Source: Kineococcus aurantiacus
GTDB lineage: Bacteria > Actinomycetota > Actinomycetes > Actinomycetales > Kineococcaceae
Assembly: GCF_013409345.1 (NCBI RefSeq)
Contig: NZ_JACCBB010000001.1
Coordinates: forward strand, 496,001 to 560,000
Direction of reading: 5' to 3'
Length of the DNA: 64,000 nucleotides
The position numbers were made by a program, and so were the translations under genes. Each line of letters starts with the position of its first letter. Position 1 is the stretch's first letter. Below are positions 1 to 64,000 of the stretch, piece after piece. The notes under the pieces were generated by a model, which saw only the letters and a list, made by a program, of their open reading frames with translations, did not search any database and was not told the DNA's origin.

Positions 1-37
1 GCTTCGGCCACGACCAGGGGTAGTCCGCGTACACAGA

Positions 38-94
38 GCGACACACTGTCGCGCCCTGTAGTCAACGACACGACGCTGCGCTATTCTGATAGCG
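38..94. promoter_or_regulatory. Two small perfect palindromes, candidate operators
   Basis: Two hyphenated palindromes with 6-bp arms lie upstream of the XRE regulator: GCGACA-CAC-TGTCGC at 38-52 and CGCTAT-TCTG-ATAGCG at 79-94. A minus-strand GTG at 46 opens a reading frame that leaves the window, so this may be a divergent control region. Binding by the neighbouring regulator is inference. I see no convincing gene in the rest of bases 1-309. Confidence 0.35.
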
Positions 95-309
95 ACATCG
101 ACTGCACGTCGAAGTCATCGCCACCCTAAGGCGCGAGGCCAGCGGGGTCCGAGCAGGAACGCGGCGCGCGAGGCCCGGTTCCGAGCTTCCTCGGCAATGG
201 TGCGATGACCCGACGGGACCGTGCGCGAGGCCGGCGAGCAGCGACAGCCCGAGAGGGGCTGATCGAGCGCCGGTGTCTCCCCTTAACGGCATCCGTCCCG
301 GGAGACGTC

Positions 310-552
310 ATGACCTTCACGCGATCCCGCGTGCATACGTTCAATGGCCCCAACCTCCGCAAGCTCCGGACCGACAGCGCGAAGTCTCGCGAACTGCTCG
401 CGATTGAACTCGGCTGCACGGCTGAGAGCGTCAAGGCGTGGGAGAACGGCAGCAGAGAACCCACCCTCGCGACGGCAGCATCGCTCGCGATCATCCTCCG
501 CGTCTCGCTCGACGAACTCGTGCGTCGGGAGGCGAGCACCGATGCCGCGTAA
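310..552 (+). CDS. XRE-family helix-turn-helix regulator
   Basis: An 80-residue protein that is essentially one Cro/C1-type helix-turn-helix domain. The frame shows the usual pattern: a first helix with LRKLR, the turn-recognition stretch LAIELGCTAESVKAWENG, then the PTLATAASLAIILRVSLDEL tail typical of XRE domains. I chose the ATG at 310 because a GGGAGA-like ribosome site precedes it and the 35 residues encoded upstream look non-protein. The next ORF begins inside its last codons. In prophages and satellites such a protein commonly controls the lysogenic switch or replication genes; here that is inferred from position at the head of the cluster. It lacks any second domain, so ligand sensing is not visible. 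Confidence 0.75.
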   Translation: MTFTRSRVHTFNGPNLRKLRTDSAKSRELLAIELGCTAESVKAWENGSREPTLATAASLAIILRVSLDELVRREASTDAA

Positions 553-673
553 GCGCAGCGACAATGACGATTTGCAAACGTACCTCGATCGGCTAGTCGC
601 CGATGCACCACCGCTCACACCGGAACAGGCTGCGTTGCTACGCAACGTCTTCGCGGGGCAGGCTGCAGCGTGA
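542..673 (+). CDS. Small conserved-looking protein, unknown function
   Basis: A 43-residue ORF whose ATG lies 11 nt before the end of the XRE gene, suggesting translational coupling. The predicted peptide starts MPRKRSDNDDLQ and contains LTPEQAALLRNVF near its C-terminus, an amphipathic helical composition with a basic N-terminus. Short proteins of this style follow the repressor in many actinobacterial integrated elements (general knowledge, not searched here). No catalytic motif is visible and I assign no function. Start and reality are supported by overlap geometry and by the sensible amino-acid composition. Confidence 0.5.
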   Translation: MPRKRSDNDDLQTYLDRLVADAPPLTPEQAALLRNVFAGQAAA

Positions 674-1145
674 CGGCGCCAGTCCTGCGCGACGGAGTGT
701 CGGCGCGTCCGCACCTGCTTGGGAACCGCGCCTCGATGGGCATCTGCACTGCAGCGTATGTGGTCTCCCAATGACGCAGATCGATCCCCTGCAGACGGCT
801 CACCCGCTGTGCGCGGATGACGAACCCGTCGTTACCATGCCTGCGCCGGTCGAGCCGCAACTCGAAGTAGACCCCGCCCGATTCACCGGCCGAGAGTGGG
901 AGATCTGGCACGCCGCCTACTGCGCCGGACATGCCGACGGCGCGGCCGTCGAGCGCGCCGAAACCTTCGCAATCGTCGACGACGCGGCCCGCTCGTCAGT
1001 GCGTCGGACGGCAAAGAGCCCGGACTACGCGACGTTGTGGGAACGTCGCGGCAACCTTGCCCGCGCGGCCGCCGTCCGCGACGACTGGCGCCGACGCGAC
1101 GAGCTCGTCGAGGCCGCCGGCGGGTGGGGCGGGGGTGCCCGGTGA
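603..1145 (+). CDS. Zinc-ribbon-like hypothetical protein (start uncertain)
   Basis: Up to 180 residues if read from the ATG at 603. The protein carries a Cys-x2-Cys pair (CSVC) followed about 15 residues later by HPLC, a pattern expected of a small zinc-binding knuckle, and then a helical C-terminal half rich in Ala/Arg (FTGREWEIWHAAYCAG, later TLWERRGNLARAAA). The start is unclear. The ATG at 603 lies inside the preceding gene. An ATG at 771 would drop the first Cys pair. A GTG at 670 overlaps the previous stop as GTGA but is in another frame that ends at 774, exactly where that ATG starts. A frameshift near 735 would join the 670 start to the zinc motif. Function unknown; probably an element-specific accessory protein. 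Confidence 0.5.
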   Translation: MHHRSHRNRLRCYATSSRGRLQRDGASPARRSVGASAPAWEPRLDGHLHCSVCGLPMTQIDPLQTAHPLCADDEPVVTMPAPVEPQLEVDPARFTGREWEIWHAAYCAGHADGAAVERAETFAIVDDAARSSVRRTAKSPDYATLWERRGNLARAAAVRDDWRRRDELVEAAGGWGGGAR

Positions 1146-1300
1146 CCACACGGCTGACCATCGACGGGCTGCTGACCGCTGCCCGCCTCGAGGTGCACGA
1201 CCTGCCTGGCAACGTCGGACTGTCGGCGATCTACGTGCTGTGCCCTCGCCAGGAGCAGCCCCAACCCCACGACGAGCCCGCCGGGGCGGTGCCGTCGTGA
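1142..1300 (+). CDS. Small hypothetical protein, translationally coupled
   Basis: A 52-residue ORF starting at a GTG that overlaps the previous TGA in a GTGA tetranucleotide. The product begins VTTRLTIDGLLTAARLEVHDLPG and ends with a Pro/Gln-rich tail. No known domain is recognisable. Its support is the exact 4-nt overlap at both ends, a pattern shared by several successive ORFs of this cluster, and codon usage in keeping with its neighbours. I give it no function. Confidence 0.45.
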   Translation: MTTRLTIDGLLTAARLEVHDLPGNVGLSAIYVLCPRQEQPQPHDEPAGAVPS

Positions 1301-1611
1301 CCGGCCGCTCCCTGCGCCACACCGCGCAGCCAGCCGCCCTCGACGGCCGGGCCGGGCTGCTGGTGCTGCCCGACGTCCCCGACGACGCCCCCGACCTTGT
1401 GCGCGAAGGCGTCGCCCGCCGGCGCATCACGGCCAGCACCGGCCGCTGCCCCTGCGGCGCCGCGCTCGTCATACCCAACCGCGCCGCCCGCCGCGCAGCC
1501 GCCCGCAGCGGCCGCGACGTTACGCACGTGCGCGTCGAGCACGAACCCGGCTGCCCGGCCACCGAGGACGTCCTGCGCCCGGCGCTGCGGCAGTGGAGGG
1601 CGGAGCAGTGA
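1297..1611 (+). CDS. Hypothetical protein with CxC and distal Cys
   Basis: A 104-residue ORF beginning at a GTG that overlaps the preceding stop by the GTGA arrangement. The middle holds GRCPCGAALV and, about 35 residues on, EPGCPATED, so a small metal-binding site with three cysteines and a histidine is possible. The stretch between is basic. The following helicase gene again starts by GTGA overlap. Position directly before a replication ATPase suggests a role in element DNA metabolism or regulation, but this is inference from context only. Confidence 0.5.
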   Translation: MTGRSLRHTAQPAALDGRAGLLVLPDVPDDAPDLVREGVARRRITASTGRCPCGAALVIPNRAARRAAARSGRDVTHVRVEHEPGCPATEDVLRPALRQWRAEQ

Positions 1612-2852
1612 TCGAGGCGTACGACGGCGACGTGCCCGCCCCGTGGGACGAACCCGGCCAGCACACCCCCGTCGAGCTGATCCCGCCGACATGGGCGCCG
1701 ATCGACCTGCGCGACGTCCTCGAGGGCACCCACGTCCCGGAGGAGCCGGCGCTGTTCGTCCGCACCGACGGACATGGGCTGCTGTACCCGGGGCGGGTGC
1801 ACAGCTTCCACGGGGAGCCGGAGAGCGGGAAGTCCCTCGTGGCGCAGGCCGAAGCCGCCCGCGTCCTGACCGACGGCGGGCGGGTGCTGTTCGTCGACTT
1901 CGAGTCCGATCGGGGGACGGTCGCGCTGCGGCTGCTGGCACTGGGCGCATCCGTCGAGGCCATCCTCGAGCGCTTCCACTACGTGCGCCCGGAGGGTCCG
2001 CCGTCCCTGCCGCACGAGCAGCAGGCGTGGACGGAGCTGCTGGCCCAGCGCTTCGACCTGGCCGTGCTCGACGGGGTCACCGAAGCGCTGTCGCTGGCCG
2101 GCATCGCGTCGAAGGACAACGACGCGGTGACGCTGTGGGTGCGCCGGGTGCCGCGGGCGATCGCGCACCGCACCGGCGCCGCCGTCGTCGTGATCGACCA
2201 CGTCGTCAAGGACAGCGACAGCCGCGGCCGCTACGCGATCGGCGGGCAGGCGAAGCTGGCCGCCCTCGACGGCGCCGCCTACGTCGTCGACGTCGTCCAG
2301 CCGCTGGGCCGCGGACTGCGCGGCGTGCTGTCGCTGCGCGTGGCGAAAGACCGCCCCGGCGCCGTACGTGGCTTCGCCGGCAAGCCGCGCCGCGACCGCA
2401 CTGCTGAAGCCGCCCGCGTCACAGTGGACAGCACCGGACCCGACGACCGGATCGTCGTCACCGTCGACCCGCCTGTAGCCGCGGCGCCGGCAGACGACGA
2501 CCTCGGCGGCAGCAGGCCGTGGCGTCCGACCGCCCTCATGGAGAAGGTCTCTCGGCTGCTCGAGGACTCCCGCGACCCAGTGGTCGGCAGCACTGTCACC
2601 GCGGCGGTGCGCGGCAAGCGGACAGCTGTCAGCGCTGCCCTCGACCTGCTGGTCGCAGAGCAATACGTCGCCCGGGTCATGCACGGCCGAGCCCAGCGCC
2701 ACCACTGCCTGCGCCCGTACCGACAGACCGATGACCCCCTGTCCGACCTCTACCAGCCGCGGGACGCATCCGACCTCGCGCAGCAGCCCCCGAGGGCCCT
2801 GGACGTCATGCGTCCTGCGTCCCGGGTTAACACCCGGGTCCGGGACGCATGA
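1608..2852 (+). CDS. RepA-like hexameric helicase/AAA ATPase
   Basis: A 414-residue protein of the RecA/DnaB-like P-loop class that includes plasmid RepA helicases. Walker A is GEPESGKS (about residues 69-76); a Walker B-like strand VLFVDFES follows near residue 97 and a second acidic strand LAVLDGV lies near 145. A conserved-looking IDHVVKD and GQAKLAALDGAAYVVDV segment fits the sensor region of RepA-type ATPases. The last quarter (residues about 300-380) looks like a winged-helix segment (LLEDSRDPVVGSTVTAAVRG). I start at GTG 1608 because it overlaps the previous stop as GTGA; ATG 1593 is an alternative. The gene lies directly before and partly inside an iteron-like repeat array, so a role in replication or mobilisation of this element is likely. 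No primase or relaxase motif is seen. Confidence 0.75.
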   Translation: MIEAYDGDVPAPWDEPGQHTPVELIPPTWAPIDLRDVLEGTHVPEEPALFVRTDGHGLLYPGRVHSFHGEPESGKSLVAQAEAARVLTDGGRVLFVDFESDRGTVALRLLALGASVEAILERFHYVRPEGPPSLPHEQQAWTELLAQRFDLAVLDGVTEALSLAGIASKDNDAVTLWVRRVPRAIAHRTGAAVVVIDHVVKDSDSRGRYAIGGQAKLAALDGAAYVVDVVQPLGRGLRGVLSLRVAKDRPGAVRGFAGKPRRDRTAEAARVTVDSTGPDDRIVVTVDPPVAAAPADDDLGGSRPWRPTALMEKVSRLLEDSRDPVVGSTVTAAVRGKRTAVSAALDLLVAEQYVARVMHGRAQRHHCLRPYRQTDDPLSDLYQPRDASDLAQQPPRALDVMRPASRVNTRVRDA

Positions 2853-2916
2853 AGCGGGACACATACGACCGCGTCTGGGACGCATCGGGGACGCATCGGG
2901 GACGCATGGACGCACG
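2761..2916. repeat. Iteron-like array of GGGACGCAT repeats (candidate origin)
   Basis: GGGACGCAT occurs at 2761-2769, 2842-2850, 2877-2885, 2888-2896 and 2899-2907. The last three are spaced exactly 11 bp apart. A one-mismatch copy is at 2856-2864, a degenerate copy (GGACGCAC) at 2908-2915, and inverted copies at 2808-2815 (8 of 9 bases) and 2816-2823. A palindrome CCCGGGT-TAAC-ACCCGGG lies at 2821-2838 between the inverted and direct copies. Repeats near one helical turn apart next to a RepA-like helicase gene are what replication iterons look like. Origin function is inference; a regulatory array for the downstream genes is the alternative. Confidence 0.6.
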
Positions 2917-2985
2917 AAGTGGCTACCAGCAGAAAGGACCAGTGATAACCGTGATCACCCAGTCGACTAGCGCAGCTTCCTCAAG

Positions 2986-3462
2986 TCAAAACTTCAACCC
3001 GTCTGGGGGACGAGGGTCCAAAGGACGAGGCGGTGGCGGTAGCGGCCGCTGCCACGAACGCATCTCGGCTTCGTGGCTCTCCCGCCACGTCACACTGATC
3101 GGCTCTCGACACGACAGACCGCGTCGTGCGGAAAAAATCATCGCGCCACCGGCATCCAGTTGCAGATGCTTCACCGGCTCCTTCATCGAGCCGCTTGTCA
3201 CGGTTACATCGAACAGCGGATACGCGCCCTCATTGATGAGGTCGTACGTGTCCCCTGATCGATGCTGCATTCGCCATGGCGGTCGGACTGCCATCCTCTG
3301 GGCAGCCTGCTCTGCTAGCTCTAGCTGGCGTTCCGCCGCCTGCACCGACCGCTGCGCCGCATCTGCAGAACGACGTGCGGCCATGGACGAGCGCATCGCG
3401 AAGATCAACGCCGCTACCGCCACTAACGCTGACACCCCAGAGGGCACCACAGCCCATTCCAT
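2986..3462 (-). CDS. Membrane-anchored hypothetical protein (moron-like)
   Basis: A 158-residue minus-strand protein inside an otherwise plus-strand cluster. Residues about 3-21 form one hydrophobic segment (VVPSGVSALVAVAALIFAM), followed by an Ala/Arg/Gln-rich coiled-coil region (residues 25-55) and then a beta-rich domain with YDLINEGAYPLFDVTV, the type of sequence seen in small immunoglobulin-like or surface-sensing domains. I take the Met at 3462; an in-frame start further upstream at 3558 only adds a low-complexity leader. Its opposite orientation between replication and packaging-type genes is the usual place of a lysogenic accessory gene ('moron'). Superinfection exclusion or envelope sensing are possible but unproven. 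Confidence 0.55.
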   Translation of the reverse strand: MEWAVVPSGVSALVAVAALIFAMRSSMAARRSADAAQRSVQAAERQLELAEQAAQRMAVRPPWRMQHRSGDTYDLINEGAYPLFDVTVTSGSMKEPVKHLQLDAGGAMIFSARRGLSCREPISVTWRESHEAEMRSWQRPLPPPPRPLDPRPPDGLKF

Positions 3463-3675
3463 GACCCTGAGCGTAAGCAAGACCCACGGGTGGGGGATCA
3501 AGATTGGGCATCTGGGGACAGCGACCGTGAGGGTTGGTCCTCTCGGGGCTGCAGCCACCCCCCACCCCCCAGGCCGAGAAGTCCGGCAGGGGCCTGTGGG
3601 GACGTCCAGGCGCCGTCTGGGCGGGGTGTGGTCGTTCGGGGGTCCGCTGCGGCGGGCGGCCGAGGGCGGTGCGCG

Positions 3676-4128
3676 GTGAGCCGGGCCCGCAGTCAGCGGT
3701 GGCAGGAGCCGTCCAGCGCCGGGCCGGGTGGGGTCGATCGGCCGCTGCGGGTAGGGGAGGTGCCTATCCCGGCAGGTGGTCGTCCGGGGCCGGCGCCGGC
3801 ACCGCCTGCAGAGCTGTCGACCGCGGGGAAGGCCGCGTGGCGCCGGCTGTGGCGCAGCCCCGTCGCGGTTCTGTGGGACGAGCGGTCGGACGCCGGGCCG
3901 ATCGTGCGGCTGTGCGAGCTGATGACGCGTGAGGACCTGCCGGGGACGAAGGCGCAGGCGCTGATGGTGGCGATCGAGGACCGGCTGGGGCTGTCCCCGA
4001 AGTCGCGGGCGCAGATGCGGCTGGTGCTGGTGCAGCAGTGGCCGCCGGCGGGGTCGGGGGCGGACGACATGGGGGAGGTCCTGCTGTCGATCGTGGGCGG
4101 AGACGACCGGGTGGAGGAGGCGCGGTGA
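3676..4128 (+). CDS. Small-terminase-like phage protein
   Basis: A 150-residue protein with a Pro/Gly-rich basic N-terminus (residues 1-45), a helical middle (LSTAGKAAWRRLW, then DAGPIVRLCELMTR) and the segment LGLSPKSRAQMRLVL near residue 115. The order 'helix with aromatic pair - LCELM-type helix - LGLSPKSR(x)LR' matches what I know of phage small terminase subunits of actinophages; this is family recognition by eye. The small subunit binds packaging sites and loads the large subunit. No large subunit gene follows. GTG 3676 overlaps a TGA at 3677-3679 and is the first sensible start. An unrelated DNA-binding protein cannot be excluded. Confidence 0.6.
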   Translation: MSRARSQRWQEPSSAGPGGVDRPLRVGEVPIPAGGRPGPAPAPPAELSTAGKAAWRRLWRSPVAVLWDERSDAGPIVRLCELMTREDLPGTKAQALMVAIEDRLGLSPKSRAQMRLVLVQQWPPAGSGADDMGEVLLSIVGGDDRVEEAR

Positions 4129-4481
4129 TCAGTTACGGCTGTACGCCGGCGGAGGTCGAGGCGTTGCGCCGGGAGGCGGCGCGCAGTGCGGCGCAGGTCG
4201 CGCGGAATCGGGCGGCGCGGGAGGCGGCCGCGCTGCGGCAGGTCGTCGAGCGGGTCATGGAAGGGCTGCGGGAAGCGCAGCGACGAGCAGAGGAGGAACC
4301 GCAGGTGAGCGACGAGGAACAGGCCGCGCAGGCGGCCGCAGAGCTGGACGCGGCGGTGCAGCAGGCGCTGATGCAGATGGGCGGGACGCCGGCACGGGTA
4401 CAACCCGCGCTGGGCCCGGACGGGCAGCCGCTGCCCGACAACGTCGTGGCCGCGCTGGCGCAGATGGGCGGTGGACGGTGA
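4125..4481 (+). CDS. Coiled-coil-rich hypothetical protein
   Basis: A 118-residue protein starting at a GTG that overlaps the preceding stop as GTGA. Residues about 8-75 are strongly helical and charged (LRREAARSAAQVARNRAARE, then EEEPQVSDEEQAAQA), followed by a Pro/Gly C-terminus with LGPDGQPLPDNV. The composition recalls small phage structural or scaffold-like proteins, but no family is recognised. It sits between the terminase-like gene and a 301-residue unknown protein in a tight run of overlapping genes, so the three are probably co-translated. Function not assigned. Confidence 0.5.
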   Translation: MISYGCTPAEVEALRREAARSAAQVARNRAAREAAALRQVVERVMEGLREAQRRAEEEPQVSDEEQAAQAAAELDAAVQQALMQMGGTPARVQPALGPDGQPLPDNVVAALAQMGGGR

Positions 4482-5383
4482 GCCTCACGACCACCACCAC
4501 GACCCCGTCGACGAGCACGACGGGCCCGGCCACGATGTCGCTGCGGGAGCTGCTGAGCGCAGCGCGGGTGCCGCACACCCACCAGCCGCGCCGGGAGGTG
4601 CGCGAGATTGTGACCGCGATCGAGGCCGGGATGCTCGAGGCGCCCGTCGAGGTCGCGGTCGTCCTGGCCGCCTACCGCGCTGCGGTGCAGTCGCTGGGCA
4701 CCGCGAAGGCGGCGCAGATCGAGGAGCGGCTGCCGGACCTGACCGCGCAGGCCGCACAGGCTCATGCCGGGGGGCAGGCGCTGACCGCGGCGCAGATCCA
4801 GGCCATGCGCCAGGCCGCCAACGACGACGCGGCGCAGGCCCGGGTGCTGCAGGTGCTGTCGGAGCAGGTGCTGAGCACAGCCGGGCAGCTGGGCATGGCC
4901 GTCGGGTACGCCGACGAGGAGCTGGTCGAGCAGTTGCGCGCCGGTGCGTGGGAGCCGCTGCGGGTCCGCTGGCAGCGGATCGTCGAACAGCTCGAGGACG
5001 CAGACCCGCGCGACCCGGCCGAGTTCGTCGGTATCGGGCCCGCTGCTGACCGTGCCCGCGCTGCCCGTGAGGAAGCGGTACAGCTGGCGCGGGAGGTCGC
5101 GGCGGTGCGCCGGCTGCACCGGACGCTGCTGCAGCTGAACGCCGACGCCGGGTCGCTGGGCGACCTCGACGAGCGGGGGCTGGTGCACCGTCGCGACGGT
5201 CGCGGCCGAGTGGGCGGGGACGCGCTGAACCAGCTCGTCGAGGCCGGGGTCGGGTGGCTGCCGACATGGGCGGAGCTGCACGAGCAGGCGCGGGCCCCGC
5301 GGGTGGTGGCCAACCCCAGCGCGCAGGAGCGGGCGCGGGAGGCGATCGCGGCCGCCGGGCGCCCGGCGATGGCGGCGTGGTGA
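4478..5383 (+). CDS. Hypothetical helical protein of the phage-like cluster
   Basis: A 301-residue, almost entirely helical protein with a Thr-rich N-terminus, then MSLRELLSAARVPH and long Ala/Gln/Glu-rich helices (residues 40-130 and 180-230). A C-terminal segment GWLPTWAELHEQARAP ends the ordered part. It starts at GTG 4478, overlapping the previous stop. No terminase, portal, protease or capsid motif is visible. Length, charge and helical content would suit a scaffold, head-size or packaging-redirecting protein, but this is speculation from context. It is followed by about 240 bp without a clear gene before the decoration protein. Confidence 0.55.
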   Translation: MSLTTTTTTPSTSTTGPATMSLRELLSAARVPHTHQPRREVREIVTAIEAGMLEAPVEVAVVLAAYRAAVQSLGTAKAAQIEERLPDLTAQAAQAHAGGQALTAAQIQAMRQAANDDAAQARVLQVLSEQVLSTAGQLGMAVGYADEELVEQLRAGAWEPLRVRWQRIVEQLEDADPRDPAEFVGIGPAADRARAAREEAVQLAREVAAVRRLHRTLLQLNADAGSLGDLDERGLVHRRDGRGRVGGDALNQLVEAGVGWLPTWAELHEQARAPRVVANPSAQERAREAIAAAGRPAMAAW

Positions 5384-5624
5384 GGCCGGCCAGCCCGTGA
5401 GGCGGTGAGCCCGCCCCCTTGAACCCCCGTGCGCGGCGCAGCCGCCACCGACCCGAGTCGCTGTCGCGAGGTCGTCCCCGGGCTGGTGGCGCCGGGGAGC
5501 GCCCCCGGCGCCGCGAACGGGTCGGTGGTGGGTGCTGGCGGTGGATCGCGAGGAGAGCCGCCGGCACTGCCGCATCTGCATGACCCCACGACCACGAGCA
5601 CCACGACGAGCACCAGGAGAAGCG

Positions 5625-6038
5625 ATGACCGACATGAGCCTCGAGCGAATCGACTACAGCGCGGATGATCGGCGGTGGATTCGGGATCACAGCGGGTTCC
5701 GCAACACCATCGGCGTGACCCTCGACCCGGCGCTGTTCGGCGCGCTGCGCTTCCCCGGCGGCGTAGTGCCGTCGGGCACGGTGCTGGCGCGCACCGACGC
5801 CGGGCTATGGGGACCGTACGACCCGGCCGCCACCGACGGCCGCGCGACCGCGGAGCGCGGCCGCGTGGGGCACCTGCTTGAGGGTCGGACCCTTCGCCCC
5901 GGTCGGAGGGTGTCGACGGCGCTGCTCGACGCTGGTGGGGTTGAAGAGCGGCTCCTGCCGACGTCCCCGATTGGTGGGGCGGTCGGGATCCTCGACGCCG
6001 CCATCCGCGAGGTGCTTAAGAGTATCCGGTACGCCTAG
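5625..6038 (+). CDS. Phage head decoration protein (lambda gpD-like)
   Basis: A 137-residue protein with the features of the lambda-D type head decoration family: a segment VVPSGTVLARTD, then a Gly/Tyr stretch GLWGPYDPAATDGRATA and a GHLLEG strand, then a C-terminal helix. Such proteins trim the surface of phage capsids and stabilise packed heads. The ATG at 5625 has an AGGAGA ribosome site 6 bases upstream, better than the upstream alternatives. No major capsid gene precedes it, which is odd, because decoration and capsid genes are normally adjacent. It is the last gene of the phage-like run and two hairpins follow it. Family assignment is by eye and reasonably firm. Confidence 0.65.
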   Translation: MTDMSLERIDYSADDRRWIRDHSGFRNTIGVTLDPALFGALRFPGGVVPSGTVLARTDAGLWGPYDPAATDGRATAERGRVGHLLEGRTLRPGRRVSTALLDAGGVEERLLPTSPIGGAVGILDAAIREVLKSIRYA

Positions 6039-6050
6039 CGAGCGGCATAC

Positions 6051-6104
6051 GTCGCCCATTGGGCGACCACCTCGGCACCAACGGTGCGGCTACGGCCGCC
6101 GCAC
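6051..6104. terminator. Paired hairpins between convergent genes
   Basis: Two hairpins lie between the convergent decoration and nuclease genes: GTCGCCC-ATT-GGGCGAC at 6051-6067 and GTGCGGC with GCCGCAC at 6084-6104 (7-bp arms each). They probably end transcription from both sides. No clear T-run is present, as is common in GC-rich actinobacteria. Confidence 0.5.
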
Positions 6105-6116
6105 GCACCCTTCGCT

Positions 6117-7601
6117 CTAGGAGGTGAGAAACTCGAAGCGCTGGTGCAGGAGGCCACCAATCTGTGCACATCCGCCCTCTTGGGCTTCCTGCACCAGCTG
6201 CGCCAGATCGTCATCGTCCAAAGGAGTAATGAATCCTCGGTCGTCCTTAGCGGTGTCCCGGCAGCTCTCCAAGAATGCGTCTTTACCCTCGACCTTTCGG
6301 TAGACCAGGAGGCCGTAGCGTCCCCTAGAGGGCGAGAACCTGCCGGCGAGCTGGTCGTACTCCTTGTTGCCGAGAGGCTTACTGTAGTTCTTGCACTCCA
6401 CGACGACGTTGGCGGCCGGATAGTGCGTTGCGAGCCAGTAGAAGAAGGTGTCTTTGGCGGCGACGTTCGTGTAAGAGATGTCGATGATTTTCCGGCCGTC
6501 ATGGAGGCGGCGCTGGCGCACTGGGTTCACCAGATCCGGATAGAACAGCGCCGCGAGCAGTGCCTCCACGGCCCGCTCATATGCAGTTGCGTCAGCCTGC
6601 CCGGGGGCTAGATCGGTCACCGCCTTGAGAAGATCATTAAGGTGCAACCAGGGCGCATCAACGCCTGTCGCGTCTGCAATCGCTTCGTGACCGGTCGGGC
6701 GCGGGGGCGTCTCTGCCTTATCCGACTTGAATTGAAGCAGTAGATCCGGATTTTGCTGTGTCGCATGTAGGTTGATGCGTTTCTCGACGCCTGGATTGTG
6801 CCTTCCCGCCCCAAACTGTTGGCGATACTTATTCTCAACATCCCCCTTCTTGACTCTTGGCTCCCCCTTATGTGGGCCTTTTTTGAGCAGGTAGACAAGA
6901 GGTGACATCGAGTCCAATTCCTGCTGCTTGAAATACTCGAGCACGTAGTGCCGATAATACTCGCCAGGATTGTAATAAAGATTTCTTCGAACGATGCTCT
7001 TCGGTACCAGGAGAAGAGGACCCTGTTTCGTAAGTGGCAGGGTAGCTGTGGCCTGTTCCCATGCGTTGACCCGAGCGTTCCAGAAGGGGCCGATTGCGAG
7101 CCCGTCCTGCGTTGGAATTTCGTAGAACTCAGCCGTGGCCTGAGTATATTCGACCAGCTGTTCCCTGATGATGTTCGTTGTGACATCTGAGATTCGGTCC
7201 TCGCGGACCCCTTCCACAAGTAGGGCCGTATCTTCCAAGTCCGTGACGAAACCCGATGCCACTGCGTCACTGTTGGCGAGTTCATCGTAGAACTTTTCCG
7301 CCAGGCCGTCGCCAACCCCACTGCCCTGGGAAACGCTCGAGTACCCGAGATGGGTCGCATTCACTTCTCCGAGCTCACGCAGGAGAGCCATCGCGCCGAA
7401 TGAGTCTTTTGCGCGAATCTTATCCAGAACAGCCTGGAAGAACGATTGAATCGACGATATGCATGAATTGGCCCACGGGGATTGAAGAGTTGCCAAAGCC
7501 GAGGGATCAATGAACAGTGGGGTATCGTGCTCAACATCAACGTCGATGAAGTCGAACGATCCTTGTGAACCAGTCAGTCCAAACAGCTCCGAGACGCGCA
7601 C
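6117..7601 (-). CDS. PD-(D/E)XK nuclease-like protein, putative defence
   Basis: A 494-residue protein with no recognised N-terminal family. Near residues 369-404 it has the pattern of a PD-(D/E)XK nuclease core: a strand GRKIIDISY with Asp374 and, after a helix (FFYWLATHYP), a strand VVVECKNY giving Glu402-x-Lys404, as in Mrr-type restriction and other DNA-cleaving enzymes. The first 350 residues may be a sensor or DNA-binding part (FIDVDVEHDTPLFIDPSAL at the N-terminus, a Lys/Arg-rich middle). The gene has visibly lower GC content than the core genome and is divergent from a MazG-HNH pair. The start is GTG 7601. A role in anti-phage defence is inferred from fold and neighbours; substrate unknown. 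Confidence 0.6.
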   Translation of the reverse strand: MRVSELFGLTGSQGSFDFIDVDVEHDTPLFIDPSALATLQSPWANSCISSIQSFFQAVLDKIRAKDSFGAMALLRELGEVNATHLGYSSVSQGSGVGDGLAEKFYDELANSDAVASGFVTDLEDTALLVEGVREDRISDVTTNIIREQLVEYTQATAEFYEIPTQDGLAIGPFWNARVNAWEQATATLPLTKQGPLLLVPKSIVRRNLYYNPGEYYRHYVLEYFKQQELDSMSPLVYLLKKGPHKGEPRVKKGDVENKYRQQFGAGRHNPGVEKRINLHATQQNPDLLLQFKSDKAETPPRPTGHEAIADATGVDAPWLHLNDLLKAVTDLAPGQADATAYERAVEALLAALFYPDLVNPVRQRRLHDGRKIIDISYTNVAAKDTFFYWLATHYPAANVVVECKNYSKPLGNKEYDQLAGRFSPSRGRYGLLVYRKVEGKDAFLESCRDTAKDDRGFITPLDDDDLAQLVQEAQEGGCAQIGGLLHQRFEFLTS

Positions 7602-7622
7602 ACATACCCCTCAGCTCATCGA

Positions 7623-7647
7623 GTGAGTAGGGAGGATACCTCCTCAC
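7623..7647. promoter_or_regulatory. Palindrome in divergent intergenic region
   Basis: Between the divergent nuclease and MazG-type genes lies GGAGG-ATA-CCTCC (7631-7643), framed by GTGAG (7623-7627) and CTCAC (7643-7647). It may be an operator shared by both promoters. A hairpin in a leader transcript is the alternative. Confidence 0.35.
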
Positions 7648-7709
7648 CGCAACGAGCCATGTCGCGACACGCTCGAGCTTGCGGTAGCGACAAGTAAGTC
7701 GATGGCACC

Positions 7710-8081
7710 ATGTTCTCCGTGACTCACGATGAACTCCAGCGTGACCTGGAGAGCTTTGCGCAGGCGAGAGACTGGGAACAGTTTCACACTCCCAAGAACT
7801 TGGTCATGGCACTCGCTGGCGAGGTCGGCGAGTTGGCCGACCTGTTTCAGTGGCTCACGCCGGAGGAGAGCCTGACTGAGTTTTCGGTCGACGCTGAGCG
7901 TCGGAAGGACCTGGAGCAGGAAATGGCCGATGTCTTTGGCTACCTGCTCCGCCTCGCCGATGTGCTCAATGTCGACCTAGAGGAGGCGCTGCGCACGAAG
8001 ATGAGAGTAAACGCGACGCGCTACCCAGTTGAATCGAGCCGAGGCCGAGCGACGAAGTACAACAAATTGGAGAATCAGTGA
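7710..8081 (+). CDS. MazG-type nucleotide pyrophosphohydrolase
   Basis: A 123-residue all-alpha NTP pyrophosphohydrolase of the MazG/dCTPase superfamily. The metal-binding motifs are clear: EVGEL (Glu38, Glu41) in the first helix pair and EQEMADVFGYLLRLAD (Glu71, Asp74) in the second. The length matches single-domain members that cleave (d)NTPs to NMP and pyrophosphate. The gene overlaps the next by 4 nt (GTGA), so both are one operon. In a mobile-element context such enzymes may deplete or sanitise nucleotides during phage infection; this role is inference. Substrate cannot be read from the sequence. Confidence 0.8.
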   Translation: MFSVTHDELQRDLESFAQARDWEQFHTPKNLVMALAGEVGELADLFQWLTPEESLTEFSVDAERRKDLEQEMADVFGYLLRLADVLNVDLEEALRTKMRVNATRYPVESSRGRATKYNKLENQ

Positions 8082-9055
8082 GACGGATCGTTCAGCAGCC
8101 AGCGGGCAGCCCTGAATCCCACAAGCACTATAAGGACACGGTCGAGTCTCCCGTATCCTTCGCGGCGCATGCCTCGCTTTTGACCTCTACCGATCTTCAG
8201 ATCCTCAGTCAGCTTCACCCGACCGGGTCAGCTGCGATGTGGGGGGCGAAACCAGGCAAGGGCGAAGTAAACGTCAAGCAGTACGCCAATATGTCGCCTG
8301 GCGACTTCGTCGTCTTTGCTTCCAACAAGCGCATCTTCCGTGGTGGAACTGTGACGCACAAGTTCCGGAATGCAGCCCTAGCCGAGTCTCTATGGCAGCG
8401 GGACGAGGAAGGAGAAACGTGGGAGCTGATGTTCGCCCTCGACGAATTAAGAGAGCTCGATCTGACCTACGCCGAGTACAACACTGTGGTGGGGTACGGG
8501 GCGAACGCTATCGTTCAAGGCTTCCGGGTTCTGGGCGAGGAGAAGAGTGCCGCCCTCTTCGAATACCTCTCACTGGACAGCGATACCTACCCCGCCGTCG
8601 GAACTGCCTCCGAGGTAGCTGCGAAGATCGCTGGCCTAGGAGGGGAAACCGAAAAGCTGGTGACGACGGTGCAACGATTGGAACAGGGGTTTCTGAGGCA
8701 GTCACTTCTACCAGGACTAGAGGGAGACTGCGCTCTCTGTGGTCGCACCTTTCCCAGGAAACTTTTGATCGCTGCTCATATCAAGAAGCGATCGGAATGT
8801 TCCCCACAGGAGCGTCTCGACGTCCCACACGTGGCGATGCTCGCATGCAAGTTCGGCTGCGACAGCCTCTATGAGGAAGGCTACCTCGGCGTTGACGCCA
8901 CTGGCGGGGTGCTCGTCAGCAAATTCGTGGAAGACTCAACCGCAATCAGCGACTACTTGTCGGCGCTCGCGGGGCGGCAATGCGCTGCGCACACACCCGC
9001 CTCAGCTGACTACTTTTCGTGGCACCGTAAATACACCTTCAAGGCCACTGGATAA
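8078..9055 (+). CDS. PUA/EVE-like domain fused to HNH-type nuclease
   Basis: A 325-residue two-part protein. Residues about 20-170 look like a PUA/EVE-type fold: a MSPGDFVVFASNKRIF strand pair, then TWELMFALDELRELD and an NTVVGYGANAIVQGFRVL stretch, resembling domains that read modified bases. Residues 216-290 form an HNH-like zinc nuclease: CALC (Cys218, Cys221), LLIAAHIKKRSE with His234, and CDSLYEEGYLGVD with Cys261. The combination is that of a type IV-like restriction enzyme. GTG 8078 overlaps the MazG stop as GTGA, indicating co-translation. A strong hairpin follows the stop. Modified-DNA specificity is inferred, and the EVE assignment is weaker than the HNH assignment. Confidence 0.65.
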   Translation: MRRIVQQPAGSPESHKHYKDTVESPVSFAAHASLLTSTDLQILSQLHPTGSAAMWGAKPGKGEVNVKQYANMSPGDFVVFASNKRIFRGGTVTHKFRNAALAESLWQRDEEGETWELMFALDELRELDLTYAEYNTVVGYGANAIVQGFRVLGEEKSAALFEYLSLDSDTYPAVGTASEVAAKIAGLGGETEKLVTTVQRLEQGFLRQSLLPGLEGDCALCGRTFPRKLLIAAHIKKRSECSPQERLDVPHVAMLACKFGCDSLYEEGYLGVDATGGVLVSKFVEDSTAISDYLSALAGRQCAAHTPASADYFSWHRKYTFKATG

Positions 9056-9064
9056 TTTCGGCGC

Positions 9065-9101
9065 CGGCGGCCGCAGAAACTTCCGGGCTCTGCGGCCGCC
9101 G
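9065..9101 (+). terminator. Strong hairpin terminator after HNH gene
   Basis: A 13-bp perfect stem (9065-9077 with 9089-9101) around an 11-nt loop begins 10 bp after the HNH stop codon. It is the likely end of the MazG-HNH transcript. Confidence 0.7.
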
Positions 9102-9258
9102 TGCCTCACTGGACGTCGATGCTGACTAGAGTGCTCTCGGTCCCGTCGTTGGTGGTGACGCCCGTGTAGCTCATTCAGATCGGCGACCGTGGCTACTCTC
9201 CGCGTCAACGCTTCAGCTCGAGGTCCATCGACTTTCGGACAACCTGATTGAGACGTTG

Positions 9259-9282
9259 GAAAGCCCGCCATGACGGGCTTTC
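9259..9282. terminator. Hairpin, possible terminator
   Basis: GAAAGCCCG (9259-9267) pairs with CGGGCTTTC (9274-9282) around a 6-nt loop. It lies just past the stop of the small minus-strand membrane ORF. From 9102 to 9258 I see no gene. Confidence 0.5.
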
Positions 9283-9292
9283 AAGCGTTCCT

Positions 9293-9460
9293 TTACTCAC
9301 CCCTTTTGGGTGTGCTGCACCGGCCCATTGACACGACTGCCGCCGTCGCTACTGCCCAGGCGAGCAGGACGATGAAACCGAGGATGACCGCCCGCCAGAA
9401 CACGCGCTTCCGGGCTGATCGACGTGTCTAAGCACGGACGGTCGGGCGTCGCTTGCTCAC
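9293..9460 (-). pseudogene. Small single-TM protein with in-frame TAG
   Basis: Read from GTG 9460, the frame gives a basic 10-residue leader, an in-frame TAG at 9428-9430, and then ARKRVFWRAVILGFIVLLAW with a hydrophobic helix of about 20 residues and a short basic tail ending at TAA 9293. Without the TAG this would be a 55-residue single-span membrane protein. A GTG at 9403 could still yield a 36-residue version starting at VFWRAV. So this is either a decayed gene or a shorter protein with a misleading upstream frame. No function can be assigned. Bases 9461-9674 show no other gene. Confidence 0.4.
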
Positions 9461-9674
9461 TCATTGGGTCCGTCCCGCAAGTCGCGATGAGCGGGTCGAC
9501 CTTTTGTTCGACCCCGAACCCTCGGCGGGTTAGCTAGAAGTTCCCGAACGACCTGCCCGGCGGTGGGTCATAACAGTCAGCAACGGAGCACCGCGCACGC
9601 CAGAGCGCCAAGCAGCCACGGCCTGCGTCGTTGACTCTCGGTCGGCGCCCCGTGCATAGCTCAAGGTACGCGGT

Positions 9675-10100
9675 TCAGGCGCCACCAATCTGGGCCGTCA
9701 CAACGCCGACGAAGATTTCGCGCGCAGTGCCGCCAACCTGCTCGGCCATGCGCTGCCAGCGGGTCTTCTCCTCGGGGTCGCTCGCCGTGTCGGCGCGCGC
9801 GTGCAGCTCGCGGACGAGCGCATCGACGACGGAGTCGGGGCTCGGCCATGCGCCGGCGGCGCGAAGCCCGTCAGGCGTGACCTCAGAGATGCGGATCGGG
9901 TACGGCAGCTCGCCGACGGGGATTCCGCGGATTAGACCGTCACGAGCTAGGTTGCGCAGTGCCGCCTTCGCGCTGTCCAAGGGGATGCCCAGCGCGTCGG
10001 CGATCGGTTCAGGGCCGCTGACGTCGTAGGCATCGATTGGGTCGAGGCGTTGGGCAAGCCACTGCAGCACGGGCAGGTCGCGTTCGGTCCAAGAAGTCAC
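9675..10100 (-). CDS. Winged-helix-type hypothetical protein
   Basis: A 141-residue protein from GTG 10100, which I prefer to the upstream ATG at 10247 because the 49 added residues look untranslated. It begins VTSWTERDLPVLQWLAQRL and continues with a helix-turn-helix-like section (PIADALGIPLDSAKAALRNL, then ARDGLIRG) typical of a winged-helix fold, followed by a helical C-terminal part (SVVDALVRELHARAD). Proteins of this pattern are frequent in actinobacterial genomes next to accessory DNA (general impression). It may be a DNA-binding regulator. No partner is obvious; the next gene upstream on the same strand is 159 bp away. Confidence 0.6.
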   Translation of the reverse strand: MTSWTERDLPVLQWLAQRLDPIDAYDVSGPEPIADALGIPLDSAKAALRNLARDGLIRGIPVGELPYPIRISEVTPDGLRAAGAWPSPDSVVDALVRELHARADTASDPEEKTRWQRMAEQVGGTAREIFVGVVTAQIGGA

Positions 10101-10259
10101 CCGTCGATCATCGAGGCTGAGTAGCGCCGCCGCCGGGACGTCGGCACCCTTCCACCCGTTGTGTCGGAAGTTCGTAGTCTGGTTAGTGCAGTGGTTTGTC
10201 GAACGTTGGAGGGTGGCGAAGATGCGCAGATGGCCAACGAGGGCCACAGCATTCGCTGG

Positions 10260-10562
10260 TTAAGCCTCCTCAACTGTCGTCGAGGCGCCATCCCCTTTAC
10301 CCGACCAAGGCATGACCCGGTTCCATCCCTCGCGATTGAGGACGCCGTCGAGGTCAGTCAGCGACGCGAATGGCCACCGGCCGACGTCGTGACCTGCCTC
10401 GAGCAACTGCAGCGCCTCCACGGGGTCCAGGTCGTCAAGCGGCAGTGTCGAGTACGTTGCACCGGTCGACGGAATCCTGAGTACGAGCAACCCATCGATG
10501 TAGGTAGCGGTCAGCTGAAGCGATCCGATCATGCGTTGACCCAAATGGCTGTCACTGCGCAC
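10260..10562 (-). CDS. Hypothetical protein at island edge
   Basis: Up to 100 residues from GTG 10562, or 90 from ATG 10532. The body is a beta-rich sequence (MIGSLQLTATYIDGLLVLRI, then TYSTLPLDDLDPVEALQLLE) with a Trp-containing C-terminus. No family is recognised. If GTG 10562 is used it overlaps the end of the SAF-domain gene by 11 nt. The gene sits exactly where the SAF gene appears to be cut, so it probably belongs to the inserted DNA. Confidence 0.5.
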   Translation of the reverse strand: MRSDSHLGQRMIGSLQLTATYIDGLLVLRIPSTGATYSTLPLDDLDPVEALQLLEAGHDVGRWPFASLTDLDGVLNREGWNRVMPWSGKGDGASTTVEEA

Positions 10563-10929
10563 CCATGCGGTTCACGAGGGTGTCGGCGGGGATGCGGGTC
10601 GTGGCGTACGTCCCGACGAAGTTCGCCAGGGCGCCGGCCGGGACGGTCGCCGCCCCGTCGGCCGCGACGCGGGCGGTGCCGAGGTCGTCGGCGGTGAGGA
10701 GCTCACCGGGGGCGATGTCGTGCCGGGCGACCAGGACGTCGACGCGGTCCCCGCTGCGGTGCACCACGAGGGCGCTGCCGAGGGCACCGCCGACGACGAG
10801 GACGAGGCCGAACGCGATGAGCGCGGGACGTCGTTCGCGGACCGGGCCGGGCAGGCGGGTGCCGGACGCGCCGGCGGTCGCGGCGTCGGCTCCCCCGGGG
10901 CGGTTCTTCGTCGGGACGGCGGTGGGCAT
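10552..10929 (-). CDS. SAF-domain membrane protein, probably 3'-truncated
   Basis: A 125-residue protein with a Pro/Arg-rich cytoplasmic start, one membrane segment (residues about 31-52, LIAFGLVLVVGGALGSALVV) and a SAF domain (VDVLVARHDIAPGELLTADDL onward) of the kind found in CpaB-like Flp-pilus assembly and related proteins. The reading frame stops right after the SAF core (TLVNRMGAQ); relatives I know continue for about 80-100 more residues. I chose ATG 10929 for the start. The abrupt end, the overlap with an unrelated hypothetical gene and the change in sequence character downstream suggest the 3' part was lost to an insertion or deletion at about 10,555. Confidence 0.6.
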   Translation of the reverse strand: MPTAVPTKNRPGGADAATAGASGTRLPGPVRERRPALIAFGLVLVVGGALGSALVVHRSGDRVDVLVARHDIAPGELLTADDLGTARVAADGAATVPAGALANFVGTYATTRIPADTLVNRMGAQ

Positions 10930-11057
10930 GGCGACGACGGTGCCAGCCGCGGGACCGGGCCCCGGTGACGCACGGGCACCGGTTGGGCCGTCCGGGGGCG
11001 GCCCGTCACCCGCTTCGCGCAACCCCCGGCGACGCTGCGTGCTCGGATCGGGTGAGT

Positions 11058-11077
11058 CCGGCCGGGACCCCGGCCGG
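11058..11077 (-). terminator. Hairpin after A-PCP-TE gene
   Basis: CCGGCCGGG (11058-11066) pairs with CCCGGCCGG (11069-11077) across 2 nt, 16 bp past the stop of the adenylation-thioesterase gene on the minus strand. Confidence 0.5.
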
Positions 11078-11092
11078 GCCCACCCGGGACCG

Positions 11093-13702
11093 TCAGCGGT
11101 CGGCGAGCTCCCCGTCGAGGGCGGGCCCGGTGAGGTCGACGACGTCCGGGCGCAGCCACCGGGAGAGCAGCTCGGCCGGACGGTCGACGCGGGGGTCGCG
11201 CAGGATGGACATGTGCTCGCCGGGGACCTCGACGACGTGGTGCTCACCGCTGAGGTGCGGTCCCCACTGCCGCCGGGCCCCGGCGTCGACGTCGTCGGCC
11301 GCCACGAGCACCAGGGTCCGCCCCGGGTAAGGGGCGGTGGTGTAGCGGCGCTGCAGGAAGTTCCCCTGGCGGAAGAAGCGCACGTAGTGACCCAGGCCCG
11401 CGTGGGCCTTGATGCCCGTCAGCGCCAGGGACAGCCCCTCCTTGAGCCGGGCGAGGGCGCCCGCCTGCGGCGGGAGGGGCATGAGGGCGGGGTCGGGCGG
11501 GAAGGAGTCGACCACGGCGAGCAGCTCGACCTCCTGCCCGGCGCGGCGCAGCTGGTGGGCCATCTCCAGGGCGATGAGCCCGCCGAGGGAGTGCCCGGCG
11601 ACCCGGTACGGGCCCGTCGGCTGCTGCTCGCGGACGGTCGCCACGTTGCGGCGGGCGATGCGCTCCACCGACCAGTCCGGCAGCGCCTTGTTCTCCAGGC
11701 CGTTGGCCTGCAGGCCGAGCACCGGGATCCCCGGCGCGATGCGCTGGGCGAGGGTGCGCAGGGCCAGGGCGGCGCTGCCGGCACCGGCGACGAGGAACAG
11801 CGGACGTTCCCCGCCCTCGGGACGCAGGGGCACCAGCGTGGGCCGGGTGCTGCGGTTCGTCGAGCGCACCGCCACCGCGAACGAGGCCACCGTGGGCGCC
11901 TCGGCCAGCCGTGAGGTGCCGAGGTTCGCCACGCCCGGCACGCCGAGGGCCTCGATGCGGCTGACGAGCGCCTCGGCCGCCAGCGAGTCCCCGCCGAGCT
12001 CGAAGAAGTCGTCGTGGATCGAGAGGTCCTCGAGCTCGAGCACGGCGCAGAACTGCTCGTAGACGATCTCCTCCCAGCTGGAGCGGGGGATCTCGAAGGG
12101 GGCGCTGCTGCGCGCCGGCTCGGGCAGGGCGGACCGGTCGAGCTTGCCCCGCTCGGTGCGGGGCAGCGCGTCGAGGAAGACCACGTGCTCCGGGACCATG
12201 TGCGAGGGCAGGTTCTCGCGGACCACGGCGCGGATCGCCGAGGCCTGCGGGCGGGGTCCGTCGGGCACGACGTAGGCGACGAGCGCCGTCCGCCCGGTCC
12301 GCGGGTTGGGCCGGCCGACGACGAGCGCCTCGCGCACGTCCGGCTGGGCGAACAGCAGCGCGTCGACCTCCCCGGGCTCGACGAGCAGCCCGCGGATCTT
12401 GACGCTGTGGTCGCTGCGGCCCAGCAGCCGCAAGCAGCCGTCGGGGCCCAGGGTGCCGACGTCGGACGTGCGGAAGGTGCGCGAGCCGTCGGGGTTGTCG
12501 GAGAACACCTCCGCCGTCTTCCCCGGGTTCCTCCAGTACCGGCCGCCGAGCCAGCGGGAGGTGAGCACGACGCGGCCGGTGCCCTCGTCGGCGAGGGTGC
12601 CGTCCTCGCGCTCGACCTGCAGGCGCGCGCCGGGGACGGCCCAGCCCACGGGCGTGGCGCCCTCGGGGGCCTCGTCGTCGCCGGTGATGGGGTACTCGGT
12701 CATGAGCCACGTCTCGGTGGAGCCGTAGCGGTTGCGGACCACGCACTGCGGGCCGACGGCGCGGCGCACGGCGGCGAGCTCGGCGCCGTGGACGGTCTCC
12801 CCGGCCATCGTGACCGTCTTCAGGCCCGGCAGGCGGCCGGCGGGACCCAGGGAGGCGATGACCCCGCGCAGGATCGCGGGCGAGGCGAGCAGGACGTCGG
12901 CGCCGACCCGGGCGAGGAACTGCGGCAGCTCGGTGACGGGCCGGCGGCGGGGGTCGAACAGCTCCTGCCGGGCCCCGGCGAGCAGGCAGCCCAGGGTCGG
13001 GGTGACACCGGCGCTGAAGGCCATGGGCAGCAGGTGGGCGACGACGCTGCCGGCGGGGTAGGCGCCGGTGCCCTCGGAGCTGACCCAGGTGTCGTGCAGG
13101 ATCGAGCGGTGGTCGCACGCCACGCCCTTGGGGGCGCCGGTGGACCCGGAGGTGTAGACGATGACGGCGACGTCGTCGGGGGCGGCGGGCGTGCCCAGCA
13201 GCGCGGCGGCGGCCTCGACGTGGTCGGGGCGGCGGCGGGTGGCGTCCTGGTCGGGGTCGACGACGGTCCCGGCGACCTGCGCGGCCGTCTCGCGGCGCTC
13301 GGCGTCGGAGACCACGAGGGTGGCCCCGGCCGCCTCGACGTAGTGCCGCAGCCGGGGCGCGGGCGTCGTGGGGTCCAGGACGACGACGGGGTGGCCGGCG
13401 GCGACGACGCCGACCACGGCCGCGACCGCGCCCGCGTCGTGACCGCGCAGGACGGCCACGGGGGCGCTCTGCGGCGCGGTCCCGGTCCCGGCGTGGTGGG
13501 CGGTGACGGCGTCGCGCACGAGCGCCGCGCGGCGCAGCAGGTCGGCGCCGGTGAGCCGCGTGGTGGCGTCGGCCACCAGGACGTGCGCGGCGCGGGCGAG
13601 CGCGACGTCGACGATGCGCGGGATCAGCTGCCCCTGCGCGTGTTCCTCGGAGAACGTCGTGAACCCGTCGTCCACGGTTGCCGTTCCGGTGTTGTCCCCC
13701 AC
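11093..13702 (-). CDS. A-PCP-TE tridomain synthetase (NRPS-like, no C domain)
   Basis: An 869-residue enzyme with adenylation domain (about 20-525), carrier protein (540-615) and thioesterase (630-860). Adenylation motifs are intact: YTSGSTGAPKG at 183-193, NRYGSTE at 324-330, RTSDVG at 411-416 and the A10 lysine in RTERGK (Lys520). The carrier has FFELGGDSL with Ser573; the thioesterase has GHSLGG with Ser705 and a C-terminal GEHMSI histidine. There is no condensation domain. At the position of the usual amino-group-binding Asp the sequence reads MAFSAGV (229-233 FSAGV), so Ser replaces Asp, hinting at a substrate other than an alpha-amino acid. A-T-TE enzymes of known function dimerise arylpyruvates; that link is inference. 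No tailoring genes lie nearby. Confidence 0.85.
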   Translation of the reverse strand: MGDNTGTATVDDGFTTFSEEHAQGQLIPRIVDVALARAAHVLVADATTRLTGADLLRRAALVRDAVTAHHAGTGTAPQSAPVAVLRGHDAGAVAAVVGVVAAGHPVVVLDPTTPAPRLRHYVEAAGATLVVSDAERRETAAQVAGTVVDPDQDATRRRPDHVEAAAALLGTPAAPDDVAVIVYTSGSTGAPKGVACDHRSILHDTWVSSEGTGAYPAGSVVAHLLPMAFSAGVTPTLGCLLAGARQELFDPRRRPVTELPQFLARVGADVLLASPAILRGVIASLGPAGRLPGLKTVTMAGETVHGAELAAVRRAVGPQCVVRNRYGSTETWLMTEYPITGDDEAPEGATPVGWAVPGARLQVEREDGTLADEGTGRVVLTSRWLGGRYWRNPGKTAEVFSDNPDGSRTFRTSDVGTLGPDGCLRLLGRSDHSVKIRGLLVEPGEVDALLFAQPDVREALVVGRPNPRTGRTALVAYVVPDGPRPQASAIRAVVRENLPSHMVPEHVVFLDALPRTERGKLDRSALPEPARSSAPFEIPRSSWEEIVYEQFCAVLELEDLSIHDDFFELGGDSLAAEALVSRIEALGVPGVANLGTSRLAEAPTVASFAVAVRSTNRSTRPTLVPLRPEGGERPLFLVAGAGSAALALRTLAQRIAPGIPVLGLQANGLENKALPDWSVERIARRNVATVREQQPTGPYRVAGHSLGGLIALEMAHQLRRAGQEVELLAVVDSFPPDPALMPLPPQAGALARLKEGLSLALTGIKAHAGLGHYVRFFRQGNFLQRRYTTAPYPGRTLVLVAADDVDAGARRQWGPHLSGEHHVVEVPGEHMSILRDPRVDRPAELLSRWLRPDVVDLTGPALDGELADR

Positions 13703-13881
13703 GGGTGAGCCCCCTCCCCCGACCGGACGTGGATCCGGTCACGACGCCGAACCATAGCCCTTTCGGGTTCGCTCGAACGGCCGATGCGGGGGTGTTGTGG
13801 GTGATCGGCTCCGACCGGCCGATACCTCGTGACTCACCGTTCACGCGCAGCGACCGAGAGGCACGGGAACAGGTTCTAGAA

Positions 13882-13915
13882 CCCCGAAACCCTTACCCTG
13901 CGGCAGGTTTCGGGG
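13882..13915 (-). terminator. Hairpin after parA
   Basis: CCCCGAAACC (13882-13891) pairs with GGTTTCGGGG (13906-13915) around a 14-nt loop, just downstream of the parA-type stop codon at 13923. The remaining 13703-13881 intergenic stretch holds repeated GGCCGAT elements but no gene. Confidence 0.6.
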
Positions 13916-13922
13916 CCGGCCC

Positions 13923-15017
13923 TCAGGCCGCGTCGCCGCGGGCGACGAGTTCCCGGGCCAGCTGCCGGTACGCCTCCGCGCCCGGGTGGTTGCCCGCGTA
14001 GGAGGTGATGGGCTCGGCCGCGACGGTCGCGTCCGGGAACTTCACGGTGCGCCCGATGACGGTGTGGAACACGTCGTCGCCGAACGCGTCCACGACGCGC
14101 GTGACGACCTCGCGGCTGTGCAGCGTCCGGCCGTCGTACATGGTGGCCAGGATCCCGTCGATCTCCAGGGCGGGGTTGAGGCGCTCCTGCACCTTCTCGA
14201 TCGTCTCCACCAGCAGCGCGACCCCGCGCAGGGCGAAGAACTCGCACTCCAGCGGGATGAGCACGCCGTGCGAGGCGGTCAGCGCGTTGACCGTCAGCAG
14301 CCCCAGGGACGGCTGGCAGTCGATGAGGACCACGTCGTAGTCGGCCAGCGCCGGGCGCAGCGCGCGGGCCAGCACGCTCTCGCGCGCGACCTCGCCGACG
14401 AGCTGGACCTCGGCCGCGGACAGGTCGATGTTGGCCGGCAGCAGGTCCAGCCCCTCGACGGCCGTCTCGCGGATGACCTCGCGCACGTCCGTCCCGCGCT
14501 CCATGAGCAGCTGGTAGACCGTCTTGTCGAGCTCGTGCGGGTTGACGCCCAGCCCGGCCGACAACGCGCCTTGGGGGTCGAAGTCGACGAGCAGCACGCG
14601 GCGGCCGTACTCGGCCAGCGCCGCCCCCAGGTTGATGGTCGTCGTCGTCTTGCCGACGCCGCCCTTCTGGTTGCACATGGAGATGACGCGCGCCGGGCCG
14701 TGGTGGTCCAGCCGGGCCGGGACCGGGAAGGTCGGCAGCGGGCGGCCCGTGGGGCCGTCCTGCGGCCCCAGCTCGATCTCGCCCTGGACCGCGCGCGGCT
14801 CGGCCGGCGTCACGGGCTGGGCCACGGCCTCCGGCGAGGCGTTCTGCGAGGGGTCCTGCGAGGACTGCTGCACCACCGGGACCACGGGCCGGGGCGCCGG
14901 ATCGTGCGCGGCCGGCACCGGCTGCCCGGCGGCGCGGGAGGCGTCCACGGCGGGGCCGAAGGCCGAGGGCCGGGCGGTGGCGGACGGCAGGTGCTCGCTG
15001 GTCACGGGAGGTGGCAC
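13923..15017 (-). CDS. ParA/Soj-family ATPase
   Basis: A 364-residue protein. The first 108 residues are a low-complexity Pro/Ala leader; the ATPase core starts at VISMCNQKGGVGKTTTTINL with the deviant Walker A KGGVGKT at about 118-124, followed by VLLVDFDPQGALSAGLG and the Walker B-like strand DVVLIDCQPSLG. The architecture is that of chromosomal Soj/ParA proteins. In actinobacteria a ParA of this type sits next to xerD and upstream of scpAB, which fits the xerD neighbour here. Start GTG 15017 has a GAGGAA site; GTG 15005 is an alternative. It is probably a segregation accessory rather than the main origin-proximal ParA, which usually accompanies parB (inference). Confidence 0.85.
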   Translation of the reverse strand: MPPPVTSEHLPSATARPSAFGPAVDASRAAGQPVPAAHDPAPRPVVPVVQQSSQDPSQNASPEAVAQPVTPAEPRAVQGEIELGPQDGPTGRPLPTFPVPARLDHHGPARVISMCNQKGGVGKTTTTINLGAALAEYGRRVLLVDFDPQGALSAGLGVNPHELDKTVYQLLMERGTDVREVIRETAVEGLDLLPANIDLSAAEVQLVGEVARESVLARALRPALADYDVVLIDCQPSLGLLTVNALTASHGVLIPLECEFFALRGVALLVETIEKVQERLNPALEIDGILATMYDGRTLHSREVVTRVVDAFGDDVFHTVIGRTVKFPDATVAAEPITSYAGNHPGAEAYRQLARELVARGDAA

Positions 15018-15150
15018 TTCCTCGGGCGGTCGTCGGGTCGGGCGGTCCTGCCGCGACCTTAGTCGCCGCGAACGGGTGGTGGTGCCGACGGGTCGTGGTT
15101 CCGCGTGCGCGCAGCGTGGGCCCTGAGGGCCGGACGGGGCGCGCGCAGGC

Positions 15151-16137
15151 TCACGAGGGCGACCCGGTGCGCACCTCGCGCCGGGCGTCGGCGGTGACGA
15201 GCGTCGTGTAGACCTGCGTCGTGGTCACCGAGGCGTGCCCCAGCAGCTCCTGGACGGCCCGGACGTCGGCCCCGTCCCGCAGCAGGTGCGTGGCGAAGGA
15301 GTGCCGCAGGGTGTGCGGGGACACCGCCCGGGTGATGCCGGCCCGGCGGGCGGCGGTCTGCAGGACGGCCCAGGCGCTCTGCCGCGACAGGCGGCCACCG
15401 CGCGTGTTGACGAACAGGGCGCCGGTGCCGGCGCCGCGCCCCGCCAGCAGCGGCCGGGATCGCAGGAGGTACTGCTCCAGGGCGTCCTGCGCGAGGGACC
15501 CCAGGGGCACGAGGCGCTCCTTAGCCCCCGAACCCCGCAGGCGGAACACGCCCGGGCGCCCCGCCAGCCGCGACGGGACGTCGTCCACGTCCAGCCCGAC
15601 GGCCTCGCTGATGCGGGCCCCGCAGCCGTAGAGCACCTCCAGCAGCGCCCGGTCCCGCAGCGGCACCGCCGCCGGCTCCCCCTCACCGCCCAGCCCCGCC
15701 ACCTGCAGCAGGCGGGTGACCTCCTCCACCGTCAACGCCGCGGGCGAGCGCCGCGGCGGCGCCGGCGGGCGCACCAGCAGGGCCGGGTCGTCCGCGCTGC
15801 GCCCCTCGGCGTGCAGGAACCGGTGCCAGCCGCGCACCGCCGACGCCGTGCGCGCCGCGGAGCTGGCCGTCAGCGGGGTGCCGCCGTCCTCCCCCGAGCG
15901 CAGCGCCGCGACGAACGCCGCGACGACGGCCTCGTCCACACCGGTCGGGTCGGCGACGCCCCGCGCGGCGAGGAAGCGGACGTAGCGGGCCAGGTCGCGG
16001 CGGTAGGCCCCCAGGGTGTTGGCGCTCAGCCCCCGCTCGACCTGCAGGTGACCGAGGTAGTCCCGCACCGCCGAGCGCAGCGCGGCGGGCGCCTCCTCGG
16101 GCGCACCCGTGGGCGGGGCGAGGGGCTGGGCGGACAC
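15151..16137 (-). CDS. xerD: Tyrosine recombinase XerD
   Basis: A 328-residue site-specific recombinase that, with XerC, resolves chromosome dimers at dif. The N-terminal SAM-like core-binding domain is at about 20-115 ([19 protein letters not shown]), the catalytic domain at 130-320. Catalytic residues are visible: Arg in [10 protein letters not shown], His and Arg in [12 protein letters not shown], His in LGHASV and Tyr in TTTQVYTTL. Length and the chromosomal neighbourhood (pyrG, NUDIX, parA) match the mycobacterial xerD locus rather than a phage integrase. It starts at GTG 16137. Confidence 0.9.
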
Positions 16138-16168
16138 GCTCCGACCCTAGTGGCCCGCCCCGGCGCCG

Positions 16169-16197
16169 GCCGGTCCCCCACGCGGGGAGGGACCGGC
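16169..16197 (-). terminator. Hairpin after NUDIX gene
   Basis: GCCGGTCCC (16169-16177) pairs with GGGACCGGC (16189-16197) around an 11-nt loop, 10 bp beyond the NUDIX stop on the minus strand. Confidence 0.6.
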
Positions 16198-16207
16198 GTG
16201 GCGCGGG

Positions 16208-16882
16208 TCAGCGCGGCGGCGTGATGAGCCCCGTCGGCCACGGCGTGCCCGCCGGGCGCAGGTCCTGCCAGCCGCCGGCCCGGGCCGCCTGCAGCGCCAG
16301 GACGCCGATGACGCTGCCGGGGTTGGTCAGCCGCCCCTCCAGGACGGCCCGCACGGCCTGCGCCAGCGGCACCCGCACCGGGACGAGGTCCTTCTCCTCG
16401 TCCTCCCGCAGGTGCCGGTCGGCCTCGGGGACGGCGCTCAGGCCGCGCGCCAGGTAGATGCGGTTGGCCTCGCTGGACCCCCCGGGGGAGTTGAACCAGT
16501 CCACCAGGACGGCCCAGTCGGAGGCGACGAGGTCGGCCTCCTCGGCCAGCTCGCGCCGGGCCGCCAGCAGCGGTTCCTCCCCGGCGACGTCCAGCAGCCC
16601 GGCGGGCAGCTCCCACAGCTCCCGCCGCACGGGGTGGCGGTACTGCTTGATGAACAGGACGTTCTCGTCGTCGTCGAGGGCCAGGATCGTCACCGCGCCC
16701 GGGTGGCGCTGCACGTCGCGCACGACCGTGCCGCCGTCGGGCAGTTCCACCGTCTCGCGCACGACGTCCCAGACGTGCCCCGAGAACACCACGTCCGAAC
16801 CCACCAGCCGCCGCTGCGCGACGGCGTCCAGGAGCTCGGCCCCGTCGACGACGGGGACACCCAGTTCGGCCGGGAAGCTCAC
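16208..16882 (-). CDS. NUDIX hydrolase, ADP-ribose pyrophosphatase type
   Basis: A 224-residue NUDIX protein. The NUDIX box runs from [10 protein letters not shown] to [10 protein letters not shown] at about residues 119-141, keeping the REx2EE metal-binding core but with Ala where the consensus has Gly. Preceding it, [19 protein letters not shown] is typical of ADP-ribose/ADP-sugar pyrophosphatases, which hydrolyse ADP-ribose to AMP and ribose 5-phosphate. It starts at GTG 16882, overlapping the CTP synthase stop by 4 nt, so the two genes are co-transcribed; the same pair occurs in mycobacteria (pyrG-Rv1700). Exact substrate is not readable. Confidence 0.88.
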
Positions 16883-18603
16883 GCCTTCACGTCCGTGAGC
16901 TCCTCGACGAGCCCGGCCTCGGCCGCCGGCTCGGGGTCGACGTCCAGGAGCTGCCCCTCGCGCTGGCGCAGCAGAGCCGCCGCGACGAGACCGGAGAACA
17001 GCGGGTGCGACCGCGTCGGCCGGGACTTGAACTCCGGGTGCGCCTGCGTGCCCACGTAGTACGGGTGCACCTCGGCGGGCAGCTCGACGAACTCGACGAG
17101 CTCGCGGTCCGGGGAGGTGCCGGAGAACACCAGGCCCTTGGCGGACAGCTGGTCGCGGTAGGAGTTGTTCACCTCGTAGCGGTGCCGGTGCCGCTCGGAG
17201 ATGCGCTCGCTGCCGTAGGTGGCGGCGACGACCGACCCCGGCTGCAGCACGGCGTCGTAGGAACCCAGCCGCATCGTGCCGCCCATGTCGCCCTCGCCGG
17301 AGACGATCTCGCGCTGCTCGGCCATCGTGGCGATGACGGGGTGCTTGGCGTCGGGCTCGAACTCGGTGGAACTGGCGTTCTTCAGCCCGGCGACGTTGCG
17401 CGCGTACTCGATCACCATGCACTGCAGGCCAAGGCACAGCCCCAGGGTCGGGACGCCGTTCTCCCGCGACCACTTCAGCGCACCGAGCTTGCCCTCGATG
17501 CCGCGGACCCCGAAACCGCCCGGGACGCAGACCGCGTCGACGCCGTGCAGCTGCTTGCGCGCGCCCTCGGGGGTCTTGCAGTCGTCGGAGGCGACCCAGC
17601 GGATGTCCACCTTCGCGTCCTCGGCGAAACCCCCGGCGCGCAGCGCCTCGGTGACCGACAGGTAGGCGTCGGGCAGGTCGATGTACTTGCCGACGAGCGC
17701 GATCTCGACGCGGCGGCGCGGGTTGTGCACGCGGCGCAGCAGGTCGTCCCAGGTCGACCAGTCGACGTCGCGGAAGCTGAGGTTCAGCTTGCGGACGAGG
17801 TAGGCGTCCAGGCCCTCGCGGTGGATGACCTTCGGGATGTCGTAGATCGACGGCGCGTCGACGCAGGCGATGACGGCCTCGTCGTCGACGTCGCACATCG
17901 AGGCGATCTTGCGCTTGACGCTCTCGGGGATCTCCCGGTCGGCGCGGCACACGATGGCGTCGGGCTGGATGCCGATGTTGCGCAGCTGGGCGACGGAGTG
18001 CTGCGTCGGCTTGGTCTTCAGCTCACCGCTGGGCCCGATGTACGGCACGAGGGAGACGTGGACGAAGAACACGTTGTCGCGGCCGAGGCGCTGGCGGACC
18101 TGACGGGCGGCCTCCAGGAACGGCAGGGACTCGATGTCGCCGACCGTGCCGCCGACCTCGGTGATGATGACGTCGATGTCCTCGCGGGCCTGGGCCCGCA
18201 TCCGGTCGACGATCTCGTTGGTGATGTGCGGGATGACCTGGACGGTGTCACCGAGGTACTCCCCGCGCCGCTCCTTGGCGATGACCGCGGAGTACACCTG
18301 ACCGGTCGTGACGTTCGCCGAGGCGTCGAAGCGCACGTCGAGGAAGCGCTCGTAGTGGCCGATGTCGAGGTCCGTCTCGGCGCCGTCGTCGGTCACGAAG
18401 ACCTCGCCGTGCTGGAACGGGTTCATCGTGCCGGGGTCGACGTTGAGGTAGGGGTCGAGCTTCTGCATCGCGACGCGCAGACCGCGGGCGCGGAGGAGAC
18501 GACCGAGGCTGGAGGCGGTCAACCCCTTCCCGAGGGAGCTGGCCACACCCCCGGTCACGAAGACGTGCTGGGTGATGGACTCGGGAGTGCTGCGGTTCGC
18601 CAC
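16879..18603 (-). CDS. pyrG: CTP synthase
   Basis: A 574-residue enzyme making CTP from UTP with glutamine as nitrogen donor. The amidoligase domain (1-280) starts [20 protein letters not shown] with its P-loop, followed by [19 protein letters not shown] and the DDGAETDLD segment. The glutamine amidotransferase domain (about 300-560) has the nucleophile Cys in TLGLCLGLQ and the His/Glu pair in AHPEFKSRP. Length matches the family. Start GTG 18603. The C-terminus overlaps the NUDIX gene. Confidence 0.97.
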
Positions 18604-18644
18604 GGAGTTCGATCGTACCCGACACCGGCGCCCGGTGCGGCCGG

Positions 18645-19712
18645 TCAGCCGCGCGCGGCGGCGTGGACCCGGCGGACCTGCTCGGCGGCGTCGTCCCCCG
18701 TCGGCAGCTGCGCCGCCCGCTGCCGGGCCCGCTCGGAGCGCACGGCCCGCTCGGTGGCGTCCCCGGCGAGCCGGGCCAGGGCCTGGGCGACCGCGCCGGC
18801 GTCCCCCACCGGCACCAGCAGCGCGGCGTCGCCGGTCACCTCCCGCGTGCCCCCGGCGTCGGTCGCCACGAGGGGGACCCCGGCCCGCAGCGCCTCCTGC
18901 ACGAAGACCGGCTGCCCCTCCCAGACGCTGGTGCTGACGGCGACGTCGGCCGCGGCGAGCAGGTCCGCGACGTCCTCGCGGCGACCGAGCAGCTCGACGG
19001 GCAGGTCCTCGGCGCGGACCCGGGCGGCGAGGTCGTCGAGCAGCGGCCCGTCACCGGCGACGGCGACGCGGACCCCCGAGCGCCCCGCGGCCTCCAGCAG
19101 CGTCCCCAGGTCCTTCTGCGGGGCCAGCCGGGCCACGGCCAGCGCCACCGGCCCCGTGCCCAGGACGGCGCGGCCGCGGGCGGCGTCACCGGGCGGCAGC
19201 GGGGGTGCCGGCACGAGGGCGCGGTCGGCCACCCCGGCGCCGAGGCGGTGGGCCAGGGCGACCAGGTCACCCGAGACGCCCAGCACGACGTCGGCCCGCC
19301 GGCACACCACCCCGAGCACGGCCAGCCCCAGCCCGGCCCGCGGCCCGCGGCCCAGGACGGCGTTGTGCAGCGTCACGACCAGGGGCGTGCGGCGCGGGAC
19401 GGCGAGGGTCGCCACGAACCCGGCGCGCACGCCGTGGGCGTGCACCAGCGCCCCCGGCACGGCCGCCACCGCCCGGCGCAGGGCCCGCGCGGCCCGCAGG
19501 TCCCGGGCCGGGTCGATGCTCGGGCCGATCTCCACGGCCGTCGCCGGGACGCCGAAGGCGAAGCGCCGCAGGGTCTGCGCGGGGGCCGCGACCCGGACGT
19601 CGGTGCCGTCGGCGCGCAGCCGCGCGCACAGCTCGGCGACGTGCCGGCCCACCCCCCCGGCGCTGCTGCCCAGCACGAACACGACAGGTCCCACGGTTCC
19701 TCCCGGACTCAT
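18645..19712 (-). CDS. GT-B glycosyltransferase (group 1/GT4-like)
   Basis: A 355-residue glycosyltransferase of the GT-B fold. The N-terminal half has the glycine-rich [18 protein letters not shown] acceptor loop and the [13 protein letters not shown] strand; the C-terminal half has [20 protein letters not shown], then [10 protein letters not shown] and the sugar-nucleotide-binding [20 protein letters not shown] with the EX7E-type Glu pair. It starts at ATG 19712, overlapping the MurJ-like gene stop (ATGA). It lies in a run with an MraY-like enzyme and a flippase, so it may glycosylate a lipid-linked precursor of a cell-envelope polymer; acceptor and donor are unknown. Confidence 0.8.
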
Positions 19713-21322
19713 CGGCGGACGGCCCGCCGGGCACTGCCGGCCAGCGCCGCCAGGTCGGCGGGTGCGCTCAGCCGCGCCACGGCGAGCCACACGAGGGTCG
19801 CACCGGCGGCGACGAGGACGCCCTGCCCCACGGCCGGCGCGACGTGGTCGGCGCGCCACCAGGTGGTCACCGCGCTCCCCGCGCCGCCGGCCGCCGCACC
19901 CGCCAGCACGGCCGCGGCCAGGACACGGCCGGCTCCGGTCGCCGCGCCGGGCACCGCCCGGTGCGCCGACCGGAGCAGCAGAGCGCCCGAGACGCTCAGC
20001 CCGAGGGTGTGCGCGACCGCGAGCGCCGCCACGACCCGGTCGGCCGGCAGCAGCAGCGGCAGGACCACGACCCCGGCCAGGACCACGGCCCACCCCGCGA
20101 CGGTCCCGGTCGCGGCCTGCCGCCCGGCGCCGACGGTGTAGAGCGCGCGGGTCAGCAGGGCGACCATGCCGTATCCCAGCAGGGCGGGGGCGAACAGCAC
20201 CAGGGCCAGGGACAGGTCGCCCGTCTGGCCGGACCCGGCGCGGCCGGCGACGAAGACGACGGCGACGGGGGCCGCGACCGCGGCCAGGACCGCCGCGCCC
20301 AGGGAGCTGACGAGCAGCACCGTGCGCACCGCGGGGGCGAGCAGGGCGGCCAGCTCGGCCCGGCCGGTGTCGGCGGCGCGCGCCAGGCGCGGGAAGACGG
20401 CCGTGGCGACGGGGACGGCGAGCACGGCGTACGGCAGCAGGAACAGCGCCCAGGCGTAGCTCCAGCGGTTGACCGCCCCCGGGACGCCGTTGGAGGCCAC
20501 CGTGATCGCGACGGTGACGACCTGCTGGGCCAGCAGCACCGCCAGCCCGGACAGGGCCAGCGACCGCAGGCGGGCGCCGTCACCGGGCGCGGGACGCAAC
20601 GCCGGGCGCCAGCGCACCGGTCCCCGCAGGGCCGGGACGTGCGTCAGCGCGAGGGCGACGACCCCCAGGGTCGTCCCGCCGGCGAGGACGGCGACCGCGG
20701 CGGCGGGCACGTCGCCGGGCTCGCCCCGGACGACGCGGGCCGGCACGAGCACGCCGACGAGCAGGTAGCTCCCGCCGACGACGAGGCTGGACACCAGGGG
20801 CGCGGCGGCGGGGGCGGTGAAGCGCTGCTGGGCCTGCAGGACCCCGGCGAACACGACGGCCACCGCGTACAGCGGCACCTGCGGCAGGAAGACCCAGAGC
20901 ATCACGGTGCCGGTGTGCAGCAGGGAGTCCCCGCACTGGCGCACGGCCCCCTCGCGCAGCAGCAGACCCATCACCGGCCGGGCCAGGACGGCGGTGAGGG
21001 CGCCGACGGCGAGCAGGGCTAGCACGCTCCACGTCAGCGCGGCCGACGCCGTGCGGGAAGCCGCCGCCCGGTCCGCGGCGTCCCCGGAGGCGAACCGGGA
21101 CGACAGCAGCGGGACGAGGACACCGGCCAGGGCGCCACCGGCGACGACCTCGAACAGCACGTTGGGGACCTGGTTGGCCGTGGTGTAGGCCGTGCCGAGG
21201 CAGGTGTCGCCCACGGTCTGGCTGAAGGCCAGGACCCGGCCGAAGCCCGCGAGCCGGGCGAGGACCGTCAGCAGCGCCACGGACGCCGCGGCGGCGGCCA
21301 CCGACCGCGCACGTGGGGTCAC
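19709..21322 (-). CDS. MurJ/MviN-family lipid flippase
   Basis: A 537-residue polytopic membrane protein of the MOP superfamily. About 14 hydrophobic segments are visible, with TANQVPNVLFEVVAGGALAG near residue 48 matching the family signature of MurJ/MviN-type flippases, and RWSYAWALFLLPYAVLAVPV in the middle. Such proteins translocate lipid-linked wall precursors across the membrane. GTG 21322 overlaps the preceding gene stop and the C-terminus overlaps the glycosyltransferase start, making a three-gene coupled run. It may be a second flippase serving a dedicated polymer rather than lipid II, as the usual actinobacterial MurJ near the chromosome end is longer (inference). Confidence 0.85.
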   Translation of the reverse strand: MTPRARSVAAAAASVALLTVLARLAGFGRVLAFSQTVGDTCLGTAYTTANQVPNVLFEVVAGGALAGVLVPLLSSRFASGDAADRAAASRTASAALTWSVLALLAVGALTAVLARPVMGLLLREGAVRQCGDSLLHTGTVMLWVFLPQVPLYAVAVVFAGVLQAQQRFTAPAAAPLVSSLVVGGSYLLVGVLVPARVVRGEPGDVPAAAVAVLAGGTTLGVVALALTHVPALRGPVRWRPALRPAPGDGARLRSLALSGLAVLLAQQVVTVAITVASNGVPGAVNRWSYAWALFLLPYAVLAVPVATAVFPRLARAADTGRAELAALLAPAVRTVLLVSSLGAAVLAAVAAPVAVVFVAGRAGSGQTGDLSLALVLFAPALLGYGMVALLTRALYTVGAGRQAATGTVAGWAVVLAGVVVLPLLLPADRVVAALAVAHTLGLSVSGALLLRSAHRAVPGAATGAGRVLAAAVLAGAAAGGAGSAVTTWWRADHVAPAVGQGVLVAAGATLVWLAVARLSAPADLAALAGSARRAVRR

Positions 21323-22170
21323 GGCCGGCCGAGGCGGTCGAGCTCGCGCAGGAGCGGCTGCGCCTCGATGACGCGGCTGAAGCTGACCTTCTCGGACGCC
21401 AGGGTGAGCGCCACGACGGCGGCCAGCGCGCCCACCCGGCCGCGCCGGTGCCAGCGGGCCAGGGCGGCCACCCCCAGCACCGCCCCCAGCGCGTTCGCGC
21501 CGGTGTCGCCGAGCATGCTGCGCCCGGCGAGGTCGTCGGGCAGGACGGCGGCGCAGGCCCCGGCGACGGCGCCCGCCAGCGGCCGGGCCGCCGCCGCGCC
21601 GGGCCCGGCGGCGAGGGAGGCGGCGGCGACGGCGGCCACCTTCGCGGCCCGCCCCGGGCGCAGGTCGAAGAGGTTGAGCAGGTTCGCCGATCCCGCCACG
21701 AGCGCCCCGGCGACCACCGCGTCCAGGACCGCCACCCGGTCGCGGGGCCGCTCGACGAGGGCCGCCGCGGCCAGCCCGGTCGCGCCGATGCCCAGCACCT
21801 TCCAGCCGCCCGTCGTCAGCCGTCCCCGACGGGCCGCCGCGAGGTGCCCCCGCAGCCCGCGGGCCCCGGCGTCCCGCTCCCCCGTGCGCTCGGTCAGGTC
21901 GTCCAGGGCGCCGAAGGCCGCCGCGCCCACGGCGGCGACGGCTCCGGCGGCGCGCCACGGCGGCGCGGCGGCGAGCACGCCGGCGCTCACCGCGAGCGCG
22001 GCCGCGGGCCCTTCGAGCAGCGTGACCGACCGGCCCGCGTGGTTGGTGCGTTCCCAGCGCCGCGGTCCGCCCGGCGGGGCGGCGCGCAGCAGGTCCGCGC
22101 CGCGCCGGCCCGCCGACCGGGCGGCGGCCAGCGCCAGCGCGGTCCGCAGCGGAGGGCCCACGGGGCTCAC
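21319..22170 (-). CDS. MraY/WecA-like glycosyl-1-phosphate transferase
   Basis: A 283-residue membrane protein with features of the polyprenyl-phosphate sugar-1-phosphate transferase family: GALDDLTER (the DD motif), SANLLNLFDLRPGRA (the NxxxNxxD motif) and LGDTGANALG (the GDxGS-like motif). It has about 7-8 hydrophobic segments, fewer than the 10-11 of typical MraY, and an unusual Ala/Gly-rich composition. It starts at GTG 22170 and overlaps genes on both sides. It would make a lipid-linked sugar that the adjoining glycosyltransferase extends and the MurJ-like protein flips. The equivalent position in mycobacteria lacks this trio between mctB and pyrG (recollection), so the trio may be lineage-specific. 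Confidence 0.7.
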   Translation of the reverse strand: MSPVGPPLRTALALAAARSAGRRGADLLRAAPPGGPRRWERTNHAGRSVTLLEGPAAALAVSAGVLAAAPPWRAAGAVAAVGAAAFGALDDLTERTGERDAGARGLRGHLAAARRGRLTTGGWKVLGIGATGLAAAALVERPRDRVAVLDAVVAGALVAGSANLLNLFDLRPGRAAKVAAVAAASLAAGPGAAAARPLAGAVAGACAAVLPDDLAGRSMLGDTGANALGAVLGVAALARWHRRGRVGALAAVVALTLASEKVSFSRVIEAQPLLRELDRLGRP

Positions 22171-23141
22171 GGGGCGACCGCGGGCAGCGGCGGGCTGACG
22201 GCCGTGGCCGAGTCGGCGGTGCCGTACTGCCCGACGCCGCCGGACAGCTGCTGGCGCAGCGCCAGGACCACGTTGACGCGCCCGATCGGGGAGTCGAGGT
22301 CGTCGACGCTGCTGACGTCCCGCGTCACGTCGTCGTCGGCGCGCAGCGCGGCGACGACCCCGCCGTCGGCGGTGGACTCCGCGGGTCCCGCCACGACCGC
22401 GCCGGCGCTGGCGGCGTCCAGGGCCGCGGCGACGGCGTTCCAGGTGGTGGTCGTCGCCTCCTGCTGGGCGTCGGTGGTGTCGGTGTCGGGAGCCCCGCCG
22501 ACCACGAGGGCCAGGGTGCCGCGCGCGACCGCCGGGCCTCCGTCGCCCTGGACCTCGACGAGCCCGGCGTCGGACAGGGTCGTCAGGACGGTCTGCGCCC
22601 CCTGGTCGAGCTCGGTGGACTGCGCGAGCTCGGTGGTCACCAGCGCCCGCGCCAGCTCCGCGGCCAGCAGGTCCTCGGGGGTGGCGTCGGCGGCCGGGGT
22701 CGTCGGCAGCTGCGCCGCGAGCGAGCTCGCGGCCTCCTGCCGCTCGGCGGTCGCCGCGGCGGACGTGTCGATCCAGCGCTCCTGGACGGTGACCTGGGCC
22801 GAAACCTGGGCCCCGGCGGCCTCCAGGGCGCTGACCGTCGCGTCGACCTGGCTGGAGTCGGCCCCGGGCAGCTCGACGACGGCGACGCCGCGGCCGCCGA
22901 GCTGGCGGGCCACCAGGGCCGGGGCGACGGCCTCGGCCCAGGCGTCCTGCTGGTCGACCGTCGTCAGGGCCTGGTCGCGCTCGGTCCGCAGCTGGTTCTT
23001 CTCGGTCGTGAGCTGCCTGACCTGGTCGGTGATGCCCGTGGAGATGCCCTCGTTGAGGGGTCCGGCGCCCAGCACGATGCCGACGGCGAGGGCGAGGAAC
23101 ACCGACACCAGCGAGACCACGTGGTACCGGAAGTCGATCAC
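22167..23141 (-). CDS. mctB: MctB/SteB-type copper-transport and cell-separation protein
   Basis: A 324-residue protein with one N-terminal membrane segment in FRYHVVSLVSVFLALAVGIV (residues 4-23), then a coiled coil (DQVRQLTTEKNQLRTERDQ) and a large extracytoplasmic domain. This is the architecture of the MctB family, known in mycobacteria as a copper-related outer membrane protein and in corynebacteria as SteB, partner of SteA in daughter-cell separation. The adjacent steA gene and conserved synteny support the call. It starts at GTG 23141; the next gene overlaps its stop. Confidence 0.85.
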   Translation of the reverse strand: MIDFRYHVVSLVSVFLALAVGIVLGAGPLNEGISTGITDQVRQLTTEKNQLRTERDQALTTVDQQDAWAEAVAPALVARQLGGRGVAVVELPGADSSQVDATVSALEAAGAQVSAQVTVQERWIDTSAAATAERQEAASSLAAQLPTTPAADATPEDLLAAELARALVTTELAQSTELDQGAQTVLTTLSDAGLVEVQGDGGPAVARGTLALVVGGAPDTDTTDAQQEATTTTWNAVAAALDAASAGAVVAGPAESTADGGVVAALRADDDVTRDVSSVDDLDSPIGRVNVVLALRQQLSGGVGQYGTADSATAVSPPLPAVAP

Positions 23142-23190
23142 TGCAGTTCCTGTCGGTCGGGGACGGTGCGGGGGTGGGGGCGGGCCGCGC

Positions 23191-24408
23191 TCAGGGCCCC
23201 TCCCCCGGCAGCAACCCCAGGAGACCGGCCCACAGGTCCTCCAGCCGGGCCCCCGTGACGGCCAGGATGGCCTGCCCGGTGGGGGTCACCAGCAGCGCCG
23301 CCACGAGGGCCAGGACCCCGGCCAGGACGAGGACGAGGACCTGCGCGTCGGACACCCGCGACCGGTACAGCCGGGAGACGCCCTTGGCGTCGACGAGCTT
23401 GCCGCCCACCCGCAGCCGCGTCAGGAAGGTGCTGGCCATGCCGGAGCGGCCCTTGTCGAGGAACTCCACGAGGGTCACGTGGGTGCCGACGGCGGCGATG
23501 AGCGTGGCGCCCTTGTCGTCGGCGAGCAGCATGGCGACGTCCTCGCTGGTGCCCGTCGCGGGGAAGACGACGGCGTCGATGCCCAGGGACCGGACGCGGT
23601 CCAGGCCCGGCGCGCGGCCGTCGCGGTAGGCGTGGACCACGACCTCGGCGCCGCTGCGCAGCGCGGCGTCGGAGACCGAGTCCATGTCGCCGACGATGAG
23701 GTCGGGTCGCCAGCCGGCCTCCAGGATCGCGTCCGCCCCGCCGTCGACGCCGATGAGCACGGGCTTGTACTCCCGCACGTACGACCGGAGGGTGACGAGG
23801 TCCTCCTTGTAGTGGTAGCCGCGGACCACGATGAGCGCGTGCCGGCCGTCGAGGTCGGTGCGGATGTCGGGGACGCCGACACCGTCCAGGAGCAGCTCGC
23901 GCTCGCGCCGCAGGTACTCCATGGTGTTGGCCGCGAAGGCCTCCAGCTGCAGCGACAGGCCCGCGCGCGCGGTCTCCATGTCGGCCGCGACCAGCTCGGC
24001 GTTCAGCCGGCGACCCCGGCCGACGACGTTCCCGCCGCTGGTGAGGACCTCGTCGTCCAGGACCCCGGTGGCGCCCTCGGCCAGCTGGGTCATGACGTCC
24101 TGCCCGACGTCGTCGAGGACGGGGATGCCGGCCTCGACGAGGATGCCCGGCCCCAGGTTCGGGTAGCGGCCGGACGTGCTGCGCGAGGCGTTGACGACGG
24201 CGGCCGGTGCGCAGGCCACGAGGGCCTCGGCCGAGACGCGGTCGAGGTCGAGGTGGTCGATGACGGCGATGTCGCCGGGTCGCAGGCGCTTGGTCAGCCG
24301 CTTGGTCCGGCGGTCGACCCGCAGGGTGCCGGTCACCGCGCCGGGCTCGGCGGCCCGCGACGTCGCGCCCGTCCCGGCGTCGCCGCGTCCCCACCGACGC
24401 CTGATCAC
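23191..24408 (-). CDS. steA: SteA-type cytokinetic ring protein
   Basis: A 405-residue protein of the SteA family. It opens with a basic region, then RLRPGDIAVIDHLDLDRVSAE and PAAVVNASRSTSGRYPNLGP, the conserved block of this family, followed by a thiamine-pyrophosphokinase-like section (VLIGVDGGADAILEAGWRPD, then VGDMDSVSD). A C-terminal membrane segment (VLVLVLAGVLALVAALLVT) anchors it. In Corynebacterium SteA forms a complex with SteB at the division site and controls RipA-dependent cell separation. GTG 24408 is the start. It lies between recN and mctB as in most Actinomycetes. Confidence 0.88.
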   Translation of the reverse strand: MIRRRWGRGDAGTGATSRAAEPGAVTGTLRVDRRTKRLTKRLRPGDIAVIDHLDLDRVSAEALVACAPAAVVNASRSTSGRYPNLGPGILVEAGIPVLDDVGQDVMTQLAEGATGVLDDEVLTSGGNVVGRGRRLNAELVAADMETARAGLSLQLEAFAANTMEYLRRERELLLDGVGVPDIRTDLDGRHALIVVRGYHYKEDLVTLRSYVREYKPVLIGVDGGADAILEAGWRPDLIVGDMDSVSDAALRSGAEVVVHAYRDGRAPGLDRVRSLGIDAVVFPATGTSEDVAMLLADDKGATLIAAVGTHVTLVEFLDKGRSGMASTFLTRLRVGGKLVDAKGVSRLYRSRVSDAQVLVLVLAGVLALVAALLVTPTGQAILAVTGARLEDLWAGLLGLLPGEGP

Positions 24409-24421
24409 CGTTGGAACTCCC

Positions 24422-26251
24422 TCACCCCTGCGTCCGTCGCCTCCCGCTCCTGCCCGAGGCCGGAGCCGATCGTCCCACGGGCGCGGTGGCGCTCCGCGCC
24501 GCACGCGCCGTCCGCGCCTTCGGGGCCCGCGCGGGCGGCTCGTCCTGCACCGCTTCTGCACGCGAGGACCTCAGGAGCTCCTCGGCGTGGGCCCGCTCGG
24601 TGCCCGACCCCCGTCCGGACAGCATGCGCGCCAGCTCGCTCACCCGGCCCTCGTCGTCCAGCGCCACGACGCCGGACTCGGTGACGCTGCCGTCGTCGGT
24701 CTTGACGACCGTCAGGTGGGTGTCGGCGAAGGCGGCGACCTGGGCGAGGTGGGTGACCACGACGACCTGGGTGGTGCGGGCCAGCCGGGCCAGCCGGCGG
24801 CCGATCTCGACCGCGGCGCGACCGCCGACCCCCGCGTCGACCTCGTCGAAGACCATGGTGGGCACCGGGTCGGCCCCGGCCAGGACGACCTCCAGGGCCA
24901 GCATGACGCGCGACAGCTCACCGCCGGAGGCCCCGCGCGCCAGCGGCCGCGGTGCCGCGCCGGAGTGGGCGGCCAGCAGCAGCTCCACGCCGTCGCAGCC
25001 GGCCGGGCCCAGGTCGTGCCCCGTGCGGACGGCGACCTCCACGCGGGCGCTGGGCATGGCCAGCGCCGCCAGCTCGGCGGCCACCCGCTCCTCCAGCGCG
25101 ACCGCGCTGGCCGTCCGCGCCGCCGTCATCCGGCCCGCGAGGGAGCGCAGGTCGCGCTCGAGCTCGTCGCGCTCCTTCGCCAGGGCGTCCAGCCGGCCGT
25201 CGTCGTCGAGGTCCAGCAGGCGCTCGGCCGCCTCCTGCGCCCAGCGCAGCACCCCCGCCACGCCCTCGGAGAGGTCCTCGGCGTGGCGGCGGACCAGGGT
25301 GTTCAGCTGGGCGCGTCGTTCCTCGACGACCTGCAGCCGGAGGGGGTCGGCCTCCAGGGACTGCGCGTAGGCCGCGATCTCGGTGGACAGGTCCGCGAGC
25401 AGGTAGGAGACCTCCTCGGCGCGCGCGGCGAGCCCGGCCAGCGTCGCGTCGTGCTCGCCGGCCTGCGTCAGCGCGCGGCGGGCGGCGTCGACGCGGGTGT
25501 CGGCCCCGTCGTCCCCGATCCCGTCCTCACCAGCGCCGGTGAGCGCCTCGTGCGCCGTCGCGGCGGCCGTGCGCAGCACCTCGACGTGCGCCAGCCGCGA
25601 CGCCTCCTCGCGCAGGGCGGTGTCCTCGTCGGGCTGGGGGTCGACGCGCTCGATCTCGGCGAGACCCAGCCGCAGGAGCTCGGCCTCCCGGGCCCGCTCG
25701 GCGGTGTGCCCGGCGACGTGGTCGTGCTCGTCGCTGACCGCCCGCCAGCGCGCGTGCAGACCCCGGTAGGTCGTCAGGTCGTCGGTGACGACGGACCCGG
25801 CGAAGGCGTCGAGGACCCTCAGCTGCTGGGCCGCCGAGCGCAGCCGGAGCTGGTCGGTCTGCCCGTGGACGGCGATGAGGTGCTCGGACAGCTCGGCCAG
25901 CACGCCCACGGGGGCGCCGCGCCCGCCGACGTGGGCCCGGCTGCGACCGCCGGCCGACAGGGTGCGGGCCAGCAGCAGGGATCCCTCGTCGAGGTCGCCG
26001 CCGGCCTCGCGGGCGCGGGCCGCGACCGGGCCGTCGTCGGGGACCTGCACGCGGCCCTCGACGACCGCGGTGTCGTCCCCGGCCCGCACGGCGCCGGCGT
26101 CGGCGCGCTCGCCCATGAGCAGGTTCAACCCCGTGACGACCATCGTCTTGCCGGCCCCGGTCTCGCCCGTGATGACCGTCAGGCCCGGGCCCAGCGGGAG
26201 CCGGGCGTCGCGGATGACGCCGAGGGAACGGATGTGGATCTCCTCGATCAC
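24422..26251 (-). CDS. recN: DNA repair protein RecN
   Basis: A 609-residue SMC-like ATPase that acts in double-strand break repair. The N-terminal Walker A is GETGAGKT at 29-36, followed by a long coiled-coil middle (residues about 160-370) and a C-terminal half with the ABC signature RGASGGELSRVMLALE and Walker B TMVFDEVDAGVGG. It starts at GTG 26251, overlapping the NAD kinase stop. The C-terminus has an extra basic, low-complexity tail of about 35 residues, longer than in most relatives. Confidence 0.95.
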   Translation of the reverse strand: MIEEIHIRSLGVIRDARLPLGPGLTVITGETGAGKTMVVTGLNLLMGERADAGAVRAGDDTAVVEGRVQVPDDGPVAARAREAGGDLDEGSLLLARTLSAGGRSRAHVGGRGAPVGVLAELSEHLIAVHGQTDQLRLRSAAQQLRVLDAFAGSVVTDDLTTYRGLHARWRAVSDEHDHVAGHTAERAREAELLRLGLAEIERVDPQPDEDTALREEASRLAHVEVLRTAAATAHEALTGAGEDGIGDDGADTRVDAARRALTQAGEHDATLAGLAARAEEVSYLLADLSTEIAAYAQSLEADPLRLQVVEERRAQLNTLVRRHAEDLSEGVAGVLRWAQEAAERLLDLDDDGRLDALAKERDELERDLRSLAGRMTAARTASAVALEERVAAELAALAMPSARVEVAVRTGHDLGPAGCDGVELLLAAHSGAAPRPLARGASGGELSRVMLALEVVLAGADPVPTMVFDEVDAGVGGRAAVEIGRRLARLARTTQVVVVTHLAQVAAFADTHLTVVKTDDGSVTESGVVALDDEGRVSELARMLSGRGSGTERAHAEELLRSSRAEAVQDEPPARAPKARTARAARSATAPVGRSAPASGRSGRRRTQG

Positions 26252-27174
26252 ACGAGCCCCCCGTCCGTCGAGCGCGGGCCGCGCCAGCCGGCGACCGGCA
26301 GGCCGAACTTGGCGACCAGCCGGTCGGTGAAGATCCCCGTGCTCAGCCGGGCCAGCCGGACGGTCTGGTCCGAGCGCCGCACTTCGACCCGGGCCCCCGC
26401 CGGGGCGGTGAAGGTGCGCCGGCCGTCGCACCACAGCACCCCGCCGTCCCCCAGGCCGGACAGGACCTCGACGCCCACGACCGACGTGGGCGCGATGACC
26501 AGCGGCCGCGCGAACAGGGCGTGCGCGCTGATCGGCACCACGAGCAGCGCCTCGACCTCGGGCCAGACGACCGGGCCACCGGCGGAGAAGGCGTAGGCCG
26601 TCGACCCCGTCGGCGTCGCGGCGATGACGCCGTCCCCGCCGAACGAGCTCAGCGGCCGTCCGTCGACGTCGACGACCAGCTCGAGCATCCGCTCGCGGTT
26701 CGCCTTCTCGACGGAGACCTCGTTGACGGCCCACGACGAGGCGACGACCTGCCCGTCGACGACGACCTGCACGTCGAGCGTCATGCGTTCCTCGACGCGG
26801 TAGTCCCCCGCCACGACGCGGGCGACCGTGCCGACGATCTCCTCGCGCTCGGCCTCGGCGAGGAAGCCGACGTGCCCCAGGTTCACCCCGAGCAGCGGGG
26901 TGTCGCTACCGCGCACGAGCTCGGCGGCGCGCAGGATCGTGCCGTCCCCCCCGAGGACGATGACCAGCTCGGCGTCGTCGACGGCGCCCTCGAGGTCGCA
27001 CTCGACGACGAGGGCGCGGTCGGCGACGCTCAGGGCCGCCGCCTCCTCGGGTGTCATGATCGTCCGCACGCCGGCCTCGTGGAAGCGGTGCACGACCTTG
27101 GTGAGGGCCTGCAGCGCCTGGGGGCGGCCGGTGTGAGCCAGGACCAGCACGCTGCGTGGCGCGTCGGCGCTCAC
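26248..27174 (-). CDS. nadK: NAD kinase
   Basis: A 308-residue ATP/polyphosphate-NAD kinase. The family motif GGDGTILRAA lies near residue 80, with GVNLGHVGFLAEAE after it and the C-terminal NEVSVEKANRERMLEL and ATPTGSTAYAFSAGGPV blocks that form the NAD pocket. It produces NADP for biosynthesis and redox defence. GTG 27174 overlaps the TlyA stop as GTGA and its own stop overlaps recN, matching the mycobacterial tlyA-ppnK-recN order. Confidence 0.95.
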   Translation of the reverse strand: MSADAPRSVLVLAHTGRPQALQALTKVVHRFHEAGVRTIMTPEEAAALSVADRALVVECDLEGAVDDAELVIVLGGDGTILRAAELVRGSDTPLLGVNLGHVGFLAEAEREEIVGTVARVVAGDYRVEERMTLDVQVVVDGQVVASSWAVNEVSVEKANRERMLELVVDVDGRPLSSFGGDGVIAATPTGSTAYAFSAGGPVVWPEVEALLVVPISAHALFARPLVIAPTSVVGVEVLSGLGDGGVLWCDGRRTFTAPAGARVEVRRSDQTVRLARLSTGIFTDRLVAKFGLPVAGWRGPRSTDGGLV

Positions 27175-27983
27175 GACAGCCCCGCCTGCGGTCCCTCGGC
27201 GATGGCCCGGCCGAGGTCGTCCTCGGACAGCGCGGGGGCACCGGCGGTCAGGTGCAGGAAGTACTCCACGTTCCCGCTGGGCCCGGGCAGGGGGCTCGCG
27301 GCGACCCCGAGGACCCCGAGCCCCGCCGCGGACGCGGCGTCGGCGACGGTCCGCACGGCCCCGGCGCGCAGGTCGGCGCTGCGCACGACGCCACCGGCGC
27401 CGAGGGCCTCCCGGCCGACCTCGAACTGCGGTTTGACCATGAGGACGTGCTCGGCGTCGGTGGCCGCGCACCGCACGAACGCCGGCAGCACCAGGGTCAG
27501 GGAGATGAACGACAGGTCCGCCACGACGAGGGTGGGCGCCGGTGCGACCTGGTCCGGCTCCAGGGTGCGCACGTTGGTGCGCTCCAGCACCGTCACCCGC
27601 TCGTCGGTGCGCAGCGACCAGGCCATCTGCCCGTAGCCGACGTCGACCGCCACGACGTGCCCCGCTCCCCGGCGCAGCAGGACGTCCGTGAAGCCGCCGG
27701 TGCTGGCACCGGCGTCCAGGCAGCGTCGGCCGGTGACGTCGACGCCGAAAGCGTCGAGCGCGCCGATGAGCTTGTGGGCGCCGCGCGAGACGTACTCGTC
27801 CTGCCCACCGGCGTCGTCGACGACGATGGCCGCGGCGAGGTCGACCTGGGTCGCGGGTTTGGTGGCGGCCGAGCCGGCGATCCGGACGCGCCCGGCGGCC
27901 ACCAGCTCGGAGGCGTGCTCCCGCGAGCGCGCAAGTCCCCGGCGGACCAGTTCGGCGTCCAGGCGCATCCTGCGTGCGGCCAC
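27171..27983 (-). CDS. tlyA: TlyA-type rRNA 2'-O-methyltransferase
   Basis: A 270-residue protein with an N-terminal S4 RNA-binding domain (RLDAELVRRGLARSREHASE) and a Rossmann methyltransferase domain with the SAM loop CLDAGASTGGFTDVLLRRGA. TlyA methylates 16S and 23S rRNA riboses and its loss gives capreomycin resistance in mycobacteria. I start at GTG 27983; the Met five residues on (27968) is an alternative. The upstream small gene ends 2 bp before this start. The hemolysin label sometimes used for the family is not supported by the motifs. Confidence 0.92.
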   Translation of the reverse strand: MAARRMRLDAELVRRGLARSREHASELVAAGRVRIAGSAATKPATQVDLAAAIVVDDAGGQDEYVSRGAHKLIGALDAFGVDVTGRRCLDAGASTGGFTDVLLRRGAGHVVAVDVGYGQMAWSLRTDERVTVLERTNVRTLEPDQVAPAPTLVVADLSFISLTLVLPAFVRCAATDAEHVLMVKPQFEVGREALGAGGVVRSADLRAGAVRTVADAASAAGLGVLGVAASPLPGPSGNVEYFLHLTAGAPALSEDDLGRAIAEGPQAGLS

Positions 27984-27984
27984 G

Positions 27985-28191
27985 TCAGCCCTCCGCGCCG
28001 GCCAGGCGCTCACGCAGTGCCCGGTCGACCGCGGCGTAGACCTCGACGTGCTCGTGGACGCCGACGGCGTCCAGGCCGTCGAGCCGGGCCAGGGCAGCGG
28101 CGAGCGCACCGTCCGGGCCGGGGTCGTGCTGCCCGCTGGAGGGGGGACCGCCCGGTGCGGGCTGGCCGACGTCGTTCGTCACGGGCGTCAC
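27985..28191 (-). CDS. Small conserved actinobacterial protein upstream of tlyA
   Basis: A 68-residue protein with a disordered Pro/Gly N-terminus and a helical C-terminal half (LAAALARLDGLDAVGVHEHV, then YAAVDRALRERLAG). Short proteins with this helical tail are common between the HAD phosphatase and tlyA in Actinomycetes (general knowledge). Function unknown. GTG 28191 is chosen over the far GTG/ATG at 28230 because the extra N-terminus is unlike the rest. Its stop lies 2 bp before tlyA, so they are co-transcribed. Confidence 0.65.
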   Translation of the reverse strand: MTPVTNDVGQPAPGGPPSSGQHDPGPDGALAAALARLDGLDAVGVHEHVEVYAAVDRALRERLAGAEG

Positions 28192-28283
28192 GCTACAAGC
28201 CCTCGCGGACAGCGCCCGCGCACCGTCCACCGCCGCGCGGTCGACGTGCCCATCGAGTCCCCGTCACGTGCCCACCGCGGACC

Positions 28284-29354
28284 TCAGCCCGGGCGACGGA
28301 GACTGTCCGTCACGGTGCGGACGCCAGCCGTCAGGTCGTCGCCGGTGAGGGCGTGGCCGTCGTCGGCGGCCGCCCACACCGCGACGGCGGCGGCCCGCAG
28401 GACGTCCAGCCCGTCCGGGCCCGCCTCGCCCCCCGGCACCCGCAGCCCGTGGGGGTCGACGGTGACCTCGGCGCCGCGGCAGCTCGCCGACACCGTGTCC
28501 TGCTCCCGGACCACCGCGACGCCGGGGTGGACGTCGGCGAGCGACCGCAGGTCGTGTCCGACGTGGGTGGGTCGCTCGTGCGGGGCGGCCGCGAGGAGTT
28601 CGCGCACGCCCGTGACACCGGTCAGGACCAGCAGTCCTGCGAGCCCGGCCGTGCGGGCGCCCTGCAGGTCGGTGTCGAGCCGGTCCCCGACGACGAGGGC
28701 GCGCTGCGCCCCGAGCCGTTGCACGGCGGCGTCGAACAACGCCCGCTCCGGCTTGCCGCACACGACATCCGGCCCGCGGCCCGCGGCCCGGGCGACGAGG
28801 TCGACGAGCAGGCCGTTGCCGGGGGCCGGGCCGCCGGGGGTCGGCACGGTGGCGTCCAGGTTCGTCGCGATCCACGGCAGACCGGCGCGGACGGCGTGCG
28901 TGGCCTCGGCCAGGTCGCGCCAGCCCAGGTCGGGTGAGAAGCCCTGCACGACGGCCACCGCCTCGTGCCGCTCGTGCGTGGGGCGCAACCCCACGTCCTC
29001 GAGGGCGACCCGCAGCCCCGTGGTCCCCACGAGCAGGACCGGCGACCCCGCGGGCAAGCGCCCGGCGAGGTGGTCGGCGGCGGCCTGCGCGGAGTTGACG
29101 ACGTCCTCGTCGGCCGCCGGGACGTCGAGCTCACGCAGGTGCGCGGCGACGGTCTCCGGCGGGCGGGAGGCGTTGTTGGTGATGAAGCCGAGACGGCGAC
29201 CGGCCCGCACGGCACCGCGCAGGGCCTCGGCCGCGTGCGGGACGGCGTCCGGGCCGACGTAGACGACACCGTCCAGGTCCAGCAGGAGGACGTCGTGCTG
29301 GTCCAGCAACGTCCCGTCCGTCGGGCGGAGGCTGATCTCGATCGTGTTGCTCAC
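28284..29354 (-). CDS. HAD-IIA family phosphatase
   Basis: A 356-residue HAD hydrolase. The nucleophile motif DVLLLDLDGVVYVG lies near residue 20, motif II in GFITNNASRP, and the C2 cap and the motif III/IV section CGKPERALFDAA and ALVVGDRLDTDLQGA follow. This is the NagD/phosphoglycolate-phosphatase-like IIA class, with a C-terminal extension of about 80 residues of alpha/beta sequence. Substrate unknown; sugar phosphates or glycerol 3-phosphate are usual. GTG 29354 overlaps the TPR gene stop. Confidence 0.85.
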   Translation of the reverse strand: MSNTIEISLRPTDGTLLDQHDVLLLDLDGVVYVGPDAVPHAAEALRGAVRAGRRLGFITNNASRPPETVAAHLRELDVPAADEDVVNSAQAAADHLAGRLPAGSPVLLVGTTGLRVALEDVGLRPTHERHEAVAVVQGFSPDLGWRDLAEATHAVRAGLPWIATNLDATVPTPGGPAPGNGLLVDLVARAAGRGPDVVCGKPERALFDAAVQRLGAQRALVVGDRLDTDLQGARTAGLAGLLVLTGVTGVRELLAAAPHERPTHVGHDLRSLADVHPGVAVVREQDTVSASCRGAEVTVDPHGLRVPGGEAGPDGLDVLRAAAVAVWAAADDGHALTGDDLTAGVRTVTDSLRRPG

Positions 29355-29767
29355 GAACTCCCCGGGCTCTGCCGCGCACGCAGGGTGGCGCGGACCTGTC
29401 GCAGTCGGTCGGCGTACTCGGGACGGTCGGGGCGCATGGCGTGCGCCATCGCCAGGTGTTCGGCCGCGAGGCCGAACCGTCCCAGCCGGCTGAGGCTGAG
29501 CCCCAGACCGAAGTGAGCGTAGTCGTCGGCCGGTCGGGCGTCGGCCAGGCGCCGGAACGACTCCGCTGCTCCGGCGACGTCCCCCGAGTCGTACTGCGCC
29601 CGGGCGAGGGCCTCCAGCACGACCGTCGACCCCGGCTCCTCCTGCCAGGCCCGGGACAGCAGGACCGCGGCGGCCGCGGCCTCACCGGCGGCGAGCAGGG
29701 CCAGGCCGCGCTGGAGCCACTCGTAGGTGCTGCCGGCGGGCCGCCGGCTCTCGCCTGCTCCTGACAC
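29351..29767 (-). CDS. Small TPR-repeat protein
   Basis: A 138-residue helical protein with about three tetratricopeptide-like units: YEWLQRGLALLAAGEAAAAA, then ALARAQYDSGDVAGAAESFR and YAHFGLGLSLSRLGRFGLAA. TPR proteins act as protein-binding scaffolds. It starts at GTG 29767 and its stop overlaps the HAD gene, so it heads the HAD-tlyA-nadK-recN transcription unit. A divergent gene begins 72 bp away, so promoters for both directions must lie in 29768-29839. Confidence 0.78.
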   Translation of the reverse strand: MSGAGESRRPAGSTYEWLQRGLALLAAGEAAAAAVLLSRAWQEEPGSTVVLEALARAQYDSGDVAGAAESFRRLADARPADDYAHFGLGLSLSRLGRFGLAAEHLAMAHAMRPDRPEYADRLRQVRATLRARQSPGSS

Positions 29768-29839
29768 GGGGCTGCCGCCTCTCGCTGCGGGTGGGTGCCG
29801 ACGGCTCGGTCGGCCGTCGTCGCTGTCGTCGACCGTAGG

Positions 29840-31048
29840 ATGCGACGGGTGGAGGACCTACGCACGGGGACGCGCGCCGTGCCCGGCTCGCCGGTGGGGA
29901 CGTCCTCCCCGAGCGGACCCCTGCTGCACCCCTTCGGCGGGCTGCGTTACGCGCAGCGGGTCACCGGCCCGCTGTGGCGACTGCTCGCTCCGCCCCATAC
30001 CGAGATCGACAAGGCCCGCCGGGCCGACCTCCTCGCCTCGTCGCCGTACGTCGTCACGCACCTGGAGCGCCCGGAGTACGGACACGACACCCGGCAGCGG
30101 GAGGTGAACCGGTGGTTGGAGGCCGGCGCCCTCGAGCAAGACGCCCCGGGCCTGTACGTCGTCCGCCAGCACGGGACGACGGGGACCCGTCACTTCCTGG
30201 TGGGTGCCCTCGAGGTGCTGCCCCACGACCCGCGCGTGCGCCCGCACGAGGGCGTGTTCGAGCAGGCGGTGGACGCGCGCCTGGAGCGGCTCGAGCGGAC
30301 GGGAGTCGACTCCGAGCCCGTCCTGCTGGTCGACAGCGATCCGTGGCCGCTGGAGTGGAGACACCCGGAGCACGTGGGGCAGCTGCTCTCCAGCGCGTTC
30401 GACCAGGACGGGAACCCTCTGCTCGAGGTGTGGCAGCTGCGCGATCCCGACGTCGTGCGCGCCCTGGCCCGGGCGTCGGCGAAGCACCGCTTCCTCATCG
30501 CCGACGGTCACCACCGTCACGCCGCCGTGCAGCGGTCAGCGGTGCGTCGCGGCCGCGCTGAACGACTGCTGGTCGCGGTGGCCGACGACACCACCGAGCC
30601 AGTGGACCTGCAACCGCTGCACCGGGTCCTGCCCCGGGAGGCCGCCGAACGCGTCGTGGAGCGGGCGCACCACCGTCGGCCGGTGCTTCTGACCACCGTC
30701 GAGGACATCGCGCGGGTCGCCGGCGGTCTGCCTCCTGACCAAGCCCTCGTCCTGCTCCCCGACCGTGCGGTGGTCGTGGAAGGAGCGCCCACCACCGGTC
30801 CAGCGGTGGGGAGCGGAGCGTGGGTGGACGACGCGGTGCGCGCCGGGGGCACCGCCGCCGAGGACGTGCGGTACCTGCGGGAGCTCTCTGAGGTACGGGC
30901 CGCGGTGGGCGATCGGGCGGCCATCCTGCTGCCCCGCACGGACCTCGCTGCTCTGCAGGTCCTCGTGCGTGAGGGCCGCCTCCTGGGGAGGAAGACGACG
31001 TCCTTCCGCCCCAAGCCGCTGGCCGGGGCCGTCCTGCGTCTGCGCTGA
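29840..31048 (+). CDS. DUF1015 family protein
   Basis: A 402-residue protein whose conserved blocks match the DUF1015 family: HPFGGLRYAQRVTGPLWRLL with PPHTEID near the N-terminus, then HRFLIADGHHRHAAV around residue 220 with its His cluster, and the C-terminal KTTSFRPKPL. The His-rich ADGHHR and RPKP ends are the family hallmarks; the biochemical role is not established and some members are described as kinase-like or serine-metabolism associated. I use ATG 29840 because the leader upstream is not family-like. It is the only plus-strand core gene in this part and its stop is 47 bp before the rRNA terminator hairpin. Confidence 0.8.
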   Translation: MRRVEDLRTGTRAVPGSPVGTSSPSGPLLHPFGGLRYAQRVTGPLWRLLAPPHTEIDKARRADLLASSPYVVTHLERPEYGHDTRQREVNRWLEAGALEQDAPGLYVVRQHGTTGTRHFLVGALEVLPHDPRVRPHEGVFEQAVDARLERLERTGVDSEPVLLVDSDPWPLEWRHPEHVGQLLSSAFDQDGNPLLEVWQLRDPDVVRALARASAKHRFLIADGHHRHAAVQRSAVRRGRAERLLVAVADDTTEPVDLQPLHRVLPREAAERVVERAHHRRPVLLTTVEDIARVAGGLPPDQALVLLPDRAVVVEGAPTTGPAVGSGAWVDDAVRAGGTAAEDVRYLRELSEVRAAVGDRAAILLPRTDLAALQVLVREGRLLGRKTTSFRPKPLAGAVLRLR

Positions 31049-31094
31049 CGACCAGCGCCTACAAGGCGCACGACCGGTGCCAGGTGGACGCAGA

Positions 31095-31146
31095 AGAGGG
31101 GAAGCCCCGTCCGCACGCTTGACGCGTACAGAGGAACTTCCCCTCT
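31095..31146 (-). terminator. rRNA operon terminator
   Basis: AGAGGGGAAG (31095-31104) pairs with CTTCCCCTCT (31137-31146) around a 32-nt interior that can fold further. It lies 22 bp beyond the 5S gene and can also serve the converging DUF1015 gene. Confidence 0.6.
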
Positions 31147-31167
31147 CCATCTCACTGCGAAGAGTGA

Positions 31168-31284
31168 GTGGCCGGCGGTGACCTACTCTCCCACCCAGTC
31201 TCCCGAGCAGTACCATCGGCGCTGGTGGGCTTAGCTTCCGGGTTCGGAATGAGACCGGGCGTTTCCCCACCGCTATGACCACCG
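31168..31284 (-). rRNA. rrf: 5S ribosomal RNA
   Basis: The minus-strand sequence shows the 5S pattern: the 5' GTGGTCATAGCGG end pairs with the 3' GGCCAC end, and between them are the conserved CCCGGTCTCATTCCGAACCC and GAAGCTAAGCCC segments. Ends are set by the terminal helix and may be off by a few bases. Length about 117 nt, usual for 5S. Confidence 0.93.
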
Positions 31285-31511
31285 GACCACACAGGCCAGG
31301 ATCCAAACCACCCCACCACCACACACGAGCACGCCTGCGCATGCACCACGAGTGGCGGTGGGCGGGTTCTCTCCCGAGAACCACACAATGGACGCGAACA
31401 CTCAAGCAGCAACTGCTCATCAAAGCATCAAGATTGTTTGCACTCTCCACCCACACCATCACCCACCACACCAATCCTTACGACTGGCCCTGATGGTGGC
31501 TGGTGCGTGGT

Positions 31512-36793
<5,282 letters not shown>

Positions 36794-37000
36794 AAACCAT
36801 CCGCAACCACCCAAACCGGCCCGAAGACCAGCCAAGCAGCCACGTAGATCATTTCACTTCATAGTCGACCCTTGGACTCGAAACTCCACCCCCCACTGGC
36901 GTGAAAGAGGCGGAGGTCAATCCCAAAGGAATCCCCGATCCCCACCCACACAGGAGCGAGAACCATTGGGGGTTAATGCATTGGCATCAACATTTATGGC

Positions 37001-37020
37001 ACACTGTTGAGTTCTCAAGA
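37001..37020 (-). promoter_or_regulatory. Conserved 16S leader element
   Basis: CACACTGTTGAGTTCTCAAG on the plus strand (its complement in the transcript). The near copy in the 16S-23S spacer suggests pairing or Nus-factor binding in precursor processing or antitermination. Such an element is common in actinobacterial rRNA leaders. Confidence 0.55.
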
Positions 37021-37084
37021 ACCGGACGCACCCACCCCGAACCGACCCCCACACGAGGGCCAGCGGAAGAGGGGCAACTTTCCC

Positions 37085-37114
37085 ACCTTAACCAGACACC
37101 AGGCCAAACTGCAA
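37085..37114 (-). promoter_or_regulatory. rRNA operon promoter
   Basis: On the minus strand TTGCAG (37109-37114) and TAAGGT (37085-37090) are 18 bp apart, a good sigma-70-type -35/-10 pair about 290 bp upstream of 16S. The 36,794-37,269 interval otherwise holds the leader element and the tyrS terminator and no gene. Additional promoters may exist. Confidence 0.55.
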
Positions 37115-37223
37115 CCCAGCCCCGATCGAGGCTTCCGGCGCCACCCCACCAGACGCGGTCCACCCCAGCTCGTGAGCTTCAGGTTTTCCGCCCCGCCGGG
37201 GCGACATGAAGAACAGTACGTGG

Positions 37224-37261
37224 CCGCCGGGGCACGAGGCAAATCGATCATGCCCCGGCGG
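37224..37261 (-). terminator. tyrS terminator
   Basis: CCGCCGGGGCA (37224-37234) pairs with TGCCCCGGCGG (37251-37261) around 16 nt, 8 bp past the tyrS stop. It separates the tyrS transcript from the rRNA promoter. Confidence 0.75.
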
Positions 37262-37269
37262 CGGATCGC

Positions 37270-38534
37270 CTACTGCGGCAACGGAAGTGCCACCGCGGCG
37301 AGGGACTTCTTGCCCCGCCGCAGCACGGCGTAGCGGTCGTGCAGGAGCGCCACGTCGGCCAGGGTCGCCTCGGGGTCGGTGAGCTTGACGTTGTTGACGT
37401 ACGCCCCGCCCTCCCCGATGGTCCGGCGGGCGCCGCTGAGGCTCGGAGCCAGGCCGGTGTCCGCGAAGAGCTGGGCCAGGCGGACGCCCCGGTCGGCCGG
37501 CGCGGTGGTCGGCAGCTCCTCCAGCGCCCCCCGCAGAGTGCGCTCGTCGATGCCGTCGAGCTCGCCCCCCCCGAACAGGGCCGACGAGGCCTGCTCGACC
37601 GCCACGGCGGCCGCCTCGCCGTGGACCAGGGCGGTCACCTCGTGGGCCAGGGCGCGCTGCGCCGCCCGGGCGCGGGGGTTCTCCTGCACCGCGCGGCCCA
37701 GCTCCTCGATCTCGGCGGGGGTGCGGAAGCTGAAGGCCTTGAGGTAGTCGAGGACCTTCGCGTCCTCGGCGTTGAGCCAGAACTGGTAGAAGGCGTAGGG
37801 CGAGGTCAGCTCCGGGTCCAGCCACACGGCACCGGCCTCGGTCTTGCCGAACTTCGTCCCGTCGGCCTTCGTCAGCAGCGGCGTCGCCAGGGCGTGGACC
37901 GTCCGCTGGTCGACGCGGCGCACCAGCTCGCACCCGGCGGTGATGTTCCCCCACTGGTCGGACCCACCCAGCTGCAGCGTGCAGCCGTGCAGCCGGTGCA
38001 GCTGGAGGTAGTCGTTGCTCTGCAGGAGGACGTAGGCGAACTCGGTGAAGGAGATGCCCGTCGTAGCCAGGCGCTTGGCCACGGCCTCGCGGTCGAGCAT
38101 GCGGTTGACGCTGAAGTGCTTGCCCACGTCCCGCAGGAACTCGATGGTGGACATCGACTGCGTCCAGTCGAGGTTGTTGACCATGGTCGCGGCGGCGGGA
38201 CCGTCGAAGTCCAGGAACGGCACGATCTGGGCCTGCAGGCCCGTCACCCAGTCGGCCACGACCGACGGGTCGTTCATCGTCCGCTCCGCCGACGGGCGCG
38301 GGTCCCCCACCAGGCCCGTGGCCCCGCCCACGAGGATCAGCGGGCGGTGCCCCGCCTGCTGCAGCCGCCGGGCCGTCAGGACCTGCACGAGGTGGCCGAC
38401 GTGCAGGCTCGCCGCCGTCGGGTCGAAGCCGACGTAGTAGGTGAGCGGACCCGTCGCCAGAGCCTCCCGCAGCGCGGCCTCGTCGGTGGACTGCGCCACC
38501 AGGCCCCGCCACTGCAGTTCGTCCCAGACGTCGC

Positions 38535-38538
<4 letters not shown>
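37270..38538 (-). CDS. tyrS: Tyrosyl-tRNA synthetase
   Basis: A 422-residue class I aminoacyl-tRNA synthetase. The HIGH-like motif is in [16 protein letters not shown] near residue 45, the KMSKS-like loop is KFGKTEAG near residue 230, and a C-terminal S4-like RNA-binding domain follows (LRRGKKSL near the end). The tyrosine-binding stretch [15 protein letters not shown] is intact. GTG 38538 overlaps the upstream glycosylase stop by 4 nt, so tyrS is the last gene of the arg-MPG-tyrS run. A leader-type T-box is not visible; transcription probably reads in from upstream or from a promoter inside the glycosylase gene. Confidence 0.95.
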
Positions 38539-46534
<7,996 letters not shown>

Positions 46535-46538
46535 GGGG

Positions 46539-47357
46539 TCAGCCGAGCGGGTCCTCCGGCCCGTAGGGCGCCACCACGAGCCGCCGCGCCGCCGGGTCCA
46601 GCCGGTCCTGCACCGCCAGCAGCGCCTCCGGCGTGTCCACCCCGACCCGCAGGAACCGGCCCGACCAGGCGTCCAGGCGGCCCGAGGCGATGGCCAGGAC
46701 CATCTCCACGACCGCCTCCGGGTCCGTCCACTCCGTGCGGTCGGCGTGCTGGCTCATGCTCGTCGACATGGCCGTGCGCACCACGCCCGGGGACAGCTCG
46801 AAGGCGCTCAGCCCGTGCTCGGCCCCGGCCGCCGCGATCGCCCCGCCCAGCCGGAAAAGCGCCGCCTTGCTCGCGCCGTACGCCGCGTACCGGCCGCTGT
46901 CCTTCGACGCCGACCCCGAGCTGAGGTCCACGACCCGGCCGGACCCGCGCGCCACCATCCCCGGCAGCACGGCCCGGGCGACGTGGAAGGCGCCCAGGAC
47001 GTTGGTGTCCAGGACCGCCTTGACCTGCGCCGGGTCCGCCTCCCACGGCGGGACCTCCCGGTCCTCGATCCGCCCGGCGGCCTGCACCAGCAGGTCCAGA
47101 CCGCCCAGCTCCAGCTCCAGGGCGTGCACCCCGGCCGCCACCGCGGCGTAGTCGGTGACGTCGAAGGCCGTCGCCACGGCACGACCGCCCTCGCCGGTGA
47201 TCTCGTCGACGAGGTCGTCCAGCAGCCGGGCGCCGCGGGCCACCACGGCCACGGTGAACCCGGCGCGCGCCAGCCCCAGCGCCACCGCACGGCCGATGCC
47301 CTGGCTGGCACCGGTCACGAGCGCGCGCACCGGCTGCACCTGCGGGAGGTCAGACAC
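46539..47357 (-). CDS. Short-chain dehydrogenase/reductase
   Basis: A 272-residue classical SDR. The cofactor motif is VTGASQGIGRAVALGLARAG, followed by an N-A-x-G-type block (QAAGRIED), and the catalytic Ser-Tyr-Lys is seen in VVDLSSGSASKDSGRYAAYGASKAAL (Tyr and Lys 4 residues apart). Substrate unknown; classical SDRs with this length reduce ketones or acyl groups. It starts at GTG 47357, only 5 bp after pheT stop on the same strand, so it may be read through from pheT. The C-terminal YGPEDPLG end is unremarkable. Confidence 0.88.
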   Translation of the reverse strand: MSDLPQVQPVRALVTGASQGIGRAVALGLARAGFTVAVVARGARLLDDLVDEITGEGGRAVATAFDVTDYAAVAAGVHALELELGGLDLLVQAAGRIEDREVPPWEADPAQVKAVLDTNVLGAFHVARAVLPGMVARGSGRVVDLSSGSASKDSGRYAAYGASKAALFRLGGAIAAAGAEHGLSAFELSPGVVRTAMSTSMSQHADRTEWTDPEAVVEMVLAIASGRLDAWSGRFLRVGVDTPEALLAVQDRLDPAARRLVVAPYGPEDPLG

Positions 47358-49922
47358 GCTGCGTGGCCCCCGTCCGCTCGGTCGCCACCGCCACGGCCGC
47401 GTCGCGGGCCGCGCTGGCCTCCTCGGCCGTCAGCGTCCGGTCCGGGGCGCGGAACCGCAGCGCGAAGGCCAGCGACTTGCGGCCCGGCCCGACCTGGGCG
47501 CCGGTGTAGACGTCGAACAGGTGCAGGTCCTCCAGCAGCGGCCCCGCCCCGGCCCGCAGCGCGGCCTCGACCGCACCCGCGGGCACGTCGGCGTCGACGA
47601 CGAGCGCCACGTCCTGGGTGGCCGCCGGGTAGCCGGACAGCTCCTGCACCTGCACGCTCGCGCCCACCTGGGCGAGCAGGACGTCGAGGTCCAGCTCGAA
47701 GGCGGCGGCCCGCGCGGGCAGCTCCAGGGCCGCGACCGCAGCCGGGTGCAGCTCCCCGGCGTACCCGACGACGTGCCCGGCGGTCGTGGTGATGCGCGCG
47801 CAGCGCCCCGGGTGCCACGGCGCCCGCTGCGCGGCCTCGACGACGACCGGCACACCCGCGGCCGCCGCCACCGTGCGGGCCGCGTCGACCGCGTCCGCCC
47901 ACGTCGCCGTCTCACCGGCGTGCAGGGAGCCGTCCCCGCCCACCCCGGCCGGGCGCCGCAGACCGGTCAGCACGCCCGCCACGTGCAGCGGCTGGGCGGG
48001 CACCGCGGCCAGCAGGGCCGCCAGCTCCTCCTCGCCCGGCCGGCTCGCCGCGCTGAGGACCTGCGCAGCCGGCGCGCCCGGCGTCGGGTGCACCACCGTG
48101 CCCAGCTCCACCAGCGCCAGGTCGCGCAGGCTGCGGGAGACGTTGCGGCGCACCACCTCCACCAGCGAGTCCAGCAGGCTGGTGCGCATCAGCGGCTGCT
48201 GCTCGGAGAGCGGGTTGGCCAGCCGCAGCGCCGTGCGGCGCGGGTCGTCGGCCGCCAGCCCCTGCGCGTCGTGCACGGCCGCCGCCACGAACGGGTAGCT
48301 GAGCACCTCCACGAAGCCGTCGTCGGCGAGGGCGCGCGCGATCGAGCGGCGCGCGCGCTGGCCCGGGGTGAGCCCGCGCCCGGCGGGCGCGGCCGGCAGC
48401 ACCGAGGGGATCGCGTCGTAGCCGCGCAGCCGGGCGACCTCCTCGACGAGGTCGACGGCCTGACGCAGGTCCGGGCGCCACGAGGGCGGGACGACCTCGA
48501 GCCGGCCGTCCCCGCCACCCACCGCGCAGCCGATCTCGGTGAGCGCGGCGACGACCTCCGCCTCGCCGACGTCCGTGCCCGTCAGGCGGGCGGGGAAGCC
48601 GGCGTCCAGCGCGATGGTCGGCGAGGGGGCCGGGCCGTCGCCGAGGAGGACGTCGGTGGCCGTGGTGTCGGCGGTGCCACCGCCGTGCTCGACGAGCAGT
48701 CGCACCGCCAGCTCGGCCACCTGCGCGGTCATCGCCGGGTCGACGCCGCGCTCCCAGCGCTTGGCGCCCTCGGTGGGCAGCTTGTGGCGGCGCGCGGTGC
48801 GCGCGACCGTCACGGGGGTGAAGTGGGCCGCCTCGACGAGGACGTCGGTGGTGCTCGCGGACACCTCGGTGCTCTGCCCGCCCATGACCCCGGCCAGCGA
48901 GAGCACCCGCGAGGTCCCCGGCTCACCGGGGACCTCATCGGTGATGAGCAGGTCCTGCGGGTGCAGGGCGCGCTCGACGCCGTCGAGGGTGGTCAGGCGC
49001 TCCCCCGCGCGGGCGCGGCGGACGACGAGCTCTCCCTGCAGCGCACCGAGGTCGTAGGCGTGCAGCGGCTGCCCCGTCTCGAGCATGAGGTAGTTCGTCA
49101 CGTCCACGGCCAGCGAGATCGAGCGCATCCCGGCCTGGCGCACGCGGTCGGCGATGAAGCGCGGGGTCGGCGCGGCCGGGTCGATCCCGCGGACCGTGCG
49201 GGCCACGAAGCGGTCGCAGCCGGCGGCGCCGTGGATCGGCGCGTCGTCGGTCAGCCGCACCGGGTAGCCGGGACCGGTGGGCTCCGGGACCTCGACCGCG
49301 ACGGGGTCGCGGAAGACCTGCGCCACCGGCCGGCGCGTGCCGTGCGCGTACTCGCGGGCGATGCCGCGGACGCTGAAGCAGTACCCGCGGTCGGGGGTGA
49401 CGTTGACCTCGACGGTCTCCTCGGCCAGGCCCAGGAGTTCCAGGGCGTCCTGCCCCGGCGTCAGCTCGGCGCCGGGCAGCAACCGCGTCAGGACGACGAT
49501 CCCGTCGTGGTCGTCGCCCAGACCCAGTTCGCGCGCCGAGCAGATCATGCCGTCGGAGACGTGGCCGTAGGTCTTGCGGGCGGCGATGCCGAACCCGCCG
49601 GGCAGTTCCGCGCCGGGCAGGGCGACGACGACGAGGTCGCCCTCGACGAAGTTGTGCGCACCGCAGACGATCCCGCGGGACCCCTCGCCGTCGTTGTGCT
49701 CCGGGCCCACGTCGACGTGGGTCCAGTTGATGGTCTTGCCGTTCTTCTGGGGTTCCTTCACGAGGTCCAGGACGCGGCCCACGACGAGGGGGCCGGTGAT
49801 CCCCGCGGTGTGGATCCCCTCCTCCTCCAGGCCGACGCGCACGAGGGAGGCGGCGACGTCGGCGCCCCGCGCCCCGGGTTCGAGGTCGACGTGCTCGGCC
49901 AGCCAGCTCAGCGGGACGCGCA

Positions 49923-49923
<1 letters not shown>
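47350..49923 (-). CDS. pheT: Phenylalanyl-tRNA synthetase beta subunit
   Basis: An 857-residue subunit. It begins with an EMAP/tRNA-binding-type domain (residues 40-150, LVVGRVLDLVKEPQKNGKT), then B3/B4 editing domain, a B5 DNA-binding-like domain (GCAVGGGDGRLEVVPPSWRP), the catalytic-like core and a C-terminal FDX-ACB domain (ELSGYPAATQDVALVVDADV) for anticodon recognition. ATG 49923 overlaps the pheS stop by one base. Length slightly exceeds the usual 800-830. Confidence 0.95.
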
Positions 49924-53124
<3,201 letters not shown>

Positions 53125-53155
53125 TGCCGGGCGTTCTGCGTCGGGGGTCAGCGGA

Positions 53156-53545
53156 TCAGGCCGCGGAACCCTCGGCGGCCGCGGGAGCGGCCGGGACGGC
53201 GGCCTTGGCGGTCTTGACCAGCGCCGAGAAGGCGGCCGGGTCGGACACGGCCAGCTCGGCCAGCATGCGACGGTCGACCTCGATCTCCGCGGCCTTCAGG
53301 CCCTGGATGAAGCGGTTGTACGTCATGCCCTCGGCGCGCGCCGCGGCGTTGATGCGCTGGATCCACAGGCGGCGGAAGTCGCCCTTGCGGGCCTTGCGGT
53401 CGCGGTAGGCGTAGACGAGGGAGTGGGTGACCTGCTCCTTCGCCTTGCGGTACAGGCGCGAGCGCTGGCCGCGGTAGCCGCTGGCCTGCTCGAGGACGGT
53501 ACGACGCTTCTTCTGGGCGTTCACTGCGCGCTTGACGCGTGCCAC
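53156..53545 (-). CDS. rplT: Ribosomal protein L20
   Basis: A 129-residue protein with the L20 N-terminal basic extension ([20 protein letters not shown]) and the helical body ([20 protein letters not shown]). It binds 23S rRNA and is required early in 50S assembly. Starts at GTG 53545. The last dozen residues (Ala-rich tail) exceed the usual length by about 10. It is the third gene of the infC-rpmI-rplT operon. Confidence 0.96.
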
Positions 53546-53643
53546 GGGGTGCTCCTAGTCAATCGGGTGCGGGCGCTGCGGGGCCTGGTGGCCGCGCGCC
53601 CGCCGGGTGGTCGGGGGAACCGGTCCGGTGGACCGGCCGCGGA

Positions 53644-53838
53644 TCAGATGCCGAGGAGCTTCTTGATCTTCTTGGCGTCCGCGGGCGACACGACCGCGTC
53701 GACCGAGAGGCGACGGGTGCGCTTGCTCGGCTTCACCTCGAGCAGGTGGCGCTTGTTGGCGCGCTCGCGCATGACCTTGCCGGTGCCGGTGGTGCGGAAA
53801 CGCTTCTTGGCGCCGGAGTGGGTCTTGTTCTTGGGCAC
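53644..53838 (-). CDS. rpmI: Ribosomal protein L35
   Basis: A 64-residue basic protein ([20 protein letters not shown] then [15 protein letters not shown]) characteristic of L35. GTG 53838 is preceded by a good AGGAGAAG-like ribosome site. It lies between infC and rplT as usual. Confidence 0.95.
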
Positions 53839-53933
53839 GTCTTCTCCTGGGTTCGTGCCGGGGGTGTCCCCCGGCCTGGTCTGGCGATCGACCCGCGGGA
53901 GCGTGCCTCCCGCGGGCCGTGTCAGTGGTGCGT

Positions 53934-54566
53934 TCAGGACGCCGTGGCGGCCGTCTCGTCCGGCGCGGCGTCGGCCGGTCCGCCCTCCGCGGGGGCCTGG
54001 GCCGGCTGCGCGGCCTCGGCGTCCTTGCGGCGGCGTTCCTCGGCCTTGGCCTCGGCCTTCTTCTTGTGCGGCCCGATGACCATGACCATGTTGCGGCCGT
54101 CCTGGCGCGGCGAGCTCTCGACGCTGCCGAGGTCGGCGACGTCCTCGGCCAGGCGCTGCAGCAGCCGGAAACCCATCTCCGGGCGGGACTGCTCGCGGCC
54201 ACGGAACATGATCATGACCTTGACCTTGTCGCCGGCCTTGAGGAACCGCTCGACGTGGCCCTTCTTGGTGCCGTAGTCGTGCGGGTCGATCTTCAGACGG
54301 AACCGGATCTCCTTGAGGATCGTGTTCGTCTGGTTCTTGCGGGCTTCGCGGGCCTTCATGTCGGACTCGTACTTGAACTTGCCGAAGTCCATGAGCTTGC
54401 AGACCGGCGGCCGCGCCGTCGGAGCGACCTCGACCAGGTCGAGGCCTGCTTCGTCCGCCAGCCGCAGCGCGTCCTCGACGCGCACGATGCCGACCTGTTC
54501 GCCGTTGGGGCCCACGAGCCGCACCTCGGGAACACGGATGCGGTCGTTGATGCGGGGCTCGCTGAT
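53934..54566 (-). CDS. infC: Translation initiation factor IF-3 (ATC start)
   Basis: A 210-residue IF-3: N-terminal domain from [20 protein letters not shown], linker, and C-terminal domain ([20 protein letters not shown], then [15 protein letters not shown]). The reading frame has no ATG/GTG at the domain start; the ATC at 54566 is preceded six bases upstream by GGAG and gives exactly the family N-terminus, so I take it as the start. Rare start codons (AUU, AUC) are a known trait of infC and let IF-3 repress its own translation. The C-terminus is extended by about 30 Ala/Glu-rich residues as in other actinobacteria. Confidence 0.93.
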
Positions 54567-54606
54567 GTGCTGCTCCTTCGTCGTCGTCGAGGCCGCCGGA
54601 CACGAG

Positions 54607-54731
54607 GAAGGCCCCCGTGCGCGGACGCGCGACGGAGGCCTGGCCGGATCCGACGGCACCTGACGTCCACGGCGCGCTCACGGGGAGCACGACGACGACG
54701 GGCGCCGCAGCGCTCCTCCGGGGAGGAGCGC
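54607..54731 (-). promoter_or_regulatory. Two leader hairpins upstream of infC
   Basis: In the interval between the divergent infC and DUF1844 genes there are an imperfect long hairpin at about 54,609-54,641 and a 10-bp perfect hairpin at 54710-54719/54722-54731 (GCGCTCCTCC and its complement). Their position in the infC leader suggests a regulatory (L20/IF-3-type) attenuator or a transcript-processing site. The region 54,567-54,864 contains no gene. Confidence 0.4.
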
Positions 54732-54864
54732 GGACCGGGACCCGCGGCGCTGTGGGCACCGGGGTGGGAGGAGGCCTCCGCTTGGCGTGCCGGCCCCGCG
54801 GACGCCCGGTCCCGCGGGGGGATCGGGTGACGCGTGCCGGTCGGTCGCCTGCAAGAGTACCAGC

Positions 54865-55239
54865 ATGCAGTCACAGACCACCCCCGGCGACGGCGCGCCC
54901 GCCGACCCCGGCGCCCTCGCCGCCCGCGACATCGCCGACGTCCCCGCCGCCGAGCTCATCACGACGACCGCCGTGCACCTCATGAGCGCGGCCGCCGTGA
55001 AGTGCGGGCTGGCCGAGGGGCCCGACGCCCGCGAGCACCTGGACCTGGCCGAGGCCCGCATCCTCATCACGGCCCTGGCCGGGCTCGTCGTGACCTCCGC
55101 CCCCGACATCGGCGGTCAGCACGCGCGCTCGCTGCGCGACGGCCTGCGCTCGCTGCAGCTGGCCTTCCGCGAGGCCTCCGACGTGCCCGACGAACCGGGC
55201 AAGGGCCCCGGGGAGCGGCTCACGGGAAGCGTGGTCTGA
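54865..55239 (+). CDS. DUF1844 family protein
   Basis: A 124-residue protein of the small DUF1844 family, whose core is visible as [24 protein letters not shown] followed by [17 protein letters not shown]. The family is conserved in bacteria and has no established function. ATG 54865 is preceded by no good ribosome site, so it may be a leaderless or weakly translated gene. It is divergent from infC and overlaps the convergent MFS gene end by 20 bp. Confidence 0.75.
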
Positions 55240-56449
55240 GGTGGACCCGGGCGGCGACCACGGCGGTCGCCGCCCCGGCCACGACCCCGGCCACCCCCAC
55301 CACGAGGAACGGCGTGCCCGTCCCGGCGGCGTCGCTGACCGCCCCGGCCAGCGGGGCGCCCAGGGCCGCGCCGACCGTGGTGGCCGCGGCGTGCCAGCCC
55401 ATCGCCCGCCCCCGCACCGACTCGTGCACGCCGTGGGCGACGAGGTCGACGGTGGCGCTGATGACGGGGGCGCAGAACAGGCCCGCCACGAACGTCCCCA
55501 GGGCCAGCGCCAGGGGCCCGTGCAGCAGCGCCAGGGGCGTCGTGGCCGCGCCCAGGAGGACCACGAGCAGCCACGGCGGGACCGGCCGCGGCAGCACGCC
55601 GTGCACGAGGCCGCCCACGACCGAGCCGGCCGCCCAGACCGCCAGCACGAGCCCGGTCCAGCGGACCTGACCCTCCTCGCGCAGCTGGGCGACCACGGCC
55701 AGGTCGGTCGCCGACAGCACCAGGTCGGCGGCGAAGGCGCAGGCCATGGCCAGCAGCAGGGCCGTCGTCCACACGCCGTGCCGCACCGGCGGCCCGGCCT
55801 CCCCGGGGGCCACCGGCTCGCTGCGCAACGGCGGGTCGAGCACGAACATCGCGATCGCCGCCAGGCACTGCGCGGCGCCCACGACGAGCATCGCGGCCGT
55901 CGTCGACCAGGCCAGCGCCACCGCCGTCCCGGCGGCCGGGCCGACCATGTACGAGAACTCCACGAGGACGGCGTCCAGCGAGAAGGCGGTGCGCCGGCGC
56001 TCGGCCGGGACCACGACGGCCAGCGACTGGCGCACGACGGTGAAGACGGGCGGCCCCAGCGTCCCCGCCACGAAGGCCGTCACGAGCAGGCCCGCGTAGG
56101 GCACGAAGGGCGCGACCGACCAGCAGACGGCCTGCGCGGCGATCGAGGGCACCAGGGCCCGGCGCAGCCCGTAGCGGTCCACGACCCACCCGCGCCACGG
56201 GGAGCTGACGGCCGTGCCGACGGTGGCGACCGCCCCGACCAGGCCGGCCGCGCCGTACCCCCGGTCCAGGTGCTGCACGACGTGCAGGACGCAGACGATC
56301 CCGGCCATGAAGGCCGGCACCCGCCCCAGGGAGCCGACGAGCTCGAGGACGACGACGCCGCGCACGGCCAGGACGTCGCGGTAGGGGCCGACGGCGCGGG
56401 CGAGGCGGGGGGCGCGGGGCGGAGCGGGGCGGGGTGGAGCGGAGGACAC
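55220..56449 (-). CDS. Major facilitator superfamily permease
   Basis: A 409-residue protein with about 12 hydrophobic segments. Features include PWRGWVVDRYGLRRALVP in loop 2-3 (the DRxGRR-like MFS motif A) and a symmetrical second half. Substrate unknown; related permeases export drugs or small metabolites. GTG 56449 is the start (SSAPPRP follows). Its end overlaps the DUF1844 gene on the other strand. Confidence 0.82.
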   Translation of the reverse strand: MSSAPPRPAPPRAPRLARAVGPYRDVLAVRGVVVLELVGSLGRVPAFMAGIVCVLHVVQHLDRGYGAAGLVGAVATVGTAVSSPWRGWVVDRYGLRRALVPSIAAQAVCWSVAPFVPYAGLLVTAFVAGTLGPPVFTVVRQSLAVVVPAERRRTAFSLDAVLVEFSYMVGPAAGTAVALAWSTTAAMLVVGAAQCLAAIAMFVLDPPLRSEPVAPGEAGPPVRHGVWTTALLLAMACAFAADLVLSATDLAVVAQLREEGQVRWTGLVLAVWAAGSVVGGLVHGVLPRPVPPWLLVVLLGAATTPLALLHGPLALALGTFVAGLFCAPVISATVDLVAHGVHESVRGRAMGWHAAATTVGAALGAPLAGAVSDAAGTGTPFLVVGVAGVVAGAATAVVAARVHLRPRFP

Positions 56450-56584
56450 CCCAGCACTCTGGCAGCCGCCGCACCCGCCCCGCCCGCGGGTTTCGCGCCC
56501 CGCCGCACCGGGCAGGGGCCCGGGGTGGTCGAATGACCCCGCACCTTTGAACTCGCAAGCACCCGCACGCACTGGAGGACCCTC

Positions 56585-57148
56585 GTGGCGAACAACGACC
56601 TCGGCCTGCTGGCCCTGCGCCTCGGCATCGGCGGCACGCTCATGGCGCACGGCGCGCAGAAGCTGTTCGGCGCCTTCGGCGGCGGCGGCCTCGAAGGCAC
56701 CGCCGGTGCCATGCACGCCATGGGCTTCCGCCCCGGCAAGCGCAACGCCGTCCTGGCCGGCGCCTCCGAGGCCGGTGGCGGCGCGCTGCTCGCGCTCGGG
56801 CTGGCCACCCCGGTCGGCGGTGCGCTGGCCGCGGCCGCCATGACGGCGGCCTCGTTCGTGCACAAGCCGAACGGGTTCTTCGCGACGGACGGCGGGCTGG
56901 AGCTGCCCGCGGTCCTGGGGCTGTCCTCGGCGGCGCTGGCCGTCGGCGGGCCGGGGCGGATCAGCCTCGACGAGGCCACCGGCCACGTCCTGAACAAGCG
57001 CTGGACGACCGTGCTGGCCCTGGCCGCCGCCGGGTTCGGCGCCTACACGACGATCAAGGCGCGCGAGCAGACCGTCGCCGCCGACGCGAGCGCGCAGGAG
57101 GCCGCGGACGCCCCGGCCGACGGCCCGGACACGCCCGTCGCCTCCTGA
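56585..57148 (+). CDS. DoxX-family membrane protein
   Basis: A 187-residue membrane protein of the DoxX type with four hydrophobic segments: LGLLALRLGIGGTLMAHGAQ in the first, ASEAGGGALLALGLATPVGG in the second, then two more. A Thr/Ala-rich tail follows. DoxX-like proteins partner with respiratory or redox systems in several bacteria; in mycobacteria one helps oxidative-stress resistance, so a redox role is possible. GTG 56585 has a GGAGG site 6 bp upstream. A strong terminator follows. Confidence 0.85.
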   Translation: MANNDLGLLALRLGIGGTLMAHGAQKLFGAFGGGGLEGTAGAMHAMGFRPGKRNAVLAGASEAGGGALLALGLATPVGGALAAAAMTAASFVHKPNGFFATDGGLELPAVLGLSSAALAVGGPGRISLDEATGHVLNKRWTTVLALAAAGFGAYTTIKAREQTVAADASAQEAADAPADGPDTPVAS

Positions 57149-57175
57149 ACCCGCCCCCGGGCCCACCCGGGGGCA

Positions 57176-57211
57176 GCGGTCCCCCCGCGCACCGGTGCGC
57201 GGGGGGACCGC
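57176..57211. terminator. Perfect 18-bp palindromic terminator
   Basis: Arms 57176-57193 and 57194-57211 are perfectly complementary with no spacer bases. It lies between the convergent DoxX and SseB genes and should stop both transcripts. Confidence 0.8.
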
Positions 57212-57964
57212 TCAGGCCGGCAGGACCTGGAACTCCAGGGACTCGGCGCGCTCGGCGACGAGGCCGCCGGCCAGCCGCTCCCCCACGACCCGCAGCAGGT
57301 CGTCCAGCCCGGCCCGGTCCAGGCCGGGGACGACCCCCAGGACGACCCGCAGCTCGGCACCGCGGCCGGGTTCGCAGCGGGTGCCCCGCACGACCGGCAG
57401 GTCGGCCACCGCGTCCGCGACGGCCGCGGCGACCGTCGCGTCCAGGGCCGCGGGGATCCACGCCAGACCGCGCGCCAGGGCCCAGAAGGCGCTGCGGCGC
57501 ACCACGAAGCGCACCGGGCCGGCCGGGTCCAGGACGAGCACGTCGCACTCCTCCTGCACACCCGACAGCGCGGCCTGCTCGGCCGGGACCGGCACCGGGC
57601 GGGCGTCGGCGCGCCACGCCGTCAGGGCCGCCAGGTCGGTGAACAGCGGCAGGCCGCGCCGGCCGTCGGGCTGGGTCAGCAGCGCCAGCGCCATGTCGGC
57701 GCTCTTGTCGCCGCCGTGCGCGTCGAGCTCACCGAGCTCGGCCACGACGGGGGCGAACACCCGGCCCCCCGCCAGCGCCGCGACGACGGCGCGCTCGGCG
57801 TGGACCCGGGCCAGCAGGTCCTCCCCCGTCGCGGCCCACGCGCGCAGTGCCTGCTCCAGCGCCGCCGGGCGGGACCCGTCGTCGTGGGCGAAGGCGTTGG
57901 GCTCCAGCGTGCGGCCGGCCCACGGGACGCCGGCGGAGTCCGTGCGCCGGGGGTCGGCGGTCAG
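57212..57964 (-). CDS. SseB-family protein (probable CTG start)
   Basis: A 250-residue protein resembling the SseB N-terminal domain family ([14 protein letters not shown], then [19 protein letters not shown] with [11 protein letters not shown] and [13 protein letters not shown]). In this family the conserved core lies in residues 30-130; function is uncertain. No ATG/GTG/TTG lies in frame near the hisA end; a CTG at 57964 overlaps the hisA stop as CTGA, in keeping with the overlap style of the neighbourhood. A later start would remove conserved residues. It is the last gene of the his cluster. Confidence 0.7.
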
Positions 57965-58713
57965 GGCCGGCCGGCCACGTCGAGCGCCTGCGGCAGCGTG
58001 AAGGCCCCCGCGTACAGCGCCTTGCCCACGATGGCGCCCTCGACGCCGGCGTCGACCAGCTCGCGCAGCACCCGCAGGTCCTCCAGGCTGGAGATGCCGC
58101 CGGAGGCCACCACGGGCGCCTGCGTGCGGGAGGTGACCTCGCGCAGCAGCTCGACGTTGGGGCCGCGCAGCGTGCCGTCCTTGGTGACGTCGGTGACGAC
58201 GTACCGCGAGCAGCCGTCGGCGTCGAGGCGGGCCAGGACCTCCCACAGGTCACCGCCCTCGCGGGTCCAGCCGCGCGCGGCCAGCGTCGTGCCGCGCACG
58301 TCCAGGCCCACGGCGATGCGGTCGCCGTGCCGGGCGATGGCCGCGCGCGTCCAGTCCGGGTCCTCCAGCGCGGCCGTGCCCAGGTTCACCCGGCGGCAGC
58401 CGGTCGCCAGCGCCGCCTCGAGGGAGGCGTCGTCCCGGATGCCCCCCGACAGCTCCACGGCGACGTCGAGGCGACCGACGACCTCGGCGAGCAGCTCGCG
58501 GTTCGAGCCGCGCCCGAAGGCGGCGTCGAGGTCGACGAGGTGCACCCACTCGGCGCCGGCCTCCTGCCAGGCGAGGGCCGCCTCGAGCGGTGCGCCGTAG
58601 AAGGTCTCGCTGCCGGCCTCGCCCTGGACGAGGCGGACGGCCTGGCCGTCGGCGACGTCGACGGCGGGCAGGAGCTCGAGCCGCCGGGTGGGGGTGGTGT
58701 TCTCGCTGGTCAC
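57961..58713 (-). CDS. hisA: HisA/PriA phosphoribosyl isomerase
   Basis: A 250-residue (beta/alpha)8 barrel. HisA isomerises ProFAR to PRFAR; in actinobacteria the PriA form also performs the TrpF step. The catalytic Asp pair is in [15 protein letters not shown] and [24 protein letters not shown] and [12 protein letters not shown] are phosphate-binding. Whether both activities are present depends on residues I cannot fully judge; no trpF is visible in the window. GTG 58713 start. Confidence 0.93.
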
Positions 58714-58756
58714 GGGGGGCGAGTCTACGAGGGTCCGCCCCGCCCCCCGACCGGGC

Positions 58757-59395
58757 TCAGCCCAGGGTGTCGACCCAGTTCCGCAGCAGCTGGGCCCCGG
58801 CGTCCCCGGACTTCTCCGGGTGGAACTGGGTGGCCGTCAGCGCCCCGTTCTCGACGGCCGCGACGAAGCGGGTGCCGTGGTGGGCCCAGGTGACCTGCGG
58901 CAGCGGGACCCGGCCGTCGGTGGTGTCGACCATCTCGAAGCGCTGCACCGCGTAGGAGTGCACGAAGTAGAACCGTTCGTCCTCGACGCCGGCGAACAGC
59001 TGCGAACCGGCCGGGGGCTGGACCTTCGACCAGCCCGTGTGCGGGACCACCTCGGCGGGCAGGCGCTCGACGGTCCCGGGCCACTGGCCCAGCCCGTCGG
59101 GCAGGCCCTCGCCCGGTTCGGTGGAGGTCTCGAACATCACCTGCAGGCCCACGCAGATCCCCAGCACGGGACGGCCGCCGGCCAGGCGCCGGTCGACGAT
59201 GGTGTCCCCGCCGACGGCCTTCAGCCCGGCGTTGACGGCCGCGAACGCCCCGACCCCCGGCACCAGGAGGCCGTCGGCCTCCAGGGCCGTCCTGCGGTCG
59301 GAGGTCAGCTCGACGTCGGCGCCGACGCGCTCGAGGGCGCGCACGGCCGAGCGGACGTTGCCGAACCCGTAGTCCAGGACGACGACGCGCGTCAC
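58757..59395 (-). CDS. hisH: Imidazole glycerol phosphate synthase glutaminase subunit
   Basis: A 212-residue class I glutamine amidotransferase. The nucleophile Cys lies in [14 protein letters not shown] near residue 85 and the His-x-Glu pair in TQFHPEKSG. It supplies ammonia to HisF (not in the window) for imidazole formation. GTG 59395 overlaps hisB by 4 nt. Confidence 0.95.
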
Positions 59396-59991
59396 AGCGC
59401 ACCCTTGGTGGAGGGGATCCCCTGCACGCGGGGGTCGGGCTCGACGGCGTAGCGCAGGGCGCGGGCCAGGGCCTTGAACTGGGCCTCGACGACGTGGTGC
59501 GGGTCGCGGCCGGCGAGCACGCGCACGTGCAGGCAGATCTGGGCGTGGAAGGCGAAGCTCTCCAGCACGTGCCGGGTCAGCGACCCCGTGAAGTGGCCGC
59601 CGATGAGGTGGAACTCCTGGCCGGCCGGTTCGCCCTCGTGCACGCAGTAGGGGCGGCCGGAGACGTCGACGACGACGTGGGCCAGCGCCTCGTCCAGGGG
59701 TACGGTCGCGTCGGCGAAGCGGCGGATGCCGGACTTGTCGCCCAGCGCCTGCCGGAACGCCTGGCCCAGGACGATCGCGGTGTCCTCGACGGTGTGGTGG
59801 ACGTCGATGTGGGTGTCGCCGCTGGCGCGGACGGTGAGGTCCATGAGGGAGTGCTTGCCCAGCGCCGTGAGCATGTGGTCGTAGAACGGCACGCTCGTGT
59901 CGATCCGCGTCGTCCCGGACCCGTCGAGGTCGAGTTCGACGAGGACGCTGGACTCGCTGGTGCTGCGCTCGATCCGCGCGGTACGGCTCAC
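59392..59991 (-). CDS. hisB: Imidazoleglycerol-phosphate dehydratase
   Basis: A 199-residue monofunctional IGPD. The metal-binding histidines are in [13 protein letters not shown] and [11 protein letters not shown], and [19 protein letters not shown] is the N-terminal signature. There is no HisN-type phosphatase domain, as in other actinobacteria. GTG 59991 overlaps the hisC stop. Confidence 0.95.
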
Positions 59992-61094
59992 TGCTGACCC
60001 ACCACTTCCTGGAGTGCGGTACGGAACTGCTGCATCTCGTCGGCCGTGCCGACCGTGACCCGCAACCAGCCGGCCGGGCCGGTCTCGCGGATGAGGACCC
60101 CGCGGTCCAGCAGACCCTGCCAGACGGCGTGCCGGTCCTCGAAGCGCCCGAACAGGACGAAGTTCGCGTCCGACTCGGCCACCTCGAACCCGTTGCCGCG
60201 CAGCCACACGACGGTCTCGTCGCGGCGGGTGCGCAGTTCGTCGACCGTCGAGAGCAGCGTCGCGGAGTGCTTCAGCGCAGCCCGGGCGGTGGCCTGGGTG
60301 ACGGCCGAGAGGTGGTAGGGCAGCCGCACGATGCGCAGCGCGTCGACGAAGGCCGTCGACGCCGCGAGGTACCCCACGCGCGCGCCGGCGAGGGAGAACG
60401 CCTTGCTCATGGTGCGGCTGACGGCGAGGTTGCCGTACCGGGGCAGCAGCTCCAGGGCGCTGGGGGTGCCCGTGCGGCGGAACTCCCCGTACGCCTCGTC
60501 GACGACCACCACCGCGTTCCCCGCGGCCTCCAGGACGGCTTCGACCGTCGCGAGCGGCAGCGCGGTCCCCGTCGGGTTGTTCGGGCTGGTCAGCAGGACC
60601 ACCGACGGCCGGTGCAGGCGGATCTGCTCGCGGGCGTGGTCGAGGTCGATCGTGAAGTCGGTCTCCCGGTGGCCGGTGACCCACGTCGTGAGGGTGTCGC
60701 GTGCGTACTCGGGGTACATCGAGTACGTCGGGGCGAAGCTCAGCGCGGTGCGGCCCGGGCCGCCGAAGGCCTGCAGCACGTGCAGCATCACCTCGTTGGA
60801 CCCGTTGGCCGCCCAGACCTGCTCGGGGGCCAGGTCGGCGCCGGACTCGGTGCGCAGGAAGGCCGCGAGGTCGGCGCGCAGGTCGAGGAACTCGCGGTCG
60901 GGGTACCGGTTCAGCCCGGCGGCGGCCTGCGCGACCGCCGCGGCGATGTCGGCGACGATCTGCGGGGCGACCGGGTAGGGGTTCTCGTTGACGTTGAGGA
61001 CGACGGGGACGTCGAGCTGGGGCGCGCCGTAGGGGTGCTCGTCGCGCAGGTCCTCGCGCAGCGGGAGGTCGGCCAGGGTCGTCGGCTCGGTCAC
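59988..61094 (-). CDS. hisC: Histidinol-phosphate aminotransferase
   Basis: A 368-residue fold-type I PLP enzyme. The PLP lysine is in [18 protein letters not shown] and the phosphate-binding [17 protein letters not shown] and [14 protein letters not shown] blocks are present. It converts imidazole-acetol phosphate to histidinol phosphate. GTG 61094 has a nearby CCTCCC-like stretch rather than a strong AGGAGG. Here hisD, which usually precedes it, is missing from the window; a decayed regulator lies upstream instead. Confidence 0.93.
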
Positions 61095-61239
61095 GGGAGG
61101 ATTCTCCCAGACCGGACGGGCCCCGCCGACCCGCCCACCCGGGTCCGGGGGTCGGCGCTCAGCGCCGGGGGTGAGGGCCGCGGCCGGGAGTCCGCGCGCC
61201 GCCCCGCCCCCGGGTGCGGGCGAGCGCGGTCGCCGCGGA

Positions 61240-61860
61240 GGACGAGCCACCGGGCGACGGGGGCCGGGCGGCGGGGCTGGTCGGCGAGTCGGGGTGGTGG
61301 CCGGGTCCCGTCGGACACCCGTGCCCGCGTCCTCGCCGCGGCCCAGGAGCCGGACCTCGTCCCCGACGCCCGGGCCGGCTCCCCGAGCAGGGCGTCAGCC
61401 GCACCGTGGGGGTCCTCACCCAGCCGGCCGCCGGCACCGCCGTGCTGCACCACGACGCCGAGGGCCACCCCGAGGCGCTGCCGGAGACCACCCGCCGGCT
61501 GCGCTCGCGGCGCACCGAGGGTCTGCCCGTCGTCGGCGACGGCCCCGAGCAGCCCCCGCAGCCCCTGACCGCCGGGCTGCAGGTCCCGGCCGTGCACGCC
61601 CACGCCCTGTCCGCCGACCCCGCCGACCCCTGGTCCTCCACCGACGGCGCCGGCGCGGGACGCCTGGTCGCCGACCACCTGCTGGACCTGGGCCGGACCC
61701 GGCCGGCGCACGTCACGGCCTCGGGGTCGGCGGCCGCGGCCGACCGGGCGCGCGGCTCCACCGACCGCCTGGCCGAGCGCGGCAGCGCCCTGGTCCTGCC
61801 CCAGCTGCTCGGCGACCGGTCCCGCGCCTGGGGCGCTGCTGGGCGCCGTGTCCGGGGAGC
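61240..61860 (+). pseudogene. Decayed LacI-family regulator
   Basis: No single frame codes the protein, but two frames show LacI-family blocks: RARVLAAAQEPDLVPDARAG (end of the DNA-binding domain) in one frame at about 61,320-61,380, then EQGVSRTVGVLTQPAAGT and DGAGAGRLVADHLLDLGRTR with ADRARG in another from about 61,385 to 61,800. The helix-turn-helix itself appears mutated and the C-terminal third is absent. LacI genes normally lie next to sugar-oxidation genes such as the Gfo/Idh pair downstream. The stretch 61,095-61,239 and 61,861-62,011 shows no intact gene. Confidence 0.6.
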
Positions 61861-62011
61861 GGCCCATCACACCCCTCCCCCGGGCCTCCGAGGGCCTCAG
61901 CCGGCCGTCCACGACGGGCAGGGCCCCGGGGAGCATCTCGTGGGCCCTCGCAGGCAACCGTTCGTCCACCACGGGGGACCACCGACCCCGACGGGGCCGG
62001 TGGGACCGGGA

Positions 62012-63025
62012 TCAGATCGAGAGCACCTTCGCCACCGTGCCGGTGCGCGCCCCCTCGTAGGCCGCGAGCAGGACGCCGAGGACGGCGATGCCCTCGACCT
62101 CGGTGTGCAGCGGCCGGGTGCCCTCGCGCAGGCAGTCCGCGAACGCGCCGATCTCGTCGACGAACGCGTCGGTGGCGGGGAAGGTGAACGTCTCCTCCTC
62201 ACCGCTGCGCAGCTGGTAGGTCACCGAGTCCGCCGTGCCCGTCAGGGAGCCCAGCTCCCCGACGACGGAGAACTTCTCGGTGCCCGGCGCCGGGTCGTAC
62301 GCCCAGCTCGTGACCATCTGCCCGACGACGCCGTTGGCGAAGCGGACGAGGACCTGCGCGGAGTCCTCGCCCTCCATGAACTTCAGCCGGTGCGTGGACA
62401 GGAAGGCCGTCGCCTCCGTGGGCTGCGCGTCCGCCAGGTGCAGCAGCAGGTACGTCGGGTGGTAGCCGGTGTCGATGAGCTCACCGCCGCCGCTGGTCTT
62501 GGCACTGGCCCGCCACCCCATGTTCTCGGGGTCGAAGTCGTTGTGGAAGCTGTCGGTCGTGCGGACCTCGTAGACCGTGCCGAGCAGCCCGGCGTCCAGC
62601 AGTTCCCTGGCCTTGGCCACCGAGGGGAAGAACAACTGGTTGTGCGCGCACATGAGGGTCACGTCGTTCGCGCGGACCGCCTCGGCGACGCGGCGGGCCT
62701 CCTCGGCCGTCAGGCACAGGGGTTTCTCGCACAGCACGTGCTTGCCGGCCTCGGCGGCGGCGACGATCGCGTCGGCGTGCAGGTGGTGCGGCAGGCAGAT
62801 GTCGACGGCGTCGACGTCGGCGCTCGCCAGCATCTCGCGGTAGTCGGTGAAGGGTTTCGCGCCGAGCTCGGCGGCGCGGGTGTTCGCGGCCTCCTCCACG
62901 ACGTCCGCGACGGCGGCCACCGCGATCTTCTCGGCGTGGGCGAGGTAACCCCGGACGTGCGCGCGGGTGATCCCGCCGCCGCCGATGAGCCCGACCCTGA
63001 CGGTGCCGTTGACGGTCCTGGTCAC
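62012..63025 (-). CDS. Gfo/Idh/MocA-family oxidoreductase
   Basis: A 337-residue NAD(P)-dependent dehydrogenase. The Rossmann start is VRVGLIGGGGITRAHVRGYL, the substrate/cofactor lysine is in HVLCEKPLCLTAEEARRVAE, and the C-terminal domain contains the GGGELIDTGYHPTYLLLHL block with its His. Such enzymes oxidise sugars or inositols. GTG 63025 overlaps the upstream homolog's stop, suggesting a two-gene sugar-metabolism operon. Confidence 0.9.
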   Translation of the reverse strand: MTRTVNGTVRVGLIGGGGITRAHVRGYLAHAEKIAVAAVADVVEEAANTRAAELGAKPFTDYREMLASADVDAVDICLPHHLHADAIVAAAEAGKHVLCEKPLCLTAEEARRVAEAVRANDVTLMCAHNQLFFPSVAKARELLDAGLLGTVYEVRTTDSFHNDFDPENMGWRASAKTSGGGELIDTGYHPTYLLLHLADAQPTEATAFLSTHRLKFMEGEDSAQVLVRFANGVVGQMVTSWAYDPAPGTEKFSVVGELGSLTGTADSVTYQLRSGEEETFTFPATDAFVDEIGAFADCLREGTRPLHTEVEGIAVLGVLLAAYEGARTGTVAKVLSI

Positions 63026-64000
63026 TTCGATCCTCCTGCAGCGGTGTTGGCCCGCACGACGAGGCGGGTGAGTTCGACGGCGCGTTCGAGGTTGTCGATC
63101 GCGCGGGTGCCGTCCACGGCGTGCCCGACCCACTGCCCGAACGCGTCGGGGGCGTCGGCCGGCACCTCGAGGTCCTCGACCTTCCCGTCGGGCCAGCGGC
63201 GCCACAGCCGGGCGTCCTGGTCGGTGTAGTGGATCGACCCCTCGGTGCCGTGGACGTCGATCGTGAAGGCGTCGTTGCTGACGAAACCCGCCTCGATGAC
63301 GCCGATCCGGCCGTCGTCGTACCCGACGGTGACGACGGCGTGGTCCTCGACGGCGCGGGGGGTGAGCGAGGCGTAGACCGCGCGGACCGTCCGCGGGTCG
63401 GCGCCGAGGAACCACTGGGTCAGGTAGACGGGGTGGCAGCCGAGGTCGGTGAGGGCGCCGCCGACGCTGGGGACGGGGTCGAAGAACCGGTCGGGCAGCC
63501 AGCCGCCCTCGCCGTGGTCGCGGCCGTGGACGGCGCCGTCGTGGGACAGCCGGACGCGGGCGTAGGTCAGCGGGCCCAGGCTGCCGGACTCGAGGACCTC
63601 GTGGACCGCCAGCGCGTACCCGTGGTAGAGCCTCGGCAGCGAGACGACCAGCGCCAGCCCGGCGTCGGCGGCCAGGGCGATCAGGCGCTCGCACTCCTCG
63701 ACGGTCGGCGCGAGGAGCTTCTCGGTGAACACGTGCTTGCCGGCCGCGAGCGCGGCGGAGATGACCTCGGTGTGCGCGGTGGTCTCGGTCGTGACGGTGA
63801 CGGCGTGGACGTCGTCGCGGGCGAGCAGGGCGTCGAGGTCGTCGGTGTGCTCGACCCCGAACTCCTGCGCCAGGGGGCGGCCCAGCTCGGGGTCGCGGTC
63901 CCAGACGGCGACGAGGGTGGTGCCGGGGTGGGCCGCGGCGGAGCGGGCGTAGTCCTTGGCGTGGACGTGCCAGCAGCCGAGCACGGCCACGTTGAGGGGT
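63022..64000 (-). CDS. Gfo/Idh/MocA-family oxidoreductase, partial
   Basis: A second member of the family, reading past the window end. In-frame residues just beyond the first GTG (PLNVAVLG...) suggest the start lies outside. The Rossmann turn reads VAVLGCWHVHAKDYA (an unusual Cys-Trp-His after the first glycine), the lysine motif is KHVFTEKLLAPTVEECERL and the C-terminal TDLGCHPVYLTQWFL block matches. Roughly 30% of its residues resemble the neighbour by eye. It is the upstream gene of the two. Confidence 0.85.
   Translation of the reverse strand, partial: PLNVAVLGCWHVHAKDYARSAAAHPGTTLVAVWDRDPELGRPLAQEFGVEHTDDLDALLARDDVHAVTVTTETTAHTEVISAALAAGKHVFTEKLLAPTVEECERLIALAADAGLALVVSLPRLYHGYALAVHEVLESGSLGPLTYARVRLSHDGAVHGRDHGEGGWLPDRFFDPVPSVGGALTDLGCHPVYLTQWFLGADPRTVRAVYASLTPRAVEDHAVVTVGYDDGRIGVIEAGFVSNDAFTIDVHGTEGSIHYTDQDARLWRRWPDGKVEDLEVPADAPDAFGQWVGHAVDGTRAIDNLERAVELTRLVVRANTAAGGSK

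What the first reader, a model, noticed from the sequence alone, without database searches (positions are those of the whole stretch)
6117..9055. Candidate undescribed three-gene defence cassette: PD-(D/E)XK nuclease, MazG pyrophosphohydrolase and PUA/EVE-HNH protein
The three genes sit in an accessory island with lower GC than the surroundings. MazG and EVE-HNH overlap by 4 nt; the nuclease is divergent with a palindrome between. A base-modification reader fused to HNH plus a nucleotide-cleaving enzyme plus a second nuclease of unknown family is not a standard restriction system that I recognise. The PD-(D/E)XK protein's first 350 residues match nothing known to me.
Basis: partly seen in the sequence, partly recalled or inferred. 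Interest (0 to 1): 0.8.

Follow-up and report, generated by a model that had tools for sequence, protein, structure and literature searches.

The report
Restriction enzyme paired with nucleotide-cleaning enzyme
A 12-kb virus-like mobile element in an actinomycete chromosome carries a predicted DNA-cutting enzyme that looks for chemically modified DNA, coupled to an enzyme of a family that destroys modified DNA building blocks; the pair recurs in prophages and plasmids and may be a defence with its own built-in self-protection, while the neighbouring third gene looks like an occasional companion.

Summary
The three ORFs are real and at the stated coordinates, but they are not one conserved cassette. 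Two form a recurrent module: a VcaM4I-like EVE/PUA-HNH protein (predicted modification-dependent, type IV restriction enzyme) and a MazG protein closest to the dCTP pyrophosphatase DCTPP1/RS21-C6. MazG lies beside full-length EVE-HNH genes in 27 of 31 viral loci, but in only 1 of 7 sampled actinomycete genome loci. The PD-(D/E)XK-like protein is not of unknown family: it matches the PADLOC candidate PDC-M36A (2.8e-42). It is a facultative neighbour: besides the window, only one Microbacterium has all three; 0 of 13 other class-wide loci do. A distant homologue sits in the psu-int slot of a P4-like satellite, a known defence hotspot. The cassette is a low-GC insert in an 11,988-bp serine-integrase element, satellite-like, that split a SAF-domain-like gene. 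Best reading: EVE-HNH cuts modified invading DNA and MazG removes modified dNTPs so that host DNA does not become a target. Enzyme identities are well supported; the coupling mechanism is inference and the modified base unknown. Nothing was shown experimentally.

The parts
7710..8081 (+). MazG-like all-alpha NTP pyrophosphohydrolase, DCTPP1/RS21-C6-like, 123 aa
   Evidence: Pfam MazG-like 1.6e-10; PDB phmmer to RS21-C6 3.4e-27; 7 of 8 DCTPP1 pocket residues listed in PMC4491611 conserved (W22 E38 E41 W48 E71 D74 Y78), H38 is L13
8078..9055 (+). EVE/PUA-HNH predicted modification-dependent restriction endonuclease, 325 aa
   Evidence: PADLOC HNH model 3.9e-12, VcaM4I by profile 4.6e-14, Foldseek 1.0e-10; H234, D262, E266 align with VcaM4I H224, D250, D254; C218 C221 C257 C261 invariant in 13 pairs
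6117..7601 (-). PDC-M36A-like protein: conserved N-terminal domain plus C-terminal PD-(D/E)XK-like region (D374, E402-x-K404), 494 aa; facultative neighbour
   Evidence: PADLOC PDC-M36A 2.8e-42 and 2.4e-21; homologues in 37 plasmid records, 8 of them viewed; Pfam Mrr_cat only 0.088
9065..9101 (+). 13-nt perfect inverted repeat with 11-nt loop just after the EVE-HNH gene, possible terminator
   Evidence: I6; not reported by the terminator scan
9253..9288 (+). 18-nt inverted repeat (83% complementary), possible terminator
   Evidence: I2; not reported by the terminator scan
1..23 (+). 3' end of the element's large serine integrase (gene at genome 494617-496023, mostly left of the window)
   Evidence: L123:10617-12023, PHROG integrase 6.7e-90, Pfam Resolvase 2.7e-31 and Recombinase 3.9e-08
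205..552 (+). HTH regulator of the element
   Evidence: Pfam HTH_3 1.1e-08
1593..2852 (+). AAA_25 ATPase resembling phage primase C-termini
   Evidence: Pfam 1.6e-13, phrog_695 2.6e-34
3490..4128 (+). terminase-small-subunit-like protein
   Evidence: phrog_226 (named minor tail protein) 3.8e-08, phrog_83 terminase small subunit 2.4e-06; Pfam Terminase_7 6.6e-05, below its cut-off
5532..6038 (+). head decoration protein
   Evidence: phrog_3583 4.2e-17
9675..10247 (-). unknown gene of the element's right end
   Evidence: no PHROG or NCBIfam match, only weak Pfam hits below cut-off
10260..10562 (-). unknown gene of the element's right end
   Evidence: no family match
10568..10574 (+). attR core CGGTTCA; the attL copy is at genome 494580, 1420 bases left of the window
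   Evidence: ORF intact across this point in 7 of 7 matched same-genus loci
10568..11247 (-). ORF holding the 5' part of the SAF-domain-like gene split by the element
   Evidence: the domain name is recalled

Best explanation
The core is a two-gene, modification-dependent restriction module carried by an integrated satellite-like mobile element. The EVE/PUA domain of the 325-aa protein flips and reads a modified base in incoming DNA and the HNH domain cuts that DNA (predicted from homology). The coupled MazG protein is a dNTP pyrophosphohydrolase of the DCTPP1 type. It hydrolyses the modified dNTP corresponding to the base that the EVE domain reads, most likely a C5-modified dCTP. This keeps phage-made or salvaged modified nucleotides out of host DNA, so the nuclease finds no target in self, and it also drains a phage's own modified-dNTP pool. 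The PDC-M36A-like protein is an independent second defence gene in the same cargo slot. Shown by computation: identities, recurrent adjacency, mobile context. Inferred: base specificity, MazG substrate, self-protection role, all anti-phage activity.
For: EVE-HNH identity; catalytic H234/D262/E266 and pocket W106 (VcaM4I W82) invariant in 13 of 13 pairs examined. MazG identity. DCTPP1 kcat/Km is 255 per min per mM for 5-methyl-dCTP and 145 for dCTP (PMC4491611, passages). Recurrent linkage: 27 of 31 full-length viral loci, 2 of 2 genome-contig loci, 4 of 5 fetched plasmid loci (two of the four have a broken MazG frame), while 0 of 6 genome contigs relatives that share only the HNH half have it. 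By cluster, 7 of 9 at 50% identity and 13 of 20 at 70% include a MazG-linked member (the single-member cluster L051 is a gene broken into two frames). The two protein distance matrices correlate (r 0.847, 0 of 5000 permutations, 13 pairs). The logic recurs with other parts: a MrcB_N protein with a weak HNH match (0.0017, below cut-off) overlapping a MazG gene in Priestia, with a MutT gene nearby; MutT homologues next to SauUSI (PMC7641849, figure legend), and MutT-type enzymes active on 5-methyl-dCTP (Orf135, MutT2; PMC10742078, passages).
Against: Among 7 full-length class-genome loci only 1 has MazG, so EVE-HNH can stand alone. DCTPP1 His38, which contacts cytosine in a docking model, is L/I/V in all 13 pairs. 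Two of three VcaM4I pocket residues differ (P24 kept in 1 of 13, mostly V; Y130 kept in 0 of 13, mostly Q). C5-methyltransferase matches (PF00145) coexist with the pair in the genome of L008 (partial match) and in the prophage of L023 (5 of 13 carriers' genomes or records above cut-off), which speaks against plain 5mC in every context as target. Their absence from the host genome means little, since 51 of 99 relatives have one. MazG relatives are common (94 of 296 class genomes); of the 30 best MazG loci examined with 1.5-kb flanks, only the window's own has the HNH partner, while 6 have a helicase.
Confidence: 0.45

Rival explanations
1. MazG is a second effector: it depletes dCTP or other dNTPs during infection, stalling phage replication, as dCTP deaminases and dGTPases do (recalled), while EVE-HNH cuts DNA.
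For: MazG is listed as a predicted, unvalidated defence domain in DefensePredictor (PMC13092281, passages); DCTPP1 also hydrolyses plain dCTP; MazG also pairs with SLFN-g3 helicases.
Against: No separate sensor or switch domain in the 123-aa MazG; MazG relatives are common in genomes of the class; the host has another MazG gene elsewhere. The pocket residues do not separate this reading from the sanitiser reading.
Confidence: 0.25
2. All three genes form one system in which the PDC-M36A-like nuclease is an essential component.
For: Adjacent in the window and in Microbacterium L015; shared low GC.
Against: In the loci with the pair, the nuclease was found only in the window's own and in L015/L088; it occurs without the pair in 13 of 13 other class loci and 5 of 5 order loci; it is a PADLOC candidate with its own partner M36B in two plasmids, and no M36B was found in the window.
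Confidence: 0.07
3. MazG is a passive passenger: an ordinary house-cleaning enzyme that hitch-hikes beside a solitary EVE-HNH enzyme.
For: EVE-HNH has no MazG within 1 kb in 4 of 31 viral and 6 of 7 class full-length loci; MazG is common.
Against: Adjacency with 4- or 8-nt overlaps or short gaps (up to 33 nt) in 17 of the 18 pairs the script could measure, the exception having the reverse gene order; correlated distances; a second reader + MazG architecture in Priestia.
Confidence: 0.15
4. The EVE-HNH protein targets another modification (for example N6-methyladenine or a hypermodified base), and MazG hydrolyses the matching dNTP or something unrelated.
For: After VcaM4I the best Foldseek hits are the T. 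gammatolerans McrB N-terminal domain and mainly YTH domains; a review calls that McrB domain a 6mA binder (PMC12707154, passages), although the PDB title of 6p0g says m5C DNA. Pocket residues differ from VcaM4I; C5-methyltransferases coexist with the pair.
Against: Closest full-length structural match is VcaM4I, which reads 5mC/5hmC; the MazG is dCTPase-like.
Confidence: 0.25

Closest known systems
VcaM4I EVE-HNH modification-dependent restriction endonuclease (PDB 6yex; PMC7897488)
   Same: Domain order, HNH catalytic residues, pocket Trp W82 = W106, full-length structural match.
   Different: Pocket residues P24 and Y130 differ; four invariant cysteines (possible zinc site) of which VcaM4I shows only the first in the alignment; coupled MazG; specificity untested.
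DCTPP1 / RS21-C6 dCTP pyrophosphatase (PDB 2a3q, 6sqw)
   Same: E 3.4e-27 over residues 6-120, metal motif and both pocket tryptophans.
   Different: His38 is replaced; bacterial operon with a nuclease; substrate untested.
PDC-M36 phage-defence candidate (PADLOC-DB)
   Same: The A protein matches at 2.8e-42.
   Different: No M36B partner found in the window; PDC-M36 is itself only a candidate.
Type IV enzymes with a neighbouring MutT (SauUSI loci in PMC7641849)
   Same: Modified-DNA nuclease next to a nucleotide-pool sanitiser.
   Different: Unrelated nuclease and unrelated hydrolase family; a search of that paper's main text found no mention of MazG.
P4-like satellites with the psu-int defence hotspot (PMC9122126)
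   Same: Satellite-like element carrying swappable cargo; a PDC-M36A homologue lies in that slot in L124.
   Different: Serine integrase, actinomycete host, different structural genes.

Membership tests
EVE-HNH modification-dependent restriction endonucleases (VcaM4I type) | N-terminal PUA-superfamily EVE-type domain | tested here: met
   Model pLDDT 86.5, Foldseek VcaM4I 1.0e-10, McrB-N and YTH next; EVE versus YTH subtype not resolved
EVE-HNH modification-dependent restriction endonucleases (VcaM4I type) | HNH catalytic residues H, D and a second acid | tested here: met
   H234, D262, E266, 13 of 13 pairs
EVE-HNH modification-dependent restriction endonucleases (VcaM4I type) | 5mC/5hmC pocket P24, W82, Y130 | tested here: inconclusive
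   W conserved in 13 of 13; P24 in 1 of 13 and Y130 in 0 of 13
EVE-HNH modification-dependent restriction endonucleases (VcaM4I type) | Cleavage only of modified DNA | not testable with these tools
   needs enzymology
EVE-HNH modification-dependent restriction endonucleases (VcaM4I type) | No C5-methyltransferase in the host (expected if plain 5mC is the target) | tested here: inconclusive
   PF00145: 0 in own genome, but 51 of 99 relatives have one and 5 of 13 other carriers' genomes or records have one above cut-off
DCTPP1-type all-alpha NTP pyrophosphatases | ExxE...ExxD metal motif | tested here: met
   E38, E41, E71, D74
DCTPP1-type all-alpha NTP pyrophosphatases | Base pocket His38, Trp47, Trp73, Tyr102 | tested here: inconclusive
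   3 of 4; His38 is L13
DCTPP1-type all-alpha NTP pyrophosphatases | Hydrolysis of dCTP and C5-modified dCTP | not testable with these tools
   needs enzymology
PDC-M36 (PADLOC candidate) | M36A protein | tested here: met
   2.8e-42
PDC-M36 (PADLOC candidate) | M36B partner | tested here: not met
   tblastn of two M36B proteins against the window: one 22-residue match at E 0.51, far from the cassette
PD-(D/E)XK nucleases | D...ExK motif in the C-terminal domain | tested here: inconclusive
   D374, E402, K404 present; D and ExK in L004, L005, L015, and D with ExK-like FK in L007; lost in L124 by the alignment; fold not shown (model pLDDT 49.6)
Phage satellites | Integrase and attachment sites | tested here: met
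   serine integrase, CGGTTCA cores, 7 of 7 matched relative loci uninterrupted
Phage satellites | A few packaging/head genes but no complete virion set | tested here: inconclusive
   terminase-small-like and head decoration found among 10 element proteins tested, no capsid, portal or tail set; not every ORF was tested
Phage satellites | Mobilised by a helper phage | not testable with these tools
   needs induction experiments

The most novel reading that the evidence does not exclude
A 'restrict and sanitise' immune module: the nuclease's self/non-self discrimination is kept not by a protective methyltransferase but by a partner that polices the nucleotide pool, destroying the modified dNTP whose base the nuclease attacks. 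The same logic would have arisen more than once (EVE-HNH + MazG, MrcB_N-HNH + MazG, SauUSI + MutT), so MazG would be a metabolite-level antitoxin and, at once, a weapon against phages that build DNA from modified dNTPs.
Probability: 0.35. Interest if true: 0.85.

Novelty: new variant of a known kind. Interest (0 to 1): 0.55.

Why it matters
Type IV restriction enzymes have no protective methyltransferase (general knowledge), and how a host keeps its own DNA free of the targeted base is rarely asked. A recurrent pairing of modified-DNA nucleases with a dCTPase-like pool cleaner gives a concrete, testable answer and ties nucleotide house-cleaning to phage defence, where MazG domains are so far only predicted to act (PMC13092281, passages). 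It also gives a candidate role to some members of a MazG family found in about a third of the class genomes sampled (94 of 296).

Tried and rejected
Three-gene system: rejected on co-occurrence. Intergenic palindrome as an operator: no better than shuffles. Structure of the PDC-M36A-like protein: a 4-sequence alignment gave pLDDT 49.6, so no fold search was run on it. MutT/Nudix as a stand-in partner where MazG is missing: a Nudix-box regular expression over L008, L015-L055 and L086-L116 hit only L016 and L020, both of which have MazG (broken in L020); the expression also missed the known NUDIX gene of L022, so this negative is weak. Absence of C5-methyltransferase as support for 5mC specificity: dropped after the base rate and the positive carriers. 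More nuclease homologues from viral contigs: three single-protein scans found nothing, a small alignment found two, and a further scan only the same contig as L124. The E. coli collection (near mode) and the phage collection (protein mode) had no match to the L124 homologue. Literature: no paper held names PDC-M36, none joins EVE domain, MazG and HNH, MazG and modification-dependent restriction, nucleotide pyrophosphohydrolase, type IV restriction and defense or DUF2075 and pyrophosphohydrolase. A wider search listed 8 papers; I read passages of three and saw only the listing of the other five. The 2015 paper on nucleotide-centric conflict systems cited by DefensePredictor was not held, so prior description cannot be excluded.

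Rows dropped or weak: the collection scans prefilter on short peptides (those from the HNH half, so not chosen for MazG). The cluster count used the window, the full-length loci (fetched ones), plus L086 and L087; it left out L089, L093, L107 and L108, counted the broken-frame MazG of L018 and L020 as present, and L051, a gene in two frames, forms a cluster of its own. The distance test used 13 of the 15 loci on its list; the script's motif missed MazG in L023 and in 13 members of the L030 group, and its gap figure for L015 is meaningless because the gene order differs. L116 gave no model hit on rescan and is not in the 30 class loci counted. Some fetched regions were cut by contig ends (L212 only 3,080 bases).
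Full report
1. The observation. ORFs 6117-7601 (-), 7710-8081 (+) and 8078-9055 (+) are present as described. They sit in a 57.2% GC stretch between 72.1% (1-6038) and 64.6% (9056-10567), the chromosome beyond being 76.4% (10568-31000). Genes 2 and 3 overlap by 4 nt. The palindrome is not significant (24 of 200 shuffles reach it).

2. The island. A large serine integrase (L123:10617-12023; PHROG 6.7e-90; Pfam) lies just left of the window. The 7-bp sequence CGGTTCA occurs at genome 494580 and at window 10568, 11,988 bp apart. Joining the flanks in a script gives an ORF that reads IPADTLVNRTMFLAGD across the junction, and the corresponding reading is uninterrupted in 7 of 7 matched loci of same-genus genomes. 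Of 10 element proteins tested with PHROGs, five matched: an integrase, an HTH regulator, a primase-like AAA protein, a terminase-small-like protein and a head decoration protein; five had no match. This looks like a phage satellite or a decayed small phage; helper dependence is untested. The three genes are a low-GC insert in this element. The genus is inferred to be Kineococcus: the genome that holds L008 (Kineococcus siccus) and the same-genus genome G002 show the identical PF00145 match at the same contig coordinates. In L008 too, a phrog_226 gene, the family that the window's terminase-small-like protein also matches, lies near the pair.

3. The EVE-HNH protein. Sequence alone matches VcaM4I in the HNH half (4.7e-07); a 21-sequence profile extends the match over 52-325 (4.6e-14). 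The AlphaFold model (pLDDT 86.5, pTM 0.57) has VcaM4I as top Foldseek hit (1.0e-10; global TM only 0.31, rmsd 15.4, probably because the domain arrangement differs), then the McrB N-terminal domain and mainly YTH domains. By the profile alignment the VcaM4I residues H224, D250, D254 (PMC7897488: abstract and sections 18 and 21) correspond to H234, D262, E266, invariant in the 13 pairs examined; the pocket residue W82 corresponds to invariant W106, while P24 is kept in 1 of 13 and Y130 in none. Four cysteines (218, 221, 257, 261) are invariant there too. So it is very probably a PUA-reader-HNH restriction enzyme; the base it reads is open.

4. The MazG protein. Its closest solved relatives are RS21-C6 and DCTPP1 (3.4e-27). 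Of the eight pocket residues named for DCTPP1 from docking (PMC4491611, passages), seven are conserved in the 13 pairs and His38 is not. DCTPP1 prefers 5-methyl-dCTP to dCTP (kcat/Km 255 against 145 per min per mM) and is described as having a possible house-cleaning function (PMC7162842, passages). The host has a second MazG gene elsewhere, overlapping an SLFN-g3 helicase ORF.

5. Are they a module? Viral contigs: 33 loci, 31 full-length, 27 with MazG beside them. Genome contigs: 8 loci, 2 full-length, both with MazG; the 6 that share only the HNH half have none. Plasmids: 25 records, 6 fetched; 5 full-length, 4 with MazG (two broken), and the one partial also with MazG. Class-wide genomes: 32 of 394 with a match, own included; 31 regions fetched, 30 rescored: 7 full-length with 1 MazG (the Microbacterium already counted as L015), 23 partial with 3. 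The link is thus strong on mobile elements and weak in the class sample, many of whose matches are distant. Clustering, to offset one large prophage group, gives 7 of 9 clusters at 50% and 13 of 20 at 70% with a MazG-linked member. Protein distances of the two partners correlate (r 0.847, 0 of 5000 permutations, 13 pairs), as co-inheritance predicts, though shared host phylogeny would do the same. Looking the other way, of the 30 best MazG loci with 1.5-kb flanks only the window's own has the HNH partner and 6 have the helicase.

6. The same logic with other parts. In a Priestia plasmid a MrcB_N gene with a weak HNH match (0.0017, below cut-off) overlaps a MazG gene by 4 nt, followed by a DUF2075 helicase gene and preceded by a MutT gene. 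A Halalkalicoccus plasmid has MazG beside an SLFN-g3 helicase. Other fetched MazG plasmid loci show no such partner in their annotation (L174, L176, L177, L178). Bell and colleagues note MutT homologues next to SauUSI in Streptococcus (PMC7641849, passages), and mycobacterial MutT2 and E. coli Orf135 act on 5-methyl-dCTP (PMC10742078, passages). This suggests, without proving, that modified-DNA nucleases acquire a modified-dNTP hydrolase.

7. The nuclease. It matches PADLOC PDC-M36A, a candidate whose B protein was found beside it in two plasmids and not in the window. Homologues occur in 37 plasmid records, of which I viewed 8, none with an annotated MazG, and in 15 of 394 class genomes, of which only the window's genome and G547 (Microbacterium, L015/L088) have MazG and EVE-HNH next to it; 0 of the 13 others do within about 7 kb or the contig end, and 0 of 5 from the order-wide search. 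A homologue in viral contig L124 lies between Psu-like genes and an integrase, the position described as a defence hotspot in P4-like satellites (PMC9122126, passages). That supports a defence role, but this homologue lacks the D/ExK residues. The model was too poor to use.

8. Mechanism. I commit to: EVE-HNH cuts DNA with a modified base; MazG hydrolyses the matching dNTP and so prevents self-targeting, and may starve phages of it. A direct test of one implication was ambiguous: the host has no C5-methyltransferase match, but 51 of 99 relatives have one, and among 13 other carriers' genomes or records 6 have a match (5 above cut-off), including the genome of L008 (partial match) and the prophage of L023, both with the pair. 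So ordinary 5mC in any context is an unlikely target; 5hmC, a sequence-limited 5mC, or another base remain.

9. Novelty. EVE-HNH enzymes are known, and MazG is listed among predicted but unvalidated defence domains (PMC13092281, passages). I found no paper joining the two, with the caveat that one cited 2015 survey was not held and that supplements and subscription papers were not searched. I rate it a new variant of a known kind.

Noticed in passing
own genome C1 about 2520502-2522569 (L213:1251-3318): A second module: a 106-aa MazG whose gene overlaps an SLFN-g3 (DUF2075) helicase ORF that aligns over its length with the L015 helicase, whose N-terminus is GIY-YIG-like (2.3e-04, just below cut-off). 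Similar pairs in L195, L196, L197, L199; an archaeal plasmid (L173) has MazG beside the same helicase type. Possibly an undescribed defence pair.
   Followed up: partly
window -1420 to 10567 (genome 494580-506567): 11,988-bp serine-integrase element with terminase-small-like and head decoration genes, inserted in a SAF-domain-like gene; a candidate actinomycete phage satellite.
   Followed up: partly
L124:5974-7419: PDC-M36A homologue in the psu-int slot of a P4-like satellite, apparently without the D/ExK residues.
   Followed up: partly
L015:6114-7055: 313-aa gene between the PDC-M36A-like and EVE-HNH genes in Microbacterium, without match in Pfam, PADLOC or PHROGs.
   Followed up: no
window 6090-6101 and 9090-9101: 12-nt GC-rich repeat (92% identical) exactly 3000 nt apart, bracketing the low-GC cassette; may mark cargo exchange or be chance.
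   Followed up: no
L022:4352-8258: Priestia plasmid: MutT, MrcB_N (HNH-like), MazG and DUF2075 helicase genes in one row.
   Followed up: partly
window 11093-13702 (-): Next to the element, an ORF that reads by eye like a stand-alone adenylation-carrier-thioesterase protein (recalled motifs, no family search).
   Followed up: no
L023 (viral contig, handle G560): A prophage with the MazG + EVE-HNH pair also carries a C5-cytosine methyltransferase match.
   Followed up: no
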